64,000 nt of DNA from Salinigranum marinum (GTDB taxonomy: Archaea; Halobacteriota; Halobacteria; Halobacteriales; Haloferacaceae): contig NZ_CP100462.1 of NCBI RefSeq assembly GCF_024228675.1, positions 124,001 through 188,000 on the forward strand. Reading direction: 5' to 3'. The notes beneath the pieces are model-generated. The model did not search any database and was not told the origin of the DNA. It saw only the letters and a program-made list of their open reading frames with translations. Both the position numbers and the translations under genes were made by a program. Each line of letters starts with the position of its first letter. Within the stretch, counting starts at the first letter, position 1. Below are positions 1-64,000 of this stretch, one piece after another.

Positions 1-391
1 CGGCGCTGAACAGCATCGCCATCCACGAGAAGTCGTCGAACTCCTTTTCGGCTTCGACACCGCCGATCCTGATCCCGCCGTACTTTCCGAAGGCGAAGTA
101 CAGGATCGTGACAATGAAGATGTTCACTGCGAGGATGTAGAACCAGCCGAACGTGCCGTTGACGAAGTTGAAGATGGCGGTGTACGCCGAGGCTGCCTGG
201 TCGCCCAGCAGGATCGTGACCGCGATGAACACCGCGATGATCACCAGGGCGACCGGGAAGACGACCGGGTGGATGTCGAATCCCCACTTCACGATGTTGG
301 TGTCGCCGGGTTCCCGGTCGGAGTCCGGGTGGAACAGCTCCACCTGGAGCCCGTCGGACATCTCCCCCGTGGTGTTCTCGCCGTCAGCCAT
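1..391 (-). CDS. BCCT-family transporter, N-terminal part (cut by window edge)
   Basis: The N-terminal 130 residues of a betaine/carnitine/choline-type (BCCT) secondary transporter; the rest lies left of the window. BCCT carriers import quaternary ammonium or sulfonium compounds (glycine betaine, choline, DMSP) with Na+ or H+. Visible are a soluble acidic N-terminus, a first helix near residues 35-60 rich in V/I/A/L, a second near 78-100, and the family-typical stretch KYGGIRIGG followed by an FDDFSW-AMLFSA segment. The ATG is preceded by a clear ribosome-binding site (GGGAGGT, 397-403, 5-nt spacer), so this transcript probably has a leader. The next genes act on dimethylglycine-like and THF-linked substrates, which points to methylated osmolytes as cargo; the exact substrate is inferred. 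Confidence 0.85.
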   Translation of the reverse strand, partial: MADGENTTGEMSDGLQVELFHPDSDREPGDTNIVKWGFDIHPVVFPVALVIIAVFIAVTILLGDQAASAYTAIFNFVNGTFGWFYILAVNIFIVTILYFAFGKYGGIRIGGVEAEKEFDDFSWMAMLFSA

Positions 392-964
392 GGGTTACCT
401 CCCTATTCTGTACGATCGGATAGTCGTTCGTGTCGGTCATGAGTGATCGGTTACTGTGTTGTGAGGTGTCCGTGATCGACCGCGTATCCGCCGTGTTTTC
501 GTCGCACTACACTCGTCGTCCGCACACCAGTCGTCGTCGACGCCCGTCGCCGCTTCGACGGGTCGTCGCCCGCGAGTCTCTCGTTCATCCCGGCCGAACG
601 GCGATACAACTGCTGGTGTCGTTCACCGAACGCAGGTCGGTTGTATGAACGATGCCCGTGAGCACGACACCGGACTGTCGCGTCCTGTCGACCGCGCAGG
701 ACTCCCCCGATGGCGGCGGGAGAGCCCTTCGTAGCGTGGCAGCCGCTTGTCTCCTCGAACGGGATCGACTCCCGTCGTGAGCACTGCAAGCTCGTGTCAT
801 GACACTGGGCCACACAGGTCTGTTTGTAGTACATCATAAAAAAGCTCGTGTCTGTATATAGTGGTATTTATTACCCGAACTTGATCGACAGCTAGAATGT
901 CCAGTGAGAGAGGAGACGTCCCGAGTGCGAGCCAGAGGAGTGAGAACCCCCGGCATCGATCGTT
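392..964. other. 573-bp non-coding gap between BCCT gene and ilvA
   Basis: No credible gene is seen; short open frames on both strands have Arg/Ser-rich compositions unlike the neighbours. The gap holds the transporter's RBS (397-403). An AT-rich patch with TATA-like sequence (835-880, including TGTATATAG and GTATTTATT) is the only obvious promoter-like stretch. If it serves the transporter, the leader would be about 440 nt. A short hairpin (stem ACGGGA/TCCCGT, around 760-776) lies in between. No known riboswitch was recognised. Confidence 0.5.
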
Positions 965-2206
965 TCAGGCGTTGAGGTGCCTGACTTCATAGCCGTGGCC
1001 GCGGATCGAGCGGATGATCGCCCGCGCCTGGCTCGCGCCGCTGGTCTCGACGGTGAACACCAGATACGCCTCGCCGACGTCGAGTTCGGCCGAAGAGCGG
1101 TCGTGGCGGACGTTCTGGATGTTGGCCCCGTGGTCGGCGATGACGCCCGAGAGCTCCTGGAGCTTCCCGGGGCGATCGTTGATCCGCACGCGCAGGCGGA
1201 GGAGTTGCTCGCGCTCGGTGAGCGCGTGAACCAGAACAGTCTGTAACATCGTCATGTCGAGGTTGCCGCCGCAGAGCAACGGCATCACCGTCTCGCCCGT
1301 GACGTCGAGTTCGTCGCTCAGCAGGGCGGCGACGCTCGCGGCACCGGCCCCCTCGACCACCTGTTTGGCGCGCTCCAAAAGGAGGAGCACTGCCCGCGCG
1401 ATCTCGCCGTCGGTGACGGTGACGACTTCGTCGACGTGGCGCTGGATGAGCGACAGGGTCAGCTCCGAGATGCCGCCGGTTGCGATGCCGTCGGCGATCG
1501 TGTCGACGGAGTCGAGCGTCTGCGGGATCCCCTTGTCGAGGCTCCGAGGGACCGTCGCCGCGCCCGACGCCTGCACGCCCACGATGCGCGTCTCGGACGA
1601 CAGTTCGGCGAAGGCGGTGGAGATTCCCGAGATGAGCCCGCCGCCTCCGATCGGGACGATCACCGTGTCCACGTCGGGCAGGTCCTCGTACATCTCGATA
1701 CCGAGCGTGCCCTGGCCGGCGACGATGGCTGGGTCGTCGTACGCGTGGACGAACGCGACGGTGTCGTCGCCTCTGACGAGCCCCTGCGCGTAGTTCATCG
1801 CCTCGCGGAAGTCCTGGCCGACGAGTTCGACGTCGGCACCGTACCCCCGCGTGGCGTCGACCTTCGTCTGCGGGGCGGTCTTCGGCATCACGATCGTCGA
1901 GCTGACCCCGAGTTTCGTCGCCGCCAGTGCCACGCCCTGTGCGTGGTTGCCGGCGCTGGCGGCGACGACCCGTTCGACGCCGGTGCCGTCGACGTCCGCT
2001 TTGATCTTGTTGTACGCCCCGCGGGTCTTGAACGAGCCCGTCCACTGGAGGTGCTCCATCTTGAGGTGCACCTCGCCGCCGGTCATCGCGTCGAGAGACG
2101 TGCTCCGCTCGACGGGGGTCCGTTTCACCACCGTCTCGTCGTCGAAACGGTCGCGTGCCTGTTCGATGTCCGCGAACTCGACGGCGTCTGAGAGGTCCTG
2201 GGTCAT
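965..2206 (-). CDS. ilvA: threonine/serine ammonia-lyase with C-terminal ACT domain
   Basis: A PLP-dependent fold-type II deaminase of about 413 residues that converts L-threonine to 2-oxobutyrate or L-serine to pyruvate, releasing ammonia. The PLP lysine is in SFKTRGAYNK (Lys60 from the chosen start). Ser/Gly-rich phosphate-binding (SAGNHAQGVA) and GGGGLISG motifs follow. The last ~75 residues form a single ACT domain (RINDRPGKLQELSGVIADHG), as in the short catabolic/biosynthetic archaeal enzymes. I place the start at the ATG giving MTQDLSD; a start nine codons upstream is possible. Next to dimethylglycine/sarcosine oxidation genes, it may deaminate serine formed from glycine plus methylene-THF; that role is inference, and an isoleucine-pathway role is equally possible. 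Confidence 0.9.
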   Translation of the reverse strand: MTQDLSDAVEFADIEQARDRFDDETVVKRTPVERSTSLDAMTGGEVHLKMEHLQWTGSFKTRGAYNKIKADVDGTGVERVVAASAGNHAQGVALAATKLGVSSTIVMPKTAPQTKVDATRGYGADVELVGQDFREAMNYAQGLVRGDDTVAFVHAYDDPAIVAGQGTLGIEMYEDLPDVDTVIVPIGGGGLISGISTAFAELSSETRIVGVQASGAATVPRSLDKGIPQTLDSVDTIADGIATGGISELTLSLIQRHVDEVVTVTDGEIARAVLLLLERAKQVVEGAGAASVAALLSDELDVTGETVMPLLCGGNLDMTMLQTVLVHALTEREQLLRLRVRINDRPGKLQELSGVIADHGANIQNVRHDRSSAELDVGEAYLVFTVETSGASQARAIIRSIRGHGYEVRHLNA

Positions 2207-2308
2207 GGTATGTCGTATGTGTTCAGTTCGCATGCCCCCGACGTAAACGTCGGCGTCGGATGCACGAAGACGGCTGGTGCGTGCCGAGGGAGCCGGCCGA
2301 CTCCGACC

Positions 2309-4861
2309 TCAGCGGATGATCTTCTCGCGGCCGGGGTCGAACAATGGTTCCTCGCGAACCGTCGCGTCGTACGTCTCACCCTCACAGCGGATCTGTACGG
2401 CGGTGCCGTGTTCGGCGTGCTCGGCGGGGAGGTACGTGTAGGCGATCGACTCGCCGATGCTGTAGCCGTAGTCGCCCGCCTGGACGTAGCCGATCGCCTC
2501 GCCGTCTTTCAGCACGGGGCGGCCGCTCAGCATGATGTCCGTCGAGTCGTCGAGCGTGAGCGGGACGATGCGGTCGTCGATGCCCGCCTCGCGCGCTTCG
2601 ACGAGCGCCTCGCGGCCCACGAACTCGGTATCCATGTCGACCGCGAACGGGAGGCCCGCGGCGAAGGGGTTGGCGTCGGTGTCGATGTCGGTGCCCCACA
2701 GGCGGTAGCCCTTCTCGAGGCGCATCGACTCCAGCGCGCCGCCGCCCATCGGCCGCACGTCGAGGTCCTGACCTGCCTCCCAGAGCGTCTCCCAGAGTTT
2801 CGCGCCGTACTCGGTGGGGGCCCACAGCTCCCAGCCGAGTTCGCCGACGTACGACACCCGCAGGGCGACGACGGGCACGTCGCCGACGTACATCCGCTTC
2901 GCGCGGAAGTACGGGAACCCCGCGTTGGAGACGTCCGCGTCGGTGACTCGCTGGAGGAGCAGCCGGGACTTCGGCCCCCACAGGCCGATCGTCGACTGTC
3001 CACCCTCGTCGATGGTGACCGACACTGTCTCCGGGGCGTGTTCCTTCAGCCAGGTGCCGTGGATGCCCGGCGAGTTGCCCCCGCCGGTCGTCACCATGTA
3101 CTCCTCCGCTCCCAGGCGGACGACCGTGACGTCCGCGAGGATGGTGCCGCCCTCGTTCAACAGCAGGGAGTACCGCACCTGGCCGACGTCGATGTCGACG
3201 TCGTTGGAACACATCCGCTGGAGGAACTCGCCCGCCTCGGCCCCCTCGACGGAGATCGACGAGAACGAGGTCATGTCGAACAGCGAGACGTGCTCGCGGG
3301 TGTGGAGGTGTTCCGCGCCCTCGATGGGCGAGCGGTTGATCGCCTGCCAGCCGTCCTGTTCGGGGATCTCCTCGGCGTAGCGCTCGACGAGATCCTCGTT
3401 CGAGTCGTACCACTGCGCGGACTCCCAGCCACCCGACTGGACGAACTCAGCGCCGAGGTCCTCCTGTTGCGAGTAGAACGGGCTCCGCCGGAGGCCGCGG
3501 TGGTCGTCGGGCTGCCAGCGCGGCTCGACGATGCTGTACACCTGGCGGTACTGCGTCGCGCCGCGGTCGACGAAGTACTCCTTGGTGCCGGCGTGGGGCT
3601 CGAACCGGTTGACGTGGATGCCGCCCGTGTCGACCGGGCCCGAGGGGAGCTTCGGAACGCCCGTCTCCATCCACTCCGCGAGGATCTTGCCGTACCCCCC
3701 CGAGTGGGTCCACCAGATCGCCAGCCCCGTCCAGAGGCCGTCGACCTGCGCCGTCTCGCCCAGCACCGGCATGCCGTCGGGCGTGAAGACGAAGATGCCG
3801 TTCTCCGTCGCGGCGAACTCCCTGCCCTCGACTGTCGGCAACAGTTCCTCGAACGCCTGTTTCGCCGACTTGTCGCGGTCGGGGTGCGTGGGTCGCTCCC
3901 AATGTTCGGCGGTGAAGTCCCGCACCGACGCCTGCCGGTCCTCGCGGTTCTTCCCCATCGCGTCGGGATCCACCGAGAGCGTCTCGTGGTTGTACGAGCC
4001 CAGGCCGATGCGGTCGCCGTGCGTGCGGAAGTACAGCGAGTGGTCCTGGTCGCGGCCGACCGGTCGGTGCGGGGCCTTCCCCATGTTCTCGGCGATACGG
4101 CTGTCACCCGGAATCTCCATCCCGTCGGTGTCGACGCGGGCGTTCGCGGACGCGCCCGCCAACTCCTCGAGGGGTTCCGTGACGGCGTACTGGTGTTCGA
4201 CGGGGGCGATCGGGAGGTCGAGCCCCGCCATCTTCCCGGTCTGGTAACCCCAGTTATTGGTGGCGATCACACACCGATCGCAGTCGATTCTTCCCCGATC
4301 GGTCTCGACAGCCTGGACGGAGCCGCCGGCGACATCCAGATCCGTCACCTCGGTGTGGCCGTAAAAGGCCGCGTCCGACTGCTCGATGTACCACTGGAGG
4401 GCGGCGACGCCGTCGACCCGGCCGTCCGTCGGCGAGTAGTAGCCGCCGAGGATCTCCTCGGCGTTCACCAGCGGCAGGTGCTCCGTCACCTCCTCGGGCG
4501 TCAACAGCTGCGGGTCGGGCAGGCCGTAGGAGGTCGCGTGTTCGACCCGGCGCTGGAGGAAGTCCATTCGATCCTCGGAGCGGGCGACCTCGATGCCGCC
4601 GACCTCGTCGTAGACGCCGGCGTCTTTCAGCAGGCGGCTGGTGTAGTACGCCGTCTTCGTCATGATCTTCGACGGCGAGGTCTGGAACATGATGCCCGGG
4701 GCGTGCGTCGACGACCCGCCGGTCACGGGAAGGGGCCCCTGGTCGACGACGACGACGTCCTCAGCCCCGAGTTCCGAGAGGTGGTACGCGACGCTGCAGC
4801 CGACGGCGCCCGCGCCGATGATCACCGTCTCGGCCTGCTGTGGGAGTTGTGTCTGACTCAT
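2309..4861 (-). CDS. dimethylglycine/sarcosine dehydrogenase-like flavoprotein with GcvT domain (paralogue B)
   Basis: An 850-residue two-part enzyme. Residues 1-~400 are a DAO-type FAD domain: GAGAVG at 17-22 and the GGSSTHAPG motif in which His53 matches the histidine that carries covalent FAD in dimethylglycine and sarcosine dehydrogenases. The C-terminal half is a GcvT/aminomethyltransferase fold (NEGGTILADVTVVR, LGWELWAPTEYG, RLEKGYRLWGTD), which in this family passes the oxidised methyl group to THF as 5,10-methylene-THF. The ATG directly follows the stop of the upstream paralogue (TAGATG), so the two are almost certainly co-translated. The substrate (dimethylglycine, sarcosine or another N-methyl amine) cannot be read from sequence; two adjacent paralogues suggest two successive demethylations. 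Confidence 0.85.
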   Translation of the reverse strand: MSQTQLPQQAETVIIGAGAVGCSVAYHLSELGAEDVVVVDQGPLPVTGGSSTHAPGIMFQTSPSKIMTKTAYYTSRLLKDAGVYDEVGGIEVARSEDRMDFLQRRVEHATSYGLPDPQLLTPEEVTEHLPLVNAEEILGGYYSPTDGRVDGVAALQWYIEQSDAAFYGHTEVTDLDVAGGSVQAVETDRGRIDCDRCVIATNNWGYQTGKMAGLDLPIAPVEHQYAVTEPLEELAGASANARVDTDGMEIPGDSRIAENMGKAPHRPVGRDQDHSLYFRTHGDRIGLGSYNHETLSVDPDAMGKNREDRQASVRDFTAEHWERPTHPDRDKSAKQAFEELLPTVEGREFAATENGIFVFTPDGMPVLGETAQVDGLWTGLAIWWTHSGGYGKILAEWMETGVPKLPSGPVDTGGIHVNRFEPHAGTKEYFVDRGATQYRQVYSIVEPRWQPDDHRGLRRSPFYSQQEDLGAEFVQSGGWESAQWYDSNEDLVERYAEEIPEQDGWQAINRSPIEGAEHLHTREHVSLFDMTSFSSISVEGAEAGEFLQRMCSNDVDIDVGQVRYSLLLNEGGTILADVTVVRLGAEEYMVTTGGGNSPGIHGTWLKEHAPETVSVTIDEGGQSTIGLWGPKSRLLLQRVTDADVSNAGFPYFRAKRMYVGDVPVVALRVSYVGELGWELWAPTEYGAKLWETLWEAGQDLDVRPMGGGALESMRLEKGYRLWGTDIDTDANPFAAGLPFAVDMDTEFVGREALVEAREAGIDDRIVPLTLDDSTDIMLSGRPVLKDGEAIGYVQAGDYGYSIGESIAYTYLPAEHAEHGTAVQIRCEGETYDATVREEPLFDPGREKIIR

Positions 4862-7459
4862 CTAAACCAGCGGCTCCTCCTGGACCGTGGCAGCGTAGTG
4901 GTCACCCTCGAACAGCACCTCGACCGACGTGCCGGGCTCGGCGTACTCCGGCGGGAGATACGTGTAGGCGACGCACGCGCCCACCGAGTAGCCGTACTCG
5001 GCGGCGTGGACGTAGCCCAGCGACTCGCCCGTCTCTGGGTCAAGCACCGGTCGGTCGTCGAGAATCGTCGCCTCGGGGTCGTCGAGCGTCAGGCAGGCGA
5101 CCTGGTGGCGAAGCGCCGGCTCACCGCCGTCCGCCGCGGCCGGTTCCGTCTCGGACCCGGCGAGGGCCTCCTTCCCGATGAAGTCGGTGTCCATGTCGAC
5201 CGCCCAGCCGAGGCCGGCCTCGAACGGGGTGTGCTCGGTGTGGAGGTCCTTCCCCCACAGCCGGAACCCCTTCTCGATGCGCAGGGCGTTCAGCGCGCCG
5301 TTGCCGTACGGCCGGATGTCGTACTCCTGGCCGGCCTCCATGATGTGCTCCCAGAGCTGCTCGCCGTACTCGGAGGGGGTGTAGAACTCCCAGCCGAGCT
5401 CGCCGGCGTACGAGACCCGCAGGGCGAGCACCGGGACGTTCTTCACGTAGAACTCCTGGGCGGTGAAGAACGGGAACGCCTCGTCGGAGAGGTCGACGTC
5501 GGTGACCTTCGAGAGCACCTTCCGGGCGTCCGGGCCAGTACAGACCATCGCGGCCATGCTGGAGGTGACGTCGTTGACTACGACGCCCTCGGGGGACTGC
5601 TCGCGGACCCACGCGACGTGGTTGTTCCCGACCTCGCGTCCCGTGGTGAGGAGGAGGTAGCGGTCCTGATCCGTGCGGGTGACCGTGATGTCCGCGCGGA
5701 CGCCGCCGCCCTCGTTGCACATCAGGGTGTACTTCACGTCTCCGACGTCGAGGTCCATGTCGTTCGTACAGAGCCGCTGGACGAACGCCCCTGCCTGAGG
5801 ACCGACCACCTCCATCTTGTTGAAGGGGGTCATGTCGTGCAGTCCGACCTTCTCACGGACGTGCAGCGCCTCGGCCCCCTCGAGGGGCGACCAGTAGATG
5901 CCCTCCCAGCCGTCTCGGTCGGGGATCCGGTCGCCGTACCGCTCCAAGAGGTCCTCGTTCGACTCGAACCACTGGGGGGCCTCCCAGCCGGCTTCGGCCC
6001 ACATCTCCCCGCCCAGTTCCAGGTGGGAGTGGTACATCGGCGTCCGCCGGATGTCCCGCTGTTTGTCCTCCCACACCCACTTCGGATGCATGATGTTGTA
6101 GACGATGCGGTACTCCTCGCCGCCGATGTCGCGGGCGAAGTCCCAGCTACCCTCGTGGTCGTCGAAGCGGTTGACGTCGCAGTGCGCGAGGTCGATGGGC
6201 CCGTCGTCGAGCCGCGGCACGCCGTTCTCCATCCACTCCGCGAGCGCCTTCGCCGCGCCGCCGGCGTGGGTGACCCAGATGGCCGCCGCCGTCCACAGCC
6301 CCTCCAGTTCCTGCACCGGACCCATCACGGGGAGGCCGTTCGGCGACTCCGCGAACATCCCGTTGTACTTGAACTCCAGTTCCTTGCCCGCCGTCGCCGG
6401 GAGGAGTTCGTCGGAGGCCTGCCGGGGCGCTTTGTGCGGGCGGTCGGGGTGGGTCGCGTTCTCCATGTGGTAGTCGGTGAACTCGTGGACCGACCCCTGC
6501 GACTCGTCCGTATTGCCGCCGAGTTCCTGCGGGTCCGGCACGATCGGCTCGTGGTTGTACGAGCCGATGCCGTAGGAGTCGCCGTGGTTCCGGTAGTACA
6601 TGGCGTTGTCCTGGTCGCGCAGGATCGGCCGGTCGGGCCCGACGAGCAGCCGTTTGGCCTTCTCACCCGAGACGTTCTCGTACCCCTCGAAGAGCGGGTG
6701 ATCGGTGACGTCGACCGCGCTGTCGGCCAACTCGCCCAGCGACTCGGTCATCGTGTACTGGTGTTCGACCGGCGTCACCGGGAGGTGGACGCCCAGTTTC
6801 TCGCCCAGCTGGCGGGCCCAGATGTTCGTCGCGATGACGACCTCGTCACACTCGATCGTCCCGTTCTCGGTGACGACCGACTCGACGGAGCCGTCCGCGA
6901 CTTCGACGTCCTCGGTTCGGGTGTGCGGGACGAACGTCGCCCCCCGGTCCATCGCTTCCCGGGCCAGCGCGTCGCAGGCGACGACGCCCGACACCTGCCC
7001 GTCGGTCGGCGAGTAGTACCCACCCAAAATCTGGCTGTCGTCGACGAGCGGGAGGTGCTCCGTGACCTCCTCGGGGCTGAGCAGCTGTGGCTCCGGAATC
7101 CCCCACGCTTTCGCGTGTTCGACCCGGCGCTGGAGGAACGCCATCCGCTCTTCGGAGCGAGCGACCTCGATGCCGCCGGTCTCGTTGTACGCCTGCTGGC
7201 CGTCCGCGCCCTCCAGTTCGGAGTAGAGCTGCCGGGAGTAGTTCGCGAACTTCGAGAGTTCCTTCGGTTCGGCCGTCTGGAACATGATCCCCGGCGCGTG
7301 CGTCGACGACCCGCCCGTCGTCGGCATCGGGCCCTGGTCGACGACGACGACGTCCTCCCGACCCAGCTCTGTCAGCTGATACGCGACGTTGCACCCGACG
7401 ATTCCGGCACCGACGATCACGGTCCCAGCGTCGCTCGGGAGACTACGCTGTGTGCTCAT
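4862..7459 (-). CDS. dimethylglycine/sarcosine dehydrogenase-like flavoprotein with GcvT domain (paralogue A)
   Basis: An 865-residue paralogue of the downstream gene with the same architecture: FAD domain with GAGIVG (17-22) and the covalent-FAD motif GGSSTHAPG (His54), then a GcvT fold (NEGGGVRADITVTR, LGWEFYTPSEYG, RIEKGFRLWGKDLHTEHTPFEAG). The family oxidises an N-methyl group and forms 5,10-methylene-THF. The start is the ATG at 7459 (MSTQRSLP), because a TATA-like element is centred about 29 nt upstream and the FAD motif then sits at the usual distance. A 29-codon upstream extension has no family-like sequence. It differs from paralogue B by an insertion in the C-terminal domain (SETEPAAADGGEPALRHQ). 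It leads the A-B unit. Confidence 0.86.
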   Translation of the reverse strand: MSTQRSLPSDAGTVIVGAGIVGCNVAYQLTELGREDVVVVDQGPMPTTGGSSTHAPGIMFQTAEPKELSKFANYSRQLYSELEGADGQQAYNETGGIEVARSEERMAFLQRRVEHAKAWGIPEPQLLSPEEVTEHLPLVDDSQILGGYYSPTDGQVSGVVACDALAREAMDRGATFVPHTRTEDVEVADGSVESVVTENGTIECDEVVIATNIWARQLGEKLGVHLPVTPVEHQYTMTESLGELADSAVDVTDHPLFEGYENVSGEKAKRLLVGPDRPILRDQDNAMYYRNHGDSYGIGSYNHEPIVPDPQELGGNTDESQGSVHEFTDYHMENATHPDRPHKAPRQASDELLPATAGKELEFKYNGMFAESPNGLPVMGPVQELEGLWTAAAIWVTHAGGAAKALAEWMENGVPRLDDGPIDLAHCDVNRFDDHEGSWDFARDIGGEEYRIVYNIMHPKWVWEDKQRDIRRTPMYHSHLELGGEMWAEAGWEAPQWFESNEDLLERYGDRIPDRDGWEGIYWSPLEGAEALHVREKVGLHDMTPFNKMEVVGPQAGAFVQRLCTNDMDLDVGDVKYTLMCNEGGGVRADITVTRTDQDRYLLLTTGREVGNNHVAWVREQSPEGVVVNDVTSSMAAMVCTGPDARKVLSKVTDVDLSDEAFPFFTAQEFYVKNVPVLALRVSYAGELGWEFYTPSEYGEQLWEHIMEAGQEYDIRPYGNGALNALRIEKGFRLWGKDLHTEHTPFEAGLGWAVDMDTDFIGKEALAGSETEPAAADGGEPALRHQVACLTLDDPEATILDDRPVLDPETGESLGYVHAAEYGYSVGACVAYTYLPPEYAEPGTSVEVLFEGDHYAATVQEEPLV

Positions 7460-7481
7460 ATGACAAAAACCACGGCGGCGG

Positions 7482-7493
7482 CTTCTTATATCC
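7482..7493 (-). promoter_or_regulatory. TATA box of the demethylase operon (leaderless)
   Basis: On the minus strand the sequence reads GGATATAAGAAG, centred about 29 nt upstream of the ATG at 7459. That spacing puts the transcription start at or next to the start codon, as in haloarchaeal leaderless transcripts. A second AT-rich element (GGTTAAAAATACCC, about 7510-7523) lies further upstream. Confidence 0.6.
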
Positions 7494-7573
7494 ACTCCTG
7501 CGCAGTGACGGGTATTTTTAACCGGCTCCGGAGGGCGGCCGATCACCCCCCACCCGCACCGAGACGGAGCGGG

Positions 7574-10063
7574 TTACTCCGGCCCCGTCCGCGTCGTCTG
7601 TTCGGCGGTGGCGACGGCGGCGACGTTCTCCGGAACGTCGTGGACGCGGACGACGTCGACGCCGCGTTCGGCCGCCAGCGCCGTCGCGGCCACCGTCGGC
7701 GCGAGTCGGGCATCAGGGCCGCAGCCGACGTGTTCGAACATCGACTTGTGCGAGTGTCCGAGCATGACGGGTGTCCCGAGCGCCCGGAACTCGTCGAGTC
7801 GGTCCAGGAGTTCGAAGCTCTCGGGGGCGCGCTTTCCGAAACCCAGGCCGGGGTCGACGAGGAGGTCGGAGCGGTCGATGCCCGCCCGCTCGGCCAAAAG
7901 CACGCGCTCGGTGAGCGTCTCCAACACGTCGTCGACGACGTCGTCGTAGTCGTAGCCGCGGTCGGGGTCGACCGGGGCCGAGAGGCTGTGCATCACCACC
8001 GCCGGCACCCCGTGGTCGGCGACGACGCGACGCATCGCCGCGTCCGCGAGCCCGGTGACGTCATTCACCATGTCCGCGCCGGCGGCGAGCGCCGCGTCGG
8101 CGACCGCCGGCTTCCGCGTGTCGACCGAGACCATCGCGTCGAGATCGTCCAGGCGTTCGATCACCGGGCGGACGCGCTCGGTCTCCTCCGCCACCGAGAC
8201 CGGGTCGGCACCCGGCCGTGTCGACTCGCCGCCGACGTCGACGATCGCCGCACCCGCGGCGGCCATCTCCTCGGCCCGCGCGACGGCCGCGTCGACCGCG
8301 TCGTACTCGCCGCCGTCGTGGAAGGAGTCCGGCGTGACGTTGAGGATGCCCATCACGGCCGTGCCGTCGTTCCAGGGATACGCGGAGGGCTCCCCGCTGC
8401 CGACGCCGAGCGCTCGGTTCAGCTGCCCCGCGAGGTGTCGGCTCGCCCCCGACCGTCGGCGGAGGCGGCGGACCAGGTCGCGGAACTGCTCGCGCGTGCC
8501 GCTCACGACGACCGCGACGTGTTCGTCCGCGGTCGTGATGCCCGAGACCGCACACCACCCGCCCGCCGAGCGCATCGTCTCGTTCAGTTCGGCCGCCTCC
8601 GCGCGCCGGACGCGGAGCCTGATCGTCCGGTGGACCAGCCGGTCGGCGCACTCGCGGCGCGGACGCGCGGGGACGTCGGCGCGCGAGAGGACCGACCGGG
8701 CGCGTTCGGTCGAAGGGGTCCGAACGGGCGTCGGCGTCCGCGTCCAGCGGTCACGGGCCTCCGAGACCGTGTACAGCGAGCCCGTCACGAGCACGCAGTC
8801 CGTCGGGTTCGCGGTCCGGAGCGCCTCGTCTACGGCGGCCAGCACCGACTCGCACTGGTCGGTTCGCGCCGCGGTCTCGCGGTCGAACACGGCCGCCAGC
8901 GTCTCCGCGGACTGTGCGCGGCCGACGGCCGGTTCGGCGAGCACCGCCCGGTCGGCGGCCGGAAGCGACCGGCACATGGCGACGTGGTCCTTGTCGCGCA
9001 TCGCGCCGAAGACGAGGTGGAGCTCGTCGTAGTCGTAGCGGTCGAGCACCGTCGCGAGCTTCTCGCAGGCGTCGGGGTTGTGAGCCCCGTCGAGCACCAC
9101 CAGCGGCTCCCGCGACAGCACCTCGAACCGGCCGGGCCAGTGGACGTTCCGGACGCCGGCCGCGATCGCTCGCTCCGTCACCCCGACGTCGAGCGTCGCC
9201 CCGACCTGCCGCGCGAGGGTGGCGGCGACGCCTGCGTTGAGCGCCTGGTGTGTGCCGAGCAGCGGCGTCGTGGTCTGGACCGCCCAGTCCGGGCCGGCCA
9301 GCGAGACGGACGACTCCGCGATCGAGACCATCTCCGTCTCTCGGACCCGGACGTCGGGTCGCTCCCCGCCCCGGCGGTCGGCCGGCGCGTCCGTCTCTGG
9401 GGCCGCCTCGTCGTCGATGCCGACGGTCACGACGTCGGTCCGCTCGCGGATCGTCTCCAGCGCCGCGCCGGTCGCGCCGGTGACCAGCGGCGCGTCGGCG
9501 GGCGCGACGTGGGCCTTGTCGCTCGCGATCTCCTCGACGGTCGACCCCAGGATGTCGGTGTGTTCGAGGCTGACGCTCGTGACGGCCGCGGCGATCGGGT
9601 CGACGACGCTCGTCGCGTCGTAGCGCCCGCCGATCCCCACCTCGAGGACGGCGACGTCGACCTCCTCGCGCGCGAAGTGCCACAGCGCCAGCGCCGTGAA
9701 CGCCTCGAAGAACGTGGGCGCGTCGCCGTCGACCGAGCGGTCGACGATCGACGGCCAGGTCTCCTCGACGAACCGGACGACCTCCCGCTTGGGGATCTTC
9801 TGTCCCCGCACCTGCACGCGCTCGCGGAGGTCGTTCAGGTCGGGCGAGGTGTAGAGTCCGACGTCGAGCCCCGCCTCCCGCAACACGCGTTCGAGCAACC
9901 GTGCCGTGCTTCCCTTGCCGTTCGAGCCGGCCACCTGGACGGCGGTCAACTGCTCGTGTGGGTTCCCCACCTCCGACAGCAGGGAGGCGGTCGTCTCCGT
10001 GCCCAGTTTGGGCCGGAGTCGGCGGAGCCGTTCCAGCCTGTTCACCGCCTCGTGATACTCCAT
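7574..10063 (-). CDS. folCP: bifunctional folylpolyglutamate/dihydrofolate synthase - dihydropteroate synthase fusion
   Basis: An 829-residue fusion of two folate-biosynthesis enzymes. Residues 1-~420 are a Mur-ligase-type FolC domain: P-loop GSNGKGST (46-53), ligase motif LEVGIGGRYDATSVVDP, and DGAHNPDAC. Residues ~565-829 are FolP: GILNVTPDSFHDGG, VDVGGESTRPGA and VSVDTRKPAVADAAL are the pterin- and pABA-binding signatures. A ~140-residue Arg-rich middle section joins them. Such FolC-FolP fusions are known from haloarchaea, which use folates rather than methanopterin. I chose the ATG at 10063 (MEYHEAVNRLERL), where FolC proteins normally begin; the upstream extension is low-quality Arg/Pro sequence. 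It probably supplies the THF used by the surrounding C1 genes. Confidence 0.92.
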   Translation of the reverse strand: MEYHEAVNRLERLRRLRPKLGTETTASLLSEVGNPHEQLTAVQVAGSNGKGSTARLLERVLREAGLDVGLYTSPDLNDLRERVQVRGQKIPKREVVRFVEETWPSIVDRSVDGDAPTFFEAFTALALWHFAREEVDVAVLEVGIGGRYDATSVVDPIAAAVTSVSLEHTDILGSTVEEIASDKAHVAPADAPLVTGATGAALETIRERTDVVTVGIDDEAAPETDAPADRRGGERPDVRVRETEMVSIAESSVSLAGPDWAVQTTTPLLGTHQALNAGVAATLARQVGATLDVGVTERAIAAGVRNVHWPGRFEVLSREPLVVLDGAHNPDACEKLATVLDRYDYDELHLVFGAMRDKDHVAMCRSLPAADRAVLAEPAVGRAQSAETLAAVFDRETAARTDQCESVLAAVDEALRTANPTDCVLVTGSLYTVSEARDRWTRTPTPVRTPSTERARSVLSRADVPARPRRECADRLVHRTIRLRVRRAEAAELNETMRSAGGWCAVSGITTADEHVAVVVSGTREQFRDLVRRLRRRSGASRHLAGQLNRALGVGSGEPSAYPWNDGTAVMGILNVTPDSFHDGGEYDAVDAAVARAEEMAAAGAAIVDVGGESTRPGADPVSVAEETERVRPVIERLDDLDAMVSVDTRKPAVADAALAAGADMVNDVTGLADAAMRRVVADHGVPAVVMHSLSAPVDPDRGYDYDDVVDDVLETLTERVLLAERAGIDRSDLLVDPGLGFGKRAPESFELLDRLDEFRALGTPVMLGHSHKSMFEHVGCGPDARLAPTVAATALAAERGVDVVRVHDVPENVAAVATAEQTTRTGPE

Positions 10064-10432
10064 GCCAAGCGGTGTTCGGGTGACCACAAATAAAACTCCG
10101 CCCGGCGTCGGCCCGCCTCGGCACACCCCGGGGCGGCGAGCACGCGACCGCCGTGCCGTCCACGTGCGGGGTCGACGCCGGGGCGAACGGGCCGCGCCGG
10201 GACGGGAGGCGCTCGGGACAACTCCACAACACAATACGTATCTGATACGATGTGGTTCAGCGCGCGGAGCGAACGGACGGTCGGGCGAGGGGTCTCCGAG
10301 CCGCAGCCCGCGGAGACGCCGATTTGGCCCACGAGACGGCGGTTCCGGCCCGACCCACGGAAACCACGTCGTATCCGGAATCAGAGGAGTGTGCTAACAT
10401 TGATACCGGCGTCACCGAAACTCCGGTCCGAG
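10064..10432. other. 369-bp divergent promoter region folCP / fhs
   Basis: No gene is seen. An open frame continuous with fhs runs back to about 10250, but its Arg/Pro-rich sequence and lack of similarity to formate-THF ligase argue that it is untranslated. The only AT-rich patch (10226-10250) contains a perfect palindrome described separately. Confidence 0.5.
10237..10249. promoter_or_regulatory. 13-bp perfect palindrome between folCP and fhs
   Basis: CGTATCTGATACG reads the same on both strands apart from the central base. It lies in the only AT-rich part of the divergent intergenic region, about 185 bp from each start codon, and resembles a dimeric-regulator operator. Function is inferred. 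Confidence 0.4.
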
Positions 10433-12151
10433 ATGACAGTCGAAGACGAGGGTGAGCCGTCAGTACCGACCGATTACGAGATCGCACAGTCCGTCGAGAA
10501 GCGACACATCGGCGACGTCGTCGAGCCGTTCGGCCTCGAACGTGAGGACCTCGAACTGTTCGGCGAGCACAAAGCCAAGGTGAAGCTCGAGGCGATCGAG
10601 CGGATCAAACAGGAGAAGGAGGCCAACGGGAAGCTCGTGCTCGTCACCGGGATGACGCCCACACCGATGGGCGAGGGCAAGACGGTGACGACCGTCGGGC
10701 TGGGGCAGGCGTTCAACCAGCTGGGGAAGGACGCGCTCATCGCCGTCCGCGAGCCGTCGCTCGGGCCGGTGTTCGGCGTCAAGGGCGGGGCCGCCGGTGG
10801 GGGGTACTCGCAGGTGCTGCCGATGGAGGACATCAACCTCCACTTCACCGGTGACCTCCACGCGCTCACCTCGGCGCACAACCTGATCTCGACGATGCTG
10901 GACAACCACATCAAACAGGGCAACGAACTCGACGTGGCGGTCAACTGGGTCGAGTGGCCCCGCGCCATCGACATGAACGACCGCGTCCTCCGCGAGACCG
11001 TGATCGGTCTCGGCGGCGACGTCACCGGCGTCCCGCGCGAGGACGGCTTCATCCTCACGGCCGCGTCGGAGCTGATGGCCGTCCTGTGTCTCGCCGACAG
11101 CCTCGCGGACCTGAAAGAGCGCGTCGCCCGGATCATCGTCGCCTACGACGAGGCGGGCGACCCGATCACGGTCGACGACATTGACGCGACGGGCGCGGTG
11201 ACCATCCTCCTCAGGGAGGCGCTGAAGCCGAACGTCGTCCAGACCATCGAGGGGACCCCCGCGTTCGTCCACGGCGGTCCGTTCGCCAACATCGCCCACG
11301 GCACCAACTCGCTCATCGCCGACGACGTCGCCAGCCACCTCTCGGAGTATCTCGTCACCGAGGCCGGCTTCGGCTCCGACCTCGGCGCGGAGAAGTTCAT
11401 GAACATCGTCTGCCGGTTCGGCGAGATGTCGCCCGACGCGGTCACGCTCGTGTCGAGCGTCAGGGCGCTGAAATACCACGGCCAGGACATGTGGCCGCCG
11501 GATCTCGACGAACTCGAAGCCGAGGACGTCGACGCCGTCGAGCGAGGGTTCGAGAACCTCGACAAACACGTCCGGAACCTCCAGAAGTTCGGCGTCCCGG
11601 TCGTCGTCGCGGTCAACCGCTTCCCCGGGGACACCGACGCCGAGATCGAGGCCGTCGTCGACCACTGCGAGAACGAGCTGGGGGTTCGCGTCGCCGAGTC
11701 GAACCTCTTCCGCCACGGCGGCGAGGGCGGGCTCGACCTCGCCGAACAGCTCGTCGACGCCGCCGAGTCCGACTCGGAGTTCGAGCACCTGTACGACCTC
11801 GAGGGCTCGATCAAGGAGAAGATCGAGACGGTCGCGACCGAGATCTACGGCGCGGACGGCGTGACGTACCACGGCGACGCCGAGGACGACATCGAGCGCC
11901 TCACCGGGCTGGGATTCGACGACGTGCCCGTCTGCATGTCGAAGACGTTCCACTCGCTCAGCGACGACCCGAGCCTCAAGGGCGCGCCCGAGGACTGGAC
12001 GCTCGAGGTCAAGGAGGTGTACCCGTCGGCCGGCGCGGGCTTCCTCGTCGCGCTCACCGGTGACGTGCTGACGCTCCCCGGCCTCCCGAAGGAGCCGGCG
12101 GCGGCCAACATGGACATCGACGACGACGGCACCATCTCCGGGCTGTTCTGA
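10433..12151 (+). CDS. fhs: formate-tetrahydrofolate ligase
   Basis: A 572-residue formyl-THF synthetase. It interconverts formate + THF + ATP with 10-formyl-THF + ADP + Pi and is reversible, so it can recover ATP when methyl groups are oxidised to formate. The nucleotide-binding signature TPTPMGEGKTVTTVG (about 74-88) and REPSLGPVFGVKGGAAGGG, ITATGA-like and RFGEMSPDAVTLV segments are diagnostic, and length matches the family (about 557). The ATG at 10433 (MTVEDEGE) gives a normal N-terminus. It is divergent from folCP and precedes folD and metF on this stretch, which places it in the C1 oxidation block. Confidence 0.96.
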   Translation: MTVEDEGEPSVPTDYEIAQSVEKRHIGDVVEPFGLEREDLELFGEHKAKVKLEAIERIKQEKEANGKLVLVTGMTPTPMGEGKTVTTVGLGQAFNQLGKDALIAVREPSLGPVFGVKGGAAGGGYSQVLPMEDINLHFTGDLHALTSAHNLISTMLDNHIKQGNELDVAVNWVEWPRAIDMNDRVLRETVIGLGGDVTGVPREDGFILTAASELMAVLCLADSLADLKERVARIIVAYDEAGDPITVDDIDATGAVTILLREALKPNVVQTIEGTPAFVHGGPFANIAHGTNSLIADDVASHLSEYLVTEAGFGSDLGAEKFMNIVCRFGEMSPDAVTLVSSVRALKYHGQDMWPPDLDELEAEDVDAVERGFENLDKHVRNLQKFGVPVVVAVNRFPGDTDAEIEAVVDHCENELGVRVAESNLFRHGGEGGLDLAEQLVDAAESDSEFEHLYDLEGSIKEKIETVATEIYGADGVTYHGDAEDDIERLTGLGFDDVPVCMSKTFHSLSDDPSLKGAPEDWTLEVKEVYPSAGAGFLVALTGDVLTLPGLPKEPAAANMDIDDDGTISGLF

Positions 12152-12152
12152 A

Positions 12153-12182
12153 CGGCGGCTCCGGCGGCTCCGGCGGCTCCGG
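12153..12182. repeat. 9-bp tandem repeat after fhs
   Basis: The unit CGGCGGCTC occurs three times in tandem with a partial fourth copy, starting two bases after the fhs stop codon. Slippage-prone; no function evident. Confidence 0.7.
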
Positions 12183-12277
12183 AGATCTGGAGCCATCCGC
12201 CGCCCCCCGTCGGCCGTTCCAGTGGGGCGGACGATGGCTGGCCCTTTTATGTCGGGCCGGGACGCACGGACGAAGTG

Positions 12278-12490
12278 ATGTCCGAGAACCACGTCGAGAC
12301 CGTCGGTAGGATGCTCGAGAGCGTCTTAGAGGAGACGACCGACCCAGAACTGCGGTTCAAGCTCCGGACGGCGCTCCAACTGCTCGTGTTGATCGAAGAC
12401 CGACACGACGGGGCGCGCGCCGCGCTGGAAGAGGCCGAACTCGACCGCGAACTCCGCGAGAACCTCCGCGAACTGGGCTATCTCGACTGA
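12278..12490 (+). CDS. small acidic helical protein, function unknown
   Basis: A 70-residue, charged, fully helical-looking protein with many Glu/Arg/Leu (ETTDPELRFKLRTALQLLVLIEDRHDGARAALEEAELDRELRENLRELGYLD). I do not recognise a family. The composition and clean codon use match neighbouring genuine genes. The start could be GTG at 12275 or the ATG at 12278; the ATG is preferred. It sits between fhs (same strand) and folD (convergent). Confidence 0.65.
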   Translation: MSENHVETVGRMLESVLEETTDPELRFKLRTALQLLVLIEDRHDGARAALEEAELDRELRENLRELGYLD

Positions 12491-12542
12491 CGCGTCGGAC
12501 CGGAGCCGCGACCGGTCGCGGAGGTCGAGCGAGCGCCCGGCG

Positions 12543-13436
12543 TCAGGGCAACTCGACCGGGACCGACTCCTGGATGCTCGCGGCCTTGACCGTGTTGTAC
12601 AGCAGCATGGTGATCGTCATGGGGCCGACGCCGCCGGGGACGGGCGTGATGACGCCCGCCTTCTCCTTCGCGGAGTCGAAGTCGACGTCACCGACCAGTT
12701 CGTACCCCTTCTCGTTGTCGGCGTCCACGCGGTTGACGCCGACATCGATGACGGTCGCCCCCTCCTTGATCATCGAGCCGTCCACGAGGCCGGGATAGCC
12801 CGTCGCGGCGATGACGATGTCGGCCGCCCGGGTCTTCTCGGCGAGGTCCTGCGTCCGGGAGTGACAGACGGTCGTCGTCGCGTTGCCGCCCGGCGCTTTC
12901 TGGATGAGCAGGTTCGCCATCGGTTTGCCGACGATGTCGGAGCGGCCGACGACGACCGCGTCCTTCCCCTCGGGATCGACCTCGGCCGCCTCCAGGAGCT
13001 TCTGGACGCCGTGAGGCGTGCAGGGTTTGAACCGGGCGTCGCCAGCGACGAGTCGCCCGACGTTCTCGGGGTGGAAGCCGTCGACGTCCTTGACGGGGTC
13101 GATGCTCCGCAGGATCGCGCGGGAGTCGACGTGGTCGGGGACGGGCATCTGCACGAGGATGCCGTGGACGTCGTCGCGGCCGTTCAACGTCTCGACCGCG
13201 TCGAACAGCTCGTCGGCTGGCGCGTCGGGGTCGATTTCCTGATGGACGCTCTCGATGCCGAGGTCCTCGCAGGCGCGGCCCTTCATCGAGACGTACGTCT
13301 CGCTCGCGGGGTCGTCGCTCATCAACACCGTGGCGAGCCCCGGCGTCACGCCCGCGTCGGCGAGCGTCTCGATGCTCCCGCGGAGTTCCGCCCTGATCCG
13401 GTCGCCGACCGCGTTGCCGTCGAGGACGTGCGTCAC
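12543..13436 (-). CDS. folD: methylene-THF dehydrogenase / methenyl-THF cyclohydrolase
   Basis: A 297-residue bifunctional FolD that interconverts 5,10-methylene-THF and 10-formyl-THF via the methenyl form with NAD(P). The catalytic lysine is in TYVSMKGRACEDLGI, the active-site motif is ILVQMPVPDHVD followed by IDPVKDVDGFHPENVG, the Rossmann segment is VVVGRSDIVGKPMANLL, and the C-terminal PVPGGVGPMT is intact. It starts with GTG (MTHVLDGNAVGDRI). It links methylene-THF made by the demethylases to Fhs. A second FolD lies at 17991-18890. Confidence 0.96.
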   Translation of the reverse strand: MTHVLDGNAVGDRIRAELRGSIETLADAGVTPGLATVLMSDDPASETYVSMKGRACEDLGIESVHQEIDPDAPADELFDAVETLNGRDDVHGILVQMPVPDHVDSRAILRSIDPVKDVDGFHPENVGRLVAGDARFKPCTPHGVQKLLEAAEVDPEGKDAVVVGRSDIVGKPMANLLIQKAPGGNATTTVCHSRTQDLAEKTRAADIVIAATGYPGLVDGSMIKEGATVIDVGVNRVDADNEKGYELVGDVDFDSAKEKAGVITPVPGGVGPMTITMLLYNTVKAASIQESVPVELP

Positions 13437-13683
13437 CGCTCGCCACCGCCTACGACCGAGTCTGTCAGCGTGTGTGTCGTCATATCGGGTTCACTCTCCA
13501 GTCATCGGACGGAGCGTTATGAATTGCGATGCTCGCCTGCCTGTGACGTTTATGCGAGTGGCGGTTGTGTGGGGACGGCGTCGCCCTCGCGCGGGGCGGG
13601 GCGCTCGGGTGCCGCGCGAGGGCAGGCGATATTCACGCTAGAGCGACCCCCATTTATAACTGCGGACTACCTGAGGTCCACCA

Positions 13684-13692
13684 TTATTTATA
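13684..13692 (+). promoter_or_regulatory. TATA box of the DmdA-like gene (leaderless)
   Basis: TTATTTATA is centred about 27 nt before the ATG at 13715, which predicts a leaderless transcript. It sits inside an imperfect inverted repeat (CCACC...GTGGG, 13678-13697). A second TATA-like element, CATTTATAAC, is at 13651-13660. Confidence 0.55.
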
Positions 13693-13714
13693 GTGGGATG
13701 TTTGTTCCAAATCG

Positions 13715-15103
13715 ATGTCACAGAACGAAGGGCAAGTGTCCGAGCAGGAGCATCCGAACTACCCGAGCGTCGACCAGTCGGACCGGGTCGTACCCCGGAA
13801 CCTCCGACAGTCGGGGGACCCGGGGATCGAGATGCTCGTCTCGACGCGCGTCCGCAAGTCGCCGTTCTTCCACAAGTCGTTCAACGAGAACGGCGCCTGG
13901 CGCTGTACAGTCTACAACCGACTCTACCACCCGCGGGGACTCGTCGAACCAGAGGACGGCGGAGCGATGGCCGAGTACGAGGCGCTGACGAACAGCGTCA
14001 CCATCTGGGACGTAGCCGTCGAGCGCCAGATCCGTGTGAAGGGCCCCGACGCCGAGGCGCTCACGAACTACGTCATCACCCGCGACGCGACGCAGATCGA
14101 GCCGATGCACGGCAAGTATGTCATCCTCTGTAACGAGGACGGCGGCGTCCTGAACGACCCGGTGCTCCTGCGTCCCGAGGAAGACGAGTTCTGGTTCTCT
14201 ATCTCCGACTCCACGCTGATGCAGTGGCTCCAGGGCGTCAACGTCGGCATGGACTTCGACGTCGAGATCGACGAGATCGACGTCGCGCCGATGCAGATCC
14301 AGGGCCCGCTCGCGGAGGACGTCATGGTCGACGTCGTCGGCGACGAGGTCTCGGACATCCCCTACTACGGCCTGATGGACGCCGAGATCGACGGCGTCGA
14401 CGTGCTGATCAGCCAGACCGGCTTCTCCGGCGAGAAGGGCTACGAGGTCTACGTCAAGGACGCCTCGAAGTACGCCGAGCGCGTCTGGGACCCGGTCCAC
14501 GACTCCGTCGTCGAGCACGGCGGGATGCAGATCGCGCCCGGTCACCACCGCCGGATCGCCGCCGGCATCATGTCCTGGGGCCAGGACCTCGACCACGAGA
14601 CCTCGCCGTTCCAGGTCAACCTCGGCTACCAGGTGCCCGACGACAAGGAGGCGGACTACATCGGCAAGGAGGAACTCGAGCGCCAGAAGGAACTGATCGA
14701 AGGTGGCGAGTACCCGTTCAACCTGAAGCTGGTCGGCCTGAAGATGGCCGGCGAGCCGATCCGGGACTACGCCAACGACTTCTACCTCATCTCCGACCCC
14801 GAGACCGGCGAGGAGTGCGGCTACCTCACGTCGCCGTGGTGGAACCCTGAACTCGAAACGAACATCGGGATGGGCTTCGTCCCGGCCGAGATGCTGGAGG
14901 CCGAGACGGACGTCCCCCTGAACGACGAGATCTACGACGTCGAACTCGATCTGGAGTTCGGGGTTCACCTTCCCGATGAGTACGCCGAGGAGCCCGGCGA
15001 GCCGGTGTTCGCCACCACGGCGAAGGTGCCGTTCAAGGAGTCGGTGAACCCGAGCGCCCGCGAGCAGGCGAAGCTCAACGCCCGCGAGGAAGCCGACGAG
15101 TAG
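13715..15103 (+). CDS. DmdA-like THF-dependent methyltransferase (GcvT family)
   Basis: A 462-residue aminomethyltransferase-fold protein. Its core resembles DMSP demethylase (DmdA): RVRKSPFFHKSF, VYNRLYHPRG, NSVTIWDVAVERQIRV, LNDPVLLRPEEDEFWFSISDS, TGFSGEKGYEVY. DmdA moves a methyl from dimethylsulfoniopropionate to THF, giving 5-methyl-THF. It is longer than typical DmdA (about 370) by an N-terminal ~45 residues and a C-terminal acidic tail. A MetF-like reductase follows 140 bp downstream on the same strand, the expected next step for 5-methyl-THF. The substrate could be DMSP, glycine betaine or another methylated compound; sequence does not decide. It is not the glycine-cleavage T protein, since no gcvP/H are near. 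Confidence 0.8.
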   Translation: MSQNEGQVSEQEHPNYPSVDQSDRVVPRNLRQSGDPGIEMLVSTRVRKSPFFHKSFNENGAWRCTVYNRLYHPRGLVEPEDGGAMAEYEALTNSVTIWDVAVERQIRVKGPDAEALTNYVITRDATQIEPMHGKYVILCNEDGGVLNDPVLLRPEEDEFWFSISDSTLMQWLQGVNVGMDFDVEIDEIDVAPMQIQGPLAEDVMVDVVGDEVSDIPYYGLMDAEIDGVDVLISQTGFSGEKGYEVYVKDASKYAERVWDPVHDSVVEHGGMQIAPGHHRRIAAGIMSWGQDLDHETSPFQVNLGYQVPDDKEADYIGKEELERQKELIEGGEYPFNLKLVGLKMAGEPIRDYANDFYLISDPETGEECGYLTSPWWNPELETNIGMGFVPAEMLEAETDVPLNDEIYDVELDLEFGVHLPDEYAEEPGEPVFATTAKVPFKESVNPSAREQAKLNAREEADE

Positions 15104-15243
15104 TCGGCGAACGGTCCCGGCGGGCCGTCCGACCGAGGTTATAAAAACCGCAGGTAGCTGGACGCCATCGTCTTTAGGCCGGACCTGTTAACATCACATA
15201 CTGGCCGACGGCACGGCGGCACCCGGGCGGTCTTTACCCAATC

Positions 15244-16104
15244 ATGTCACTCACATCACCTTCGAAGCGGACGACAGCGGGAGTACAGCGACTGCTGGCG
15301 GAGCCGAAGTTCGAGCTGATGCCGTTCGACAGCTTCGGCGACCAGATGAGCCACCTGCCGGACGGCGCGGAGATCGCGATCACCGCCTCGCCGAGCCTGG
15401 GCATCGACGCGACCGTCGAGTGGACCGAGAAGGCCGCAGCGGAGGGGTACGAGATCGTCCCTCACGTCGCCGCCCGCTACATCGAGGGCGAGGAACACCT
15501 CGACGAGATCGCCCGACGGATCACCGACGCGGGCGTGACGAGCATCTTCGTCCCCGGCGGCGAACGCGAGGAGCCGGCGGGGCCGTACGAGTCGGCGTAC
15601 GACCTCCTGGTGGCGCTCGACGAACTCGGCTACGAGTTCGACAGAGTCGGCATCACCGGCTACCCCGAGGGCCACCACTTCGTCGACGACGAGACGATGG
15701 CGGAGGCGATGGAGAAGAAAGCGCCGTACGCCGACTACATCGTCACCCAGATCTGCTACAACCCCGACGCCGTCATCGAGTGGATCGAGGAGATCCGCGC
15801 CCGCGGGATCGAGCTCCCGGTCGAGGTCGGCATCCCCGGCGTCATGAAGTACCAGCGCCTGTTGAGCATCTCCCAGAAGGTTGGCGTCGGTGACTCCCTC
15901 GGCTTCCTCCGGAAGACGACCGGTGTGGTCGACTTCGTCCGCCAGCTCGTCGGCTCGCGCGGCAAGTACACGCCCGACAAGCTCATCGACGGCCTCGCGC
16001 CGTACACCGACGACCCCGACTACGGGATCCAGGGCGTCCACATCTACACCTTCAACCAGGTGCCCGACACGGAGTCGTGGCGCCGCGAGCGGCTGGCCGA
16101 GTAA
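15244..16104 (+). CDS. methylene-THF reductase-like protein (MetF family)
   Basis: A 286-residue TIM-barrel protein of the MetF family (FAD-dependent interconversion of 5-methyl- and 5,10-methylene-THF). Supporting segments are IVPHVAARYIEGEEHLDEIARRI, SIFVPGGEREEPAGPYESAYDLL, ITGYPEGH, DYIVTQICYNPDAV, and the C-terminal GIQGVHIYTFNQVPDTESW, matching the family's PGVHFYTLN end. Following the DmdA-like gene, it could run in the oxidative direction to turn 5-methyl-THF into methylene-THF for FolD and Fhs. A biosynthetic (methionine) role is the alternative. Confidence 0.86.
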   Translation: MSLTSPSKRTTAGVQRLLAEPKFELMPFDSFGDQMSHLPDGAEIAITASPSLGIDATVEWTEKAAAEGYEIVPHVAARYIEGEEHLDEIARRITDAGVTSIFVPGGEREEPAGPYESAYDLLVALDELGYEFDRVGITGYPEGHHFVDDETMAEAMEKKAPYADYIVTQICYNPDAVIEWIEEIRARGIELPVEVGIPGVMKYQRLLSISQKVGVGDSLGFLRKTTGVVDFVRQLVGSRGKYTPDKLIDGLAPYTDDPDYGIQGVHIYTFNQVPDTESWRRERLAE

Positions 16105-16170
16105 CGCGGCACGGTCGCAGCGCCTTCCCCGCCCGTCTCGCGCCCCCGATCGGGGGCCCCCGACCGAGCC

Positions 16171-16728
16171 TCACGGGGAGAGCCGTCGCTGCGTACACGA
16201 CCGATACACGACGACCAGTTCGTCGCCGTCCGCGGCGACCCCGATCGCCGTCCAGAACGTCCCGGTCCGCCGGAGGAGGCCGGTGTCGTCCGCGGCGACG
16301 AGCGCCGAGAACAGCTCGCCGGCGACCGCGTCGGCCACTGCCGGGGTGGGCGTGCCGTCGCGCGTGGCGTCGGCCCACCGTGGGTCGGCGACCGTGTGCC
16401 GGACCAGAAGCTGCGAACACCGGCCGGAACCGATCCCAGCCGGGGTACCGTCGATCGACGACGGCCCGGTGATGGAGGCGTTGGCGATCGTCTGCGCCGC
16501 GAGGGTGCTCCGCTGGGCGCGCTGGGCCGGTTGCAGTCCCTCGGCCGCCCGCCACTCCGCGAGGCGCGTCCAGAGCGCGTCCCTGACCCGCTGTTCGCCC
16601 GCGTCGATCCGGTCGTCGGGGAGGAGTTGCCCCCGCGAGTGCTGGACGCCGCCCCAGATGGCGGCGAAGACGACGAGGAAGATCGTCGCGATGGTGAGCA
16701 AGTGCAGATCGCCGGTGTGCCGTCTCAC
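16171..16728 (-). CDS. membrane-anchored CAP/SCP-like protein (paralogue 1)
   Basis: A 185-residue protein with one N-terminal membrane anchor (residues ~8-28, LHLLTIATIFLVVFAAIWGGVQ), then an extracellular region weakly like the CAP (SCP/PR1) fold: LWTRLAEWRAAEGLQPAQRAQRSTLAAQTIANASI matches the helix with spaced small residues, and TAIGVAADGDELVVVYRSC the terminal strand. It is clearly a paralogue of the divergent protein at 17262-17837: shared membrane segment, GVQ-ARG, RGLxPAQR, GVAxDGDxVxVVYRxC and paired cysteines (RCSQLL...RSC, likely a disulfide). Function unknown. GTG start. Confidence 0.68.
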   Translation of the reverse strand: MRRHTGDLHLLTIATIFLVVFAAIWGGVQHSRGQLLPDDRIDAGEQRVRDALWTRLAEWRAAEGLQPAQRAQRSTLAAQTIANASITGPSSIDGTPAGIGSGRCSQLLVRHTVADPRWADATRDGTPTPAVADAVAGELFSALVAADDTGLLRRTGTFWTAIGVAADGDELVVVYRSCTQRRLSP

Positions 16729-16776
16729 TACGTCGGCAGATGGACCACAGGGAAATAGCTCTGTTCGCGACGCCGA

Positions 16777-17046
16777 CTACGACGTCTTCTTCTTCTTCTC
16801 GCGGTACACCGGTCGCAGGTCGGAGCTGTCTTTGTTGTAGCCCAGCCAGACGCTGAGGACCGACGCCGCGAACACGAGGTAGACGGGGAAGACGATCAAC
16901 AGCACGAAGCCGGTCAGGACGAGGGTGAGGTGGCCGGCCCAGTAGAGGAGCCCCACACAGGCGAGCGCGAGAACCGCGGCGGCCACGATCCCCAACCGGA
17001 ACGCGCTCCGAGCGCCCGGACCAGGGGTTATTTTCAGGCGAGTCAC
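16777..17046 (-). CDS. small two-helix membrane protein
   Basis: An 89-residue protein with two membrane segments (about 17-38 and 43-66) and a basic C-terminus (YREKKKKTS). GTG start. It lies between the two CAP-like paralogues, 48 bp upstream of paralogue 1 and on the same strand, so it probably shares its transcript. No family recognised. Confidence 0.6.
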   Translation of the reverse strand: MTRLKITPGPGARSAFRLGIVAAAVLALACVGLLYWAGHLTLVLTGFVLLIVFPVYLVFAASVLSVWLGYNKDSSDLRPVYREKKKKTS

Positions 17047-17261
17047 GTTGATCTGACTACGCAGTCCAGGCCGATAAGTCTGTCACTGTCCGGGCAGGGT
17101 CACGCGCGGTATCGTGCGTCACACCGTCTAAAACGGTCGATAATGGCAGATTAAACGAGTCGGGTCGTAGAGTCGGGCCACGGGGCGACGGACGGACCGC
17201 CGGGCGCGGGCCGTGGTGTCACGGAGCAAGACACTTGTTCGTCGCGTAACAACCCCGACCG

Positions 17262-17837
17262 ATGGCGTCCGCCCGGGGTCAACTCAGCCTCCTCGCGATC
17301 GTGACGATCTTCCTCGTCGTGTTCGGGACGATGTACGCCGGCGTCCAGTACGCGCGCGGCGATCTCATCGACCACGAAGAGCCGACGGCGGCCGAGGCGC
17401 AGCTCCGTGCCGACGTCTGGACCGCGGTCAACGCTGAGCGTGCCGACCGTGGCCTCGACCCCGCCCAGCGGGACACGAACACGCGGATCGAGGCGCAGTC
17501 GATGGCCCGACGGCTCGCCACGATCGACTACTTCACCGAGCCGACGGCGGTCGGCGTTCGGCCGGGAGCGAACGAGTCGCTCCCGAATCGAAAGGGCCTC
17601 TGTCAACGGGTGCCGGTGAAGCTCACCGTCGACCAGCCGGACGGGGTGCCCGAAGCGGGCCGCCCGCTCCCGGACGAGGTCAGCCGGCAGATCGCCGACC
17701 GCGTGGTCGGGCTGCTCGCGAGCGACCCACGGAGCGACGTCCTCAGCCGGGCGAACGACCAGAAACACGGGATCGGCGTGGCCGTCGACGGCGACGTCGT
17801 CTACGTCGTCTACCGGACCTGCAACCTCGGCTACTGA
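17262..17837 (+). CDS. membrane-anchored CAP/SCP-like protein (paralogue 2)
   Basis: A 191-residue protein with an N-terminal membrane helix (LSLLAIVTIFLVVFGTMYAG) and an exported region with a better CAP signature than its divergent paralogue: VWTAVNAERADRGLDPAQRDTNTRIEAQSMARRL resembles the family's NxxRxxxGLxPLxxDxxLxxxAxxxA helix, and the end GIGVAVDGDVVYVVYRTC fits the final strand. Two cysteines (LCQRV, RTC) align with those of paralogue 1. CAP proteins outside eukaryotes are mostly of unknown role. Divergent transcription from the 16171-17046 unit suggests joint function. Confidence 0.7.
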   Translation: MASARGQLSLLAIVTIFLVVFGTMYAGVQYARGDLIDHEEPTAAEAQLRADVWTAVNAERADRGLDPAQRDTNTRIEAQSMARRLATIDYFTEPTAVGVRPGANESLPNRKGLCQRVPVKLTVDQPDGVPEAGRPLPDEVSRQIADRVVGLLASDPRSDVLSRANDQKHGIGVAVDGDVVYVVYRTCNLGY

Positions 17838-17990
17838 GTCGGTGCTCCCTGGACGAGCAGCCGTCGGGACGTGGATCCGGACGACCGTGACGACGTGCAG
17901 GGACATGATTCGGGCCCCGATCGAACGGTCGACTCCCCGACCCGTCGAGCCGGGCTGAAGCTACAAGTCGGTGGCGGACGAACCCCGGAC

Positions 17991-18890
17991 GTGACAGCGA
18001 AACCGCTTCACGGCGAACCGGTCGCCACGGCGATCCGCGCGGACGTGCGCGACCGACTCGCCCGCCTGCGTGACGAGCACGGGCGGGTCCCGACGCTCGG
18101 AACGGTGCTCGTGAGCGACGACCCGGCCGACGAGCGGTTCATGGACCTGAAACACGCCGCCTGCGACGAGGTGGGCATCGAAACGCGCGACCGGCGGCTC
18201 GCTCCCGACGCGGCCGCCGAGGAGTTGTATCGGGCGGTCGAGCGGCTCTCGGAGGCGGCGAGCGTGGACGCCGTGTTCGTCCAGACGCCGCTCCCCCCGA
18301 CGGTGCCGGCGGTCGGCGTCGGGACGCGGATCGATCCCCGAAAGGACGTCGACTGTTTCCACCCCGAGAACCGCGGACGACTTGTCGCCGGCGAGCCGCG
18401 GTTCGTCCCCGCGACGACCGCCGCCGTCCGGCGGTTGTTGGCGGCGTACGACCTCGAGACCGCGGGGCGTGACGTCGTCGTCGTCGGACGGTCCCCCACG
18501 ATCGGAACGCCGCTGGCGAACCGGCTGTTCCAGCGGGCGGGCGGGAACGCCACGGTGACCGTCTGTCACTCGCACACGAATGATCTCGGCACGAAGACCC
18601 GCCGGGCGGACGTCGTCGTGGCCGCCTGCGGCGTGCCGGAACTCGTCGACGGCTCGATGCTCTCGCCGGGGGTCGTGGTCGTCGACGTGAGCGCCAACAG
18701 GCGACGTGGAGCGACGGGGACGGAGACCGTCGGCGACGTCGACTACGATTCCGCGCAGGAGACAGCAGCGGCCGTCACGCCGGTTCCGGGGGGCGTCGGA
18801 CCGGTGACGGTCGCCGCGCTCCTCGACAACGTCGTTCTGGCGGCCGAACGGCGGTCGGACGGCGACGACCGGGGAACTGGTAGACGCTGA
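17991..18890 (+). CDS. folD: second FolD-like methylene-THF dehydrogenase/cyclohydrolase
   Basis: A 299-residue FolD paralogue with all key elements: catalytic lysine in RFMDLKHAACDEVGI, VFVQTPLPPTVP, IDPRKDVDCFHPENRG, VVVVGRSPTIGTPLANRLF, and PVPGGVGPVTVAAL. It starts best at the GTG at 17991 (VTAKPLHGEPVATAIR), where FolD proteins normally begin; a GTG at 17871 would add 40 residues of unconvincing sequence. It is clearly diverged from the FolD at 12543, so one may be specialised for catabolic C1 flow or for a different cofactor. It converges with pabA. Confidence 0.9.
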   Translation: MTAKPLHGEPVATAIRADVRDRLARLRDEHGRVPTLGTVLVSDDPADERFMDLKHAACDEVGIETRDRRLAPDAAAEELYRAVERLSEAASVDAVFVQTPLPPTVPAVGVGTRIDPRKDVDCFHPENRGRLVAGEPRFVPATTAAVRRLLAAYDLETAGRDVVVVGRSPTIGTPLANRLFQRAGGNATVTVCHSHTNDLGTKTRRADVVVAACGVPELVDGSMLSPGVVVVDVSANRRRGATGTETVGDVDYDSAQETAAAVTPVPGGVGPVTVAALLDNVVLAAERRSDGDDRGTGRR

Positions 18891-18911
18891 CGGCCACCGG
18901 GTCGTGAGTCG

Positions 18912-19514
18912 CTACGAGCCGTCGGCGCAGTCGCGGACGAACGTCTCGACCATCCCCATCCCCACGTCCGTGAGGATGCTCTCGGGGTGGAACTGGACGC
19001 CCTCGTGGGGGCGGTCGCGGTGGCGGACGCCCATGACGACCTCGCGCTCGTCGTCCGTGCGGGCCGTCTCGACGAGACAGTCGGGGAGGTCGCCGCGTTC
19101 GACCGCCAGCGAGTGGTAGCGTCCCGCCTCGAACGAGTCGGGGAGTGCCTCGAACACCCCGGAACCGTCGTGTCTGATGGTGGAGGGCTTGCCGTGGACC
19201 ACGTCGGGGGCGTGGCCGACGGGCGCGCCGTTGGCCGCACAGAGCGCCTGGTGGCCGAGACACACCCCGAGGGTCGGGTACGACAGGTCGCGGAAGACGG
19301 GGATCGAGACGCCCGCCTCGGCGGGCGTGCCGGGACCGGGCGAGACGACGATGCCGTCGGGGTCCAGCGCCCGGATGTCGGCGACGTCGACCGCGTCGTT
19401 GCGGCGGACGATCACGTCGCCGTCGTCGGGGGCACCGACGGCCGCGCCGACGTACTGGACGAGGTTGTACGCGAACGAGTCGTAGTTGTCGACGACCAGG
19501 ATACGAGGAGACAT
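18912..19514 (-). CDS. pabA: aminodeoxychorismate/anthranilate synthase glutaminase subunit
   Basis: A 200-residue class-I glutamine amidotransferase that supplies ammonia to its partner. The catalytic triad is visible: Cys85 in GVCLGHQAL and His/Glu in QFHPESI; NYDSFAYNL and SPGPGTP are the other signatures. Its ATG overlaps the stop of the upstream synthase gene by one base (TGATG), so the two are translationally coupled. The family does not separate PabA from TrpG by sequence. I assign PabA because the neighbours are folate genes and no other trp genes are present. Confidence 0.75.
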   Translation of the reverse strand: MSPRILVVDNYDSFAYNLVQYVGAAVGAPDDGDVIVRRNDAVDVADIRALDPDGIVVSPGPGTPAEAGVSIPVFRDLSYPTLGVCLGHQALCAANGAPVGHAPDVVHGKPSTIRHDGSGVFEALPDSFEAGRYHSLAVERGDLPDCLVETARTDDEREVVMGVRHRDRPHEGVQFHPESILTDVGMGMVETFVRDCADGS

Positions 19515-21073
19515 CAGTCGGCCACCCCCGCGTCCTCGACGGCGAGGTCGGTCCGTTCACCGAGCGCCTCGTCCAGCGCCGTCACCAGCGCGCGGCCCTT
19601 GTCGAGGGTCTCGGCGTACTCGCGGTCCGGCACCGAGTCGTGGACGATCCCCGCGCCCACCCGTAAGAAGTACTCCTCGCGGTGGCGGACGAGCGTCCGG
19701 ATGACGATGTTGAGCGTGGCGCGTCCGTCGAAGCCGAACGCGGCGATCGAGCCGGTGTAGGGGCCTCTCCGCGTGGCTTCCACCTCGTCGATGATCTCCA
19801 TCGTCCGTGGTTTGGGGGCTCCGGTGATGGTGCCGCCCGGGAAGACGGCGGCGACGGCGTCGGCCACGTCGTGCTCGGGCCGGAGCCGACCCTCGACGAG
19901 CGAGACGAGATGCATCACCTCCGAGTAACGGTCGACGCGGCGGTACTCCGGCACGTCGACGCTGCCGTACTGGCTCACTTTCCCGAGGTCGTTCCGTTCG
20001 AGATCGACCAGCATGGCGTGTTCGGCGCGCTCCTTCTCGTCGCTCAGGAGTTCGTCCGCCAACTCGGCGTCCTCTTCGGGCGTTGCCCCGCGGGGGCGGG
20101 TACCGGCGATGGGTTCGGTCAGGAGCCGGCCGCCCTCGCCCTCGACGTCCAAGAGGAGTTCGGGCGAGGCGCTCACCAGATCCACCCCGGGGAACTCGAC
20201 GAGCGCCGAGTACGGGGCGGGGTTCACCCGTCGGAGGGCGGCGAACGCCTCAACCGGGTGGACCGCGGCCGGGGCGCGCAGCCGCTGGGAGACGTTCGCC
20301 TGGAACGTGTCGCCGTCGCGGATGTACTCCTTGACGCGGCGGACCCGGTCGGCGAATGCGGCCGGCGAGCAGTCGCTTTCGAACGTGGCGGTGCCGGCGC
20401 GGACCGGCGGCGCACCGACCGCCGGATCGCCGGTCGTGGCCGCACGGGCGAGCGCGAGCGCCCGGTCGCGACCCCGGTCGTACGCCGCTGCGGGGTCGTC
20501 ACCGACGCGGGGGCAGGCCGTCACCCGGAGCGTCGTCTCGCCGTCGCGCGGCTCCTCCCAGGCTGCGACGCGATCGAAGACGCCCAACTGGAGGCGGGGA
20601 AGCCCGCGGTCGTCGACGGTCGTCTCGGGGAGCCGCTCCAGTTCGCGCGCCACGTCGTACGAGAGCCAGCCGAACGCGCCGCACGGATACGGCACGTCAC
20701 AGTCCCCCCGGACGAGCGTCTCCCCGGCGAGGAGTCCCGCCAGCTCCGCGAGCGAGGGCGACGGCTCGGCGTCCCCGACCGCTTCGAGGGTCGCCCCGAC
20801 CTGGAGCCGGCTGATCGGGTCGACTGCGAAGTAGCCCCAGCCAGACTGCCCGCCGGTGGTTTCGAGGTAGACGCCGTCCGAGCCCGGGGCGCGGCGTGTG
20901 GGCGACGGCTTCCCGTCGGCGTCGGCGCCGGGGCCGGTGCGGGCACGGCGGTAGGCGAGGAACGGGTCGGTGACGGTGACGCGGACTTCGACGGGGACGC
21001 GCGCGGCCGGGTCGGCGTCGCGGGCGGCCTCGACGAAGCTCGATTCGGTCGTGACGATGCGTGGTTGGTCCAT
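19514..21073 (-). CDS. pabB: aminodeoxychorismate synthase component I (PabB), TrpE-like
   Basis: A 519-residue chorismate-utilising enzyme that, with the downstream glutaminase, makes 4-amino-4-deoxychorismate for p-aminobenzoate and folate. The C-terminal chorismate-binding domain is complete: [73 protein letters not shown]. The start is the ATG at 21073 ([13 protein letters not shown]); an upstream extension is not family-like. PIAGT is the TrpE-type form, so anthranilate synthase is not excluded. No lyase (PabC) gene is adjacent in the window. Confidence 0.72.
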
Positions 21074-21214
21074 CGATGTGGTTCCCTCGGGGTCCAGCAG
21101 ATCGGCTGGATGACACCGGAGATTGTGTGGAGAGTGATTAAAACGTTTCGTGGGTGTATCGCGCCACATCGCGCGACTGCAACGGTGTACGGCCGGATCG
21201 ACGGCTCCGGAGGG

Positions 21215-21225
21215 GTATATAAAAA
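21215..21225 (+). promoter_or_regulatory. TATA box upstream of the 21289 gene
   Basis: GTATATAAAAA is a strong haloarchaeal TATA element preceded by a purine-rich stretch (GGAGGG). It is about 69 nt before the ATG at 21289, so the transcript probably has a ~40-nt leader. Confidence 0.55.
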
Positions 21226-21288
21226 CAGCCGTCATTAAGCATACAGTTTGATGACGGTCAGAGACGTTTACCCGCAGTAACACGGGCC

Positions 21289-22467
21289 ATGACAGTCGGG
21301 AGCGCACTCCAGGAGTTGGGCCGAGTCCTCGACGAGTTCGACCGGGCGGCGGTCCGGAACGTGGGGGTCGTCGAGCCGGCCGAGGCGGACGGGGCGAGGG
21401 GAGTGACAGCGGACGTCGAACTGACCGTGTCGACGCAGCCGGACGCCGAGGGAGGGGCCGAGCCGGTTTCGCTCGCCACGGCGACCGTCGAGGCCGACGG
21501 GCAGCTCCGGCTCGCGTTCGAGTCGGCGGACGCGCTCGTCCCGACGACTGACCGCGACGTGACGATCGAGCCCACCGCCGTCGCCGTCGACGACGGGGCG
21601 ATCACCGTCGCCCTCTCCGTCTCAGTCCCCGTCCGGAGCGACGCCGGCCCGGCGGACGGCGAGCGACCGGTCCCGGCGGGCGAACCCGACGACTGGGACG
21701 GTGCTGATGGGGGACGCGGCGACGGGAACGGGCGTCACGGCGACGACGGCCTCGGGGGGCGCGACGGCAGAGTAGAGCGTGACAGCGGAGCAGAGCGTGA
21801 CGGCGGAGCAGACACGGACAGCCACGGGAAGCGCGGCGGGGGCGACCGGTCGGTGCCCCCGTTCAGGGATCCCGAACTCCTCGCGGAGGTGTACGACTCC
21901 TGCGGCACGTTCGCCGAGATGGCCGACACGCTGGGGATGGACGTGACGGCCGAGACGGTCAGACGCTACATGATCGACGCCGGCGTCCACCAGCCGAACT
22001 CGTACGACACGAAGGGAAACGCGGGCGGACCGACGGCCGACGGAGACGAGGACGGGGGGACGGAGGAGCGGGAGAACACCGAACGCGACGGGGGAGTCGA
22101 CTCCGACGCGGGGACGGAGGCGGAGGTGACGCCGGAGCCGGAGGGTGGGCCGGCGACGGCGGACGGGAGTGAACCCGAGGACGAACCCGGTACCGACGCC
22201 GGGGCCTCGGAACCGGTCGTCCTCGCGGACGGCATCGGCCTCCCCAACGACGTCACCGTCGAGACGCTCGTCGAGACGGTGAAACGGTCGAACACCGTCT
22301 ACGAGATCAAGCGCGACATCGGCGTCGACCGGGAGGACGCGGTCGAGATGCTCCGGGAGCTCAATCTGCTCGACCTCGTCGTGGGGCGACTCGCCACCGA
22401 GGCCGAACGCGACATCAGCCGCGCCGAGGTCGTCGAGCGGCTCCGTGAGGCCTCCGCCACGCAGTGA
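21289..22467 (+). CDS. two-HTH haloarchaeal protein with acidic linker, possible regulator
   Basis: A 392-residue protein. The N-terminal ~105 residues are a beta-rich domain with alternating hydrophobics. A D/G/R-rich low-complexity linker follows (about 115-185). A helix-turn-helix-like segment comes next ([43 protein letters not shown], about 188-230), then a second acidic linker. The C-terminal segment [40 protein letters not shown] again looks like a winged-helix element. No function is known to me; two HTH-like units suggest DNA binding. It is divergent from pabB. Confidence 0.7.
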
Positions 22468-22509
22468 CACGGCGGGACGGGCGCGGGTCGAAACGGGCGA
22501 ACGGGCGAC

Positions 22510-23247
22510 CTACTTGTGTGCCGGACGCGACGTGTCACGGTCGGCGACCACACCGAGGAGATCAGCGAGCGCCGTCGCCGCGAGGTCGAGCAGTTCGGCC
22601 CCCCACTCCTCGCTGGCCGCGGTCGGGTCGCCGACGGTGCCGTTGTCGGTGAACTCGGCGGAGTCGAACGCGAGGTTCGTGTGGTGGAGCCACTCGCCCC
22701 AGCCGTCGCTCCCGCCGTCGCGGGCGGCTTCGAGGCGATCGGTGGCGACCAGGTCGGGGTGAGTGGCCAGGAGGAGCGACGTCTCCAGCGGGCCGCCGTG
22801 GCCCATCTCGGAGGCGTGCTCGCCGACCGCGTCGAACCAGGTGAACGGCACCGCGTACGCGTCGTCGTGGCGAGTGATCGTGCCGGCGACCTCGCGGAGG
22901 GCGTCGATGTTCCCGCCGTGGCCGTTGACGAGGACGACCCGGTCGAAACCGTGGTGTGCCAGGCTGTGCACCACGTCGCGGACGTACGCGCGGAAGTTCG
23001 CTTCCGTGACCCAGAGCGTGCCGGTGAACTGGCGGTGTTCCTCGGCGACGCCGACGGGGACCGCCGGTGCGACGACCACCTCGTGCCCACACCGGTTCGC
23101 GCCGGCGTCGGCCACGGCCCGGGCGGTGAGCGTGTCGGTTCCGAGCGGTCCGTGCGGCCCGTGCTGTTCGGTGCTCCCCACGGGCACGACCGCCAGCTCG
23201 GTGTCTGCGGCGTCGGCGTCGGTCCACGAACTGTGAGCCAGTCGCAT
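22510..23247 (-). CDS. creatininase-family amidohydrolase
   Basis: A 245-residue metal-dependent amidohydrolase of the creatininase superfamily. The metal-site motifs are present: VGSTEQHGPHGPLGTDT (Glu/His/Asp), VLVNGHGGN and EMGHGGPLETS. The superfamily includes creatinine amidohydrolase, ArfB (formylamino-pyrimidine deformylase of archaeal flavin/F420 synthesis) and MftE-type peptidases. In archaea the ArfB-like role is the most common assignment. A creatinine route to sarcosine would suit the nearby sarcosine-type dehydrogenases but is only speculation. The start is the ATG at 23247 (MRLAHSSW). Confidence 0.82.
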   Translation of the reverse strand: MRLAHSSWTDADAADTELAVVPVGSTEQHGPHGPLGTDTLTARAVADAGANRCGHEVVVAPAVPVGVAEEHRQFTGTLWVTEANFRAYVRDVVHSLAHHGFDRVVLVNGHGGNIDALREVAGTITRHDDAYAVPFTWFDAVGEHASEMGHGGPLETSLLLATHPDLVATDRLEAARDGGSDGWGEWLHHTNLAFDSAEFTDNGTVGDPTAASEEWGAELLDLAATALADLLGVVADRDTSRPAHK

Positions 23248-23498
23248 ACCGGACCGTACGGACAGCACGGGTATAGCTGGTGGGGAACCGGAGCACGGCG
23301 TCCGGGTCCGGCGGTCAGAGCGCGAGCACACGAACCCGCCGAGACGGTCGACACGGGTCGCGAACAGGGTCGGCTGCTAGCAGCTACCGAACCCCTTAAC
23401 ACCGTCCCATCCCGCCTGTTATCCATGTACACGTTCACGAACGAGAGAGTCGAGGTGTGGGCGGACGGACGCTCGCGCCATCGCCGGTACGAGAAGCG

Positions 23499-24161
23499 AT
23501 GACCCTCATCGCCGTCGTGGAGATCGAACACTCGGCCCTCGCGCTCGGGCCGACAATCCGGGACCTCCCCGAGGCGTCGATCCAGGTCATCCCGAACAGC
23601 GGGACCGACCCCGACACGGGGATGTTCTTCTTCATGGTCGAACACGCCGACGACGACTTCGAGGCGGTCGAAGCACGGTTCGACAGCGACCCGACCGTCG
23701 AGGAGTGGACACGGATCGCGGACGACGAAACGACGAACATCTACCGGCTCCAGCACACCCCGGAGACGAAGCTGCTGACGCCGGAGGCGACGAAGGTCGG
23801 CGGGTTCACCCTGGAGGCGAAGAGCACCGGCCACGGCTGGCGGATCCGCCTCCAGTTGCCCGATCGCGAGGCGATCTCGAAGCTGTGGGACTACTGCCGC
23901 GAGGAGGGCATCTCCTTCGAGTTGGCCCAGATGTACCAGCAGGAGGGGATCTCACTGGACGGGAAGCCGCTGACCGAGCCGCAACGAACGACGCTGTTGA
24001 CGGCGTACGAACGGGGGTACTTCGACGAGCCGCGCGGGACCTCACACAAGGAGATCGCCGAACTGCTCGACATCTCCCCGACCGCCGTCGGGGGGCGGAT
24101 CAGACGGGGGACCGCCCGGCTCATCGAGATCGTGCTCGCCGACGACATCGAGGGGAAGTAA
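23499..24161 (+). CDS. HTH-10 (Bat-type) transcriptional regulator
   Basis: A 220-residue regulator. The C-terminal ~55 residues are an HTH-10 domain (LTEPQRTTLLTAYERGYFDEPRGTSHKEIAELLDISPTAVGGRIRRGTARLI). The N-terminal ~150 residues are the sensor-like region usual in this haloarchaeal family (EIEHSALALGPTI...; TGHGWRIRLQLPDREAISKLWDYCREEGISFELAQMY). Family members act as DNA-binding activators; the signal is unknown. The ATG at 23499 is chosen because homologues begin M-x-L-x-AVVEIEHS. A hydrophobic G/P-poor 14-residue upstream extension is not needed. Confidence 0.88.
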   Translation: MTLIAVVEIEHSALALGPTIRDLPEASIQVIPNSGTDPDTGMFFFMVEHADDDFEAVEARFDSDPTVEEWTRIADDETTNIYRLQHTPETKLLTPEATKVGGFTLEAKSTGHGWRIRLQLPDREAISKLWDYCREEGISFELAQMYQQEGISLDGKPLTEPQRTTLLTAYERGYFDEPRGTSHKEIAELLDISPTAVGGRIRRGTARLIEIVLADDIEGK

Positions 24162-24451
24162 ACCGCCGCGGCGTCACGCACGCCGCCGTCACGGCCCGCG
24201 TCACCGCCGGCGCGGAACCCACACGCGCCGACACGAGCGAACGGCTGGTTCTCCCGACGGTTAGGACGTCAGTACCGGTGGGGATCCGGCCGATCGGCCG
24301 ACGGAGCGGACGGCCGCGACGACCGGTATACGGTTCGTAACTAACCGACCTGAGCGCCCTCTGAGGGTATGAACGGAGACGACCTCGGGCGGTTCGCTGG
24401 GTGGTGGCGAGCGACCGACATCCGATCGCTCGCTGGCCGGGGAGGGCGGGA

Positions 24452-25411
24452 GTGAACGCGGGCGCGAGGTCACCGCTCGTAAGCGTGGTCGTGCCGGCGT
24501 ACGACCGACCCGAGGGGCTCCGGCGCGCGGTAGAGAGCGTCGCCGGACAGACGTACCGAAACGTCGAACTGATCGTCGTCGACGACTGCTCGCCGACGCC
24601 GCTGAAACCGGTCGTCGACTCGCTCGATCCGGGACGGTTCGCCGCCGTCTGCTACCTCCGGAACGAGGAGAACCGCGGGGGGAGCGCGACGCGCAACCGC
24701 GGGATCCGCGCCGCGACCGGCGACTACCTCGCCTTCCTCGACGACGACGACGAGTGGAAGCCGACGAAGCTCGCCCGACAGGTCGAGACGTTCGCCGCGA
24801 GTGACGACTACGTCGGCCTCGTCTACGTCGGCACCGACCTCGTCCGCGAGGGCCGGGTCGTCAACACGGTCGTCCACTCGCTCCGCGGCTGGGTGACCGA
24901 GGAGCTGCTCTCGGGGGCGTCCATCTCGGAGTACTCCGGCGTGATGGTCCGCGCCGAGGCCGTCGACACCGTCGGCTACCCCGACGAACGCTACCCGAGC
25001 TGGCAGGACCGGGAGTGGTTCGTCCGGCTGTCGGTCGAGTACGCGTTCGAGGCGTGCGAGGAACCGCTCGTCGTCCGCCACCTTGACGGCGACGACCGCG
25101 TGACGCGGAATTACGTCCGCAAGCGCGACGTGACCTACCCGCTGTTCGTCGAGACGTTCCGGCCGCTCGCCGCGCGGTACGGCCCCGCGACCGAGCGGCG
25201 GTTCGAGGCGGCGATGGCCGGGAAGATGGGTCGCACGGCCGTCCAGCACGGCCACTACGCCGACGCGCGACGCTTTCTCGTCCGGTCGCTCCGGCTCGAT
25301 CCGACCGATCTCGATGGCTACCTGTTCCTCGCCACGGCGCTCGGCGGCCGGTACACGTACGAACCGGCCAGGCGAGGACGGCAGTTCCTCCACCGGGTGG
25401 TGCGGTCGTGA
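24452..25411 (+). CDS. family 2 glycosyltransferase
   Basis: A 319-residue GT2 (GT-A fold) enzyme that transfers a sugar from a nucleotide- or dolichol-activated donor. Motifs are VSVVVPAYDRPEGLRRAVESVAGQTY, VDDCSPT, NRGGSATRNRGI, the DxD-type LAFLDDDDEWKPTKL and SWQDREWFVRL. No membrane segment, so it acts at the cytoplasmic side. The start is the GTG at 24452, preceded by GGAGGG six nt upstream; a GTG at 24401 is the alternative. Its stop overlaps the next gene by four bases (GTGA), so both glycosyltransferases form one unit. Confidence 0.86.
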   Translation: MNAGARSPLVSVVVPAYDRPEGLRRAVESVAGQTYRNVELIVVDDCSPTPLKPVVDSLDPGRFAAVCYLRNEENRGGSATRNRGIRAATGDYLAFLDDDDEWKPTKLARQVETFAASDDYVGLVYVGTDLVREGRVVNTVVHSLRGWVTEELLSGASISEYSGVMVRAEAVDTVGYPDERYPSWQDREWFVRLSVEYAFEACEEPLVVRHLDGDDRVTRNYVRKRDVTYPLFVETFRPLAARYGPATERRFEAAMAGKMGRTAVQHGHYADARRFLVRSLRLDPTDLDGYLFLATALGGRYTYEPARRGRQFLHRVVRS

Positions 25412-26646
25412 GCGTCGACGAGGCCGGTCCCGGCGTGTTCGGTACGGCGGGCGCTCCACCGAACTACCGCACCCGTGCATTGGCGACGGCCGAGCGGTCG
25501 GGGGCACTGCCGCGGCTCGCCTTCTTCATCCCGACGATGAACCTCGGCGGGGCCCAGCAGGTGACAGTCACCATCGCGAACGGGCTGGCGGCGCGCGGCT
25601 ACGCGGTCGATCTCGTCCTCGCCCGGGCCGTCGGGCCGTTGCTGGACCGCGTCGACGACGCGGTCGGGGTCGTCGACCTGGAGACCCCCCCGATTTCGGG
25701 GGTCGGCGTGCTCGCCGCGGTGCCGGCGCTCCGGCGGTACCTCCGGCGGCAGCGCCCGGACGTGCTGTTCGCGGCCATGATGAACGCCAACGTCGTCGGC
25801 GTGCTCACCCACGCCCTCGCCGGCGTGGAGACGCGGCTCGTCCTCACGGAGCACAACACGTTCGGCGTCCGCCCCGGGCTCCGCGACCGAGTCACGGCGG
25901 GGCTGGCGACCGTCCTCTACCCCCGGGCCGACCGCGTCGTCGGCGTGTCGCGCGGCGTCGCCGACAGCGTCGTCGCTGGGACGAACGTCGACGCCGAGCG
26001 GGTGTCGGTGTTGTACAACCCGATCGACGTCAAGGCGATCCGCGCGGCGGCGGCCGAGCCGCTCGCCGGCGCGGCCGCCGAAGCGATGGCCGGCGACATC
26101 GTGTTCACCGTCGGTCGGCTGGCGGCCGCGAAGGACCACGCGACCCTCCTGCGGGCGTTCCAACGCGTCCACGAACGACGGCCGGAGATCCGGCTCGTCG
26201 TCGCCGGGGTGGGGCCGAAGCGGGCGGAGCTGGAGTCGCTCGCCGACGATCTCGGCCTCGCCAACGCCGTCACCTTCGTCGGCTTCGTCGACAACGCGTA
26301 CGCGTACATGGCCGCCGCGTCCGTGTTCGTCCTCTCCTCGAAACACGAGGGGCTCCCGACCGTGCTCTTGGAGGCGCTGGCGTGTGAGACGCCGATCGTC
26401 TCGACCGACTGCCCGTCGGGCCCGCGCGAGATCCTCGCCGACGGCCGGTACGGCCGACTCGTCCCCGTCGGCGACGACGTCGCGCTGGCCGAGGCCATCG
26501 TGGAACGCCTGGACGTGCCGACCCCGGCGGCGGCGCTCGGGACCCGCGCGGCGGACTTCTCGCTCGACGCGGTGCTCTCGGAGTACGAGTCGTTCATCGC
26601 CCGGGTGACGGAGGCCGGAGCGGTCACTCGAGACGGCCGGTCGTAG
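25408..26646 (+). CDS. family 4-type (GT-B) glycosyltransferase
   Basis: A 412-residue GT-B glycosyltransferase. The N-terminal domain starts with FFIPTMNLGGAQQVTVTIANGLAARGY, an acceptor-binding signature. The C-terminal donor domain has VGRLAAAKDHATLLRAF and the E-x7-E motif in SSKHEGLPTVLLEAL followed by CPSGPREIL. It starts on a GTG overlapping the GT2 stop (GTGA), implying coupled translation. Probably part of glycoprotein, glycolipid or exopolysaccharide assembly together with the convergent sugar epimerase. Confidence 0.88.
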   Translation: MSVDEAGPGVFGTAGAPPNYRTRALATAERSGALPRLAFFIPTMNLGGAQQVTVTIANGLAARGYAVDLVLARAVGPLLDRVDDAVGVVDLETPPISGVGVLAAVPALRRYLRRQRPDVLFAAMMNANVVGVLTHALAGVETRLVLTEHNTFGVRPGLRDRVTAGLATVLYPRADRVVGVSRGVADSVVAGTNVDAERVSVLYNPIDVKAIRAAAAEPLAGAAAEAMAGDIVFTVGRLAAAKDHATLLRAFQRVHERRPEIRLVVAGVGPKRAELESLADDLGLANAVTFVGFVDNAYAYMAAASVFVLSSKHEGLPTVLLEALACETPIVSTDCPSGPREILADGRYGRLVPVGDDVALAEAIVERLDVPTPAAALGTRAADFSLDAVLSEYESFIARVTEAGAVTRDGRS

Positions 26647-26654
26647 CGGGCGGC

Positions 26655-27590
26655 TCAGTCGCCGTCGCCCTCACCGTCGCCGTGGCGCACGAGGTCGCGG
26701 AGGCCGTCGGCCAGCGACACGGTCGGCTCGTATCCGAGGTTCGCTCGTACCTTCGTCAGATCGGCCGTGCTGTGGTCGATGTCCCCCGGTCGGGGGTCGG
26801 TGTGGACGATCTCGGAGTCGGAGCCGACCGCCGTCCGGATCTCTTCGGCCAGCGAGCGGATGGTGATCGCCTCGCCGCGGCCGACGTTGTACGCCTCGCC
26901 GACTGCGTCGGTCGTCGCCGCGCGGAGGTTCGCCTGCACGATGTCGTCGACGTGGACGAAGTCGCGTGTCTGGGTGCCGTCGCCGTTCACCGTGATCGCC
27001 TCGCCCCGGGCGGCCTGGTCGAGGAAGACGCTGATGACGCCCGCGTACGGGCCGCCGGCGCTCCGGGGGCCGTAGGCGTTGAAGTATCTGAGCGCGACCG
27101 TCTCCAGTCCGTAGAGGTCGTGGTACTGAGCGGCGTACCGGTCCAGTGCGAGCTTCTGGAGGCCGTACGGGGAGGTGGGCTGGAGCGGGTCGAATTCGCT
27201 GATCGGGACGCGCTCGGGGTGGCCGTAGACGGCGGCGCTGGAGGCCAACACCACGCGGGCGTCCGCTCGACGGGCCGCTTCGAGCACCGCTAGCCCCGCA
27301 GTCGCGTTGATCTCGTGTGTCCGGACCGGCTCCTTGACCGACTCGGTGACGCTGACGATCGCGGCCTCGTGGAAGACGACGTCCACGTCCGCCATCGCCG
27401 TCTCGAGGGCGTCGGCGTCCCGGACGTCGCCGTCGACCACGTCGACGTCGTCCGGGAGGTTGTCGCGCGTGCCCGACGAGAAGTCGTCGAGGACGCGAAC
27501 GTCGTTCGCCCCGACGAGCGCGTCGACGAGGTGGCTTCCGATGAACCCGCCACCCCCGGTGACGAGACAGCGTGACCCTGTCGGTTGCAT
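26655..27590 (-). CDS. NAD-dependent sugar-nucleotide epimerase (GalE-like SDR)
   Basis: A 311-residue extended SDR. NAD-binding GGGGFIGSHLVDAL is at the N-terminus, the catalytic Ser is in LASSAAVYGHPE, the Tyr-x3-Lys in SPYGLQKLALD, and RYFNAYGPR, TRDFVHVDDIVQA and GDIDHSTADLTKVRANLGYEP are typical of UDP-glucose 4-epimerase-type enzymes. Substrate is not decided by sequence. The ATG at 27590 gives the standard N-terminus. It converges with the glycosyltransferase pair, 8 bp apart. Confidence 0.88.
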   Translation of the reverse strand: MQPTGSRCLVTGGGGFIGSHLVDALVGANDVRVLDDFSSGTRDNLPDDVDVVDGDVRDADALETAMADVDVVFHEAAIVSVTESVKEPVRTHEINATAGLAVLEAARRADARVVLASSAAVYGHPERVPISEFDPLQPTSPYGLQKLALDRYAAQYHDLYGLETVALRYFNAYGPRSAGGPYAGVISVFLDQAARGEAITVNGDGTQTRDFVHVDDIVQANLRAATTDAVGEAYNVGRGEAITIRSLAEEIRTAVGSDSEIVHTDPRPGDIDHSTADLTKVRANLGYEPTVSLADGLRDLVRHGDGEGDGD

Positions 27591-27676
27591 ACGTGGCCAC
27601 TCACGGCGACGGGTCAAATAAGTGGAGATGACGGAGAAACGAACGCGACGGGGGCCGAGCGCTCGGCCGGCGACCC

Positions 27677-28933
27677 TCAGTCGGCCCCGGGAAGCCCCGA
27701 GACGTCGCCGGAGCGGAGGATGTACTCGACCGCGATGCCCGTCAGCGTCGAGTCGGCGGCGTCGGCGTACGCCCGCGCGCGGTCGAAGTACGTCTCGGCG
27801 ACGTCGACGACCGTCTCGAACGCCGCGCGGTCGGTGTCGGCGAGTGCGTACTCGGCCGTGACGGGTGTGAGCTGTCGCTCCGCGACGTCCTCGGCGTAGT
27901 CGTCGACGTCGTCGAGCCACACCTGTGCGCCGATGATGGCGAAGACGATGCTCCGCTCGAACGCCGGTTCGATCTCGAAGCCGGCCGCGCGGTACATCTC
28001 TAACATGCCGTGGTAGATGACCCCCACCCGGTCGTACTGGGTGGTGAGATACGGCAGGTCGAGCTCTCCATCCGTGAACGGGTGGCCGTCGTCGGTCATC
28101 GGGCGGTGTCTGTACTCGGCGTCGATGGCCGCACGGGCCGACGCCGGGTCGAGAGCGGCCGCGTCGCCGTCGCCCCCGTCCCCGTCGACGGCCGCCGTCA
28201 GCAGGTCGCGGAACCGCTCGTCTTGCTCCTGGTGGGCTTCGCTCACCGCGACCGCGTGGTCGTACGCCGCGCGGACGTCGTCGGGGTAGTCGGCGAAGCC
28301 GGCGTCGACCCGCTCCTGCAGGCACGACTGTGCCACCGTGGCGACGCGACGGGGGTCGGCGTCGGGCACGGCCGGTTCGAAGTCGACGACGAAGTCACCG
28401 AACTCGTCGTCGTTGATCGCGTCGCGCATGTCGCCGTCGAGGAGCGCATAGAGCACGAACGCGGTCATCTCGCGCGCCTCACGCGCCGCGGCGGCCGCCC
28501 CGCGGTCGGCGCGCGGACGGTGTGTGACGCTGGCACGGCGGCCGCCCGGACCGGGGACACGACCCAGAACGGCCCCCACGAGCCCGTTCTGGGTCGTGTC
28601 CGCGACCGGGTCGTTGCCGCCCGCGGCACGGGACTGTGCCCGACGGAAGAGGTAGCCGAGCGTGAGTTCGGCCGGCAGCGTCAGCTTCGTCTCGTACTCG
28701 AAGGTCACGCTGTCGGCGTCGAACGCCCGGGCGAGTGCGGTCTCGACGTCCCCGTACAGCTCCGCGAGCACCTCCTCGATCTCGTCGTCGACGCGGGATT
28801 TGAGCGCGAGCGCCCGGTAGTCGAACGTCCCCGTCTCGGCGTAGTAGCCGAGGACCGCCCGCTGGGCGGTCGGGACACGGTCGCGGTCGGCCGCCCAGCG
28901 AGCGATCCGGGGGCCGACATCGAGGTCGCTCAT
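27677..28933 (-). CDS. haloarchaeal protein of unknown function with a DDVDD motif
   Basis: A 418-residue, highly acidic, mainly helical protein. I do not recognise a family. The C-terminal half has a long helical region and the motif AIIGAQVWLDDVDDYAEDVAERQL, which resembles the DDxxD metal/diphosphate site of class-I prenyl-chain enzymes; no second matching motif is clear. It is transcribed divergently from a GGGP-synthase-like gene, which makes an isoprenoid link attractive but unproven. The start is the ATG at 28933 (MSDLDVGPRIARW). Confidence 0.65.
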   Translation of the reverse strand: MSDLDVGPRIARWAADRDRVPTAQRAVLGYYAETGTFDYRALALKSRVDDEIEEVLAELYGDVETALARAFDADSVTFEYETKLTLPAELTLGYLFRRAQSRAAGGNDPVADTTQNGLVGAVLGRVPGPGGRRASVTHRPRADRGAAAAAREAREMTAFVLYALLDGDMRDAINDDEFGDFVVDFEPAVPDADPRRVATVAQSCLQERVDAGFADYPDDVRAAYDHAVAVSEAHQEQDERFRDLLTAAVDGDGGDGDAAALDPASARAAIDAEYRHRPMTDDGHPFTDGELDLPYLTTQYDRVGVIYHGMLEMYRAAGFEIEPAFERSIVFAIIGAQVWLDDVDDYAEDVAERQLTPVTAEYALADTDRAAFETVVDVAETYFDRARAYADAADSTLTGIAVEYILRSGDVSGLPGAD

Positions 28934-29054
28934 CGCCCACGCCTCCGTCGGGTGTGGCGGGCTCGGGGGGGTCTCATACCCGCGGTTCCCGCCGGGACCG
29001 GCTTGAAAGTTGTTATACACGGTAACGCGCGACGGACGAGGGACGACGAAGATA

Positions 29055-29092
29055 GTTACCCCACAGACTAAAATAGTCGCCTGTGGGGTAAC
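29055..29092. repeat. 38-bp palindrome with 12-bp perfect arms
   Basis: The arms GTTACCCCACAG (29055-29066) and CTGTGGGGTAAC (29081-29092) are perfect inverted repeats around a 14-bp centre containing ACTAAAATAGT. The 11 terminal bases are identical to the ends of the island at 45788-48218. The element lies between two divergent genes. It could be a minimal transposon relic or a dimeric operator. Confidence 0.7.
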
Positions 29093-29183
29093 GGTTCTCA
29101 GATCGAGCCGCTCACCGAACACCGTGCGCGTTTTGAGGGCTCCGGCCGACCGGAGCGTATGAACGCGCACGAGGGAAAGCGGG

Positions 29184-30410
29184 ATGCACACGGGTGAGCG
29201 CCTGGGGCGGCTCGTGGCGGCCGGCCGGGTCGTCGCGAGCGCCCTCCCGGTCGACACCAACCCCGTCCCGTCGTGGACACACCTCACGAAGGTCGACCCG
29301 GAGGACGACAAGCGGCTCCCCCTGTTGTACCCCCGATATCTCCGGTGGACGGACGCGGTCGCGGTCGGCGGGTCGACGGCGGTCACACCGACGAACACCG
29401 AGGCGACGTTCGCGCTGCTGTCGGCCGTCGACCGGCCGGTGTTTCACGAACCGAGCGACCCGACACACGTGACGGACCGCACGATGGACGCGGCGGCGTT
29501 CATCGCCATCCCCCAGGTGCTCAACGGGAGCACGGACGCGATCGTCGGCGACCTCGGGGCGGGCATCGAGCGCGTCCGCGAGCGGCTGGCACCCGCGATG
29601 GTCGAAGAGCGCGTCCCGTGGTGGACGCCGGGCGTCGTCCGCGACGCCCTCGCCGACGCCGCCACGACGTGGTTGCTGGCGACCGCCGCGTTCGAGGCGT
29701 ACGTCGTCCAGAACCCCGACAGCGCCGCCGCACGCGAGGCGGGCGTCACTGCCGAGGACGTGCTCGGGCCCGCGGAGGCGGCGCGGCGGGCGATGGTCGC
29801 CGACCGCTATCTGCGCGCACCCGTCGTCTACATCGAGTACTCCGGCACGTTCGGCGGGATGGATGCCGAACGGGTGGTCGAGGCCGTCGACGGGGCCGTG
29901 TCGCGGTCGCGGGTGTGGTACGGCGGCGGACTGGCCTCGCGGGACGACGCGCGGGCGATGCTCGAGGCGGGCGCGGATGCGGTCGTCGTCGGCGACGCGT
30001 TCCACGAGATCGCCAGCGAGGAGCGGGCGATCTTCGACCGCGCCCGCGACGCGCTTCCCGACGATGCCTCGCGGGCAACGGTCGCCGACTGGCTTTCGGA
30101 CGCCGCGGCGGGCGACACCGCCGCCGCGGCGTACCTCTCGACCGTGCCGGGTGTGGCTGACCCGACGGCGACGGCTGGGCGGCTACTCGTCGACACGGTG
30201 ACCGTCTGGCTCCGTCTCCGAGCGGTCGCCGCCGGGACGGCGTCCGACGCGGCGCTCGACCGTGCCGTCTCGGCTGCCGGCGTCCGCGGAGCAGGTCCCG
30301 CCGAAGCCGACGAGGCCGCCCGCAGGTGGTCGCGAGCGGCTCTCGGCGCGGTCGGTGGGTCCGCGACCGAGCCGCTCGCGACACAGCTTAGCCCCGCCGG
30401 CGACCGGTGA
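29184..30410 (+). CDS. enlarged GGGP-synthase-like (PcrB family) prenyltransferase
   Basis: A 408-residue protein whose core matches geranylgeranylglyceryl-phosphate synthase, the enzyme that makes the first ether bond of archaeal lipids: SWTHLTKVDPEDDKR (glycerol-phosphate/Mg end), FIAIPQVLNGSTDAIVGDLGAGI, VVYIEYSGTFGGMD, YGGGLASRDDARAMLEAGADAVVVGDAF. Typical members have about 230-250 residues. Here there is a longer middle section (about residues 120-205) and a ~125-residue helical C-terminal extension of unknown role. It may be a paralogue rather than the housekeeping enzyme. The ATG at 29184 follows a GAGGGAAAGCGGG purine stretch. Confidence 0.82.
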   Translation: MHTGERLGRLVAAGRVVASALPVDTNPVPSWTHLTKVDPEDDKRLPLLYPRYLRWTDAVAVGGSTAVTPTNTEATFALLSAVDRPVFHEPSDPTHVTDRTMDAAAFIAIPQVLNGSTDAIVGDLGAGIERVRERLAPAMVEERVPWWTPGVVRDALADAATTWLLATAAFEAYVVQNPDSAAAREAGVTAEDVLGPAEAARRAMVADRYLRAPVVYIEYSGTFGGMDAERVVEAVDGAVSRSRVWYGGGLASRDDARAMLEAGADAVVVGDAFHEIASEERAIFDRARDALPDDASRATVADWLSDAAAGDTAAAAYLSTVPGVADPTATAGRLLVDTVTVWLRLRAVAAGTASDAALDRAVSAAGVRGAGPAEADEAARRWSRAALGAVGGSATEPLATQLSPAGDR

Positions 30411-30495
30411 ACGTGGTGTCAAGCACCGCCAGACGAACCGGTATCGTGAGCATAACCAAGAGCCTCCCCACCCTGGTACGGACGGAACGAACACC

Positions 30496-30609
30496 ATGAC
30501 GAACACCCCAACCTGCAGCCACTGTGGCTGCCCGCTGACCCGCGAACACACCGGGATGCTGTCGATGTCGATCTCGTCGCTCTGTGCCGACTGCGACCGG
30601 AGCGCCTGA
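30496..30609 (+). CDS. 37-residue zinc-finger microprotein
   Basis: A tiny protein, MTNTPTCSHCGCPL...SSLCADCDRSA, with two C-x2-C pairs (CSHC and CADC) 19 residues apart, the pattern of the very small zinc-finger proteins common in haloarchaea. It begins at an ATG 85 bp after the GGGP-synthase-like gene. Zinc binding is inferred from the cysteines; a regulatory role is only by analogy. Confidence 0.68.
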   Translation: MTNTPTCSHCGCPLTREHTGMLSMSISSLCADCDRSA

Positions 30610-30626
30610 GGAGGCCGACCGGTCGG

Positions 30627-30676
30627 GACGCGGAGCCGACGGCCGCGACGCAGAGCCGACGGCCGCGACGCAGCCG
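30627..30676. repeat. 20-bp tandem repeat
   Basis: Two full tandem copies of GACGC(G/A)GAGCCGACGGCCGC (30627-30646, 30647-30666) and a 10-bp third copy follow the microprotein gene. One mismatch between full copies. Confidence 0.75.
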
Positions 30677-30842
30677 TGAAGGCCGATCGTCCGCACAGAG
30701 TCGTTGCACGCCCGTACGTGGCCGATAAATGTCCGATTAAACCCGGTCTCGCCGGACCAGAACCCGCCGTGAGCGTCGCTTCGGCCTGCGGATCGGGGTA
30801 CCTACTATATACACGTCTGGGCCGTAGTCGGCTCACCAGTCG

Positions 30843-32357
30843 ATGACCACCGAGTCGGATCCCGCGTTTTGTGCCCTCCACGTCGACGACGACGAGGACA
30901 TCCGCGGACTCGTCGCGACGTTTCTCCCCCGCGAACAGCCGGAACTGGAGGTGCTCTCCGTCTCGACGGCGGCGGCGGCGCTCGACCGTCTCGACGCCGC
31001 TGACTGCGTGGTCTCGGGCTATCACCTGCCCGATATGGACGGGCTCGCGCTTCTCAGACGCATCCGCGCGGTCTACCCGGGACTGCCGTTCGTGCTGTAC
31101 ACGGCCGCCGGGAGCGAGGAGATCGCCGCGGAGGCCATCTCCGCGGGCGTGACGGACTACCTGCAGAAGTCGACGGGGCGCGAACAGTACGCGCTGTTGG
31201 CCAACCGCGTCCAGAACCTCGCAACCCAGTACCGGACCGCCCGGGCGATGGACGACCAACAGGAGCGGTTTCGCCGCCTCGTCGAACACTCCTCGGACGT
31301 CGTCTCCATCGTCGACAGCGCGGGCGTCTTTCAGTACCTCTCGCCCGCCGCCCGCCACGTCTTCGGCTACGACCCGGACGACCTCGTCGGCGACGTGGGC
31401 TTCGACTACGTCCATCCCGACGACCTCGACCACACGGTCGAGACGTTCCTCGAAGCCGTCGCCGATCCGGCGTACCGACCGGTGATTACCTTTCGGTTCG
31501 CCCACCCGGAGAAGGGCTGGGTCGTCCTCGAGAACACCGGGCGCAACCTCATCGACGACCCCGTCGTCGAGGGGTTCGTCATCAACTCCCACGACGTCAC
31601 CGACCGCGTCGAGCGCGCGACGGAACTCGAGCGACAGCGCGACCGCTTCGCGGAGTTCGCGAACGTCGTCTCCCACGACCTCCGTAACCCGCTGTCGGTC
31701 GCGGGTGCGAACCTCTCGCTCCTCGAACGGACCGAGGACCTCTCGCGCGTCGCCGAGGTCCGACTCGCCCTCGAACGGATGGAGGCCATCATCGACGACC
31801 TGCTGACGCTCGCACGCGAGGGCGACGGCCTCACCGAACTGTCGCCGGTCTCGCTCGCGGAGGTCGTCGACGCGGCCTGGCGGTCGGTCGACACCGAGGC
31901 CGCCCGGCTCACCGTCGACACCGCGGCGGTCGTCATCGCGGATCCTGGACGCCTCCAGCAACTCCTCGAGAACCTCTTCTCGAACGCCGTCTCCCACGCC
32001 GGGCCGGCGGTCCACGTCACCGTCGTCGACAGCCGAGCTGACGCCGACGCGAGCGAGGATCCCGTGCCGGCCACCGGAGCGACGGCCGCGACCCGTGGCT
32101 TCGCCGTCACCGACGACGGGCCCGGCATCCCTCCGGAGGACCACGAGCGGATCTTCGAGTACGGCGTCTCCTCGAGCACCGAGTGCACCGGGTTCGGGCT
32201 CGCGATCGTCCGCCGGGTCGCCGAGGCGCACGGCTGGTCCGTCGCGGTGTGTGAGAGCGCGGCCGGCGGGGCCCGGTTCGAGTTCCAGGGCGTCCGCGTC
32301 CTCGACGACCATCCCCCGAACCCCGACGACGGTGGTGACGACACGGCGGGTGACTGA
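30843..32357 (+). CDS. receiver-PAS-histidine kinase with a degenerate receiver domain
   Basis: A 504-residue soluble kinase: receiver domain (~8-125), PAS (~135-255), HisKA (~262-335) and HATPase (~355-490). The H-box is NVVSHDLRNPL (His278), the N-box LLENLFSNAVSHAG, the G-boxes DDGPGIPPEDHERIFEYG and GFGLAIVRR. In the receiver, acidic pocket (HVDDDED), Thr (VLYTAAGSEE) and Lys (YLQKSTG) are kept, but the phospho-accepting Asp expected in S-D-Y-x-x-P is Gly59 (SGYHLP; codon GGC, 31017-31019), one base from GAC. The receiver probably cannot be phosphorylated and may act as a structural or partner-binding module. A TATA-like CTACTATATACACG (about 30801-30814) precedes it. Confidence 0.9.
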   Translation: MTTESDPAFCALHVDDDEDIRGLVATFLPREQPELEVLSVSTAAAALDRLDAADCVVSGYHLPDMDGLALLRRIRAVYPGLPFVLYTAAGSEEIAAEAISAGVTDYLQKSTGREQYALLANRVQNLATQYRTARAMDDQQERFRRLVEHSSDVVSIVDSAGVFQYLSPAARHVFGYDPDDLVGDVGFDYVHPDDLDHTVETFLEAVADPAYRPVITFRFAHPEKGWVVLENTGRNLIDDPVVEGFVINSHDVTDRVERATELERQRDRFAEFANVVSHDLRNPLSVAGANLSLLERTEDLSRVAEVRLALERMEAIIDDLLTLAREGDGLTELSPVSLAEVVDAAWRSVDTEAARLTVDTAAVVIADPGRLQQLLENLFSNAVSHAGPAVHVTVVDSRADADASEDPVPATGATAATRGFAVTDDGPGIPPEDHERIFEYGVSSSTECTGFGLAIVRRVAEAHGWSVAVCESAAGGARFEFQGVRVLDDHPPNPDDGGDDTAGD

Positions 32358-32770
32358 GCGTTCCCGCCGCCCTCCGATGCCGAACCGCGAATCAGAACTG
32401 TCTGCTCAATGGCCGGATGATCGACCGAGGGGGCGGCAAAGTATCCCAGAACCGGGTCGTCCCGCGCCGGGCGGCCACAAGCGCCGGTTCGAGTCGATCC
32501 CACCGACGAACGGTCCGATTCCGTACAGTACAGCTCCCGAAGCGGCCGCCGGTTGAGCAGAGCGTACCCGTCAGGACGGCTGGAAGTGGCGGAAAGTTCA
32601 CCCGCAGCCGTCGGGGTCCGGGAAACGAAAGATCCGAGCAAGTAGTTCCGAGATCCGGGTACCGATCGTACCGCTGACGTGACTGTCCGTGGGGTGTGAG
32701 CGGTGAGTGTCCGCTGGATGTGAGCGTTACACGAATAACGGTGTAACGGAGACCGGAGATCGAACCGGAC
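32358..32770. other. 413-bp convergent gap after the kinase and the SMC-like gene
   Basis: No gene is supported. It contains near-direct repeats (TGTCCGTGGGGTGTGAGCG at about 32685-32703 and TGTCCGCTGGATGTGAGCG at about 32708-32726) and a hairpin beside the SMC-like gene end. Confidence 0.45.
32725..32748 (-). terminator. hairpin downstream of the SMC-like gene
   Basis: CGTTACAC and GTGTAACG form a perfect 8-bp inverted repeat with an 8-nt loop, 22 nt past the stop codon of the minus-strand gene at 32771. A termination or 3'-end role is likely but unproven; no T-run is obvious. Confidence 0.4.
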
Positions 32771-34717
32771 TCAGATGTCGGTGACGCGCCGGTAGTCGTC
32801 GTCGAGCGCCTGTGCGTCCTCGGGGAGGAGCGCGACGACGAGGTTGTCCGCGAACGACGCGAAGTAGTCGACGAGGGTCGCGATGCGGCTCGAGTCGATC
32901 GCCTCCAGGGAGTCGACGAGCAGGAAGGGACACGTCTCGTACACCTCGTGAACGAGGTAGCCCGCCAGCGCGAACACCAGCCCCGTGACCTCCCGCTCGC
33001 TCTCGGAGAGGTGGTCGACCGTGTCCTCGTACGCCGTCCCCTCGGCGGTCGAGCGGACGATGTGCAGGTCGAACGCCGTCCGGGTTACCCGCCGCCGTCC
33101 CTCGCGGACCTTTGTTTCGGTGCGTTCGATCCAGATACGGTCGATGTTCTCGTACTCCAGGAGCGAGAGCACCTCGTCCATGTGCTCGTTGAACTCCTCG
33201 ACCGCCTCGCGCTCGGTCCGGTCGATGCGCGTCCGGAGATCGGCGAGCTCCTCGGTGATCGCTTCGCGCTCGTCTTCGAGGTCGGCGCGCTCGTCGAGGC
33301 GGCGCTCGATCTCCTCGATCTCGGTCTCGACGTCGCGTTTCTCGTCGCGGAGGCGGTCGAGCTCGAACTCGCGGCGGTTGACGTCCTTGTGGTGGTCGAG
33401 CACCTCGCTGTACGTCTCGTCCTCCAGCGACTCGACCTCCGTTTCGAGGTCCGTGACCCGCTCTTGGAGTTCGGTGCGGCGTTCCTGGAGGCGTTCGATC
33501 TTGGCCTCCCGGCGTTCGATCTCGTCTTCGACACCGGTGAGCCGGCGTTCGAGCTGTTCGTGTTCCCGGGCGGCGCTTTCGATCTCGTCGCGGTGGGACT
33601 GCTGCTCGGAGATCTCCCCCTTGAGCGAGCGCCGCTCGGACATCTTCTCCTGGCGGAGGTCCCGCAGGCGGTCGAGCGTGGCCTCGATCTGGTCGCTGTC
33701 GACGTCCGTCCCGCAAGTCCAACAGACGACCGTACTGTCGGCGAGTAAGCCGTCGGTAACCGTTCCCTCGTCGTCGCGGAGGGCCCGGGCGATCTCCTCG
33801 TTCGTCCCCTCGAGCATCTCCTCGTTGAACTGGATGACGCTCTGGAGCTGTTTGATCGTCGAATCCAGCCCCTGACGGCGCTCGCGGAGGCGGTCGAGTT
33901 CGGCCTCGATCTCGGTGACGTCGGCCCGGTCGGCCTCGTCGGTCGCGTCGAGTTCCGACGCGAGGTCGTCGCGGTCCGCCCGCAGGGAGTCGAGGCTCTC
34001 GCGCTCGGTCTCGATGTCGTACCGGACGGATTCGAGTTCGTCGCGCGCGTCGCCGAGCGCGTCGAGCTTCTGGTCGAGCGTGTTCTTCTCCTCGCGTGAG
34101 CGCTGAACGCTCGCGTCGGCCGTCTCCAGTTCCTCGCGGGCGGCGTCGAGTTCCGCCTCGGTCTCCTCGATCCGTCCCTCGAGCTTCCCCCGGCGCTCTT
34201 CGAGACCGGGGAGCCGGTCGGAGAGCTGTTCGAGCCGGTCGAGTTCCTCGTCGAGGTCGCGTTTTTCGGCCTCGAGACGCTCGATCTGGCTGTTGATCGC
34301 CGCGGTGTCGACCGGGCGCATGATCAGCTCGCGGAGGTCATCGCCGCGGGCGACCGCCCGCCGGGCCTCGTTCGATTCGAGGAGGAACGCGAACAGGTCT
34401 GCGAGTTCGGGGTCGGCGAGATAGGGGTCACCGCCGGTGCGGGTCGTCGTGCCGGTGCGTTCGAGCGTCCGGGTGTAGTGCTCGGGGCCGATCGACAGGT
34501 CGACCTGCCCGGAGTCGGCGTCGCCCTTCAGCGAGACGTGTTCGCTTCCGAGCGCGGCCATCAGCGCCTGCAGAAACGATGTTCGGTTCGTCGCGTTTCT
34601 TCCCGCCAGGACCGTAACGCCCGGGTGGAGCGTCACGTCGGATTCCGAAATTCCACCGACGTTCTCGACGTGAACGTCGATGGCGAGGTTCGTGTCCGGC
34701 GTCTGTGCGGAAGTCAT
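32771..34717 (-). CDS. sph3: archaea-specific SMC/Rad50-related protein, Sph3-like
   Basis: A 648-residue SMC-like protein: N-terminal ATPase half, two long coiled-coil arms (about 130-320 and 345-545) around a zinc-hook-like CWTC (about residues 332-335), and a C-terminal ATPase half with CPFLLVDSLEAID in the Walker B position. The P-loop position reads GRNATNRTS (39-47), lacking the usual GKS/T lysine, so ATP use may be unusual. It sits directly downstream of an RdfA homologue, the same pairing as the RdfA/Sph3 cell-shape genes known in Haloferax. The start is taken as the ATG at 34717 (MTSAQTP); an ATG 11 codons upstream is less likely. Confidence 0.8.
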   Translation of the reverse strand: MTSAQTPDTNLAIDVHVENVGGISESDVTLHPGVTVLAGRNATNRTSFLQALMAALGSEHVSLKGDADSGQVDLSIGPEHYTRTLERTGTTTRTGGDPYLADPELADLFAFLLESNEARRAVARGDDLRELIMRPVDTAAINSQIERLEAEKRDLDEELDRLEQLSDRLPGLEERRGKLEGRIEETEAELDAAREELETADASVQRSREEKNTLDQKLDALGDARDELESVRYDIETERESLDSLRADRDDLASELDATDEADRADVTEIEAELDRLRERRQGLDSTIKQLQSVIQFNEEMLEGTNEEIARALRDDEGTVTDGLLADSTVVCWTCGTDVDSDQIEATLDRLRDLRQEKMSERRSLKGEISEQQSHRDEIESAAREHEQLERRLTGVEDEIERREAKIERLQERRTELQERVTDLETEVESLEDETYSEVLDHHKDVNRREFELDRLRDEKRDVETEIEEIERRLDERADLEDEREAITEELADLRTRIDRTEREAVEEFNEHMDEVLSLLEYENIDRIWIERTETKVREGRRRVTRTAFDLHIVRSTAEGTAYEDTVDHLSESEREVTGLVFALAGYLVHEVYETCPFLLVDSLEAIDSSRIATLVDYFASFADNLVVALLPEDAQALDDDYRRVTDI

Positions 34718-34821
34718 TGCGTGAACATAAACCGCGCTGTACATAAGCATTCATGACTCCGTCAGACACGTGTCGGCGTGTCGACCCCTCGTGACGCGTC
34801 CGGACGGGCGACGTCCGACGG

Positions 34822-35445
34822 TTACTCCTCGCCGGTCTCGCAGTCACAGCCACCGCGTTCGATGAGTTCGACCGCCTCGTACTGCGAGCCGCAGTCGCCG
34901 CAGTACACCTGGACGTCGGTCAACACGTCGAAGTCGCCGATCGTGATGTCGCCGGCGTTCGCCAGCCGGGTGATGCCGCTCTCCGTGACGACCGAAACCC
35001 GTCCCTGGAGCCGGCGGATCGTGCGTGCTTCCTTTTCGATCCGCGACTCCTCTTCGGCTTCGAGTTCCGCGCCACGGTGCTCCCGGAGGTACGTGTGGAT
35101 CGCCTGGTGGGAGACGAAGTCCGACTCGACAGCGTCGAGGTCGACGCCGTCGCGCTCCAGCTGGCGGCGGACCTCGGTCCGCATCCCGGGGCTGACGTCG
35201 TCGCCGCGGAGCAGCCGGTACGTGTTCTCCACCTCGCCGTCGAGCGGGCTCGCGCCCACCTCGTCGAGCGCCCTGCGGAGAACCGCGCGGTTGAACCGGT
35301 CGGCGAGGCTCCGGAGACTCTCGCGTTCCCCCTCCGCACCCGTCCACCGTCGCTCCAGTTCGTCGCCGAGCCCCTCAAGGCCGTACGCCTCGATGACACG
35401 TTCGACCTTTCCGCGCGGACCCGGCGTGGACCCGGTATCGCTCAT
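34822..35445 (-). CDS. rdfA: rod-determining factor RdfA-like protein
   Basis: A 207-residue protein with the haloarchaeal RdfA layout: KVERVIEAYGLEGLGDELERRWTG, SLRSLADRFNRAVLRRALDEVG, EVENTYRLLRGDDVSPGMRTEVRRQLERDGVD, SDFVSHQAIHTYLREHRGAEL, and a C-terminal domain ending in a Cys-rich tail (YCGDCGSQY...GGCDCETG) that could bind zinc. RdfA is needed for rod formation in Haloferax volcanii. The SMC-like gene follows 104 bp downstream on the same strand. Assignment is from remembered family features, not from a search. Confidence 0.8.
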   Translation of the reverse strand: MSDTGSTPGPRGKVERVIEAYGLEGLGDELERRWTGAEGERESLRSLADRFNRAVLRRALDEVGASPLDGEVENTYRLLRGDDVSPGMRTEVRRQLERDGVDLDAVESDFVSHQAIHTYLREHRGAELEAEEESRIEKEARTIRRLQGRVSVVTESGITRLANAGDITIGDFDVLTDVQVYCGDCGSQYEAVELIERGGCDCETGEE

Positions 35446-35558
35446 ACCTTCGCTTCAACCGCCCGACCCCCTTGGGTGTATCGACTCGTGCGGTCGACTG
35501 TCGAAGGGTTGTAGACATATCTCCTTAGATTTAAGGGGATCGTTCTCCCCATACCCGT

Positions 35559-35972
35559 ATGGGCAAGTTCGACGGCATCGACCCCGCGACCCTTCGCGAC
35601 GCGCTCGCCGAGGCGACGGACGCGAAGGCGACGAAACGACTCATGGTGGCGCTCGACTACATCGACGGCACCTCGGTCGACGATCTGAGCGAACGGTACG
35701 GCATCCCACGGTCGACCGTCTACTACTGGCTCTCGCGCTTCGAGGAGCGTCCGGTCGAGGAGGCGATCACCGACGAGGACCGACCGGGTCGACCGACGAA
35801 ACTCGACCGGTCGGTGATCAGGGAGGTCATCGACGAGGGGCCGGCGTCGTACGGTGTCGACAGCGACGACGAGTGGTCGCCGGCCGCCCTCAGGGACGTC
35901 CTCGACCGCGAGTTCGACGTCTCGTACTCCGAGGGACACGTCCGCCGACTCCTCGCCGAACTCTCGGAGTGA
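35559..35972 (+). CDS. stand-alone IS630-type helix-turn-helix protein
   Basis: A 137-residue protein with two HTH units: KRLMVALDYIDGTSVDDLSERYGIPRSTVYYWLSRFEER and the winged-helix-like EWSPAALRDVLDREFDVSYSEGHVRRLLAELSE, joined by DEDRPGRPTKLDR. This is the DNA-binding half of haloarchaeal IS630-family transposases, without the DDE catalytic domain. No transposase remnant follows. It has normal codon use, its own promoter region and lies divergently from rdfA, so it may be a domesticated regulator. Upstream sequence ACATATCTCCTTAGATTTAAGG provides AT-rich promoter elements. Confidence 0.78.
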   Translation: MGKFDGIDPATLRDALAEATDAKATKRLMVALDYIDGTSVDDLSERYGIPRSTVYYWLSRFEERPVEEAITDEDRPGRPTKLDRSVIREVIDEGPASYGVDSDDEWSPAALRDVLDREFDVSYSEGHVRRLLAELSE

Positions 35973-36068
35973 CCCGCGAGAGGTACAAACAGAACTGTTC
36001 GTCTCCCGCGCGGGCCGCCCGTCGGTGCCAGTCAGTCGGTTCATTACCCCCGGTCGCCTGCAGCCCGT

Positions 36069-36701
36069 ATGCGAGTTATCGGTCGGACGATCAACCTCGG
36101 GATGGTGGTGCTCGTCGTGGTGCTCGCCACGGGCACGGCGGGCACGACGATGGTGTTCCTGCAGTCGGTCGAACAGCTCGACCAGCAGAACAGCCAGCTC
36201 CGCGAACGGAACCAGGCGCTCCGGACCGACCTCCGGGAGACGGAGACGGAGTTGGTGTCGACGCGCACCGAACTCGACGAGCTGAACCGCAACCTCGAGA
36301 CGACGCGGGGCGACGTGAGCCAGGTGTCGGAGAACCTCGAACGGTCCGAGAGCCGCCTCGACACGGCGCGGGCCGAACTCGCGTCGGCGGAGTCGGAGCT
36401 GTCGGGCGCGCGAGAGAACCTCCAGCGCACGCGGTCGCAGCTGAGTGGGGCGGAGGGCGACCTCCGTGAGCTCCGCCAGCGCGAACGGTCGCTCCGGTCG
36501 GAGCTCGCGGGCGTCGAGACCGACAACCGCGACCTCCGGTCGGAGAAGGCCGCGCTCCAGCGAGAACTCGCCACCGTCAGGGACGACGCCGGCCGGCTCC
36601 AGACCCGCGTCGACGCGCTCGAATCACGGGTCGGCCGGCTGGAGGGCGACCTCCGGACCGCCTGTGCCGCCGTCGAGGGGCCGAAACCCGCCGTCTGCTG
36701 A
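36069..36701 (+). CDS. membrane-anchored coiled-coil protein
   Basis: A 210-residue protein with one N-terminal membrane helix (about 9-30, LGMVVLVVVLATGTAGTTMVF) and an uninterrupted coiled coil from about 38 to 195 with repeated L/E/R heptads. It ends in a short tail with two cysteines (TACAAVEGPKPAVC). Likely exposed on one side of the membrane as a rod. No enzymatic motif. It is close to the RdfA/Sph3-like genes, so a role in envelope or shape is conceivable but unsupported. Confidence 0.7.
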   Translation: MRVIGRTINLGMVVLVVVLATGTAGTTMVFLQSVEQLDQQNSQLRERNQALRTDLRETETELVSTRTELDELNRNLETTRGDVSQVSENLERSESRLDTARAELASAESELSGARENLQRTRSQLSGAEGDLRELRQRERSLRSELAGVETDNRDLRSEKAALQRELATVRDDAGRLQTRVDALESRVGRLEGDLRTACAAVEGPKPAVC

Positions 36702-36749
36702 CCCCCTGCGGCGAAAGCGGTTTTTGTTCCGGACCCCCACTTCAATAGG

Positions 36750-38114
36750 ATGACACCTCCCGCGTTCGGCTCCCTGACGCCCGAGACGCTCGCGCTGTTC
36801 ACCGACCGGTACGAACTCACCATGATGCAGGGGTACGTCCGCCAGGAGCACAATCCGGAGGCGACGTTCAGCCTCTTCTTCCGGTCGCTCCCGACCGACC
36901 GTGGCTACGTCGTCGCCGCGGGGCTCGAACAGGCGCTCGCGGCCGTGACGGAGCTGTCGTTCGGTGACCGCGCGCTCGCGCATCTGGACGACGCGGGCTT
37001 CGACGCGGCGTTCCTCGCGTACCTCGACTCGTTCGCGTTCTCGGGCGAGGTGCGTGCGGTGCCCGAGGGAACGGTCGTCTTCCCGAACGAGCCGCTCGTC
37101 GAGGTGACCGCTCCGCTCGCCGAGGCACAGCTGTTCGAGACGATCCTGCTCAACCAGCTCGGCTTTCAGAGCCTCGTCGCGACGAAGGCCGCGCGGATGC
37201 GCGACGTCGTCGAGCGACACGGCGACGCGGCGACGCTGGTGGACTTCGGCTCGCGTCGCGCGCACGGGGTCGACGCCGGGCTCAAGGCCGCCCGAGCGGC
37301 GTCCGTCGGCGGGTTCGACGGGACCTCGAACGTCGCGGCGGGCGAGGCGTTCGGGGTGCCCACGTACGGGACCATGGCGCACTCGTGGGTACAGAGCTTC
37401 GCGACCGAGCGCGACGCGTTCACCGCCTTCGTCGACGAGTACGGCGACGACAGCGTCCTCCTCATCGACACGTACGACACCGTCGCCGGGGCGGAGCTCG
37501 CGCGAGAGGTGGCGGCCGAGGCGGGCGTCGACCTCCAGGGAGTCCGGCTGGACTCGGGGGACCTCGTGGCGCTGTCGAAGCGGGTCGCCGAGGTGCTCCC
37601 GGACGTCGACCTGTTCATCTCCTCCGGCATGGACGAGTACGCGATCCAGGAGTTCCTCGAACACGGCGGCGTCGGCGACGGCTTCGGCCCGGGAACCGCG
37701 CTCACCACGAGCAAGGACGCCCCCGCGCTCGACGTCGTGTACAAGCTCGTCGCCGTCGAACGAGACGGGGAGTTGCGACCGAGCATGAAGCTCTCGTCGG
37801 GGAAGGCAACGTACCCCGGCCCCAAGCGCGTCGGGCGCGTCGAGCGCGACGGCGAGTTCGTCCGCGACGTGCTCGGCCGCCGCGACGACGACGGCGCGGG
37901 CCGTGACCTGCTCGTCACTGTGGTCGACGACGGCGAGCTCGTCTACGACTGTCCGCCGCTCGACGAGATCCGTGAGACGACGCGCCGAAACGTCGCGGCG
38001 CTTCCGGCGGCGGTTCGTACCCTCCGCGATCCGGCGACGTACGAGGTGGCCGTCAGCGACGGGCTCGCAGCCGAAACCGAGGCGCTCCGGCGACGGCTGG
38101 AGTCGGGTTCGTGA
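36750..38114 (+). CDS. pncB: nicotinate phosphoribosyltransferase
   Basis: A 454-residue NAPRTase that makes nicotinate mononucleotide from nicotinate and PRPP in NAD salvage. Signatures include LFTDRYELTMMQGYV, VVFPNEPLVEVTAPLAEAQLFET, VDFGSRRAHG, GGFDGTSNVAAGEAFGVPTYGTMAHSWVQSF, LLIDTYDT, GVRLDSGDL and MKLSSGKATYPGPKRV. Length and order of motifs are typical. It starts 48 nt after the coiled-coil gene. A ~30-residue C-terminal extension beyond the core is usual in halophiles. Confidence 0.95.
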   Translation: MTPPAFGSLTPETLALFTDRYELTMMQGYVRQEHNPEATFSLFFRSLPTDRGYVVAAGLEQALAAVTELSFGDRALAHLDDAGFDAAFLAYLDSFAFSGEVRAVPEGTVVFPNEPLVEVTAPLAEAQLFETILLNQLGFQSLVATKAARMRDVVERHGDAATLVDFGSRRAHGVDAGLKAARAASVGGFDGTSNVAAGEAFGVPTYGTMAHSWVQSFATERDAFTAFVDEYGDDSVLLIDTYDTVAGAELAREVAAEAGVDLQGVRLDSGDLVALSKRVAEVLPDVDLFISSGMDEYAIQEFLEHGGVGDGFGPGTALTTSKDAPALDVVYKLVAVERDGELRPSMKLSSGKATYPGPKRVGRVERDGEFVRDVLGRRDDDGAGRDLLVTVVDDGELVYDCPPLDEIRETTRRNVAALPAAVRTLRDPATYEVAVSDGLAAETEALRRRLESGS

Positions 38115-38372
38115 GCCACCGCTGGCTCCGAGCCGACACGGGCGACCGCGAGCGCGAGCGCGCCGCGGCCGGTCGTCGCCGCCCCCGTGAGCGGGGGCCA
38201 CTGGATAACTGTACTGAGTGAACGCTCGGAGCGGGCGGACGGTGGTGTGGGGGGATCCGGGGAGAGAAGGCCGAACAGAGGTGTGGGGATCCGAGTGGTG
38301 CAGAAAGCGTGCGTGGAATCCAGCGTGGGTAAGAGATATGAGCATTCATCTCAAACAGAACAGGGAGGACGA

Positions 38373-38639
38373 ATGGAAGGGGGCGACGAGGGGATGTGGC
38401 GGACGCTCGCGCGCATCTACGTGTCCGTCCTCGCCTGTGGCGTCTGTGTTCCCGGGGTCGCGGCGCTCCCGGTACTCTTCGGCTTCGGCTCGTTCTTTGT
38501 GACCCTCCTGTTCGGTGTGGTCGGCCTCGGTGCCGCCGGCGGGGTCGTTCTGTTCGCCGACGCGCAGTTCGATGCCGCCGCGGTGTCGGATTCGGGACTG
38601 GAACACCCCTCGTCACCCGAGTCCGCGCCGGGCAGGTGA
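38373..38639 (+). CDS. small two-helix membrane protein
   Basis: An 88-residue protein with two hydrophobic helices (about 11-33 and 36-60) and a short polar C-terminus. The ATG at 38373 is preceded by GGAGG five nt upstream, which fixes this start over an upstream in-frame one. No family recognised. Confidence 0.58.
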   Translation: MEGGDEGMWRTLARIYVSVLACGVCVPGVAALPVLFGFGSFFVTLLFGVVGLGAAGGVVLFADAQFDAAAVSDSGLEHPSSPESAPGR

Positions 38640-38713
38640 GCGCCACGCGCCGCGGGCCCCACACGCCGCCGGGTCGGGCAGGAGGTAAGTAACCGCGGGA
38701 TGTAAGGACAGCC

Positions 38714-38920
38714 ATGCCGGGTGCCGTCGCGGACCTCACGCGTGTCGTGTTTACCAGGCGGAACGCCCTGACCGTCGCGCTGATGATCGCACTCGCGCTC
38801 GTCGGCCTCGCGCTCCCGGACGGGACGCTCAGTTACGCGTCGTACCTCGCGCTGTTCTCGGTGTGGATGATCGGCTTCGTGTTGACCGTCGTCGACCTCC
38901 TCCGACTCCGCGGGGGCTGA
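38714..38920 (+). CDS. small two-helix membrane protein
   Basis: A 68-residue protein with two membrane helices (about 17-35 and 42-62) and basic ends (FTRRNA, LLRLRGG). It begins 74 bp after the preceding small membrane gene and precedes the Ig-like/RND pair. Function unknown. Confidence 0.6.
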   Translation: MPGAVADLTRVVFTRRNALTVALMIALALVGLALPDGTLSYASYLALFSVWMIGFVLTVVDLLRLRGG

Positions 38921-39045
38921 ATCGCGGCAGCGGTCGTCGACGGGCGTGTGGGACGTGAACCGCCGACCGATCCGGCTGGACAACCCGCCGTGAATTGAAA
39001 CACGTTCGAGAGGTTTTACAATACGGCCCCCCTTCGACGGAACTA

Positions 39046-40686
39046 ATGAAGGTGCGTATTCTCGCGGCCCTCGTCGTCCTCTCTGTCGTCGTCGGCGCAC
39101 AGCCCGTCGCGGCCGAGCAGGTCATCGGCCAGCCGGAGATCGATCTCTCCGTCCAGGACAACCGTATCGGCCCCGGCGAACGGACCACGCTCGACATCGC
39201 GGTGTCGAACGACGGCACCCTCCAGCGGGGTGGCCCGGCGGCGCTCGAACAGCGGATCAAAACCGCCCGCGGGCTCACCGTCGACATCCGCGAAGACCGG
39301 ATCGACGCCCCGATCGAGGTCAAATCAGGGAGCGTGACGCTCGGGAGCCTCCCCGACGGCGCGGTCGGCACGGCGTCGTTCCAGCTGGAGACCGGCGAGT
39401 CGCTCCAGCCCGGCACGTACGAGATCCCGGTCGAGATCAGCTACTCGCTCACCCGGAGCGCGGACTACACCGAGAGTCGGTCGCCGCCGGGGTACACTGA
39501 CGTCTCCTACGCGGGCTCGTTCCGCCGGCAGACCACGACGATCACGCTCGTTGTCGACGAGGAGGCGCGGTTCGAGATCGTCCCCACAGAGGGCAACGCC
39601 GTCGTCGCGGGCGACACCAGTAGCTTCGAGTTCGGCCTGCGGAACGTCGGCTCCGAGACCGCTCGGTCGGCGACGGTGTCGCTGTCGACCCGGACGGGTG
39701 ACCTCTACTTCGGCCAGCCGTCCCAGCCGCGCGAGCGCCGCTCGGTCTACGTCGATGCGCTCGCGCCCGGCGAGTCACACTCGATCAGCGTCCAGGTGGG
39801 CGCGACGACCGGGATCTCGCCCGGGAGCTACCCGATCGCCGTCGACGTGTCGTACGAGACCCCCGACGGCGTGGCCGAGACCTCTGAGACGCTGTCGACG
39901 GGCGTCCGGGTCGAGCCCGAACGCTCGTTCGACGTCCGCGACCTCTCGACGCAGTCGTTCCGCGTCGACGAGTCGGAGGCGACCGTCCGCGCCACGGTCG
40001 TCAACACGGGTGACGTGGCCGCACGGAACGTAGTGGTGCGCGCGCAGGGGCCGGAGCCGCTCCAGGCGACCGGACCCGAGGCGGCCGTCGGCGACCTCGG
40101 CCCCGGTGAGTCCACGTCGGCGCAGTTCACTTTCGCCGTCCCGGCCGACGCCGAGCCGGGCTCGCTGTCGCTGTCGTTCGCGGTCGAGTACGAGAACACC
40201 GACGGTGATCTCCGCCGGCTCGACGAGCCGATCCGCCGGGCAGTCACGCTCGACGCCGAACGCGACGCCTTCGAGGTCGTGGGCGTCAACACGTCGGTCA
40301 CCTCGGGCGGCGAGGGGACCCTCGCGGTGACGGTCCGCTACAACGGCGACCAGCCGGTCTCGAACGCCAACGCGAAGGTGTTCGTGAACGATCCGCTCTC
40401 GTCGGCCGACGACGACGCCTTCCTCGGCTCGTTCGAGCCGGGCGAGACGCGGACTGCGGAGTTCTCGGTCGCCGCGGGCGGATCGGCGATGGCCAAGGCG
40501 TACCCCGCCTCGGTCGAGATCCGCTACGACGACCCGGGCGGGAACTCGAAGCTGGCCGACGGGCTCCAGTTCGGCGTCCCCATCGATGAGCCATCGGGCG
40601 GGCTGCCGATCGGCTACGTCGGTGCCGGGATGGGCGTGCTCGTGCTCGCGGGCGGCGTCTTCGTCTGGCAGCGACAGCGGAGGTGA
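39046..40686 (+). CDS. secreted, membrane-anchored Ig-like repeat protein (COG1361-type)
   Basis: A 546-residue protein with an N-terminal signal peptide (MKVRILAALVVLSVVVGAQPVAAE), several CARDB/Ig-like beta-sandwich repeats marked by recurring IAVSNDGT, LRNVGSETA, VVNTGDVAARN and VRYNGDQPVSNAN segments, each followed by a LxPGES-type turn. A C-terminal membrane helix (IGYVGAGMGVLVLAGGVFVW) ends in a short basic tail. It is extracellular and anchored by its C-terminus. The next gene, an RND exporter, starts 3 nt after its stop, so they probably act together in export or envelope assembly. The ATG at 39046 gives the signal peptide. Confidence 0.8.
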   Translation: MKVRILAALVVLSVVVGAQPVAAEQVIGQPEIDLSVQDNRIGPGERTTLDIAVSNDGTLQRGGPAALEQRIKTARGLTVDIREDRIDAPIEVKSGSVTLGSLPDGAVGTASFQLETGESLQPGTYEIPVEISYSLTRSADYTESRSPPGYTDVSYAGSFRRQTTTITLVVDEEARFEIVPTEGNAVVAGDTSSFEFGLRNVGSETARSATVSLSTRTGDLYFGQPSQPRERRSVYVDALAPGESHSISVQVGATTGISPGSYPIAVDVSYETPDGVAETSETLSTGVRVEPERSFDVRDLSTQSFRVDESEATVRATVVNTGDVAARNVVVRAQGPEPLQATGPEAAVGDLGPGESTSAQFTFAVPADAEPGSLSLSFAVEYENTDGDLRRLDEPIRRAVTLDAERDAFEVVGVNTSVTSGGEGTLAVTVRYNGDQPVSNANAKVFVNDPLSSADDDAFLGSFEPGETRTAEFSVAAGGSAMAKAYPASVEIRYDDPGGNSKLADGLQFGVPIDEPSGGLPIGYVGAGMGVLVLAGGVFVWQRQRR

Positions 40687-40689
40687 CCG

Positions 40690-42948
40690 ATGGGCGTCCT
40701 CCGGGTCGTCTTCGCCGGCGTCGGCGACCGGATCCAGAAGCGACCGCTCCTGACGCTCGCCGTCGTCGTCGGGCTCATCGTCGTCGCCGGTGCCGGCGCG
40801 TCGCAGATCACGAGCGTCACGGGCAACGAGGCGTTCGTCCAGTCGAACCCCACCTTAGAGCGGTTCGAGGACACCTTCGACCGCGGCACGATGGCCGTGC
40901 TCGTCCGGGGACCGGTGACCGACCCCGAGACGATGACCGCGATCGACACGTTCGACCGGCGGATGGAGACGGCCGACAAGGTGGTGACGGTCATCACCCC
41001 GGCGGATCGGGTGCGCGCCGAGTACGGTCGTATCCCCGACTCGCGGGCGGCCATCGAACGGGTCGTCGCCGACGAGAAATCGACGGTCGTGACCGTCGTC
41101 CTCGAGTCGGGGCTCACCCAGGAGGAGCAACGCCCGGTGTACCAAGAGGCGCTCGACGCCCGGTCGTGGGCAGCGTTCCCCGCGGGCACCGAGGTCATCA
41201 TCACCGGCCAGCCCGCCTTCTCCGCGCAGCTGTCGGTCCTGATCCAACAGAGCACCCAGCAGCTCCTGGGGCTCGCGGTCGGGTTGATGATCGTCGCGCT
41301 CTTCTTCCTCTTCCGGGGGGTCAGGCTGCGGCTCCTCCCGATCGTGGCCGTCTTCGTCGGCGTGATCTACACGTTCGGCGCGATGGGCTACCTCGGGATC
41401 CCGAACTCCACGCTCACGTCGGCGGTGTTCCCGATCCTCATCGGCCTCGGCATCGACTACTCCGTGCAGTTCCACCAGCGGTACGAAGAGGAACTCGAAC
41501 GCGCCCCGCCCTCGGAAGCGCTCCCGGCGGCGCTGGCGGGCATCGGCCCGGCCGTGTTGGTCGCGATGCTCGCGGCGGCGCTGGGGTTCGGTGCCACCTG
41601 GATCGCCACGCTTGGCGTCCCCGCGTTCGAGTGGTTCGCCCAGACGTCGATCCTCGGCGTCGTCCTGTCGTTCATCACCGGGATCTTCCTGCTCACGCCG
41701 GTGTTGACCCTGTGGGTCCGGTGGCGGTACGATCCCGAATCCGTCGTCGACGCCGCCGCCGTCGATCGTGACGACGAGGAACTGAGCGACGTCGCCCGCT
41801 TTTTGGGGAAAGGTGCGCGCTTTTTCGCCGCACACCCGGCGCTCGTCCTCGCGATCGCCGGCCTGCTCACCGTCGGCGGCTTCTACGCCGGCGAGGACCT
41901 CGGAACGCTCGCCGACTTCGAGGAGTTCTTCCCGCAGGACCTCCCGGCGTACGTGAACCTTCAGCAGTTCCGCGCCGTCTCGGGTGGGGGCAGCGCCGCA
42001 CAGTACGACATCGTCGTCTCGGGAACCGGCATCCGCGACCCCGAGACGTTGCGCTGGATGGAGCGGTTCAGCGACATCGCGACGGGGAGCGGGCAGGTGA
42101 CGGCGGTCCAGTCGCCCGCCACGCTGATCAAATCCTACAACGGCGGCGAGCTCCCCGCGACCCGCGCGGGCGTCAATCGCGTGCTGGACAGGGTGCCGCC
42201 GGAGCGACGGGCGCAGTTTTACACCGACGGCTACGCCCACCTCGTCGTCGTCACGGGGCCGGACGTCACACCCGAGGAGACCGTCTCGCTCATCGGATCG
42301 ATCAGGTCGGCGCTCGAACTCAGTCGTCCGCCCGCCGGCGTCGAGGCCGAGTTGACGGGGACCGCCGTCATCTCCACCCCCTCGGTCATCGACCAGATCG
42401 AGTCGCGCGACCGGATCACGGGCTACGGGGTCCTCGCCGTCTTCGTGCTCCTCCTCGTCTACTACCGCGACCCGGTGAAGGCGCTCGCACCGCTGATCCC
42501 GATGCTGTTCGTCGTCGGCTGGCAGAACATCTATATGGCCGCCTTCGACATCCGCGTCTCGCCGCTGGGGGCTTCCCTCGGGGCGCTCTCGGTCGGGATC
42601 GGCGCGGAGTACACCGTCATCGTGATGGAGCGTTACTTCGAGGAGAAGCGCCGCGGTGCCGCCCCGCTAGACGCGATCGAGACCGCGGGTGCCCGCGTCG
42701 GCAAGGCGATCACCATCTCCGGGATGACCACCGTCTTCGGCTTCTCGGCGCTGACGCTCTCGCCGTTCCCCATCATCTCCGACTTCGGCTATCTCACCGT
42801 CGGGGTGATCTTCCTGACGCTCGTGGCGGCGATCACGACGCTCCCACCGGTCCTGGTCGTCCTCGACCAGGCGCGCATGGATCTCCGGGCGTTGCTGGAC
42901 TCCAGGGGAACGCCCCCCGACGCGAAAGCGGACGTCGACGGGGACTGA
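40690..42948 (+). CDS. RND-superfamily (MMPL/HAE3-type) exporter
   Basis: A 752-residue integral membrane transporter with the duplicated RND layout: helix 1 (LLTLAVVVGLIVVAGAGAS), a large extracytoplasmic loop, helices 2-6 (LLGLAVGLMIVALFFLF ... FPILIGLGIDYSVQFHQRYEEEL ... LVAMLAAALGFGATWIA), then a second copy (helix near 380, loop, and LLPMLFVVG, LSVGIGAEYTVIVMERYFEEKRRG, ISGMTTVFGFSALTLSPFPIISDFGYLTVGVI). The GIDYS/GAEYT motifs with acidic residues are the proton-relay positions. Substrate unknown; lipids or hydrophobic compounds are usual. It is translationally close to the Ig-like gene. Confidence 0.9.
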   Translation: MGVLRVVFAGVGDRIQKRPLLTLAVVVGLIVVAGAGASQITSVTGNEAFVQSNPTLERFEDTFDRGTMAVLVRGPVTDPETMTAIDTFDRRMETADKVVTVITPADRVRAEYGRIPDSRAAIERVVADEKSTVVTVVLESGLTQEEQRPVYQEALDARSWAAFPAGTEVIITGQPAFSAQLSVLIQQSTQQLLGLAVGLMIVALFFLFRGVRLRLLPIVAVFVGVIYTFGAMGYLGIPNSTLTSAVFPILIGLGIDYSVQFHQRYEEELERAPPSEALPAALAGIGPAVLVAMLAAALGFGATWIATLGVPAFEWFAQTSILGVVLSFITGIFLLTPVLTLWVRWRYDPESVVDAAAVDRDDEELSDVARFLGKGARFFAAHPALVLAIAGLLTVGGFYAGEDLGTLADFEEFFPQDLPAYVNLQQFRAVSGGGSAAQYDIVVSGTGIRDPETLRWMERFSDIATGSGQVTAVQSPATLIKSYNGGELPATRAGVNRVLDRVPPERRAQFYTDGYAHLVVVTGPDVTPEETVSLIGSIRSALELSRPPAGVEAELTGTAVISTPSVIDQIESRDRITGYGVLAVFVLLLVYYRDPVKALAPLIPMLFVVGWQNIYMAAFDIRVSPLGASLGALSVGIGAEYTVIVMERYFEEKRRGAAPLDAIETAGARVGKAITISGMTTVFGFSALTLSPFPIISDFGYLTVGVIFLTLVAAITTLPPVLVVLDQARMDLRALLDSRGTPPDAKADVDGD

Positions 42949-43030
42949 CGATCCGGCGGTCGGAACCGCGTCCCCCGGTCGATCGGGGATCGTGGCGGGA
43001 ACTCCGACGGGCGAGTTCGGGGGACCCCAC

Positions 43031-43052
43031 ACACCCCTCGTCCAGAGTGAAA
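43031..43052 (-). promoter_or_regulatory. ORB 1 (reverse orientation)
   Basis: On the minus strand it reads TTTCACTCTGGACGAGGGGT(GT). It faces away from cdc6, opposite to the others, so the AT-rich segment is flanked by inverted boxes. Confidence 0.75.
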
Positions 43053-43204
43053 CGCGACGAGAGGGAGGGGGGTGGTGTCGAGTCGAAACGAGGGTTCATT
43101 TTCGGAGGGGATACCGATATCGACGGATGGAAGGCTTATCTCGGTTGTTTTCGGGAGATTGGCTTGAGGCGGAACACGGTTGACTTCACGAGCGCCCGGA
43201 CGAA

Positions 43205-43300
43205 TACCGCTATCGTCCTCCTTCATCGCCAAAATACTCTTGGCGGACTTTTCGCTGGTATAGTATATATAAGTTATGAATAACCCATCGGTAGATCGAC
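43205..43300. other. AT-rich candidate duplex-unwinding element
   Basis: The most AT-rich part of the origin region, containing CCAAAATACTC and GTATAGTATATATAAGTTATG. It sits between ORB 1 (reverse) and ORB 2 (forward). Unwinding is inferred from composition and position. Confidence 0.5.
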
Positions 43301-43593
43301 AGTTCCCCAAAACGGCGTCTCGAAGCGGCGGACGAGGCAGGTCGACCACCGACCGGCGACTATTCTGAGGTCATTCGGAGACCGTTCGGAGATCGTTCGG
43401 GGGCTGTTCAGAGACTGTTCAGAGACTGACCCGGCCGAGAGAACGGGCGTTTCGACGGATGTGCGCCGTTTTCGTCACCTCTCATCCGTTCTTTCATCTG
43501 TTCTCTCTCCGTTCTTTCGTCCGTGCTGTCGGCCCCGTCGGCCATCTCTCCCATCCGGTTCGTGCTCCCACCCAGGGGGGATCTTCGGCGAGA

Positions 43594-43614
43594 TACACTC
43601 TTGACGAGGGGTGT
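43594..43614 (+). promoter_or_regulatory. ORB 2
   Basis: TACACTCTTGACGAGGGGTG(T), followed by GTGTG, extends the G/T-rich end typical of haloarchaeal boxes. Confidence 0.82.
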
Positions 43615-43708
43615 GTGTGATCCCTCCTCCCCTCCAGCATCGCGTGTGCGATCACCCTCACGCCACCTCGTTGTATCAGGATTCACGGCAGAAGGGGAGT
43701 CCACTGAC

Positions 43709-43739
43709 AAGCCCACGGCTTCAGTCGTGGGTTACTGAC
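43709..43739. mobile_element. hairpin resembling an IS200/IS605 right-end relic
   Basis: The stem CCCACG/CGTGGG (43712-43717, 43726-43731) closes the loop GCTTCAGT and is followed by TTACTGAC. This matches the terminal hairpin seen at the right end of many haloarchaeal IS200/IS605 elements. A 26-of-31-base match occurs at 46879-46909. No tnpA or tnpB remains nearby. Confidence 0.5.
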
Positions 43740-43923
43740 GGACTCGATCCCGAGGCTCGCAGGGTCGAGCGCGTGAGCAACGTGGCGACCGAGACGTGTC
43801 CGGTCCGACTCGGAGTTCGATCCGACCTGAACCTGCGGTTCGGTCCGAGTACGCGGCGGCTCGAACACGTGGCGGCCCGAGCACACGGACGGGATCTTAC
43901 GGTGGCGTCAGAGACGCGCGGGG

Positions 43924-43943
43924 TAGACTCTGGACGAGAGGCG
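43924..43943 (+). promoter_or_regulatory. degenerate ORB
   Basis: TAGACTCTGGACGAGAGGCG keeps 15-16 of the consensus positions and lies immediately before ORB 3, giving a tandem pair. Confidence 0.5.
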
Positions 43944-43948
43944 CCGGA

Positions 43949-43969
43949 TACACTCTTGACGAGGGGTGT
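43949..43969 (+). promoter_or_regulatory. ORB 3
   Basis: TACACTCTTGACGAGGGGTG(T), identical to ORB 2 over 21 bases. Confidence 0.82.
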
Positions 43970-44066
43970 CCGCCGTTCGTCTGACGGTCGTTCCGTCGGC
44001 TCGCGACCGGATCCGTTCCACGATCGGGCGCCGGGCCTCGGTTTTCGGTCTGGCTCTGGATCCGGC

Positions 44067-44087
44067 TTTCACTTTGGATGAGGGGTG
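44067..44087 (+). promoter_or_regulatory. ORB 4
   Basis: TTTCACTTTGGATGAGGGGT(G), two to four substitutions from the consensus. Confidence 0.72.
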
Positions 44088-44111
44088 CCCCCACACGGGC
44101 GGATTCCGCAG

Positions 44112-44134
44112 TTTACACTCTTGACGAGGGGTGT
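44112..44134 (+). promoter_or_regulatory. ORB 5
   Basis: TTTACACTCTTGACGAGGGG(TGT), the best consensus match, 45 bp from ORB 4. Confidence 0.84.
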
Positions 44135-44246
44135 CCCTCGCTCCGGTACGGTCGTCGTTCCGGCGGCGTATCACTCGGGACCACGCTCACGTCCTGACTA
44201 ACTGATATGCGGCTTGAAGTGCGTCAGAACGCGATTCACGGTCGAG

Positions 44247-44267
44247 TTACACTCTGTTCGAGGGGTG
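44247..44267 (+). promoter_or_regulatory. ORB 6, in the cdc6 promoter
   Basis: TTACACTCTGTTCGAGGGGT(G), 41 bp before the cdc6 start codon. Its position allows Orc1/Cdc6 binding to affect its own transcription. Confidence 0.75.
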
Positions 44268-44307
44268 CGAACAGTTAAGTGATACGCCCACACGGTATGA
44301 GATATCG

Positions 44308-45585
44308 ATGGTCGAAGAACCGTCACGGCTTTCGGACTTCAACGACCGGTTCGAGGAGCCGTCCGAAGACCCTCTGTTCAACTTCGACGAGGACGACCCG
44401 GACCGCGTCGACGTCTTCGCCCGGAAAGAGCTCCTGAAAGTCGGGCACGTCCCCGAGAGCGCGCGCATCGTCGGTCGCGACGGCGAGATCGAGGCCGTCG
44501 CTGCGGAGCTCCGTCCGATGGTTCGCGGCGACCCGCCGAACAACGTGATGATCTACGGGAAGACGGGGACGGGGAAGTCGCTCGTCGCGCGTCACGTCAC
44601 CGACCGTGCGCGACGCGCGGCGGAGTCCAACGCCGTCTCGGTGGGGACCGTCTACGTCGACTGCGCCCAACACAACACGCAAACGCGCGTCGCCAGAACC
44701 GTCACGCGCTCGCTCAACGACCCCGACCGCACCCACCTCGACATCCCGCGGGCGGGCATCGGTAGTGGCGAGTACTACGACTACCTCTGGGAGATCCTCG
44801 ACACCGCCTACGACGCGGTCATCATCATCCTCGACGAGGTCGACCGCCTCGACGACGACGACATCCTGATGCAATTGTCACGCGCGCGCGAATCCGGCAA
44901 AGCCGACTGTCACCTGGGCGTCATCGCGGTGAGCAACAAGATCGAGTTCCGCGACCGGCTGAACGAGCGCGTCAAGTCCAGCCTCCGCGAGGAGGAGTTC
45001 GTCTTCCAGCCGTACGACGCGAACCAGCTCCGAGAGATCATGGAGCATCGGCGTGACGCGTTCTACGACGGCGTGCTCTCCGACGACGTCATCCCACTGA
45101 CCGCGGCGGTCGCCGCCCAGGAACACGGCGACGCCCGGAAGGCGATCGAGATCCTCCGTCACGCGGGCGAACTCGCCGAACGCGAGAACGTCCACACGAT
45201 CACGGAGGACCACGTTCGCGACGCACAGGAGTGGGCCGAGATCGACCGGTTCGAGGAACTCCTCCGGGGGTCGACGACGCAGGTGAAGTTCATCCTCTAC
45301 TCGCTCGCGCTCCTGACCGAGGAGAGCGACGACACCGACGCCTTCTCGACGAGTCGGATCTACGAGCGCTACGGGGAGACGGCGGAGCAGATCGACGCCA
45401 CGGTGCTGAGCGAACACCGGGTGTACGAACTCCTGAAGGAGCAGGCGTTCCTCGGCGTCGTCGAGTCGACGCGCACTGGGGGCGGGCGGGGTCAGGGGAG
45501 CTACCTCGAACATCGACTCGTCCAGGACACTGGTATCGTGCTGAAGTCGGTGCTCCGCGACAGCCAACTCGAAAGCCTCGCCTGA
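44308..45585 (+). CDS. cdc6: Orc1/Cdc6 origin-recognition initiator
   Basis: A 425-residue AAA+ initiator that binds ORBs and helps load the MCM helicase. The Walker A motif is IYGKTGTGKSLVARHV (about 85-100), Walker B is IIILDEVDRLDDDD, sensor-1 region IAVSNKIEFRDRL, sensor-2 region HGDARKAIEILRHAGELAE, and the C-terminal ~100 residues form the winged-helix DNA-binding domain (STTQVKFILYSLALLTEE ... RGQGSYLEHRL). The N-terminus is acidic, as usual in halophiles. Its upstream region is full of ORBs, so it is the cognate initiator of this origin. Confidence 0.95.
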   Translation: MVEEPSRLSDFNDRFEEPSEDPLFNFDEDDPDRVDVFARKELLKVGHVPESARIVGRDGEIEAVAAELRPMVRGDPPNNVMIYGKTGTGKSLVARHVTDRARRAAESNAVSVGTVYVDCAQHNTQTRVARTVTRSLNDPDRTHLDIPRAGIGSGEYYDYLWEILDTAYDAVIIILDEVDRLDDDDILMQLSRARESGKADCHLGVIAVSNKIEFRDRLNERVKSSLREEEFVFQPYDANQLREIMEHRRDAFYDGVLSDDVIPLTAAVAAQEHGDARKAIEILRHAGELAERENVHTITEDHVRDAQEWAEIDRFEELLRGSTTQVKFILYSLALLTEESDDTDAFSTSRIYERYGETAEQIDATVLSEHRVYELLKEQAFLGVVESTRTGGGRGQGSYLEHRLVQDTGIVLKSVLRDSQLESLA

Positions 45586-45787
45586 GTCGCCTGCCGACCG
45601 CGTCACCGATCCGAGCGCCGCTGGTTCGGTCTTTTGTCTACACACGCATTCGCCAGGATCGTCATCCGTTAGACCGCCATCCGTTAAGCCGCCGACCGGT
45701 CCGTCGTCTCGTTCGTCACCTCACCTGCCGCCCGGTTCGTCACTTGGCCCGACAGGCCTTCGCCCGTCTCGCCCCGTCGGCTCAGTA
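45586..45787. other. non-coding spacer between cdc6 and the island
   Basis: No gene is seen. The sequence contains short near-repeats (CGTCATCCGTTAGACCGCC / CCATCCGTTAAGCCGCC, and CGTC-rich runs) and stays GC-rich up to the inverted-repeat boundary at 45788. Confidence 0.4.
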
Positions 45788-45798
45788 GTTACCCCACA
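45788..45798 (+). repeat. left terminal inverted repeat of the island
   Basis: GTTACCCCACA, preceded by TA. The same 11 bases end both arms of the palindrome at 29055-29092. Confidence 0.6.
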
Positions 45799-45997
45799 CG
45801 GTTGGTCTTTTCAGTCAGCAGTTCCAGTACATGTCGAACGAACACGTTCTGTTGGTACTACTGTGGGTGACTGGGATTCGAATCGGAGCAGCAAAATCGC
45901 TCGATAAGCAGATAGTATCCGCCGTCGATCTGCAGTGTCGCCTCGATTAACATCGGTTTCGAACGTCATCGACGAGCCCATAACGTGAGCATGCGCC

Positions 45998-46834
45998 CTA
46001 CAGTTCGGGAGTGTATCGGCCCTCCGGGTCAACAAGGAGGTACCCCTCTTGCATCCGTTCTACTGTCCGAGAGCGGGCGCGTAACTTCGCATCGAACGTC
46101 TCGTATCGAAAGACAGCGTACTCGAGCCCGCTCATGCCGACAGACAGTGATAGCGGCGTCAGGATGGTGCCAGGTGTCTCAATGATAGGGAGCGACAGCG
46201 TTTGTCCGACCGAAAGAAGTACCGGGAACAGCACCGAGAGGACCACTAACCCGCTTTGTCTACGAGACATCGTCTCATCAGTCCTGGCCCGGTATGAGAT
46301 ATAGCCCAGTGCAGGGAACACCAACAGGTAGATCCAGGCGAGATAGGCGTCGTAGAGCGGCTGGTTTCCGTGTTCGATAACTGAAAACGACCCGAGGGGT
46401 TAGAGCGTCGGCTCAACAAACAGGTACTGTGTCGGCGCGGTGAACAATAATATGAACAGCGGCACAACTGTCAGAGTTAGTATAATGGCTATTGATAACG
46501 TTACTCGTTCTGTCGTTGGGCCCATACTAATTGCGTAAATCAACAATTGAATTGGGGTCACCCAAGCGCCGAAGTGAAGCAGTTGGTACGCTAGAAACGT
46601 CAGCTCGTATGTCGTTGCCGTCAACTGTACCATCGCGAAGGTGGCCCAAGTGGTGACTGCGGTAGCGAAGATGGTGAAGGCAGTGACTTATTGGGTGGCC
46701 CCGTACCGCCGAACGTGTCCGATACAGTAGAGAACGACCAGTACGCTAACTACTATTGCAAAAAAGATTGTCAATAATGGAATGTAAACGGTGAATATCG
46801 CTCTCAGAACTATTGCTGAATAATGTACGCTAGA
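45998..46834 (-). pseudogene. 7TM-type histidine kinase N-terminal region, inactivated
   Basis: One minus-strand frame encodes the seven-helix sensor region of a haloarchaeal HisKA_7TM kinase (YIPLLTIFFAIVVSVLVV ... VTAFTIFATAVTTWATF ... FGAWVTPIQLLIYAISMG ... LSIAIILTLTVVPLFILLFT ... YLAWIYLLVFPALGYISY ... EYAVFRYETFDAKLRARS) followed by the start of a PAS domain (MQEGYLLVDPEGRY). Two in-frame TAA codons interrupt it (46688-46690 and 46400-46402), no start codon remains upstream, and the frame ends at 45998 where PAS and kinase domains should continue. It is therefore a truncated, dead gene. Confidence 0.75.
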
Positions 46835-46846
46835 TAGATTTGACCG

Positions 46847-47721
46847 TTATGATTCGATCTCACAGAAAACCAAGGCGGAAGCCAACGAGTTCAGTCGTGG
46901 GTCATTGACTACTCCAGACACGACAGGTGAACCTGTCTGGCAGCGATAAAGTTGGATCGACCTAGCCAAAAAGATGAGATACGCCGCGAGCCCGTAGAAC
47001 AGCAGGGCAACACCGGCAAACAGCCACTGGCTCGACCCGAGGCTCTCACTCAGTGCGTCTTTACTCATATCAGAGATGATGAACTCGGCGTCGTTGTCGG
47101 TGCCGATGGTGTACGTTCCGTCGCCGTCCGACCGAGCTGGGCCGAGGACGTACCCCGTGTCGCCGGGCTGTAGCACCCTGCTCTCGTAGTGTATCCCGCC
47201 GGTGCCGTGGACCGTCGCCTCGTTGATGGGCGTGTTGTGAATCCGCTTGGTCCCCGCCTCGTGACACCGGCGCTCGTTCTCCTGTACCTGCTCGGTGAAC
47301 CTCAGGGCCTGCTCCCCGGGGGCCCTCCCGGCGTTCACGAACGTGTCGTAGTGGGCCGACGAGAGGTGGAGATCGGCCTCCGTGGGGTCGACGTTGACCG
47401 AACCGTCGTCGTCGACGAGTCGAAACGGAACCGTCTGTCGCCCACTGTCGTCCACACCGACCGTTTCCTCGTCCGCGTCGTCCGGTTCTTCGACGTCCCA
47501 TCGGACTGCGAGCGCGTCGGCACCCGTAACGGGGTGGGTGAGCGTGCCCGCGGGCCCCGCCTCGACCGTTCCGGATACCGCGACGACGTCGTCGGTCAGC
47601 GACGCAGTCGAACGCGTCTCCGTCGACGAGACTGCTCGACTCGCCGCCTCGCCCGGACGAACAGATACGTGGGAATCAGTGCGACGACGACGAAAATCAA
47701 CCCCGTACCAACCGAAGCCAT
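46847..47721 (-). pseudogene. GIDE-type membrane protein with a frameshift
   Basis: From the ATG at 47721 a membrane helix is encoded (MASVGTGLIFVVVALIPTYLFVRARR). The reading frame must then shift near 47650 to continue into a long frame of the GIDE (E3-ligase-like, MUL1-related) family: VAVSGTVEAGPAGTLTHPVTG, then VLQPGDTGYVLGPARSDGDGTYTIGTDNDAEFIISDMS, and a second membrane helix (WLFAGVALLFYGLAAYLIFLA). The last ~25 codons run through an IS605-like end, so the natural C-terminus is also lost. A sequencing error could explain the frameshift but not the altered tail. Haloarchaeal GIDE-domain proteins are of unknown role. Confidence 0.65.
46879..46909. mobile_element. second IS200/IS605-like end relic
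   Basis: AAGCCAACGAGTTCAGTCGT followed by GGGTCATTGAC matches the element at 43709-43739 at 26 of 31 positions. The stem is damaged on its left arm. It lies within the 3' end of the GIDE-type pseudogene. Confidence 0.45.
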
Positions 47722-47957
47722 GCGATGGCGGACAGGTATCGGTCGCTGATAGTAAACCCCCGTTCAGCCGTACTGACAGAACACCGAGCGGGTGGATGAC
47801 TCCGAAAGGACCCCTGGGAAGAAAATTGTTGAATTACTACTTGAATTTCTAGATTTCCATAACCAAAATTCGGTACTATCGGGATAATAATATATACCAC
47901 AAAAACGCGCAACGGCTTCTGACAACACCAGAGTTCGACACAGCGACGCGCGTCGCT
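47722..47957. other. AT-rich spacer inside the island
   Basis: No gene is seen. It contains the most AT-rich run of the window (about 47823-47910, with GAATTACTACTTGAATTTCT and ATAATAATATATACC). Confidence 0.5.
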
Positions 47958-48176
47958 GTGTCTTTCCCTAAGATGCCATCCTACGCGCCTGAGCTACTGC
48001 CATTCGAACAGGTCTGGAAGTACCGAAAAGTCGACCTGCTCGGGAACTTCGTTCGGTTCGATTTCACGGATCTCGAATGGGAAGTTGATAGGTCGATCGC
48101 TAACCGAGGCGATCGACCGGAGTTACTTCGAGCGTTCGTTAGGCGGGTAGGATTCGAATTAAACGAGTATCATTAG
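47958..48176 (+). pseudogene. IS630-type transposase, C-terminal remnant
   Basis: About 72 codons encode the end of a DDE transposase: MPSYAPELLPFEQVWKYRK corresponds to the family's PPYSPELNPIE-x-VW motif that carries the catalytic Glu, followed by LLGNFVRFDFTDLEWEVDRSI. The catalytic Asp residues and the N-terminal HTH are missing. The remnant ends 31 bp before the right inverted repeat, consistent with being the 3' end of the element that owned that repeat. Confidence 0.72.
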
Positions 48177-48207
48177 CAGTGAGAAGACCAAGGACCCAAA
48201 TCGAATT

Positions 48208-48218
48208 TGTGGGGTAAC
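48208..48218 (-). repeat. right terminal inverted repeat of the island
   Basis: TGTGGGGTAAC, exact inverse of the left repeat at 45788-45798. Confidence 0.6.
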
Positions 48219-48265
48219 AAACAGACGGAAGCCGCCCGAACCTAACACCAGCGCGCACGTGATCG

Positions 48266-48286
48266 ACACCCCTGATCAAGAGTGTA
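48266..48286 (-). promoter_or_regulatory. ORB 7 (reverse), beyond the island
   Basis: On the minus strand it reads TACACTCTTGATCAGGGGTG(T), matching the boxes upstream of cdc6 except in the CGAG core (TCAG). It faces back toward cdc6 and lies 48 bp past the island's right end. Confidence 0.72.
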
Positions 48287-48492
48287 TTCGGGCGAGCACA
48301 CGACCCGCGTGAGCGGCCTCGGTGACTCGGCTGACCTCCGAAACTCGCTGACTAAACCGGTCCTAGCCGCCCGTCGCGGCCGAAAAGGGGACGCGATGCC
48401 TCACACGTTCGGCCGCTCAACACGTTTACGCGCTCGATTCGAGGGTATCGGCGACCAGCGAGCGGCGACCGACGACGACGACCGTCAGCGGC
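48287..48492. other. gap between ORB 7 and the beta-propeller gene
   Basis: No gene or motif is recognised; GC-rich again, unlike the island. Confidence 0.4.
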
Positions 48493-49758
48493 TCACAGCT
48501 GATGTCCGCACGCGCAGTTCCCGATACAGTAGGTGGTCTCCGAACGGAGGCCGAGCCGTGCCATCACGGTGAGCATGCTCGACGACGTGCCGGGCTGTGG
48601 CCGCACCAGGGCCGACGTCGCGCCGTACGGACTCGCTCCGACCGCGATTCGGTCGACGATCTGGCCCCGTTCGTGGTCGATCACTGCCACCTCGTCGTTC
48701 GTCTGGACGGGGACGTAGAGTTTCGTCCGGGCGGGGTTCCACGTCCCGACGAACGCCGATCCGCCGAGGTCGAGCCGACTCGTCACTTCCTCGGCTACGA
48801 GATCGACGACCGTCACGTCGTTCGATCCGGGGGTGAACACGTAGCCCGTCTCGGAGTCCGGGCCGATCTCGCTGGTCAGCGGCCGCCGCCCGAGACCGTC
48901 CGCCGCCGTCAGTCGGGTCGACTCGCGGGGGTTCGCCGGATCGCTGACGTCCCAGACGCTCTCGGTCCCGGTCTCGTCCTCGTTGTGCTCGACGAGCAGG
49001 GTTCGGCCGTCGGGTGAGACCGTCCCCATCCAGGGCCGCGCCGGGCTGTCCCCGACCGGTTCGACGTCGATCCGCGTCACGATCTCGAACGGATCGACCG
49101 ACACGACGGTCAGCGTGTCACCGAAGAGGTCCGGCACGTACGCGTACTCGCCGTCAGGGTGGATCGTCACGTCGCACGGGCCCGGTCCATCTCTGTCCCC
49201 CCGACCGCCCTCGACCGTCCGATCGATCTCGCCGGTCACCTCCCCGAACCTCTCTGACGTCGGATCGGCGTCGATCCGGAACTGGCGGTGGCTGGGCTCT
49301 CGGGCGCTGACGACGACGTGGTTCCCGTCAGGCGACCGTTCGAGCCAGTTCGCCCCCGACCCGGTCTCGATCACCGCCGTCTCCGAGAGGGAGCCGACGG
49401 AGACGCCCCGGACGCCGCGTCCGACGTTGAGCCACAGCGACTCCTCCGGCTCGTCGGTCAGTTCGGGCGCGTACTGGTTCGACGGAAACGACGAGGAGAG
49501 GCCGAGCACCCGCGTCTCGATCAGTTCGTCGGCCGCCGGATCGATGAGGCTCACGCTCCCGTCGCCGGTGTTGAAGACGAACACCGTCGGCCGTCGCGTG
49601 GCGTCGCCACCGTCCTCGTCGCCGAGGCATCCCGCGGTCGCCGCCATCCCGGCGGCCGCACTCCCCGCGAGCAACCCTCGCCGGGAGACGCCGGCGGTCG
49701 CGCGCCGTGCCGTGCCGCGGTTGGGGTAGAGGAGTGGATCCCGCTCTCGATCGGTCAC
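48493..49758 (-). CDS. Tat-exported lipoprotein with a beta-propeller
   Basis: A 421-residue protein. A twin-arginine signal (SRRGLLAGSAAAGMAATAGC, about 27-46) ends in a lipobox cysteine, so it is exported folded and lipid-anchored outside. The rest is a YVTN/surface-layer-type seven-bladed propeller: repeated FVFNTGDGSVSLID, VTIHPDGEYAYVPDLFGDTLTVVSVD, GTVSPDGRTLLVEHN, GYVFTPGSNDVTVVDL, LYVPVQTNDEVAVIDHERGQIVDRI. The C-terminus ends YCIGNCACGHQL, three cysteines and a histidine that could bind a metal. The start is the GTG at 49758 preceded by GGGGAG; the exact start is uncertain. Confidence 0.78.
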   Translation of the reverse strand: MTDRERDPLLYPNRGTARRATAGVSRRGLLAGSAAAGMAATAGCLGDEDGGDATRRPTVFVFNTGDGSVSLIDPAADELIETRVLGLSSSFPSNQYAPELTDEPEESLWLNVGRGVRGVSVGSLSETAVIETGSGANWLERSPDGNHVVVSAREPSHRQFRIDADPTSERFGEVTGEIDRTVEGGRGDRDGPGPCDVTIHPDGEYAYVPDLFGDTLTVVSVDPFEIVTRIDVEPVGDSPARPWMGTVSPDGRTLLVEHNEDETGTESVWDVSDPANPRESTRLTAADGLGRRPLTSEIGPDSETGYVFTPGSNDVTVVDLVAEEVTSRLDLGGSAFVGTWNPARTKLYVPVQTNDEVAVIDHERGQIVDRIAVGASPYGATSALVRPQPGTSSSMLTVMARLGLRSETTYCIGNCACGHQL

Positions 49759-50084
49759 GCTCCCCGGTAGGCCCTCCCGATAGTAATCAGCACCGACACC
49801 GGCGGTCGGTCGTGCGCCGGACGCTCCAATCCGACGGTGCCGGCTGTCGACGCCGGTCGTCGCTGTGGTCGGCCCGGCGCTGTGGTCGATCCTCGCGCGC
49901 CGCTCGCGCGGCCCGCGGTACGGGTCAAAAGCCACGGCCGTCGTGACGATCGTCCCGGAGCCCACGTCGGACACGGGACCCCACGTCGTTCTGTCCCGTC
50001 TCCTCGGTGGCTCTTCGCGGTCCACACACTACCACACCGGACGGAATCGAAACGTATTTGTCTCAATGATTCATCGATATTTCC
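49759..50084. other. divergent promoter region of the propeller and tupA genes
   Basis: 326 bp without a supported gene. The AT-richer right end (GAAACGTATTTGTCTCAATG, about 50049-50068) is the probable tupA promoter; the left part is GC-rich with no clear element. Confidence 0.45.
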
Positions 50085-51020
50085 ATGACGATACAACGAC
50101 GGCGTTTGCTCAAGGCGATCGGGGTCGGAGCGGTCGCGAGCACGGCTGGCTGTACACAGAGCGGCGGCTCGGGCACACAGGAATCGACGCAGGCCGGCGT
50201 CAGCGGCGAGACGCTGACGCTCACGACGACGACGAGCACGTACGACACGGGACTGCTCGACGAGATCCACACGGACTTTGAGGAGATGTACGGCGTGACC
50301 GTCGACGCGGTCGCCCAGGGGACGGGTGCAGCCCTGGAGTCGGCCCGCAACGGGGACTCGGACGTGGTGATGGTCCACGCCCGGGGACTCGAAGACGAGT
50401 TCATGCGCAACGGCTACGGCATCAATCGCCGCGATCTCATGTTCAACGACTTCGTCATCGTCGGGCCGGAGAGCGACCCGGCGGGGATCCAGGGGATGGG
50501 TTCGGCGACCGAGGCGCTCACCGCGATCGCCGACGCGGAGGCGACGTTCGTCTCCCGCGGGGACAACTCCGGGACCCACACCAAGGAACTCAACCTCTGG
50601 GAGGCCGCCGGCACCGAGCCCGGCGGCAGCTGGTATCAGGAGACCGGGACCGGGATGGGCGAGGCGTTGAACGTCGCCAACCAGCAGGGCGCGTACACGC
50701 TCTCGGACCGCGGGACGTACATCTCTCAGCGCTCGGAGATCGACCTCGTCATCCTCGTTCAGGGCCCGATCGAGGACGGCCCGGAGATCCTCGCGAACCC
50801 CTACGGGATCATGGCGGTCAACCCCGGCGTCCACGACAACGCCAACTACGACCTCGCGATGGCCTACATCGGGTGGATCACCAGTCCTGGGGCTCAGGAC
50901 GCCATCTCGAGCTACCAGGTCAACGGGGAACAGCTGTTCTTCCCCGAGGCCATCTCCGAGAACCCGGACTTCCAGCAGTACGTTCCGCAAGGGTGGAGTA
51001 GCAACGCGACCGACGAGTGA
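50085..51020 (+). CDS. tupA: tungstate ABC transporter substrate-binding lipoprotein
   Basis: A 311-residue extracellular binding protein of the TupA type. A Tat lipoprotein signal ([20 protein letters not shown]) anchors it. The oxyanion-binding [13 protein letters not shown] motif is characteristic of tungstate (Tup) rather than molybdate (ModA) proteins; [46 protein letters not shown] and YTLSDRGTY follow family order. It begins a three-gene operon with overlapping ends. Tungstate would serve aldehyde or formate oxidoreductases. Confidence 0.93.
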
Positions 51021-51742
51021 GCGTGCCGCTCGATCCGGTCGCCCACCTGCTCCCGGTCGTCGTCGACCTCCCGTTCAGGGAGGGGTACGTCTCGAGTATC
51101 ATCTACGTCTCGCTGTACGTGAGCGTCATCGCCGTGACGCTGAGCACGCTGTTCAGCATCCCGGTCGCCATCGTGATGGGCTTCACCGACTTTCCCGGCA
51201 AGCAGTTCGTGAAGTCCGTCATCAACACGGGGATGGGCTTTCCCAGCGTAGTCGTCGGTCTGCTCGTCCTCTTCACCGTCTCCAACCAGGGACCGCTGGG
51301 GCCACTGGAGCTCATCTTCACCAAGGAGGCGATGATCATGTCGCAGTTCGTGCTCGCGACGCCGCCCATCACGGCGATCAGCCTCGCGGCGATCACCGGC
51401 GTGAGCGAGAACGTCCGGGACGCCGCGCACGTCCTCGGCGGCACACGCCTCGACGTGGCGCTGGTCGTCCTCAAGGAGGCACGCTACGGCATCGCGACCG
51501 CGATTCTGGCGGGGTTCGGCCGCGCCATCAGCGAGGTCGGCTCGGTCCTCATCGTCGGCGGGAACATCACGAGCGCGGACGGCATCTCGAAGACGCGGAC
51601 GCTGACGACCGCCATCCAGCTCGAGGCTCGCCAGGGACAGTACGAGACCGCATTGGTGCTGGGCGCGGTGTTGGTCGCGCTCGTCCTGACGATCAACGCC
51701 ATCGTCGTCCGAGTCGGTGATTCGGGGGCGATGAACCGATGA
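51017..51742 (+). CDS. tupB: tungstate ABC transporter permease
   Basis: A 241-residue permease with about five membrane helices and the ABC-interaction loop in [25 protein letters not shown] (EAA motif region), plus [18 protein letters not shown], typical of TupB/ModB-type channels. It starts at a GTG overlapping the tupA stop by four bases (GTGA) and its stop overlaps tupC (ATGA), so the operon is translationally coupled. Confidence 0.92.
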
Positions 51743-52503
51743 TCCGGCTCTCGAACGTCTCGCACGCCTTCGGCGACGAATCCGTCCTCGCCGAGGTTTC
51801 GCTCTCGGTCGAGCCCGGCGAAGTGGTCGGGATCATCGGCCCCTCCGGGGTCGGGAAGACGACCTTGCTTCGAATCCTCGCGCTGTTCCTCCGGCCGACC
51901 GAGGGAACGACCGAACTGGACGGGCAGGCGGCGTGGGCCGTCGACGAGGGCGAGCGGCTAGCGCTCCGCCGTCGGATCGGCATGGTGTTTCAGGAAGCGA
52001 GCCTGTTCGACGCGACGGTCGCTCGGAACGTCGAGTACGGCCTCCGGGTGCGTCAGTCTTGGGGGGAACGGCTCAACGACCACCTGTGGTCCGTCCTCGG
52101 GTCGAACGGGACGGCGGACGCGGCTTCGGAGGCGCTCGACGTCGTCGGGCTCAGCCACAAGCTCGACCAGGAAGTGCACTCGCTTTCGGGTGGGGAGGCC
52201 CAGCGGGTCTCGTTCGCGCGGGCGCTCGCGTACGATCCGACCTACCTCCTGCTCGACGAACCTACCTCGGATCTCGACCCGCGGAACACGGGACTGATCG
52301 AGGAGGCGGTGCTCGAAGCCCGCGACCGCGGCATCGGCGTCGTCGTCGCGACCCACGACATGCACCAGGCCGAACGCATCGCCGATCGGGTCGGCGTCCT
52401 CCTCGGCGACGGACTCACCGAGATCGGGCCCACGGAGACGATCTTCGAGCAGCCGACGGACGAACGGACGCGAAAGTTCATCTCCGGGGAACTGGTGTAC
52501 TGA
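51739..52503 (+). CDS. tupC: tungstate ABC transporter ATPase
   Basis: A 254-residue ATP-binding subunit. Walker A is [14 protein letters not shown], the signature is [15 protein letters not shown], Walker [12 protein letters not shown], and the switch histidine is in [13 protein letters not shown]. It drives the TupA/TupB importer. It begins in the overlapping ATGA of tupB. Confidence 0.92.
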
Positions 52504-52533
52504 GCCGACCGTCCCTCTCGGAGCGACGACCCC

Positions 52534-52545
52534 CCATTCGGTGGG
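52534..52545 (+). promoter_or_regulatory. CCA-N5-TGGG element upstream of hisD
   Basis: CCATTCGGTGGG in the context CCCCCCATTCGGTGGGTG, 39-50 nt before the hisD start and just before the TATA-like GTTTAATACGG. One of five similar sites in this region. Confidence 0.55.
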
Positions 52546-52583
52546 TGATGTTTAATACGGCTGCCGAGACGTGTGATACCATC

Positions 52584-53852
52584 ATGGAGGTACGATCAGT
52601 CGGAACCCTCGATCCGTCGGAGCGACAGTCGGTCCTCAACAGAGACACCGGGATCGACGAGATCCGCCCCGACGTGCGCGAGATCGTCGAGACGGTACGA
52701 ACGGACGGGGACGACGCGCTCCGGGAGTTCAGCCGCCGGTTCGACGGCGTCGAGGTGGAGTCGCTCGACATCACGGCGGCGGCCGAGCGGGCCGCCGACA
52801 GCATCGACGCGGCGGTACGCGAGGCCATCGAAGCGGCCATCGACAACGTCCGAACGTTTCACGAGCGGCAGGTCCGAACCGACTGGACCGACTCGTTCGG
52901 CGGCGTGACGCTCGGCCGTCAGTTCCGCCCGATCGAGCGGGTCGGCGCATACGTCCCCGGCGGGAGCGCCGCGTATCCGTCGACGGCAGTGATGACCGTC
53001 GTTCCGGCGAAGGTCGCCGGCGTCGAGGAGGTTGCCGTCGTGACCCCGCCGGCGGACGAGCTGAACCCCGTGACGCTCGCGGCCCTCGGGCTCACGGGTG
53101 CCGACGAGGTCTACAGCGTCGGGGGCGCCCAGGCCATCGCCGGCCTCGCGTACGGAACGGAGACCGTCCCCGCGGTGGAGAAGATCGTCGGGCCCGGGAA
53201 CCGATGGGTCGCGGCGGCCAAAGCCGAAGTGCGTGGCGACGTCGCCATCGACATGATCGCCGGTCCGACCGAGGTTCTGGTCGTCGCGGACGAGACGGCG
53301 AACCCCCGGTTCGTGGCCGCCGAACTCGTCGGCCAGGCCGAGCACGACCCACACTCCTCGGCCGTTGCGGTCACGACCGACCGTTCGCTCGCCCGGGCGA
53401 TCGTCGAGGAGATCGAGCGACAGGTCCCGAACCGGGACCGCGCCGAGATCATCCGCGACGCGCTGGCCAACGACAGCAGCGGGGTCTTTCTCGCGGACTC
53501 GATGGACGAGGCGACCGCGTTCGCGGAGGAGTACGCCGTCGAACACCTCGTCGTGATGACCGACGACGACGAGGCGACGCTCGAACGGATCGACAGCGCC
53601 GGGAGCGTCTTCGTCGGGGAGTACAGCCCCGTCGCGGCCGGCGATTACGCCAGCGGCACGAACCACGTCCTCCCGACGTCCACGTCCGCGACCACCTCCG
53701 GCGGTCTCTCGGTGGATAGTTTCGTCCGCTCACGGACGGTCCAACACCTCGATCGGGAGTCGCTCGACTCGATCGCCGACACGATCGTCACACTGGCGGA
53801 ACTGGAGGGGCTGGAGGCACACGCCGAGAGCGTCCGAACCCGGTTCGAGTAA
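52584..53852 (+). CDS. hisD: histidinol dehydrogenase
   Basis: A 422-residue zinc enzyme that oxidises L-histidinol to L-histidine in two NAD-dependent steps. Motifs are VGAYVPGGSAAYPSTAVMTVVPAKVAGV, GGAQAIAGLAYGTETVPAVEKIVGPGN, IDMIAGPTEVLVVADE, the catalytic Glu/His in GQAEHDPHSS and the zinc His in GTNHVLPT. It lacks the features of sulfopropanediol-specific HisD relatives, so histidinol is the best guess. It carries the promoter element shared with the hut and ABC genes, and no other his genes are nearby; a catabolic use (histidinol to histidine to urocanate) is possible. Confidence 0.85.
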   Translation: MEVRSVGTLDPSERQSVLNRDTGIDEIRPDVREIVETVRTDGDDALREFSRRFDGVEVESLDITAAAERAADSIDAAVREAIEAAIDNVRTFHERQVRTDWTDSFGGVTLGRQFRPIERVGAYVPGGSAAYPSTAVMTVVPAKVAGVEEVAVVTPPADELNPVTLAALGLTGADEVYSVGGAQAIAGLAYGTETVPAVEKIVGPGNRWVAAAKAEVRGDVAIDMIAGPTEVLVVADETANPRFVAAELVGQAEHDPHSSAVAVTTDRSLARAIVEEIERQVPNRDRAEIIRDALANDSSGVFLADSMDEATAFAEEYAVEHLVVMTDDDEATLERIDSAGSVFVGEYSPVAAGDYASGTNHVLPTSTSATTSGGLSVDSFVRSRTVQHLDRESLDSIADTIVTLAELEGLEAHAESVRTRFE

Positions 53853-53983
53853 CATCGAGCCGCCCTCGGGGCCGCCTCGGCAACCGATCGTCTCGCCGTC
53901 CCGCGTCGGACGCGCCCGACGACTCCGCCGTCGACAGCCATGTCCGAAGCCCGCGGTGACGACCGCGGGACCTCCGTCCCCCG

Positions 53984-53995
53984 CCATTCGGTGGG
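53984..53995 (+). promoter_or_regulatory. CCA-N5-TGGG element upstream of the SDR gene
   Basis: CCATTCGGTGGG, identical to the hisD site, 36-47 nt before the SDR start, followed by TATA-like GATTATTACC. Confidence 0.55.
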
Positions 53996-54030
53996 GGTTG
54001 ATTATTACCCCCTACGTCAGTCTGGCCTGT

Positions 54031-54810
54031 ATGTCTGTACTGGACGAGTTCGCGCTCGACGGAGACACTGCCATCGTGACCGGTGCGAGTCGGGGCATCG
54101 GCCGGGCGCTCGCGGGCGCACTCGCCGAAGCGGGAGCGAACCTCTGTCTCGTGAGTCGAACCGCCGACGACGGTCGAACGGCCGCCGCCGAGATCGAGGC
54201 GGAGACGGGCGTCGACGCCATCGCCGTTCCGGCCGACGTCACCGAGGAGAACGACGTCGAGGCGATGGTCGACGAGACGCTGGCCACCTTCGGCTCGATC
54301 GACGTGTTGGTCAACAACGCCGGGATCGCCCGAACCGCACCGGCCCACGAGATGTCGCTGGAGACGTGGAACGAGGTCATCGCGACGAACCTGACCGGCG
54401 TCTTCCTCTGTACGAAACACGCCGGCAAGGCGATGATCGACGGGGACGGGGGGACGGTGATCAACATGGCGTCGATGTCGGCGTTCGTCGCGAACTACCC
54501 CCAGGAGGAGGTCGTCTATCACGCGTCCAAGGGGGGCGTCGTCTCCTTCACACGCCAACTCGCTTCGGAGTGGGCCCGATACGACATCAGGGCGAACGCG
54601 ATCGCTCCCGGCTACATCCGGACGGAGATGATCGACGAACTCCTCGCGGAAAACCCCGACATGGAGGAGGCGTGGCTCTCCGAGATGCTGATGGACGAGA
54701 TGGCACCGCCGGGGGATCTGGGGGGGACCGTCGTCTATCTCGCCTCTGACGCCTCGTCGTACATGACCGGGGAGACGGTCGTCATCGACGGCGGCTACAC
54801 CGTCAGATGA
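54031..54810 (+). CDS. short-chain dehydrogenase/reductase
   Basis: A 259-residue classical SDR. The cofactor motif is TGASRGIG, then VNNAGIA, the catalytic Ser in NMASMSAF, Tyr and Lys in VYHASKGG, and the terminal substrate loop IRTEMIDELL; the C-terminus DGGYTVR is standard. An Arg in place of the acidic residue after the second strand (VSRTADDGRT) suggests NADP preference. Closest in look to gluconate 5-dehydrogenase/sugar-alcohol or 3-oxoacyl reductases; substrate not assignable. A GldA homologue follows, so polyol oxidation is plausible. The ATG at 54031 gives the usual N-terminus. Confidence 0.88.
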   Translation: MSVLDEFALDGDTAIVTGASRGIGRALAGALAEAGANLCLVSRTADDGRTAAAEIEAETGVDAIAVPADVTEENDVEAMVDETLATFGSIDVLVNNAGIARTAPAHEMSLETWNEVIATNLTGVFLCTKHAGKAMIDGDGGTVINMASMSAFVANYPQEEVVYHASKGGVVSFTRQLASEWARYDIRANAIAPGYIRTEMIDELLAENPDMEEAWLSEMLMDEMAPPGDLGGTVVYLASDASSYMTGETVVIDGGYTVR

Positions 54811-54919
54811 GACGATCGTTCGCTTCCCCTCCCGCGGGGCACGCGTGGCTCGCTCGCCCGGTCGCCGGGAACGCGACGTGCCGAACCGGCTCCTTCGCAC
54901 CCCGACTGGAGCGTGTCGC

Positions 54920-56050
54920 GTGACGCGCGTCTTCAGATCACCGAGCGCGTACGTCCAGGGGAGGGAAATCTTGGAGACGGTCGGGGAACACATCGATGCG
55001 GATGTCGACGTCGATGTCGACGGGGACGGCGACGGCGGTCAGGCCGTGGTGATCGCCGACGAAACCGTACTCGAGATCGCCGCTGACCCGCTCGAGGCGG
55101 GGCTCGAAGCGAGCGGGTTCGCCGTCGACCGCATCACGTTCGGGGGTGGCTGTACGCACGAGGAGATCGACCGTCTCGGCCGACACGCCACGGGTGCCGA
55201 CGTCGTCGTCGGGGTCGGCGGTGGGCGGGCGCTCGACGTCGCGAAGGCGGTCCGGAGCGACGTCGACGCCCGGTTGATCACCGTGCCGACCATCGCCTCG
55301 ACGGACGCACCGACGAGTAGCCTCTCGGTGGTGTACACCGAGCACGGCGAGTTCGACGAGTTCCGTTTCCACGGGACGAACCCCGACCTCGTGCTGGTCG
55401 ACACCGCCGTCATCGCCCGCGCGCCGGTCCGGCACTTCCGGTCGGGGATCGCCGACGCGATCGCGACGTGGTACGAGGCCGACACCGCGTACCGCGCGGC
55501 TGCCGAGAACATCTTCGAGGGACGACCGACCCGGACGGCACACGCGATCGCGCGGACGTGCCACCGGACGATCCGTGAGCACGGGCGCGGCGCGATCGCG
55601 GCCGTCGAACGGGACGGAGTCACGGAGAGCGTCGAGGCCGTCGTGGAGGCCAACACGCTCATGAGCGGCATCGGGTTCGAGAGCGGCGGGTTGGCCGCCG
55701 CTCACTCCGTCCACGACGGGCTCACACGGGTAGCGGCGACCCACGACGCGACACACGGCGAGAAAGTGAACCTCGGCACGCTCACCCAGCTGGTTCTGGA
55801 GGGCCGCGAGACGTCGGAGATCATCGAGTTGATCGACTTCTCGCTCGAACTCGGACTGCCCGTCTCGCTCTCCGACGTCGGGCTCGACGACCCGACTGAC
55901 GAGCGACTCCGGACGATCGCCGAGGCGACCTGCGAGCCGTTCGAGACGATCCACAACGAACCGTTCGACGTGACTCCCGCGGCGGTTCGCGACGCGCTGT
56001 TGACCGTGGACGAACTCTCCCAGCGACGACGGACCGATGATCCGTCCTGA
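54920..56050 (+). CDS. gldA: glycerol dehydrogenase-family protein
   Basis: A 376-residue iron/zinc-type alcohol dehydrogenase close to GldA along its length: RVFRSPSAYVQGREIL, FGGGCTHEEIDRLG, VGVGGGRALDVAKAV, TVPTIASTDAPTSSLSVVYTEHGEFDEF, metal-binding Asp in SGIADAIATWYEAD, His in GGLAAAHSVHDGLT and His in ATHGEKVNLGTLTQLVLE. It would oxidise glycerol or a similar vicinal diol with NAD, giving a hydroxyketone. A ~14-residue D/G/V run near residue 33 is a halophilic insertion. The start is the GTG at 54920 (VTRVFRSPSAY). It follows the SDR by 109 bp on the same strand. Confidence 0.88.
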   Translation: MTRVFRSPSAYVQGREILETVGEHIDADVDVDVDGDGDGGQAVVIADETVLEIAADPLEAGLEASGFAVDRITFGGGCTHEEIDRLGRHATGADVVVGVGGGRALDVAKAVRSDVDARLITVPTIASTDAPTSSLSVVYTEHGEFDEFRFHGTNPDLVLVDTAVIARAPVRHFRSGIADAIATWYEADTAYRAAAENIFEGRPTRTAHAIARTCHRTIREHGRGAIAAVERDGVTESVEAVVEANTLMSGIGFESGGLAAAHSVHDGLTRVAATHDATHGEKVNLGTLTQLVLEGRETSEIIELIDFSLELGLPVSLSDVGLDDPTDERLRTIAEATCEPFETIHNEPFDVTPAAVRDALLTVDELSQRRRTDDPS

Positions 56051-56220
56051 GTGACCGCCGGCCGGTCACCGGCACCGCTACTGCGGTCCGGGACGCGCGC
56101 CTCGGGACCCGACCCGGGACGGGGGAACTCGCGGGCCGGTGCACGGGAGTCCGCGCATCGGTTCCGACCGTCGGTCCCTCTCCCGGCGTGCGGATCGGTT
56201 GCGGGGCTCCGGTCGGGGGG

Positions 56221-57411
56221 TTAGCTCTGCATCATCTCGTTGACTCTGCTCTCCCAGGAGGCTTCGTGTTCGGTCAGCACGTCCAACGGAACCGTAATCA
56301 TCTGGTTGAACTGCTCTTCGCTGGTCGGGAACGCGATCGACTCCTCCATCCAGCCCGGGACCTCCGAGTCGGGGTGCAGCGGCGCGACGCCCAGCCCCAC
56401 CGACCAAGGGCCGATGTTTTCGACGTCAGCCGCCGTGTTGATGAACTTCTGACCCCAGTACACCGCGCTTTCGTCCTGGTTCGTGGGGACCCACATCGTG
56501 TCTCGGCCCGCCCGTGCGCCCTCCTCGGGGATCGTGTACTCCACGGGTGCGCCCTCGTCCTGCGCGTTGACGATGTTCGCAGGGAGCATCACCGCCATCG
56601 AGACTTCTCCCTGGCGGAGGTTCTGCGTGAGGTGGGAGTCGTCGCCGATCGTCCCGACGTTCGGCTTGAGCGCGTTGAACTGGTCCCAGACGGGACCCAT
56701 CTGGTCGACGGGCCCCAGTTCCGTCTCCGTCATCTTCGCGATGAGCGGCGTCATGCCGTGCCCGCCGGGGTAGAGGCCGATGCTGTTGTCCCACTCGTCG
56801 TCCCACCAGCTGCTCCACGACGTCGGCTCCGACGAGATCTCGTCGGTGTTGTACGTCAGCGCGTACGTGTACGAGTAGAGGTTGACGAACGGCCACTCCA
56901 CCTCGTCGACCTGGGGCTTGCTGGCCGCCAGCAGGTCCTGGACGTTCGGGACGATCTCGGTGTCCAGCGGCTCCATGAGGCCCATCTGGAAGGACCGGTA
57001 GCTCGTCTTCGTGAGCGACCAGTTGACGTTGACCGGGGGCTTGCGGTCCTGCTCGACGGCGGTCCGTATCTTGCCCTGCATCTCCTCTTCGGTCGAGTTG
57101 TCGAACTCGACGTCGATGCCGGTCTCCTCGGTGAACGGCTGGGCGACGAACTCGTCTAGGTTGTCCTGCCACGCGCCACCCCACGCACGCACCGTGAGAC
57201 TGTCCGGCTTCGCGGGGATCGAATTCGCCGACCCCGTGGTCGTCCCGCTCCCGCCGTCGGCGCTGCCGCCGCCGGAGCCGTCTCCACCGCCGGAACCGCC
57301 AGTACAGCCGGCGAGCCCGGCGATGGTCGCTGCCCCTGCGGCCGCGAGAAACGTCCGACGTGAACGACTCGACGTGTCGTTCGAGACCGGTGAATCGGTA
57401 TGTCGACTCAT
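56221..57411 (-). CDS. ABC transporter substrate-binding lipoprotein (PotD-like)
   Basis: A 396-residue extracellular binding protein. It has a Tat lipoprotein signal (SRRTFLAAAGAATIAGLAGC) and then a Gly/Ser-rich tether, followed by a family-1-type binding domain: LTVRAWGGAWQDNLDEFVAQPFTEETGIDVEFD, YSYTYALTYNTDEI, SWSSWWDDEW, ILPA-like VMLPANIV, DTMWVPTNQDES. This class binds polyamines, or in some cases opines or other amines. The cognate permeases are not in the window; an ATPase of matching type lies at 62495 under a similar promoter element. The start is the ATG at 57411. Confidence 0.85.
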   Translation of the reverse strand: MSRHTDSPVSNDTSSRSRRTFLAAAGAATIAGLAGCTGGSGGGDGSGGGSADGGSGTTTGSANSIPAKPDSLTVRAWGGAWQDNLDEFVAQPFTEETGIDVEFDNSTEEEMQGKIRTAVEQDRKPPVNVNWSLTKTSYRSFQMGLMEPLDTEIVPNVQDLLAASKPQVDEVEWPFVNLYSYTYALTYNTDEISSEPTSWSSWWDDEWDNSIGLYPGGHGMTPLIAKMTETELGPVDQMGPVWDQFNALKPNVGTIGDDSHLTQNLRQGEVSMAVMLPANIVNAQDEGAPVEYTIPEEGARAGRDTMWVPTNQDESAVYWGQKFINTAADVENIGPWSVGLGVAPLHPDSEVPGWMEESIAFPTSEEQFNQMITVPLDVLTEHEASWESRVNEMMQS

Positions 57412-57981
57412 ACGTGTATACGTTATATTGGAGGTTCGTGATACGTCTTCCCCCTCCACATGTGGGGTAGTATATATAGTTACGCGTTGACAACCCGCAA
57501 ACGTCTCCCTTCGACGCTCCCCGAACGTTGAACGTAACGAAAAATCGCACAAAAGTTCCGATCTCTCTCAAACGGAGCCCTGGCGTGTACACAACTCGCC
57601 GGTGTCGTGGGGCGCGGGCGCGGCGCTCTACAGGCGGAGCAGGCCGAGTGCCGCGGGGCTCGACCTCGAGGGTGAGGCCGACCTGTCTATTACACAAACA
57701 ACCGCCTGTCGTGGTACCGTTGCGACGTGGATGAAAGAACTTAATCCGAAACAACTACGCGCAGTCGCGGAGGAATGCGACACCTCTCAAAACCCACGTT
57801 TTCGGCGTAGTGTGACGGGTGGCGTCGGGCGAGGTGGAGTCACCGATCCTCACGGACACACCGGACGATCGGGTGGTAATTCCAGCCGACTCGTAAGGGA
57901 AGGTCGAGGGGAATGAAGTTCGCCTGCGGGTGCGGTACGAACCCAAAACGGTGAAGCCTCTGGGGCTGTCCCCGAGGTAGT
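57412..57981. other. 570-bp gap upstream of the binding-protein gene
   Basis: No gene is supported. The part next to the start codon holds a strong TATA (TATATATAG, 57471-57479 on the plus strand) and the CCA-N4-TGGG element. The rest, up to the hutH end, is moderately GC-rich with no recognised element. Confidence 0.5.
57456..57466 (-). promoter_or_regulatory. CCA-N4-TGGG element upstream of the binding-protein gene
   Basis: CCACATGTGGG within CTCCACATGTGGGGTAG, an almost perfect palindrome, 45-55 nt before the start at 57411 and directly next to the TATA box. Confidence 0.6.
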
Positions 57982-59556
57982 TCACTGGAGCGGCTCGTCC
58001 GTGGCGGCCTCGACCCGCTCGAACAGGAGATCGGAGACGATCAGATCGGTGGCCGCGTCGACGTCGGCGTGGACCGGGCGGTCGTCGTCGAGGTACGGGA
58101 CGGAGTCGCGCACGCAGTCGTACGCGGCTTTCGTTCCCGACCCCGGCGTGTACGCGGGGTCGACGAAGTCGATCGCCTGTGTCGCACACACGAGTTCGGA
58201 CGCGACGACGCGGAGCGTCCGCTCGACGGCGTCGGCGGCACGCAGGGCGCTCTGTGCGCTCATGCTGACGTGGTCCTCCTGGTTCCCGCTCACGGGGACG
58301 TTGTCCATCGACGGTCGTCCCTCCGCGCGGTTCGTACTCACGAGATCGGCAGCGACGTACTGTGTGATCATGTAGCCGGACTGGACGCCCGCGTCGGCGG
58401 TGAGAAACGGGGGGAGGTGTTCGGCCTGTACGTTCGGATTGAGGAGGCGGTCGAGCCGGCGTTCACTGATCGACGCGAGTTCGGCGATCGCGCTCGTGAC
58501 GTAGTCGAGCGGGAGGGCCAGCGGCTCCCCGTGGAAGTTCCCACCCGAGAGCACCGCCGCGTCGTCCGTCCCGCTCGCCCGTGGGTCGACGCGGTCGGCA
58601 TCGAAGATCAGCGGGTTGTCGGTCGCGCTGTTCAGCTCGACCGTGACGACGTTCCGGAGGTGACGCACCGCGTCGCGGACCGCGCCGTGGACTTGCGGGA
58701 GACAGCGGATGGAGTACGCGTCCTGTACCCGGTCACAGTTCCTGTGTGACTGGACGATCTCGGAGTCGGCGGTGAGCGCGCGGACGTTGTCGGCCGCCTC
58801 GCGGTGGCCCTGATGCGGTCGAACGTCGTTGATGCGGGGGTGGGACGACGCGGTCGTGCTCATCGTCACCTCGGTCGTCATCGCCCCTGCGACGTCGGCC
58901 GCGCGGACGGCGCGCTCCGCGTCGAGGACCACCAGCGCCCCCAGACACGTCGTGAGCTGTGTCCCGTTGATGAGCGCGAGGCCCTCCTTCGCGCCGAGGA
59001 CGAGCGGGTCGAGATCGACCCGTTCGAGGGCCGCCGCCCCATCCATTCGGTCTCCGTCGACGGTCGCTTCCCCCTCCCCGATGAGCACGAGCGTCATGTG
59101 CGCGAGTGGGGCCAGATCACCACTGGCTCCGAGACTGCCCTTCGAGCGGACGACCGGATGGACTCCCTGGTTGAGCAGTTGCACGAGCAGGTCGACGACG
59201 CACTCGCGGACGCCCGAGTAGCCCTTCACGAGGGTGTTGACCCGGGCGGTCATCATCGCGCGGACGACGCTCTTCGGTAGCTCCTCGCCGGCCCCGGCGG
59301 CGTGGCTCCGGACGAGGTTCCGCTGGACGGCCCCGATCCGGGCTTCCGGGATTCGCTCTTGGACGAGTTCGCCGAACCCCGTGTTGACGCCGTACACCGG
59401 CTCGTCCGTCTCCAGGATCGTCTCGATCCGGTCGCGCGACTCGCGCACACTCCGCCGCACCGACTCGGGGACCGTGACGGCTGCTCCGTCCCGGGCGACG
59501 GCCTCGATCTGCTCCGGCGTGAGTGTTTCCCCGTCGATCTCCACGACCTCAGGCAT
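57982..59556 (-). CDS. hutH: histidine ammonia-lyase
   Basis: A 524-residue MIO-type lyase that converts L-histidine to urocanate. The self-cyclising Ala-Ser-Gly (144-146) is in KGSLGASGDLAPLAHM; YGVNTGFGELVQERI, NGTQLTTCLGALV, QDAYSIRCLPQVHGAVRD and FHGEPLALPLDYV are the other signatures. Downstream of hutU on the same strand, separated by a 208-bp stretch that holds no intact gene. Together with HutU it gives imidazolonepropionate; hutI and hutG are not in the window. Confidence 0.96.
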   Translation of the reverse strand: MPEVVEIDGETLTPEQIEAVARDGAAVTVPESVRRSVRESRDRIETILETDEPVYGVNTGFGELVQERIPEARIGAVQRNLVRSHAAGAGEELPKSVVRAMMTARVNTLVKGYSGVRECVVDLLVQLLNQGVHPVVRSKGSLGASGDLAPLAHMTLVLIGEGEATVDGDRMDGAAALERVDLDPLVLGAKEGLALINGTQLTTCLGALVVLDAERAVRAADVAGAMTTEVTMSTTASSHPRINDVRPHQGHREAADNVRALTADSEIVQSHRNCDRVQDAYSIRCLPQVHGAVRDAVRHLRNVVTVELNSATDNPLIFDADRVDPRASGTDDAAVLSGGNFHGEPLALPLDYVTSAIAELASISERRLDRLLNPNVQAEHLPPFLTADAGVQSGYMITQYVAADLVSTNRAEGRPSMDNVPVSGNQEDHVSMSAQSALRAADAVERTLRVVASELVCATQAIDFVDPAYTPGSGTKAAYDCVRDSVPYLDDDRPVHADVDAATDLIVSDLLFERVEAATDEPLQ

Positions 59557-59716
59557 CTCGGATCACCTCCCCGGCCTCGATCACCGTCTCGGTCGTTCGC
59601 ACCTCGGTGTCGGACGGGACGTACTCGAAGCGGGGCACGTCCGCGAGGACGGCGGGCCCGCTCGTCCCGACCCGGACGAGCTGTCGAGCGCCGTTGACGG
59701 CCGTCGCGTCCGTCAC
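59549..59716 (-). pseudogene. small frame between hutU and hutH, possible hutI relic
   Basis: A 55-codon frame (GTG start) ending 8 nt inside the hutH start. Part of it (VNGARQLVRVGTSGPAVLAD ... TETVIEAGEVI) loosely recalls the N-terminal beta-domain of amidohydrolases such as imidazolonepropionase (GARQLxT...VIDAGGxxxxPG). No catalytic segment follows. It occupies the place where hutI/hutG sit in complete haloarchaeal hut operons. It could equally be a leader peptide or non-coding. Confidence 0.3.
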
Positions 59717-59764
59717 GGCCGGCCTCCCGTCCGTGTAGACGTGGTGTGAGGCCGTCGGCTCATC

Positions 59765-61576
59765 TCACCGCTCCCGCTCCCGCGCACGCATCGGAACGTG
59801 CACGTCCGAGCGGTCGGCCTCGTCGATGGCCTCCTCGTAGCCGGCGTCCGCGTGCCGGATGACCCCCATTCCGGGATCCGTCGTGAAGACGCGTTTCGCG
59901 GTCTCGGCCGCCCGGTCGGTCCCGTCGAGCACCACGTGGTTGTTCGTGTGAAGGGAGTTTCCGATCCCGACGCCGCCGCCGCCGTGGACACTGACGATGT
60001 CGGCACCGGCTGCACAGTTCACCAGTGCGTTGAGGATCGGCCAGTCCGCGACCGCGTCCGACCCGTCACGCATCGCCTCAGTCTCACGGTTCGGCGACGC
60101 GACCGAGCCCGCGTCGAGGTGGTCGCGAGTGACGACGATCGGTGCGGAGATCTCCCCCTCGTCGACGAGGTCGTTGATCCGCAGGGCGAACCGTGCCCGT
60201 TCGGTGAGCCCGTCCTCGTCGGCGGTCTTCCCGCCCTCTGTTCGAGACGCCTCCGGCGGTTCGCTCGTCTCGTAGCCGAGCCAGCAGACGCGCGCGGGGA
60301 GGCCCTGAAACTCGACCTGCTCTCGGGCGAGTTCGATCCAGCGGACGAGCCGGTCCTTCTCGGGGAACAGCTCCTTGATCGCCTCGTCGGTCCGGTAGAT
60401 GTCGGCCTCGTCGCCGGAGAGTGCGAGCCATCGGAACGGTCCCTTCCCCCGGCAGAACATGGGGCGGATGTATGCGGGGACGAAGCCGGGGAAGTCGAAC
60501 GCGTCGCGCTCCTCGCCGGGCGTTCCGGTGAGCGGCCACGGGTCGTCGGGGTCACGGAAGTCGGCGACCTGGCCGCGGATGTTGTTTCCGTACTCGAAGA
60601 CGACCGACCCGCGCGCCTGCAACTCGAGGATGCCGTCGACGTGGCGCTCCATCGTCTCGAGACACGCGGTGCGGTAGCCGTCGGGGTCCTCGGCCCGGTA
60701 GTCGTCCGCTTCGTCGACCGTGTACCCGCGTGGGTAGTACCCCTCGAACGCGTCGTGTGCCGACGTCTGGTCAGTGACGACGTCGGGGACGAACCCGCGG
60801 TCGAGCAGCGCCTCGAACAGCGCCGCGGCGTTCATCTGGACGGCGATACTGTGCGCGTCGCCCGCCGCGGCAGCGTCCTCGGCCGCTCGAATCGCGTCGT
60901 CGAGGTCGTCGATCCGCTCTCGACAGTACCCCGTCTCGAGCCGCCGCTCGATGCGGGACTCGTCGACCTCGGCAGCGATGCACACGCCGCCGTTCATCGT
61001 CACGGCGAGCGGCTGTGCACCGCCCATCCCACCCAGGCCGGCCGTGACGACGATCCGCCCCTTGAGCGTCCCGTCGAAGTGCTGATTGGCGCACTCGGCC
61101 ATCGTTTCGTACGTCCCCTGGACGATGCCTTGCGTCCCGATGTACGCCCACGACCCGGCAGTCATCTGCCCGTACATCATCAGGCCTTCCCCCTCTAACT
61201 CGTGGAAGTGATCCCAGTCGTCCCACTTCCCGACGAGGTTCGAGTTCGCGATGAGGACCCGGGGGGCTCGCTCGTGTGTCCGGAAACGCCCGACGGGTTT
61301 CCCGCTCTGGACCAGGAGGGTCTCGTCGTCGCCGAGGGCCTGCAGTTCGTCGGTGAGCGCGTCGTACGCGTCCCAGCTCCGCGCCGCCCGCCCCGTCCCT
61401 CCGTAGACCACGAGGCTCTCCGGCTCCTCTCCCACGTCGGGGTCGAGGTTGTTGTTCAACAGTCGGTACGCGGCCTCCTGCCGCCACCCTTTCGTGTTCA
61501 GTTCGGTTCCCTCCGGGGCACCGTCGAGTGACTGCCACCGCTCGCTCGGTGCCTCGTCGCGTGGGTGAGTGAACAT
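59765..61576 (-). CDS. hutU: urocanate hydratase
   Basis: A 603-residue NAD-dependent urocanase that hydrates urocanate to imidazolonepropionate. Signatures are [101 protein letters not shown] (active-site Cys), RVCWLGYE and HGGGGVGIG. Slightly longer than bacterial enzymes (about 557), as in other halophiles. First gene of the hut unit; its promoter carries a TATA box (about 61637-61644) and the shared CCA-N4-TGGG element. Confidence 0.96.
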
Positions 61577-61618
61577 CGCTCGTCCGTCTACTAGCGGTTA
61601 CTCTGGAAGAATCGCGCA

Positions 61619-61629
61619 CCCACATATGG
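61619..61629 (-). promoter_or_regulatory. CCA-N4-TGGG element upstream of hutU
   Basis: On the minus strand CCATATGTGGG within CCGCCATATGTGGGTG, 43-53 nt before the hutU start and next to a TATA box. It lies between hutU and the divergent HTH-10 regulator gene. Confidence 0.6.
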
Positions 61630-61772
61630 CGGAGGATTTATATACCTCCTCGATCGTCTCTGAACAACAGAACGTTCGAATCCGGACACAGAACCGGCGT
61701 CCGAACAATGAATAGAGACTCATGCTCCTCGAACAGACGACAGATGTGTAATTCCAGGCCCCGGTACCGCTG

Positions 61773-62423
61773 ATGTACGAAGCGACGTTCAGGATCGATC
61801 ACACGAGCCCGTACGCAGACGCCTCGATGGGTGACGACGTTCACGTGGAGATGTGGTGCAACCAGTACTGTGATCTCGTCTACCTGCGTGGTGCCGACAT
61901 CGACGTCCCGATCGAGACGTTCCGCGACACGATCGGGATCCGCGACATCGTCCACAAGGACGACGAGGCCGTCCTGATCACCGACACCTGCCTGCTCGAT
62001 TTCCGCGACGACCTCCTCGAAGGGTATCTGCAGCCCCACCACTGCCTCTCGCTCCCGCCGCTGACGTACACGGACGGCTCGCTCCTCGCTCGGGTGCTCG
62101 CCCTCACCGAGGAGCAACTCTCCAGCGTCTACCACGACATCAGCGACGACCACCGCGTGACGGTCGAGGCCAAACGCGAGATCAACGCGGTCGCCTCCGA
62201 CGTGCCCCTCCTCATGCTGGACTCCGCACTCCCCTCTCTCTCGGACGGACAGAAACGCGCGCTCTCGCTGGCCGTCTCGGCGGGCTACTACGAGATCCCG
62301 CGCGGCGCGACGACCGGTGAGATCGCCGACGAGATGGGGGTCTCCCGACGAACGTTCGAGGAGCATCTCCGACGCGGAGAGAACAAAATTATCAAGAACC
62401 TCTTGGAATACCTGCTCGTATGA
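61773..62423 (+). CDS. HTH-10 (Bat-type) transcriptional regulator, likely hut/ABC regulator
   Basis: A 216-residue regulator. The C-terminal HTH-10 domain is LSDGQKRALSLAVSAGYYEIPRGATTGEIADEMGVSRRTFEEHLRRGENKIIKNLLEYLL. The N-terminal ~150 residues form a ligand/signal region (MYEATFRIDHTSPYADASMGDDVHVEMWCNQY). Some haloarchaeal regulators of this layout control catabolic genes. It is divergent from hutU and followed 71 bp downstream by an ABC ATPase gene; both neighbours carry the shared promoter element, making it the natural candidate to bind it. Confidence 0.88.
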   Translation: MYEATFRIDHTSPYADASMGDDVHVEMWCNQYCDLVYLRGADIDVPIETFRDTIGIRDIVHKDDEAVLITDTCLLDFRDDLLEGYLQPHHCLSLPPLTYTDGSLLARVLALTEEQLSSVYHDISDDHRVTVEAKREINAVASDVPLLMLDSALPSLSDGQKRALSLAVSAGYYEIPRGATTGEIADEMGVSRRTFEEHLRRGENKIIKNLLEYLLV

Positions 62424-62433
62424 AACTACCTAC

Positions 62434-62445
62434 CCCACCACACGG
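62434..62445 (-). promoter_or_regulatory. CCR-N5-TGGG element upstream of the ABC ATPase gene
   Basis: On the minus strand CCGTGTGGTGGG within CTCCGTGTGGTGGGGTAG, 50-61 nt before the ATPase start. Flanks (TACCCCAC...GGAGGG in gene direction) match those of the binding-protein site. Confidence 0.5.
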
Positions 62446-62494
62446 AGGGTCGTCTTATGTCCCGATCGGGCGTCATACCTTCCGACAGTAACCG

Positions 62495-63625
62495 ATGGCG
62501 ACTGAACAACTAAACGAAGCCGTAGACGAGTCGAGCGAGGCCGTCGTCCGGATCGACGGCGTCACGAAAGAGTACGGAACGCTCCGCGCCGTCGACGACG
62601 TTTCGATCCCCATCGAGGAGGGTGAGTTCATCACGATCTTAGGCCCGAGCGGGGCGGGAAAGACGACGCTCTTGCACCTGATCGCCGGCTTCGAGCGGCC
62701 GACGGCCGGCGAGATCTACATCGACGACCAACCGGTGTCCAACGAGCCACCGTACGAGCGCGACATCGGCCTCGTTTTCCAGAGTCACGCGCTCTTCCCG
62801 CACATGACCGTCGGGGAGAACATCGCGTTCCCGCTGAAGATGCGGCGACAGAACCCCGGCGACATCGACCGGAAGGTCGAGGAGGTCCTCGAACTCGTCC
62901 GCCTGCCGATCGACTACGCCGACAAGCCCGTCGACGAGCTCTCCGGCGGCCAACAACAGCGCGTCGCGTTCGCCCGCGCCATCGTCTACGAGCCGACGCT
63001 GCTGCTGCTCGACGAGCCGCTGAGCTCGCTCGACAAGAAGCTCCGCGAGGAGATGCGGGCCGAACTGACGCGCATTCACGAGGAGACCGAACTCACGATC
63101 GTCCACGTCACGCACAACCAGACCGAAGCGCTCTCGATGGCCGACCGTATCGCGCTCATCCGCGACGGACGCCTGGAGCAGTTCGACTCCGCACAGGACA
63201 TCTACGCGGCGCCCGAAACGCCGTTTGCGGCCGACTTCATCGGGAACACGACGCTGCTTTACGGCACCGTGACGGACCGTACCGGCGGGACGGCCACGGT
63301 CTCGATCGCCGACGGAACGGTCCAGGTCCCCGCGGCGGCCGTCGGCGACGCCTCGGACGTCGTCGTCGCGCTCCGGGCCGAACAGGTGGCCCTCAGCGGC
63401 GACCACGACAACGCGTACGCGGCGACGATCGAACAGGTCTCGTTCGAGGGTGACCAGACGCAGTACCACGTCCACGTCCCCGCGTTCGAGACGACCGTTC
63501 GGCTCGTCGACCAGCGGACCGACACGCAGGTCCTCTACGAGCGCGGTGCCGACGTCACCGTCGGCTGGGACGTCGACGACGTGTTCGTCTATCCGGACGA
63601 CGAGCCCGACGCCGCTCGCGACTGA
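62495..63625 (+). CDS. ABC transporter ATPase (polyamine/PotA-type)
   Basis: A 376-residue importer ATPase. Walker A is LGPSGAGKTTLLHL, Q-loop VFQSHALFPHMTV, signature ELSGGQQQRVAFARAI, Walker B LLLLDEPLSSLD, switch VTHNQTEALSMADRI. The C-terminal ~110 residues are a TOBE-type regulatory domain, as in PotA/FbpC-type subunits. It has no adjacent permease or binding-protein gene, but shares a promoter element with the PotD-like gene at 56221, so the two may belong to one transporter whose permeases lie outside the window. Confidence 0.92.
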   Translation: MATEQLNEAVDESSEAVVRIDGVTKEYGTLRAVDDVSIPIEEGEFITILGPSGAGKTTLLHLIAGFERPTAGEIYIDDQPVSNEPPYERDIGLVFQSHALFPHMTVGENIAFPLKMRRQNPGDIDRKVEEVLELVRLPIDYADKPVDELSGGQQQRVAFARAIVYEPTLLLLDEPLSSLDKKLREEMRAELTRIHEETELTIVHVTHNQTEALSMADRIALIRDGRLEQFDSAQDIYAAPETPFAADFIGNTTLLYGTVTDRTGGTATVSIADGTVQVPAAAVGDASDVVVALRAEQVALSGDHDNAYAATIEQVSFEGDQTQYHVHVPAFETTVRLVDQRTDTQVLYERGADVTVGWDVDDVFVYPDDEPDAARD

Positions 63626-63696
63626 GGCCGTGGGCCGCCCCGCCTCTGGGCGTCGTCGGATCGCCGAGCGATCCTCTCCGACTCACGGCGCGGCGA

Positions 63697-64000
63697 TCAC
63701 CGACGCAGCGCGTCGGGATTGACGAGGCCGTCGACGGCCTCCCCCTCGTACGCGGCGACGGCGATGTCCGTGCCGCGGTGTCGGAGCGCGTCGGCGGTTC
63801 GCGTCGAGTACCAGGCGGCGTGCGGAGTGACGACGACGTCGTCCCGGCCGAGAAGCGGGTTCTCCGCTTCGGGTGGTTCGCTGCGAAGCACGTCGAGGCC
63901 GGCACCGCGGAGTCGGTCCGCTTCGAGCGCGTCGAGCAGCGCGTCCTCGTCCACCACGTGGCCACGGGCCGTGTTCACCAGCACTGCGTCGTCGTCGAGC
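63697..64000 (-). CDS. D-isomer-specific 2-hydroxyacid dehydrogenase, C-terminal part (cut by window edge)
   Basis: The last ~100 residues of an NAD-dependent 2-hydroxyacid dehydrogenase: DDDAVLVNTARGHVVDEDALLDAL (catalytic Arg), GAGLDVLRSEPPEAENPLL (catalytic Glu), VVVTPHAAWYSTRTADAL (catalytic His). The N-terminal part lies right of the window. Substrate (glycerate, phosphoglycerate, lactate-like acids) cannot be told from this piece. The C-terminus is short, with no ACT domain, so it is not a standard SerA. Confidence 0.9.
   Translation of the reverse strand, partial: LDDDAVLVNTARGHVVDEDALLDALEADRLRGAGLDVLRSEPPEAENPLLGRDDVVVTPHAAWYSTRTADALRHRGTDIAVAAYEGEAVDGLVNPDALRR

Follow-up and report, generated by a model that had tools for sequence, protein, structure and literature searches.

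A DmdA-like protein of 462 residues (P0001), encoded beside a divergent MetF (P0002) in a haloarchaeal gene island, is proposed to be a tetrahydrofolate (THF)-dependent glycine betaine demethylase that would transfer the methyl group directly, without oxygen or cobalamin, a reading to which we assign a probability of roughly 0.76. Glycine betaine is one of the major osmolytes of brines and seawater, and the known ways of removing its first methyl group depend on an oxygenase, on homocysteine as acceptor or on a corrinoid system. The DNA analysed (the window, 64,000 nucleotides) lies within a 437-kb contig (C2), one of the 4 that make up a haloarchaeal genome of 4.9 Mb. A first-pass annotation had left the choice between glycine betaine and DMSP as the substrate; betaine is now strongly favoured by the gene neighbourhood, the complementary occurrence with a GbcA-like gene, the tracking by MetF, a BetI-MetF fusion and a separate near-DmdA protein in SAR86.

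The DmdA-like protein and its family

Both open reading frames of the DmdA-like/MetF pair named in the first-pass annotation are present, one after the other on the forward strand (Table 1), and the DmdA-core motifs it listed were located in P0001 at residues 45-52 (RVRKSPFF), 97-105 (IWDVAVERQ), 146-152 (LNDPVLL) and 235-244 (TGFSGEKGYE), within a protein carrying the Pfam domains GCV_T (137.6 bits) and GCV_T_C (28.3 bits). The N- and C-terminal extensions described there also proved real, both being conserved and the N-terminal one strongly so, with the pattern NHPSVDQSDRxVPRNLRQ and an AlphaFold2 pLDDT below 50. Residues 1-44 (window 13715-13850) are strongly conserved from SAR86 to haloarchaea and predicted to be disordered; this tail is possibly a lid, docking or oligomer segment.

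By sequence, the best solved relative of P0001 was DmdA (3tfh, E 5e-42), with GcvT behind (1e-36). The top NCBIfam model was likewise that of DmdA (NF009133, 239 bits), the cut-off of which (410) was missed by P0001 and also by its chromosomal paralogue (241.7) and a SAR86 member (266.3). The score against the GcvT model TIGR00528 (137.6 bits) stayed under the cut-off of 235.85, and the curated LigM and DesA models gave 31.4 and 43.9 bits against cut-offs of 580 and 800. The AlphaFold2 model (mean pLDDT 82.5) showed the three-domain GcvT fold, matching DmdA 3tfh with Z 40.0 and an rmsd of 2.2 over 360 residues and GcvT with Z 39.4, a tie that makes the fold comparison non-discriminating, while the match to LigM/DesA was weaker (Z about 25).

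In a tree of 48 proteins, GcvT and the GCV_T domains of the oxidases formed one side (100/100), and opposite them stood two groups, DmdA together with its close homologues (96/91) and the P0001 family (92/84), the latter a separate sister clade drawn from haloarchaea, SAR86 and other gammaproteobacteria. The phylogeny called for at first pass thus placed P0001 outside both GcvT and the domains of the dimethylglycine oxidases; for heterotetrameric sarcosine oxidase the comparison was one of scores alone. Within the family, the haloarchaeal sequences are one clade among several gammaproteobacterial lineages including SAR86, to whose members P0001 is 62-68% identical, and haloarchaea may plausibly have received the gene from bacteria.

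Residues Asp96, Glu195 and Arg231 of GcvT (Thermotoga numbering) correspond to D148, E244 and R280 of P0001 and are conserved. The position of DmdA W197 is occupied by F237, with Phe in every aligned family member and Trp or Tyr in the DmdA-side sequences. A Trp numbered W171 in a published alignment, which we equated with DmdA W197 via the motif that follows it, was called key for DMSP, and a 'non-DmdA' group including haloarchaea has Phe there (PMC7487153). Three identities were rejected: DmdA, as the main reading, by its score (239 of 410 bits), the Phe in place of the key Trp, the sister-clade position and the near-DmdA protein that occurs alongside in SAR86; GcvT by score and tree; and the LigM/DesA O-demethylases, considered on account of the metF and fhs neighbours, by score.

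The gene island and a proposed pathway

Profile matches bear out that the genes adjoining P0001 are N-methylglycine and C1-folate genes (Table 1). Immediately outside the left end of the window are genes for GlyA (serine hydroxymethyltransferase; NF000586 588 bits, cut-off 335) and BCCT-family transporters. Across haloarchaea, genes for dimethylglycine-oxidase-like proteins, MetF, FolD, Fhs, GlyA, BCCT and IlvA recur near the P0001-type gene and tie it to the uptake of betaine and the breakdown of dimethylglycine. With these proposed functions, the island is complete in itself, covering the import and demethylation of betaine, the oxidation of C1-folates and the provision of folate. The family match of Fhs begins well inside the reading frame, and its true start is therefore probably downstream. 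PabA, PabB and the FolC-FolP fusion lie within the island as if a catabolic plasmid brought its own folate supply.

Table 1. Features of the island within the window (positions in window numbering)
Feature	Position	Strand	Proposed role	Evidence
IlvA-type threonine/serine ammonia-lyase	965..2233	-	serine to pyruvate	TIGR01127 451 bits, cut-off 379; recurs in 23 loci
Dimethylglycine-oxidase-like protein 2	2309..4861	-		same domain order as protein 1, about 52% identical to it
Dimethylglycine-oxidase-like protein 1 (DAO + FAO_M + GCV_T + GCV_T_C)	4862..7546	-	dimethylglycine/sarcosine oxidation	profile matches
FolC-FolP fusion	7574..10234	-	folate synthesis	TIGR01499 312 and TIGR01496 288 bits, both over cut-off; match from residue 81
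Formate-THF ligase Fhs	10250..12151	+		NF010030 823 bits, cut-off 652; match from residue 72
FolD, methylene-THF dehydrogenase/cyclohydrolase	12543..13436	-		NF010764 548 bits, cut-off 477
DmdA-like GcvT-fold protein (P0001), 462 aa	13715..15103	+	glycine betaine:tetrahydrofolate methyltransferase	sequence matches, tree, model, fold match
Divergent MetF (P0002; methylene-THF reductase family), 286 aa	15244..16104	+	5-methyl-THF oxidation	PF02219 45.7 bits, cut-off 24; TIGR00676 55.6 bits, cut-off 293.7; co-occurs with the DmdA-like gene in 27/28 genomes
Second, divergent FolD	17871..18890	+		NF010764 348 bits, under cut-off 477; both Pfam domains over cut-off
PabA/TrpG glutamine amidotransferase	18912..19514	-	PabB partner	TIGR00566 201.6 bits, cut-off 121
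PabB, aminodeoxychorismate synthase component I	19514..21307	-	folate synthesis	TIGR01824 424 bits, cut-off 408.55
Creatininase-family protein	22510-23331	-		PF02633 234 bits; same island; recurs in few other haloarchaeal loci
BAT/HTH_10 family regulator	23457..24161	+		PF04967 and PF15915 over cut-off; such regulators beside the gene in 38 loci, many haloarchaea

In the proposed pathway, BCCT transporters would import betaine, and P0001 would convert glycine betaine and THF to dimethylglycine and 5-methyl-THF by direct transfer as in DmdA. MetF would then run in the oxidative direction, from 5-methyl-THF to 5,10-methylene-THF, and the two dimethylglycine-oxidase-like proteins would take dimethylglycine via sarcosine to glycine, yielding two methylene-THF. 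GlyA would combine glycine with one C1 unit to give serine, which would leave the route as pyruvate through the IlvA-type lyase, and FolD and Fhs would oxidise the remaining C1 units with a gain of ATP, on folate supplied by the island's PabA, PabB and FolC-FolP.

Co-occurrence and displacement among haloarchaea

Among 391 genomes of the class, the P0001 family was found in 98 and dimethylglycine oxidase, scored at E <= 1e-150, in 128, with both in 84; the oxidase thus accompanies 84/98 carriers (Fisher p 1.5e-37, kinship between genomes ignored). Twelve of the 14 carriers lacking it have a divergent oxidase, 37-41% identical, mostly 12-25 kb from the gene. The 128 oxidase genomes were split between two candidate betaine demethylases that replace each other, 60 having the P0001 family only, 43 a GbcA-like Rieske gene only, 24 both and 1 neither (p 1.5e-15, kinship again ignored). 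Counted per genus, 22 had the P0001 family only and 10 the Rieske gene only; in an eleventh Rieske genus (g68) the gene is present in three genomes and one genome has neither gene. Two genera (g65 and g69) contain both solutions, each in different species, and such repeated within-genus switches make shared descent alone an unlikely cause of the pattern. The haloarchaeal Rieske protein is only GbcA-like (143 bits, cut-off 670), and since its function is itself inferred, the displaced step rests on another inferred step.

Two Rieske-only islands (L207 and L208) comprise BCCT, IlvA-type lyase, both oxidase, PabA/PabB and Rieske genes, and MetF was not found there within the 20 kb read. A P0002-type MetF was present in 27/28 of the carriers tested (of 98), in 3/43 Rieske-only genomes and in 0/9 genomes with neither gene. 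A GbcA-type enzyme releases formaldehyde and so has no need for MetF, whereas a methyltransferase to THF would need it; the association of MetF with the P0001 family and not with the oxygenase is therefore what would be expected if the P0001-type enzyme, rather than the oxygenase, makes 5-methyl-THF. The single carrier lacking MetF (G323) has only the paralogue described below.

In two bacterial loci (L175:7723-9252 and L176:8083-9612), a single open reading frame joins an N-terminal BetI-type TetR repressor to a C-terminal MetF. This fusion of MetF with BetI, a choline-responsive repressor, lies directly upstream of distant bacterial relatives of P0001, and its BetI part was confirmed in L175 (NF001978 132 bits, cut-off 118).

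Alternative routes, the chromosomal paralogue and bacterial relatives

Family searches of the window's own genome gave no match to MTTB (corrinoid betaine methyltransferase) or to S-methyl_trans (betaine-homocysteine methyltransferase). Its sole GbcA-like Rieske gene (G000 C1, L209:8815-10216) retains the CxH and CxxH cluster motifs, but it is without residues 1-103 and directly adjoins a TnpB fragment, and is therefore probably inactive.

A chromosomal paralogue 70% identical to P0001 (G000 C1:1131045-1132400; L005; L180:9542-10909) belongs to a second group marked by the co-ordinated changes W62H, R63E, P149F, H277G, W288L and W375G, at positions that vary little or not at all among the other haloarchaeal and SAR86 sequences. 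In the loci read, this group had no adjacent MetF and mostly shared only a BAT/HTH_10-type regulator as neighbour. The paralogue may act on another substrate; an ABC transporter beside it (L180) was dropped as a substrate hint, not being conserved in other genomes. The same-genus genome G323 has only the second-group type and contains neither MetF nor dimethylglycine oxidase.

SAR86 genomes encode a P0001-type protein and a separate near-DmdA protein (342-395 bits), the side-by-side presence of which argues for two substrates. In three SAR86 loci (L083, L085 and L086) the oxidase-like, P0001-type, near-DmdA and MetF genes are neighbours, and in three others (L060, L066 and L078) a BCCT gene and an oxidase-like gene precede the P0001-type gene, although in most of the SAR86 loci examined neither MetF nor the oxidase lies next to it. 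A further gammaproteobacterial locus (L174, G620 C22:1-18690) holds a P0001 relative together with a GbcA-like Rieske protein, a dimethylglycine-oxidase-like protein, a BCCT transporter and two enolase-superfamily-like enzymes, of which the one scanned is hydroxyproline-dehydratase-like; the locus possibly serves hydroxyproline betaine catabolism.

Weighing other substrates and reactions

DmdA being the closest solved and curated relative, P0001 might be a genuine DMSP demethylase that converts DMSP and THF to methylmercaptopropionate and 5-methyl-THF; MetF pairing would suit any methyl donor, and BCCT transporters are able to carry DMSP. We consider this improbable, because the DmdA model is missed by a wide gap in bits, the protein falls in the sister clade, SAR86 has its own near-DmdA, the neighbours and the complementary occurrence indicate N-methylglycines, and Phe stands in all aligned relatives where Trp is key for DMSP (PMC7487153). 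It is very improbable that P0001 is a T-protein-like or stand-alone C1 transferase that takes an aminomethyl or imine compound produced by the neighbouring oxidases and forms 5,10-methylene-THF: the fold is the same and the structural match to GcvT ties with that to DmdA, but the oxidases already bear their own GCV_T domain, MetF tracking implies a product at the methyl level, and the tree groups P0001 with the DmdA type, at a distance from GcvT and from the domains of the oxidases.

A THF-dependent demethylase of some other betaine or N-methyl compound (proline or hydroxyproline betaine, dimethylglycine or carnitine), with glycine betaine at most a side substrate, would be consistent with the many quaternary amines present in brines and with the L174 relative, which sits with the hydroxyproline-dehydratase-like enzyme and the GbcA-like Rieske protein. 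We regard it as unlikely, since the dimethylglycine-oxidase-like, GlyA and IlvA-type genes of the haloarchaeal islands fit a glycine-forming route and the GbcA-like islands have the same downstream genes. Against glycine betaine itself as the donor stand the 24 genomes that hold both P0001-family and Rieske genes, the MetF score far under its NCBIfam cut-off and the many SAR86 loci with neither MetF nor the oxidase adjacent, together with reports that Haloquadratum walsbyi grew no better with betaine and that H. utahensis was unable to grow on it (PMC3102087). Glycine betaine nevertheless remains our preferred substrate, and we lean towards a broader view in which the sister clade of DmdA in haloarchaea and SAR86 would be a betaine-specialised, cobalamin-free and O2-independent quaternary-ammonium:THF methyltransferase, with the haloarchaeal paralogue acting on a further substrate.

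Significance and comparison with known systems

A 2011 comparison of ten haloarchaeal genomes drew attention to the joint presence of BCCT transporters and dimethylglycine-oxidase genes without settling whether betaine is used (PMC3102087). If our proposal is true, a single folate enzyme would explain how betaine catabolism starts in many of the haloarchaea with dimethylglycine oxidase, a question standing since that study; it would also give SAR86, abundant marine bacteria, a betaine route, and DmdA-like genes that marine surveys take to encode DMSP demethylases may be something else. For SAR11, a GcvT-like protein encoded next to betaine transporters (SAR11_1303) had been suggested to have a role in betaine metabolism, and another beside metF to remove, possibly, a second methyl in DMSP degradation (PMC3160333). 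Neither that work nor the study of the 'non-DmdA' homologues (PMC7487153) gave the P0001 family a reaction, and we found no published account of one in the open-licence literature.

P0001 shares with DmdA (3tfh; NF009133) the GcvT fold, the catalytic-type Asp, the folate-side residues, the Asn-Asp motif LNDP and presumably 5-methyl-THF as product, and differs in the replacement of W197 by Phe, the long conserved N- and C-terminal extensions, the sister-clade position and the pairing with dimethylglycine oxidase. LigM and DesA, which also carry out GcvT-related THF-dependent methyl transfer, act on aromatic substrates, score only 31-44 bits and match the fold less well; LigM genes are also found with metF and formyl-THF ligase. 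The Rieske-type glycine betaine monooxygenase GbcAB has the same proposed step, from betaine to dimethylglycine, and a GbcA-like gene takes the same place in islands elsewhere, but its fold is unrelated, it needs O2, it releases formaldehyde and it has no MetF partner. The cobalamin-dependent MtgBCD/MtgA system and BHMT achieve the same demethylation with other folds and cofactors, passing the methyl group via a corrinoid protein to THF or to homocysteine (PMC12478193). The net conversion of betaine and THF to dimethylglycine and methyl-THF is thus already known via corrinoid proteins in anaerobes (PMC12478193), and the new element we propose is a single enzyme that would carry it out directly.
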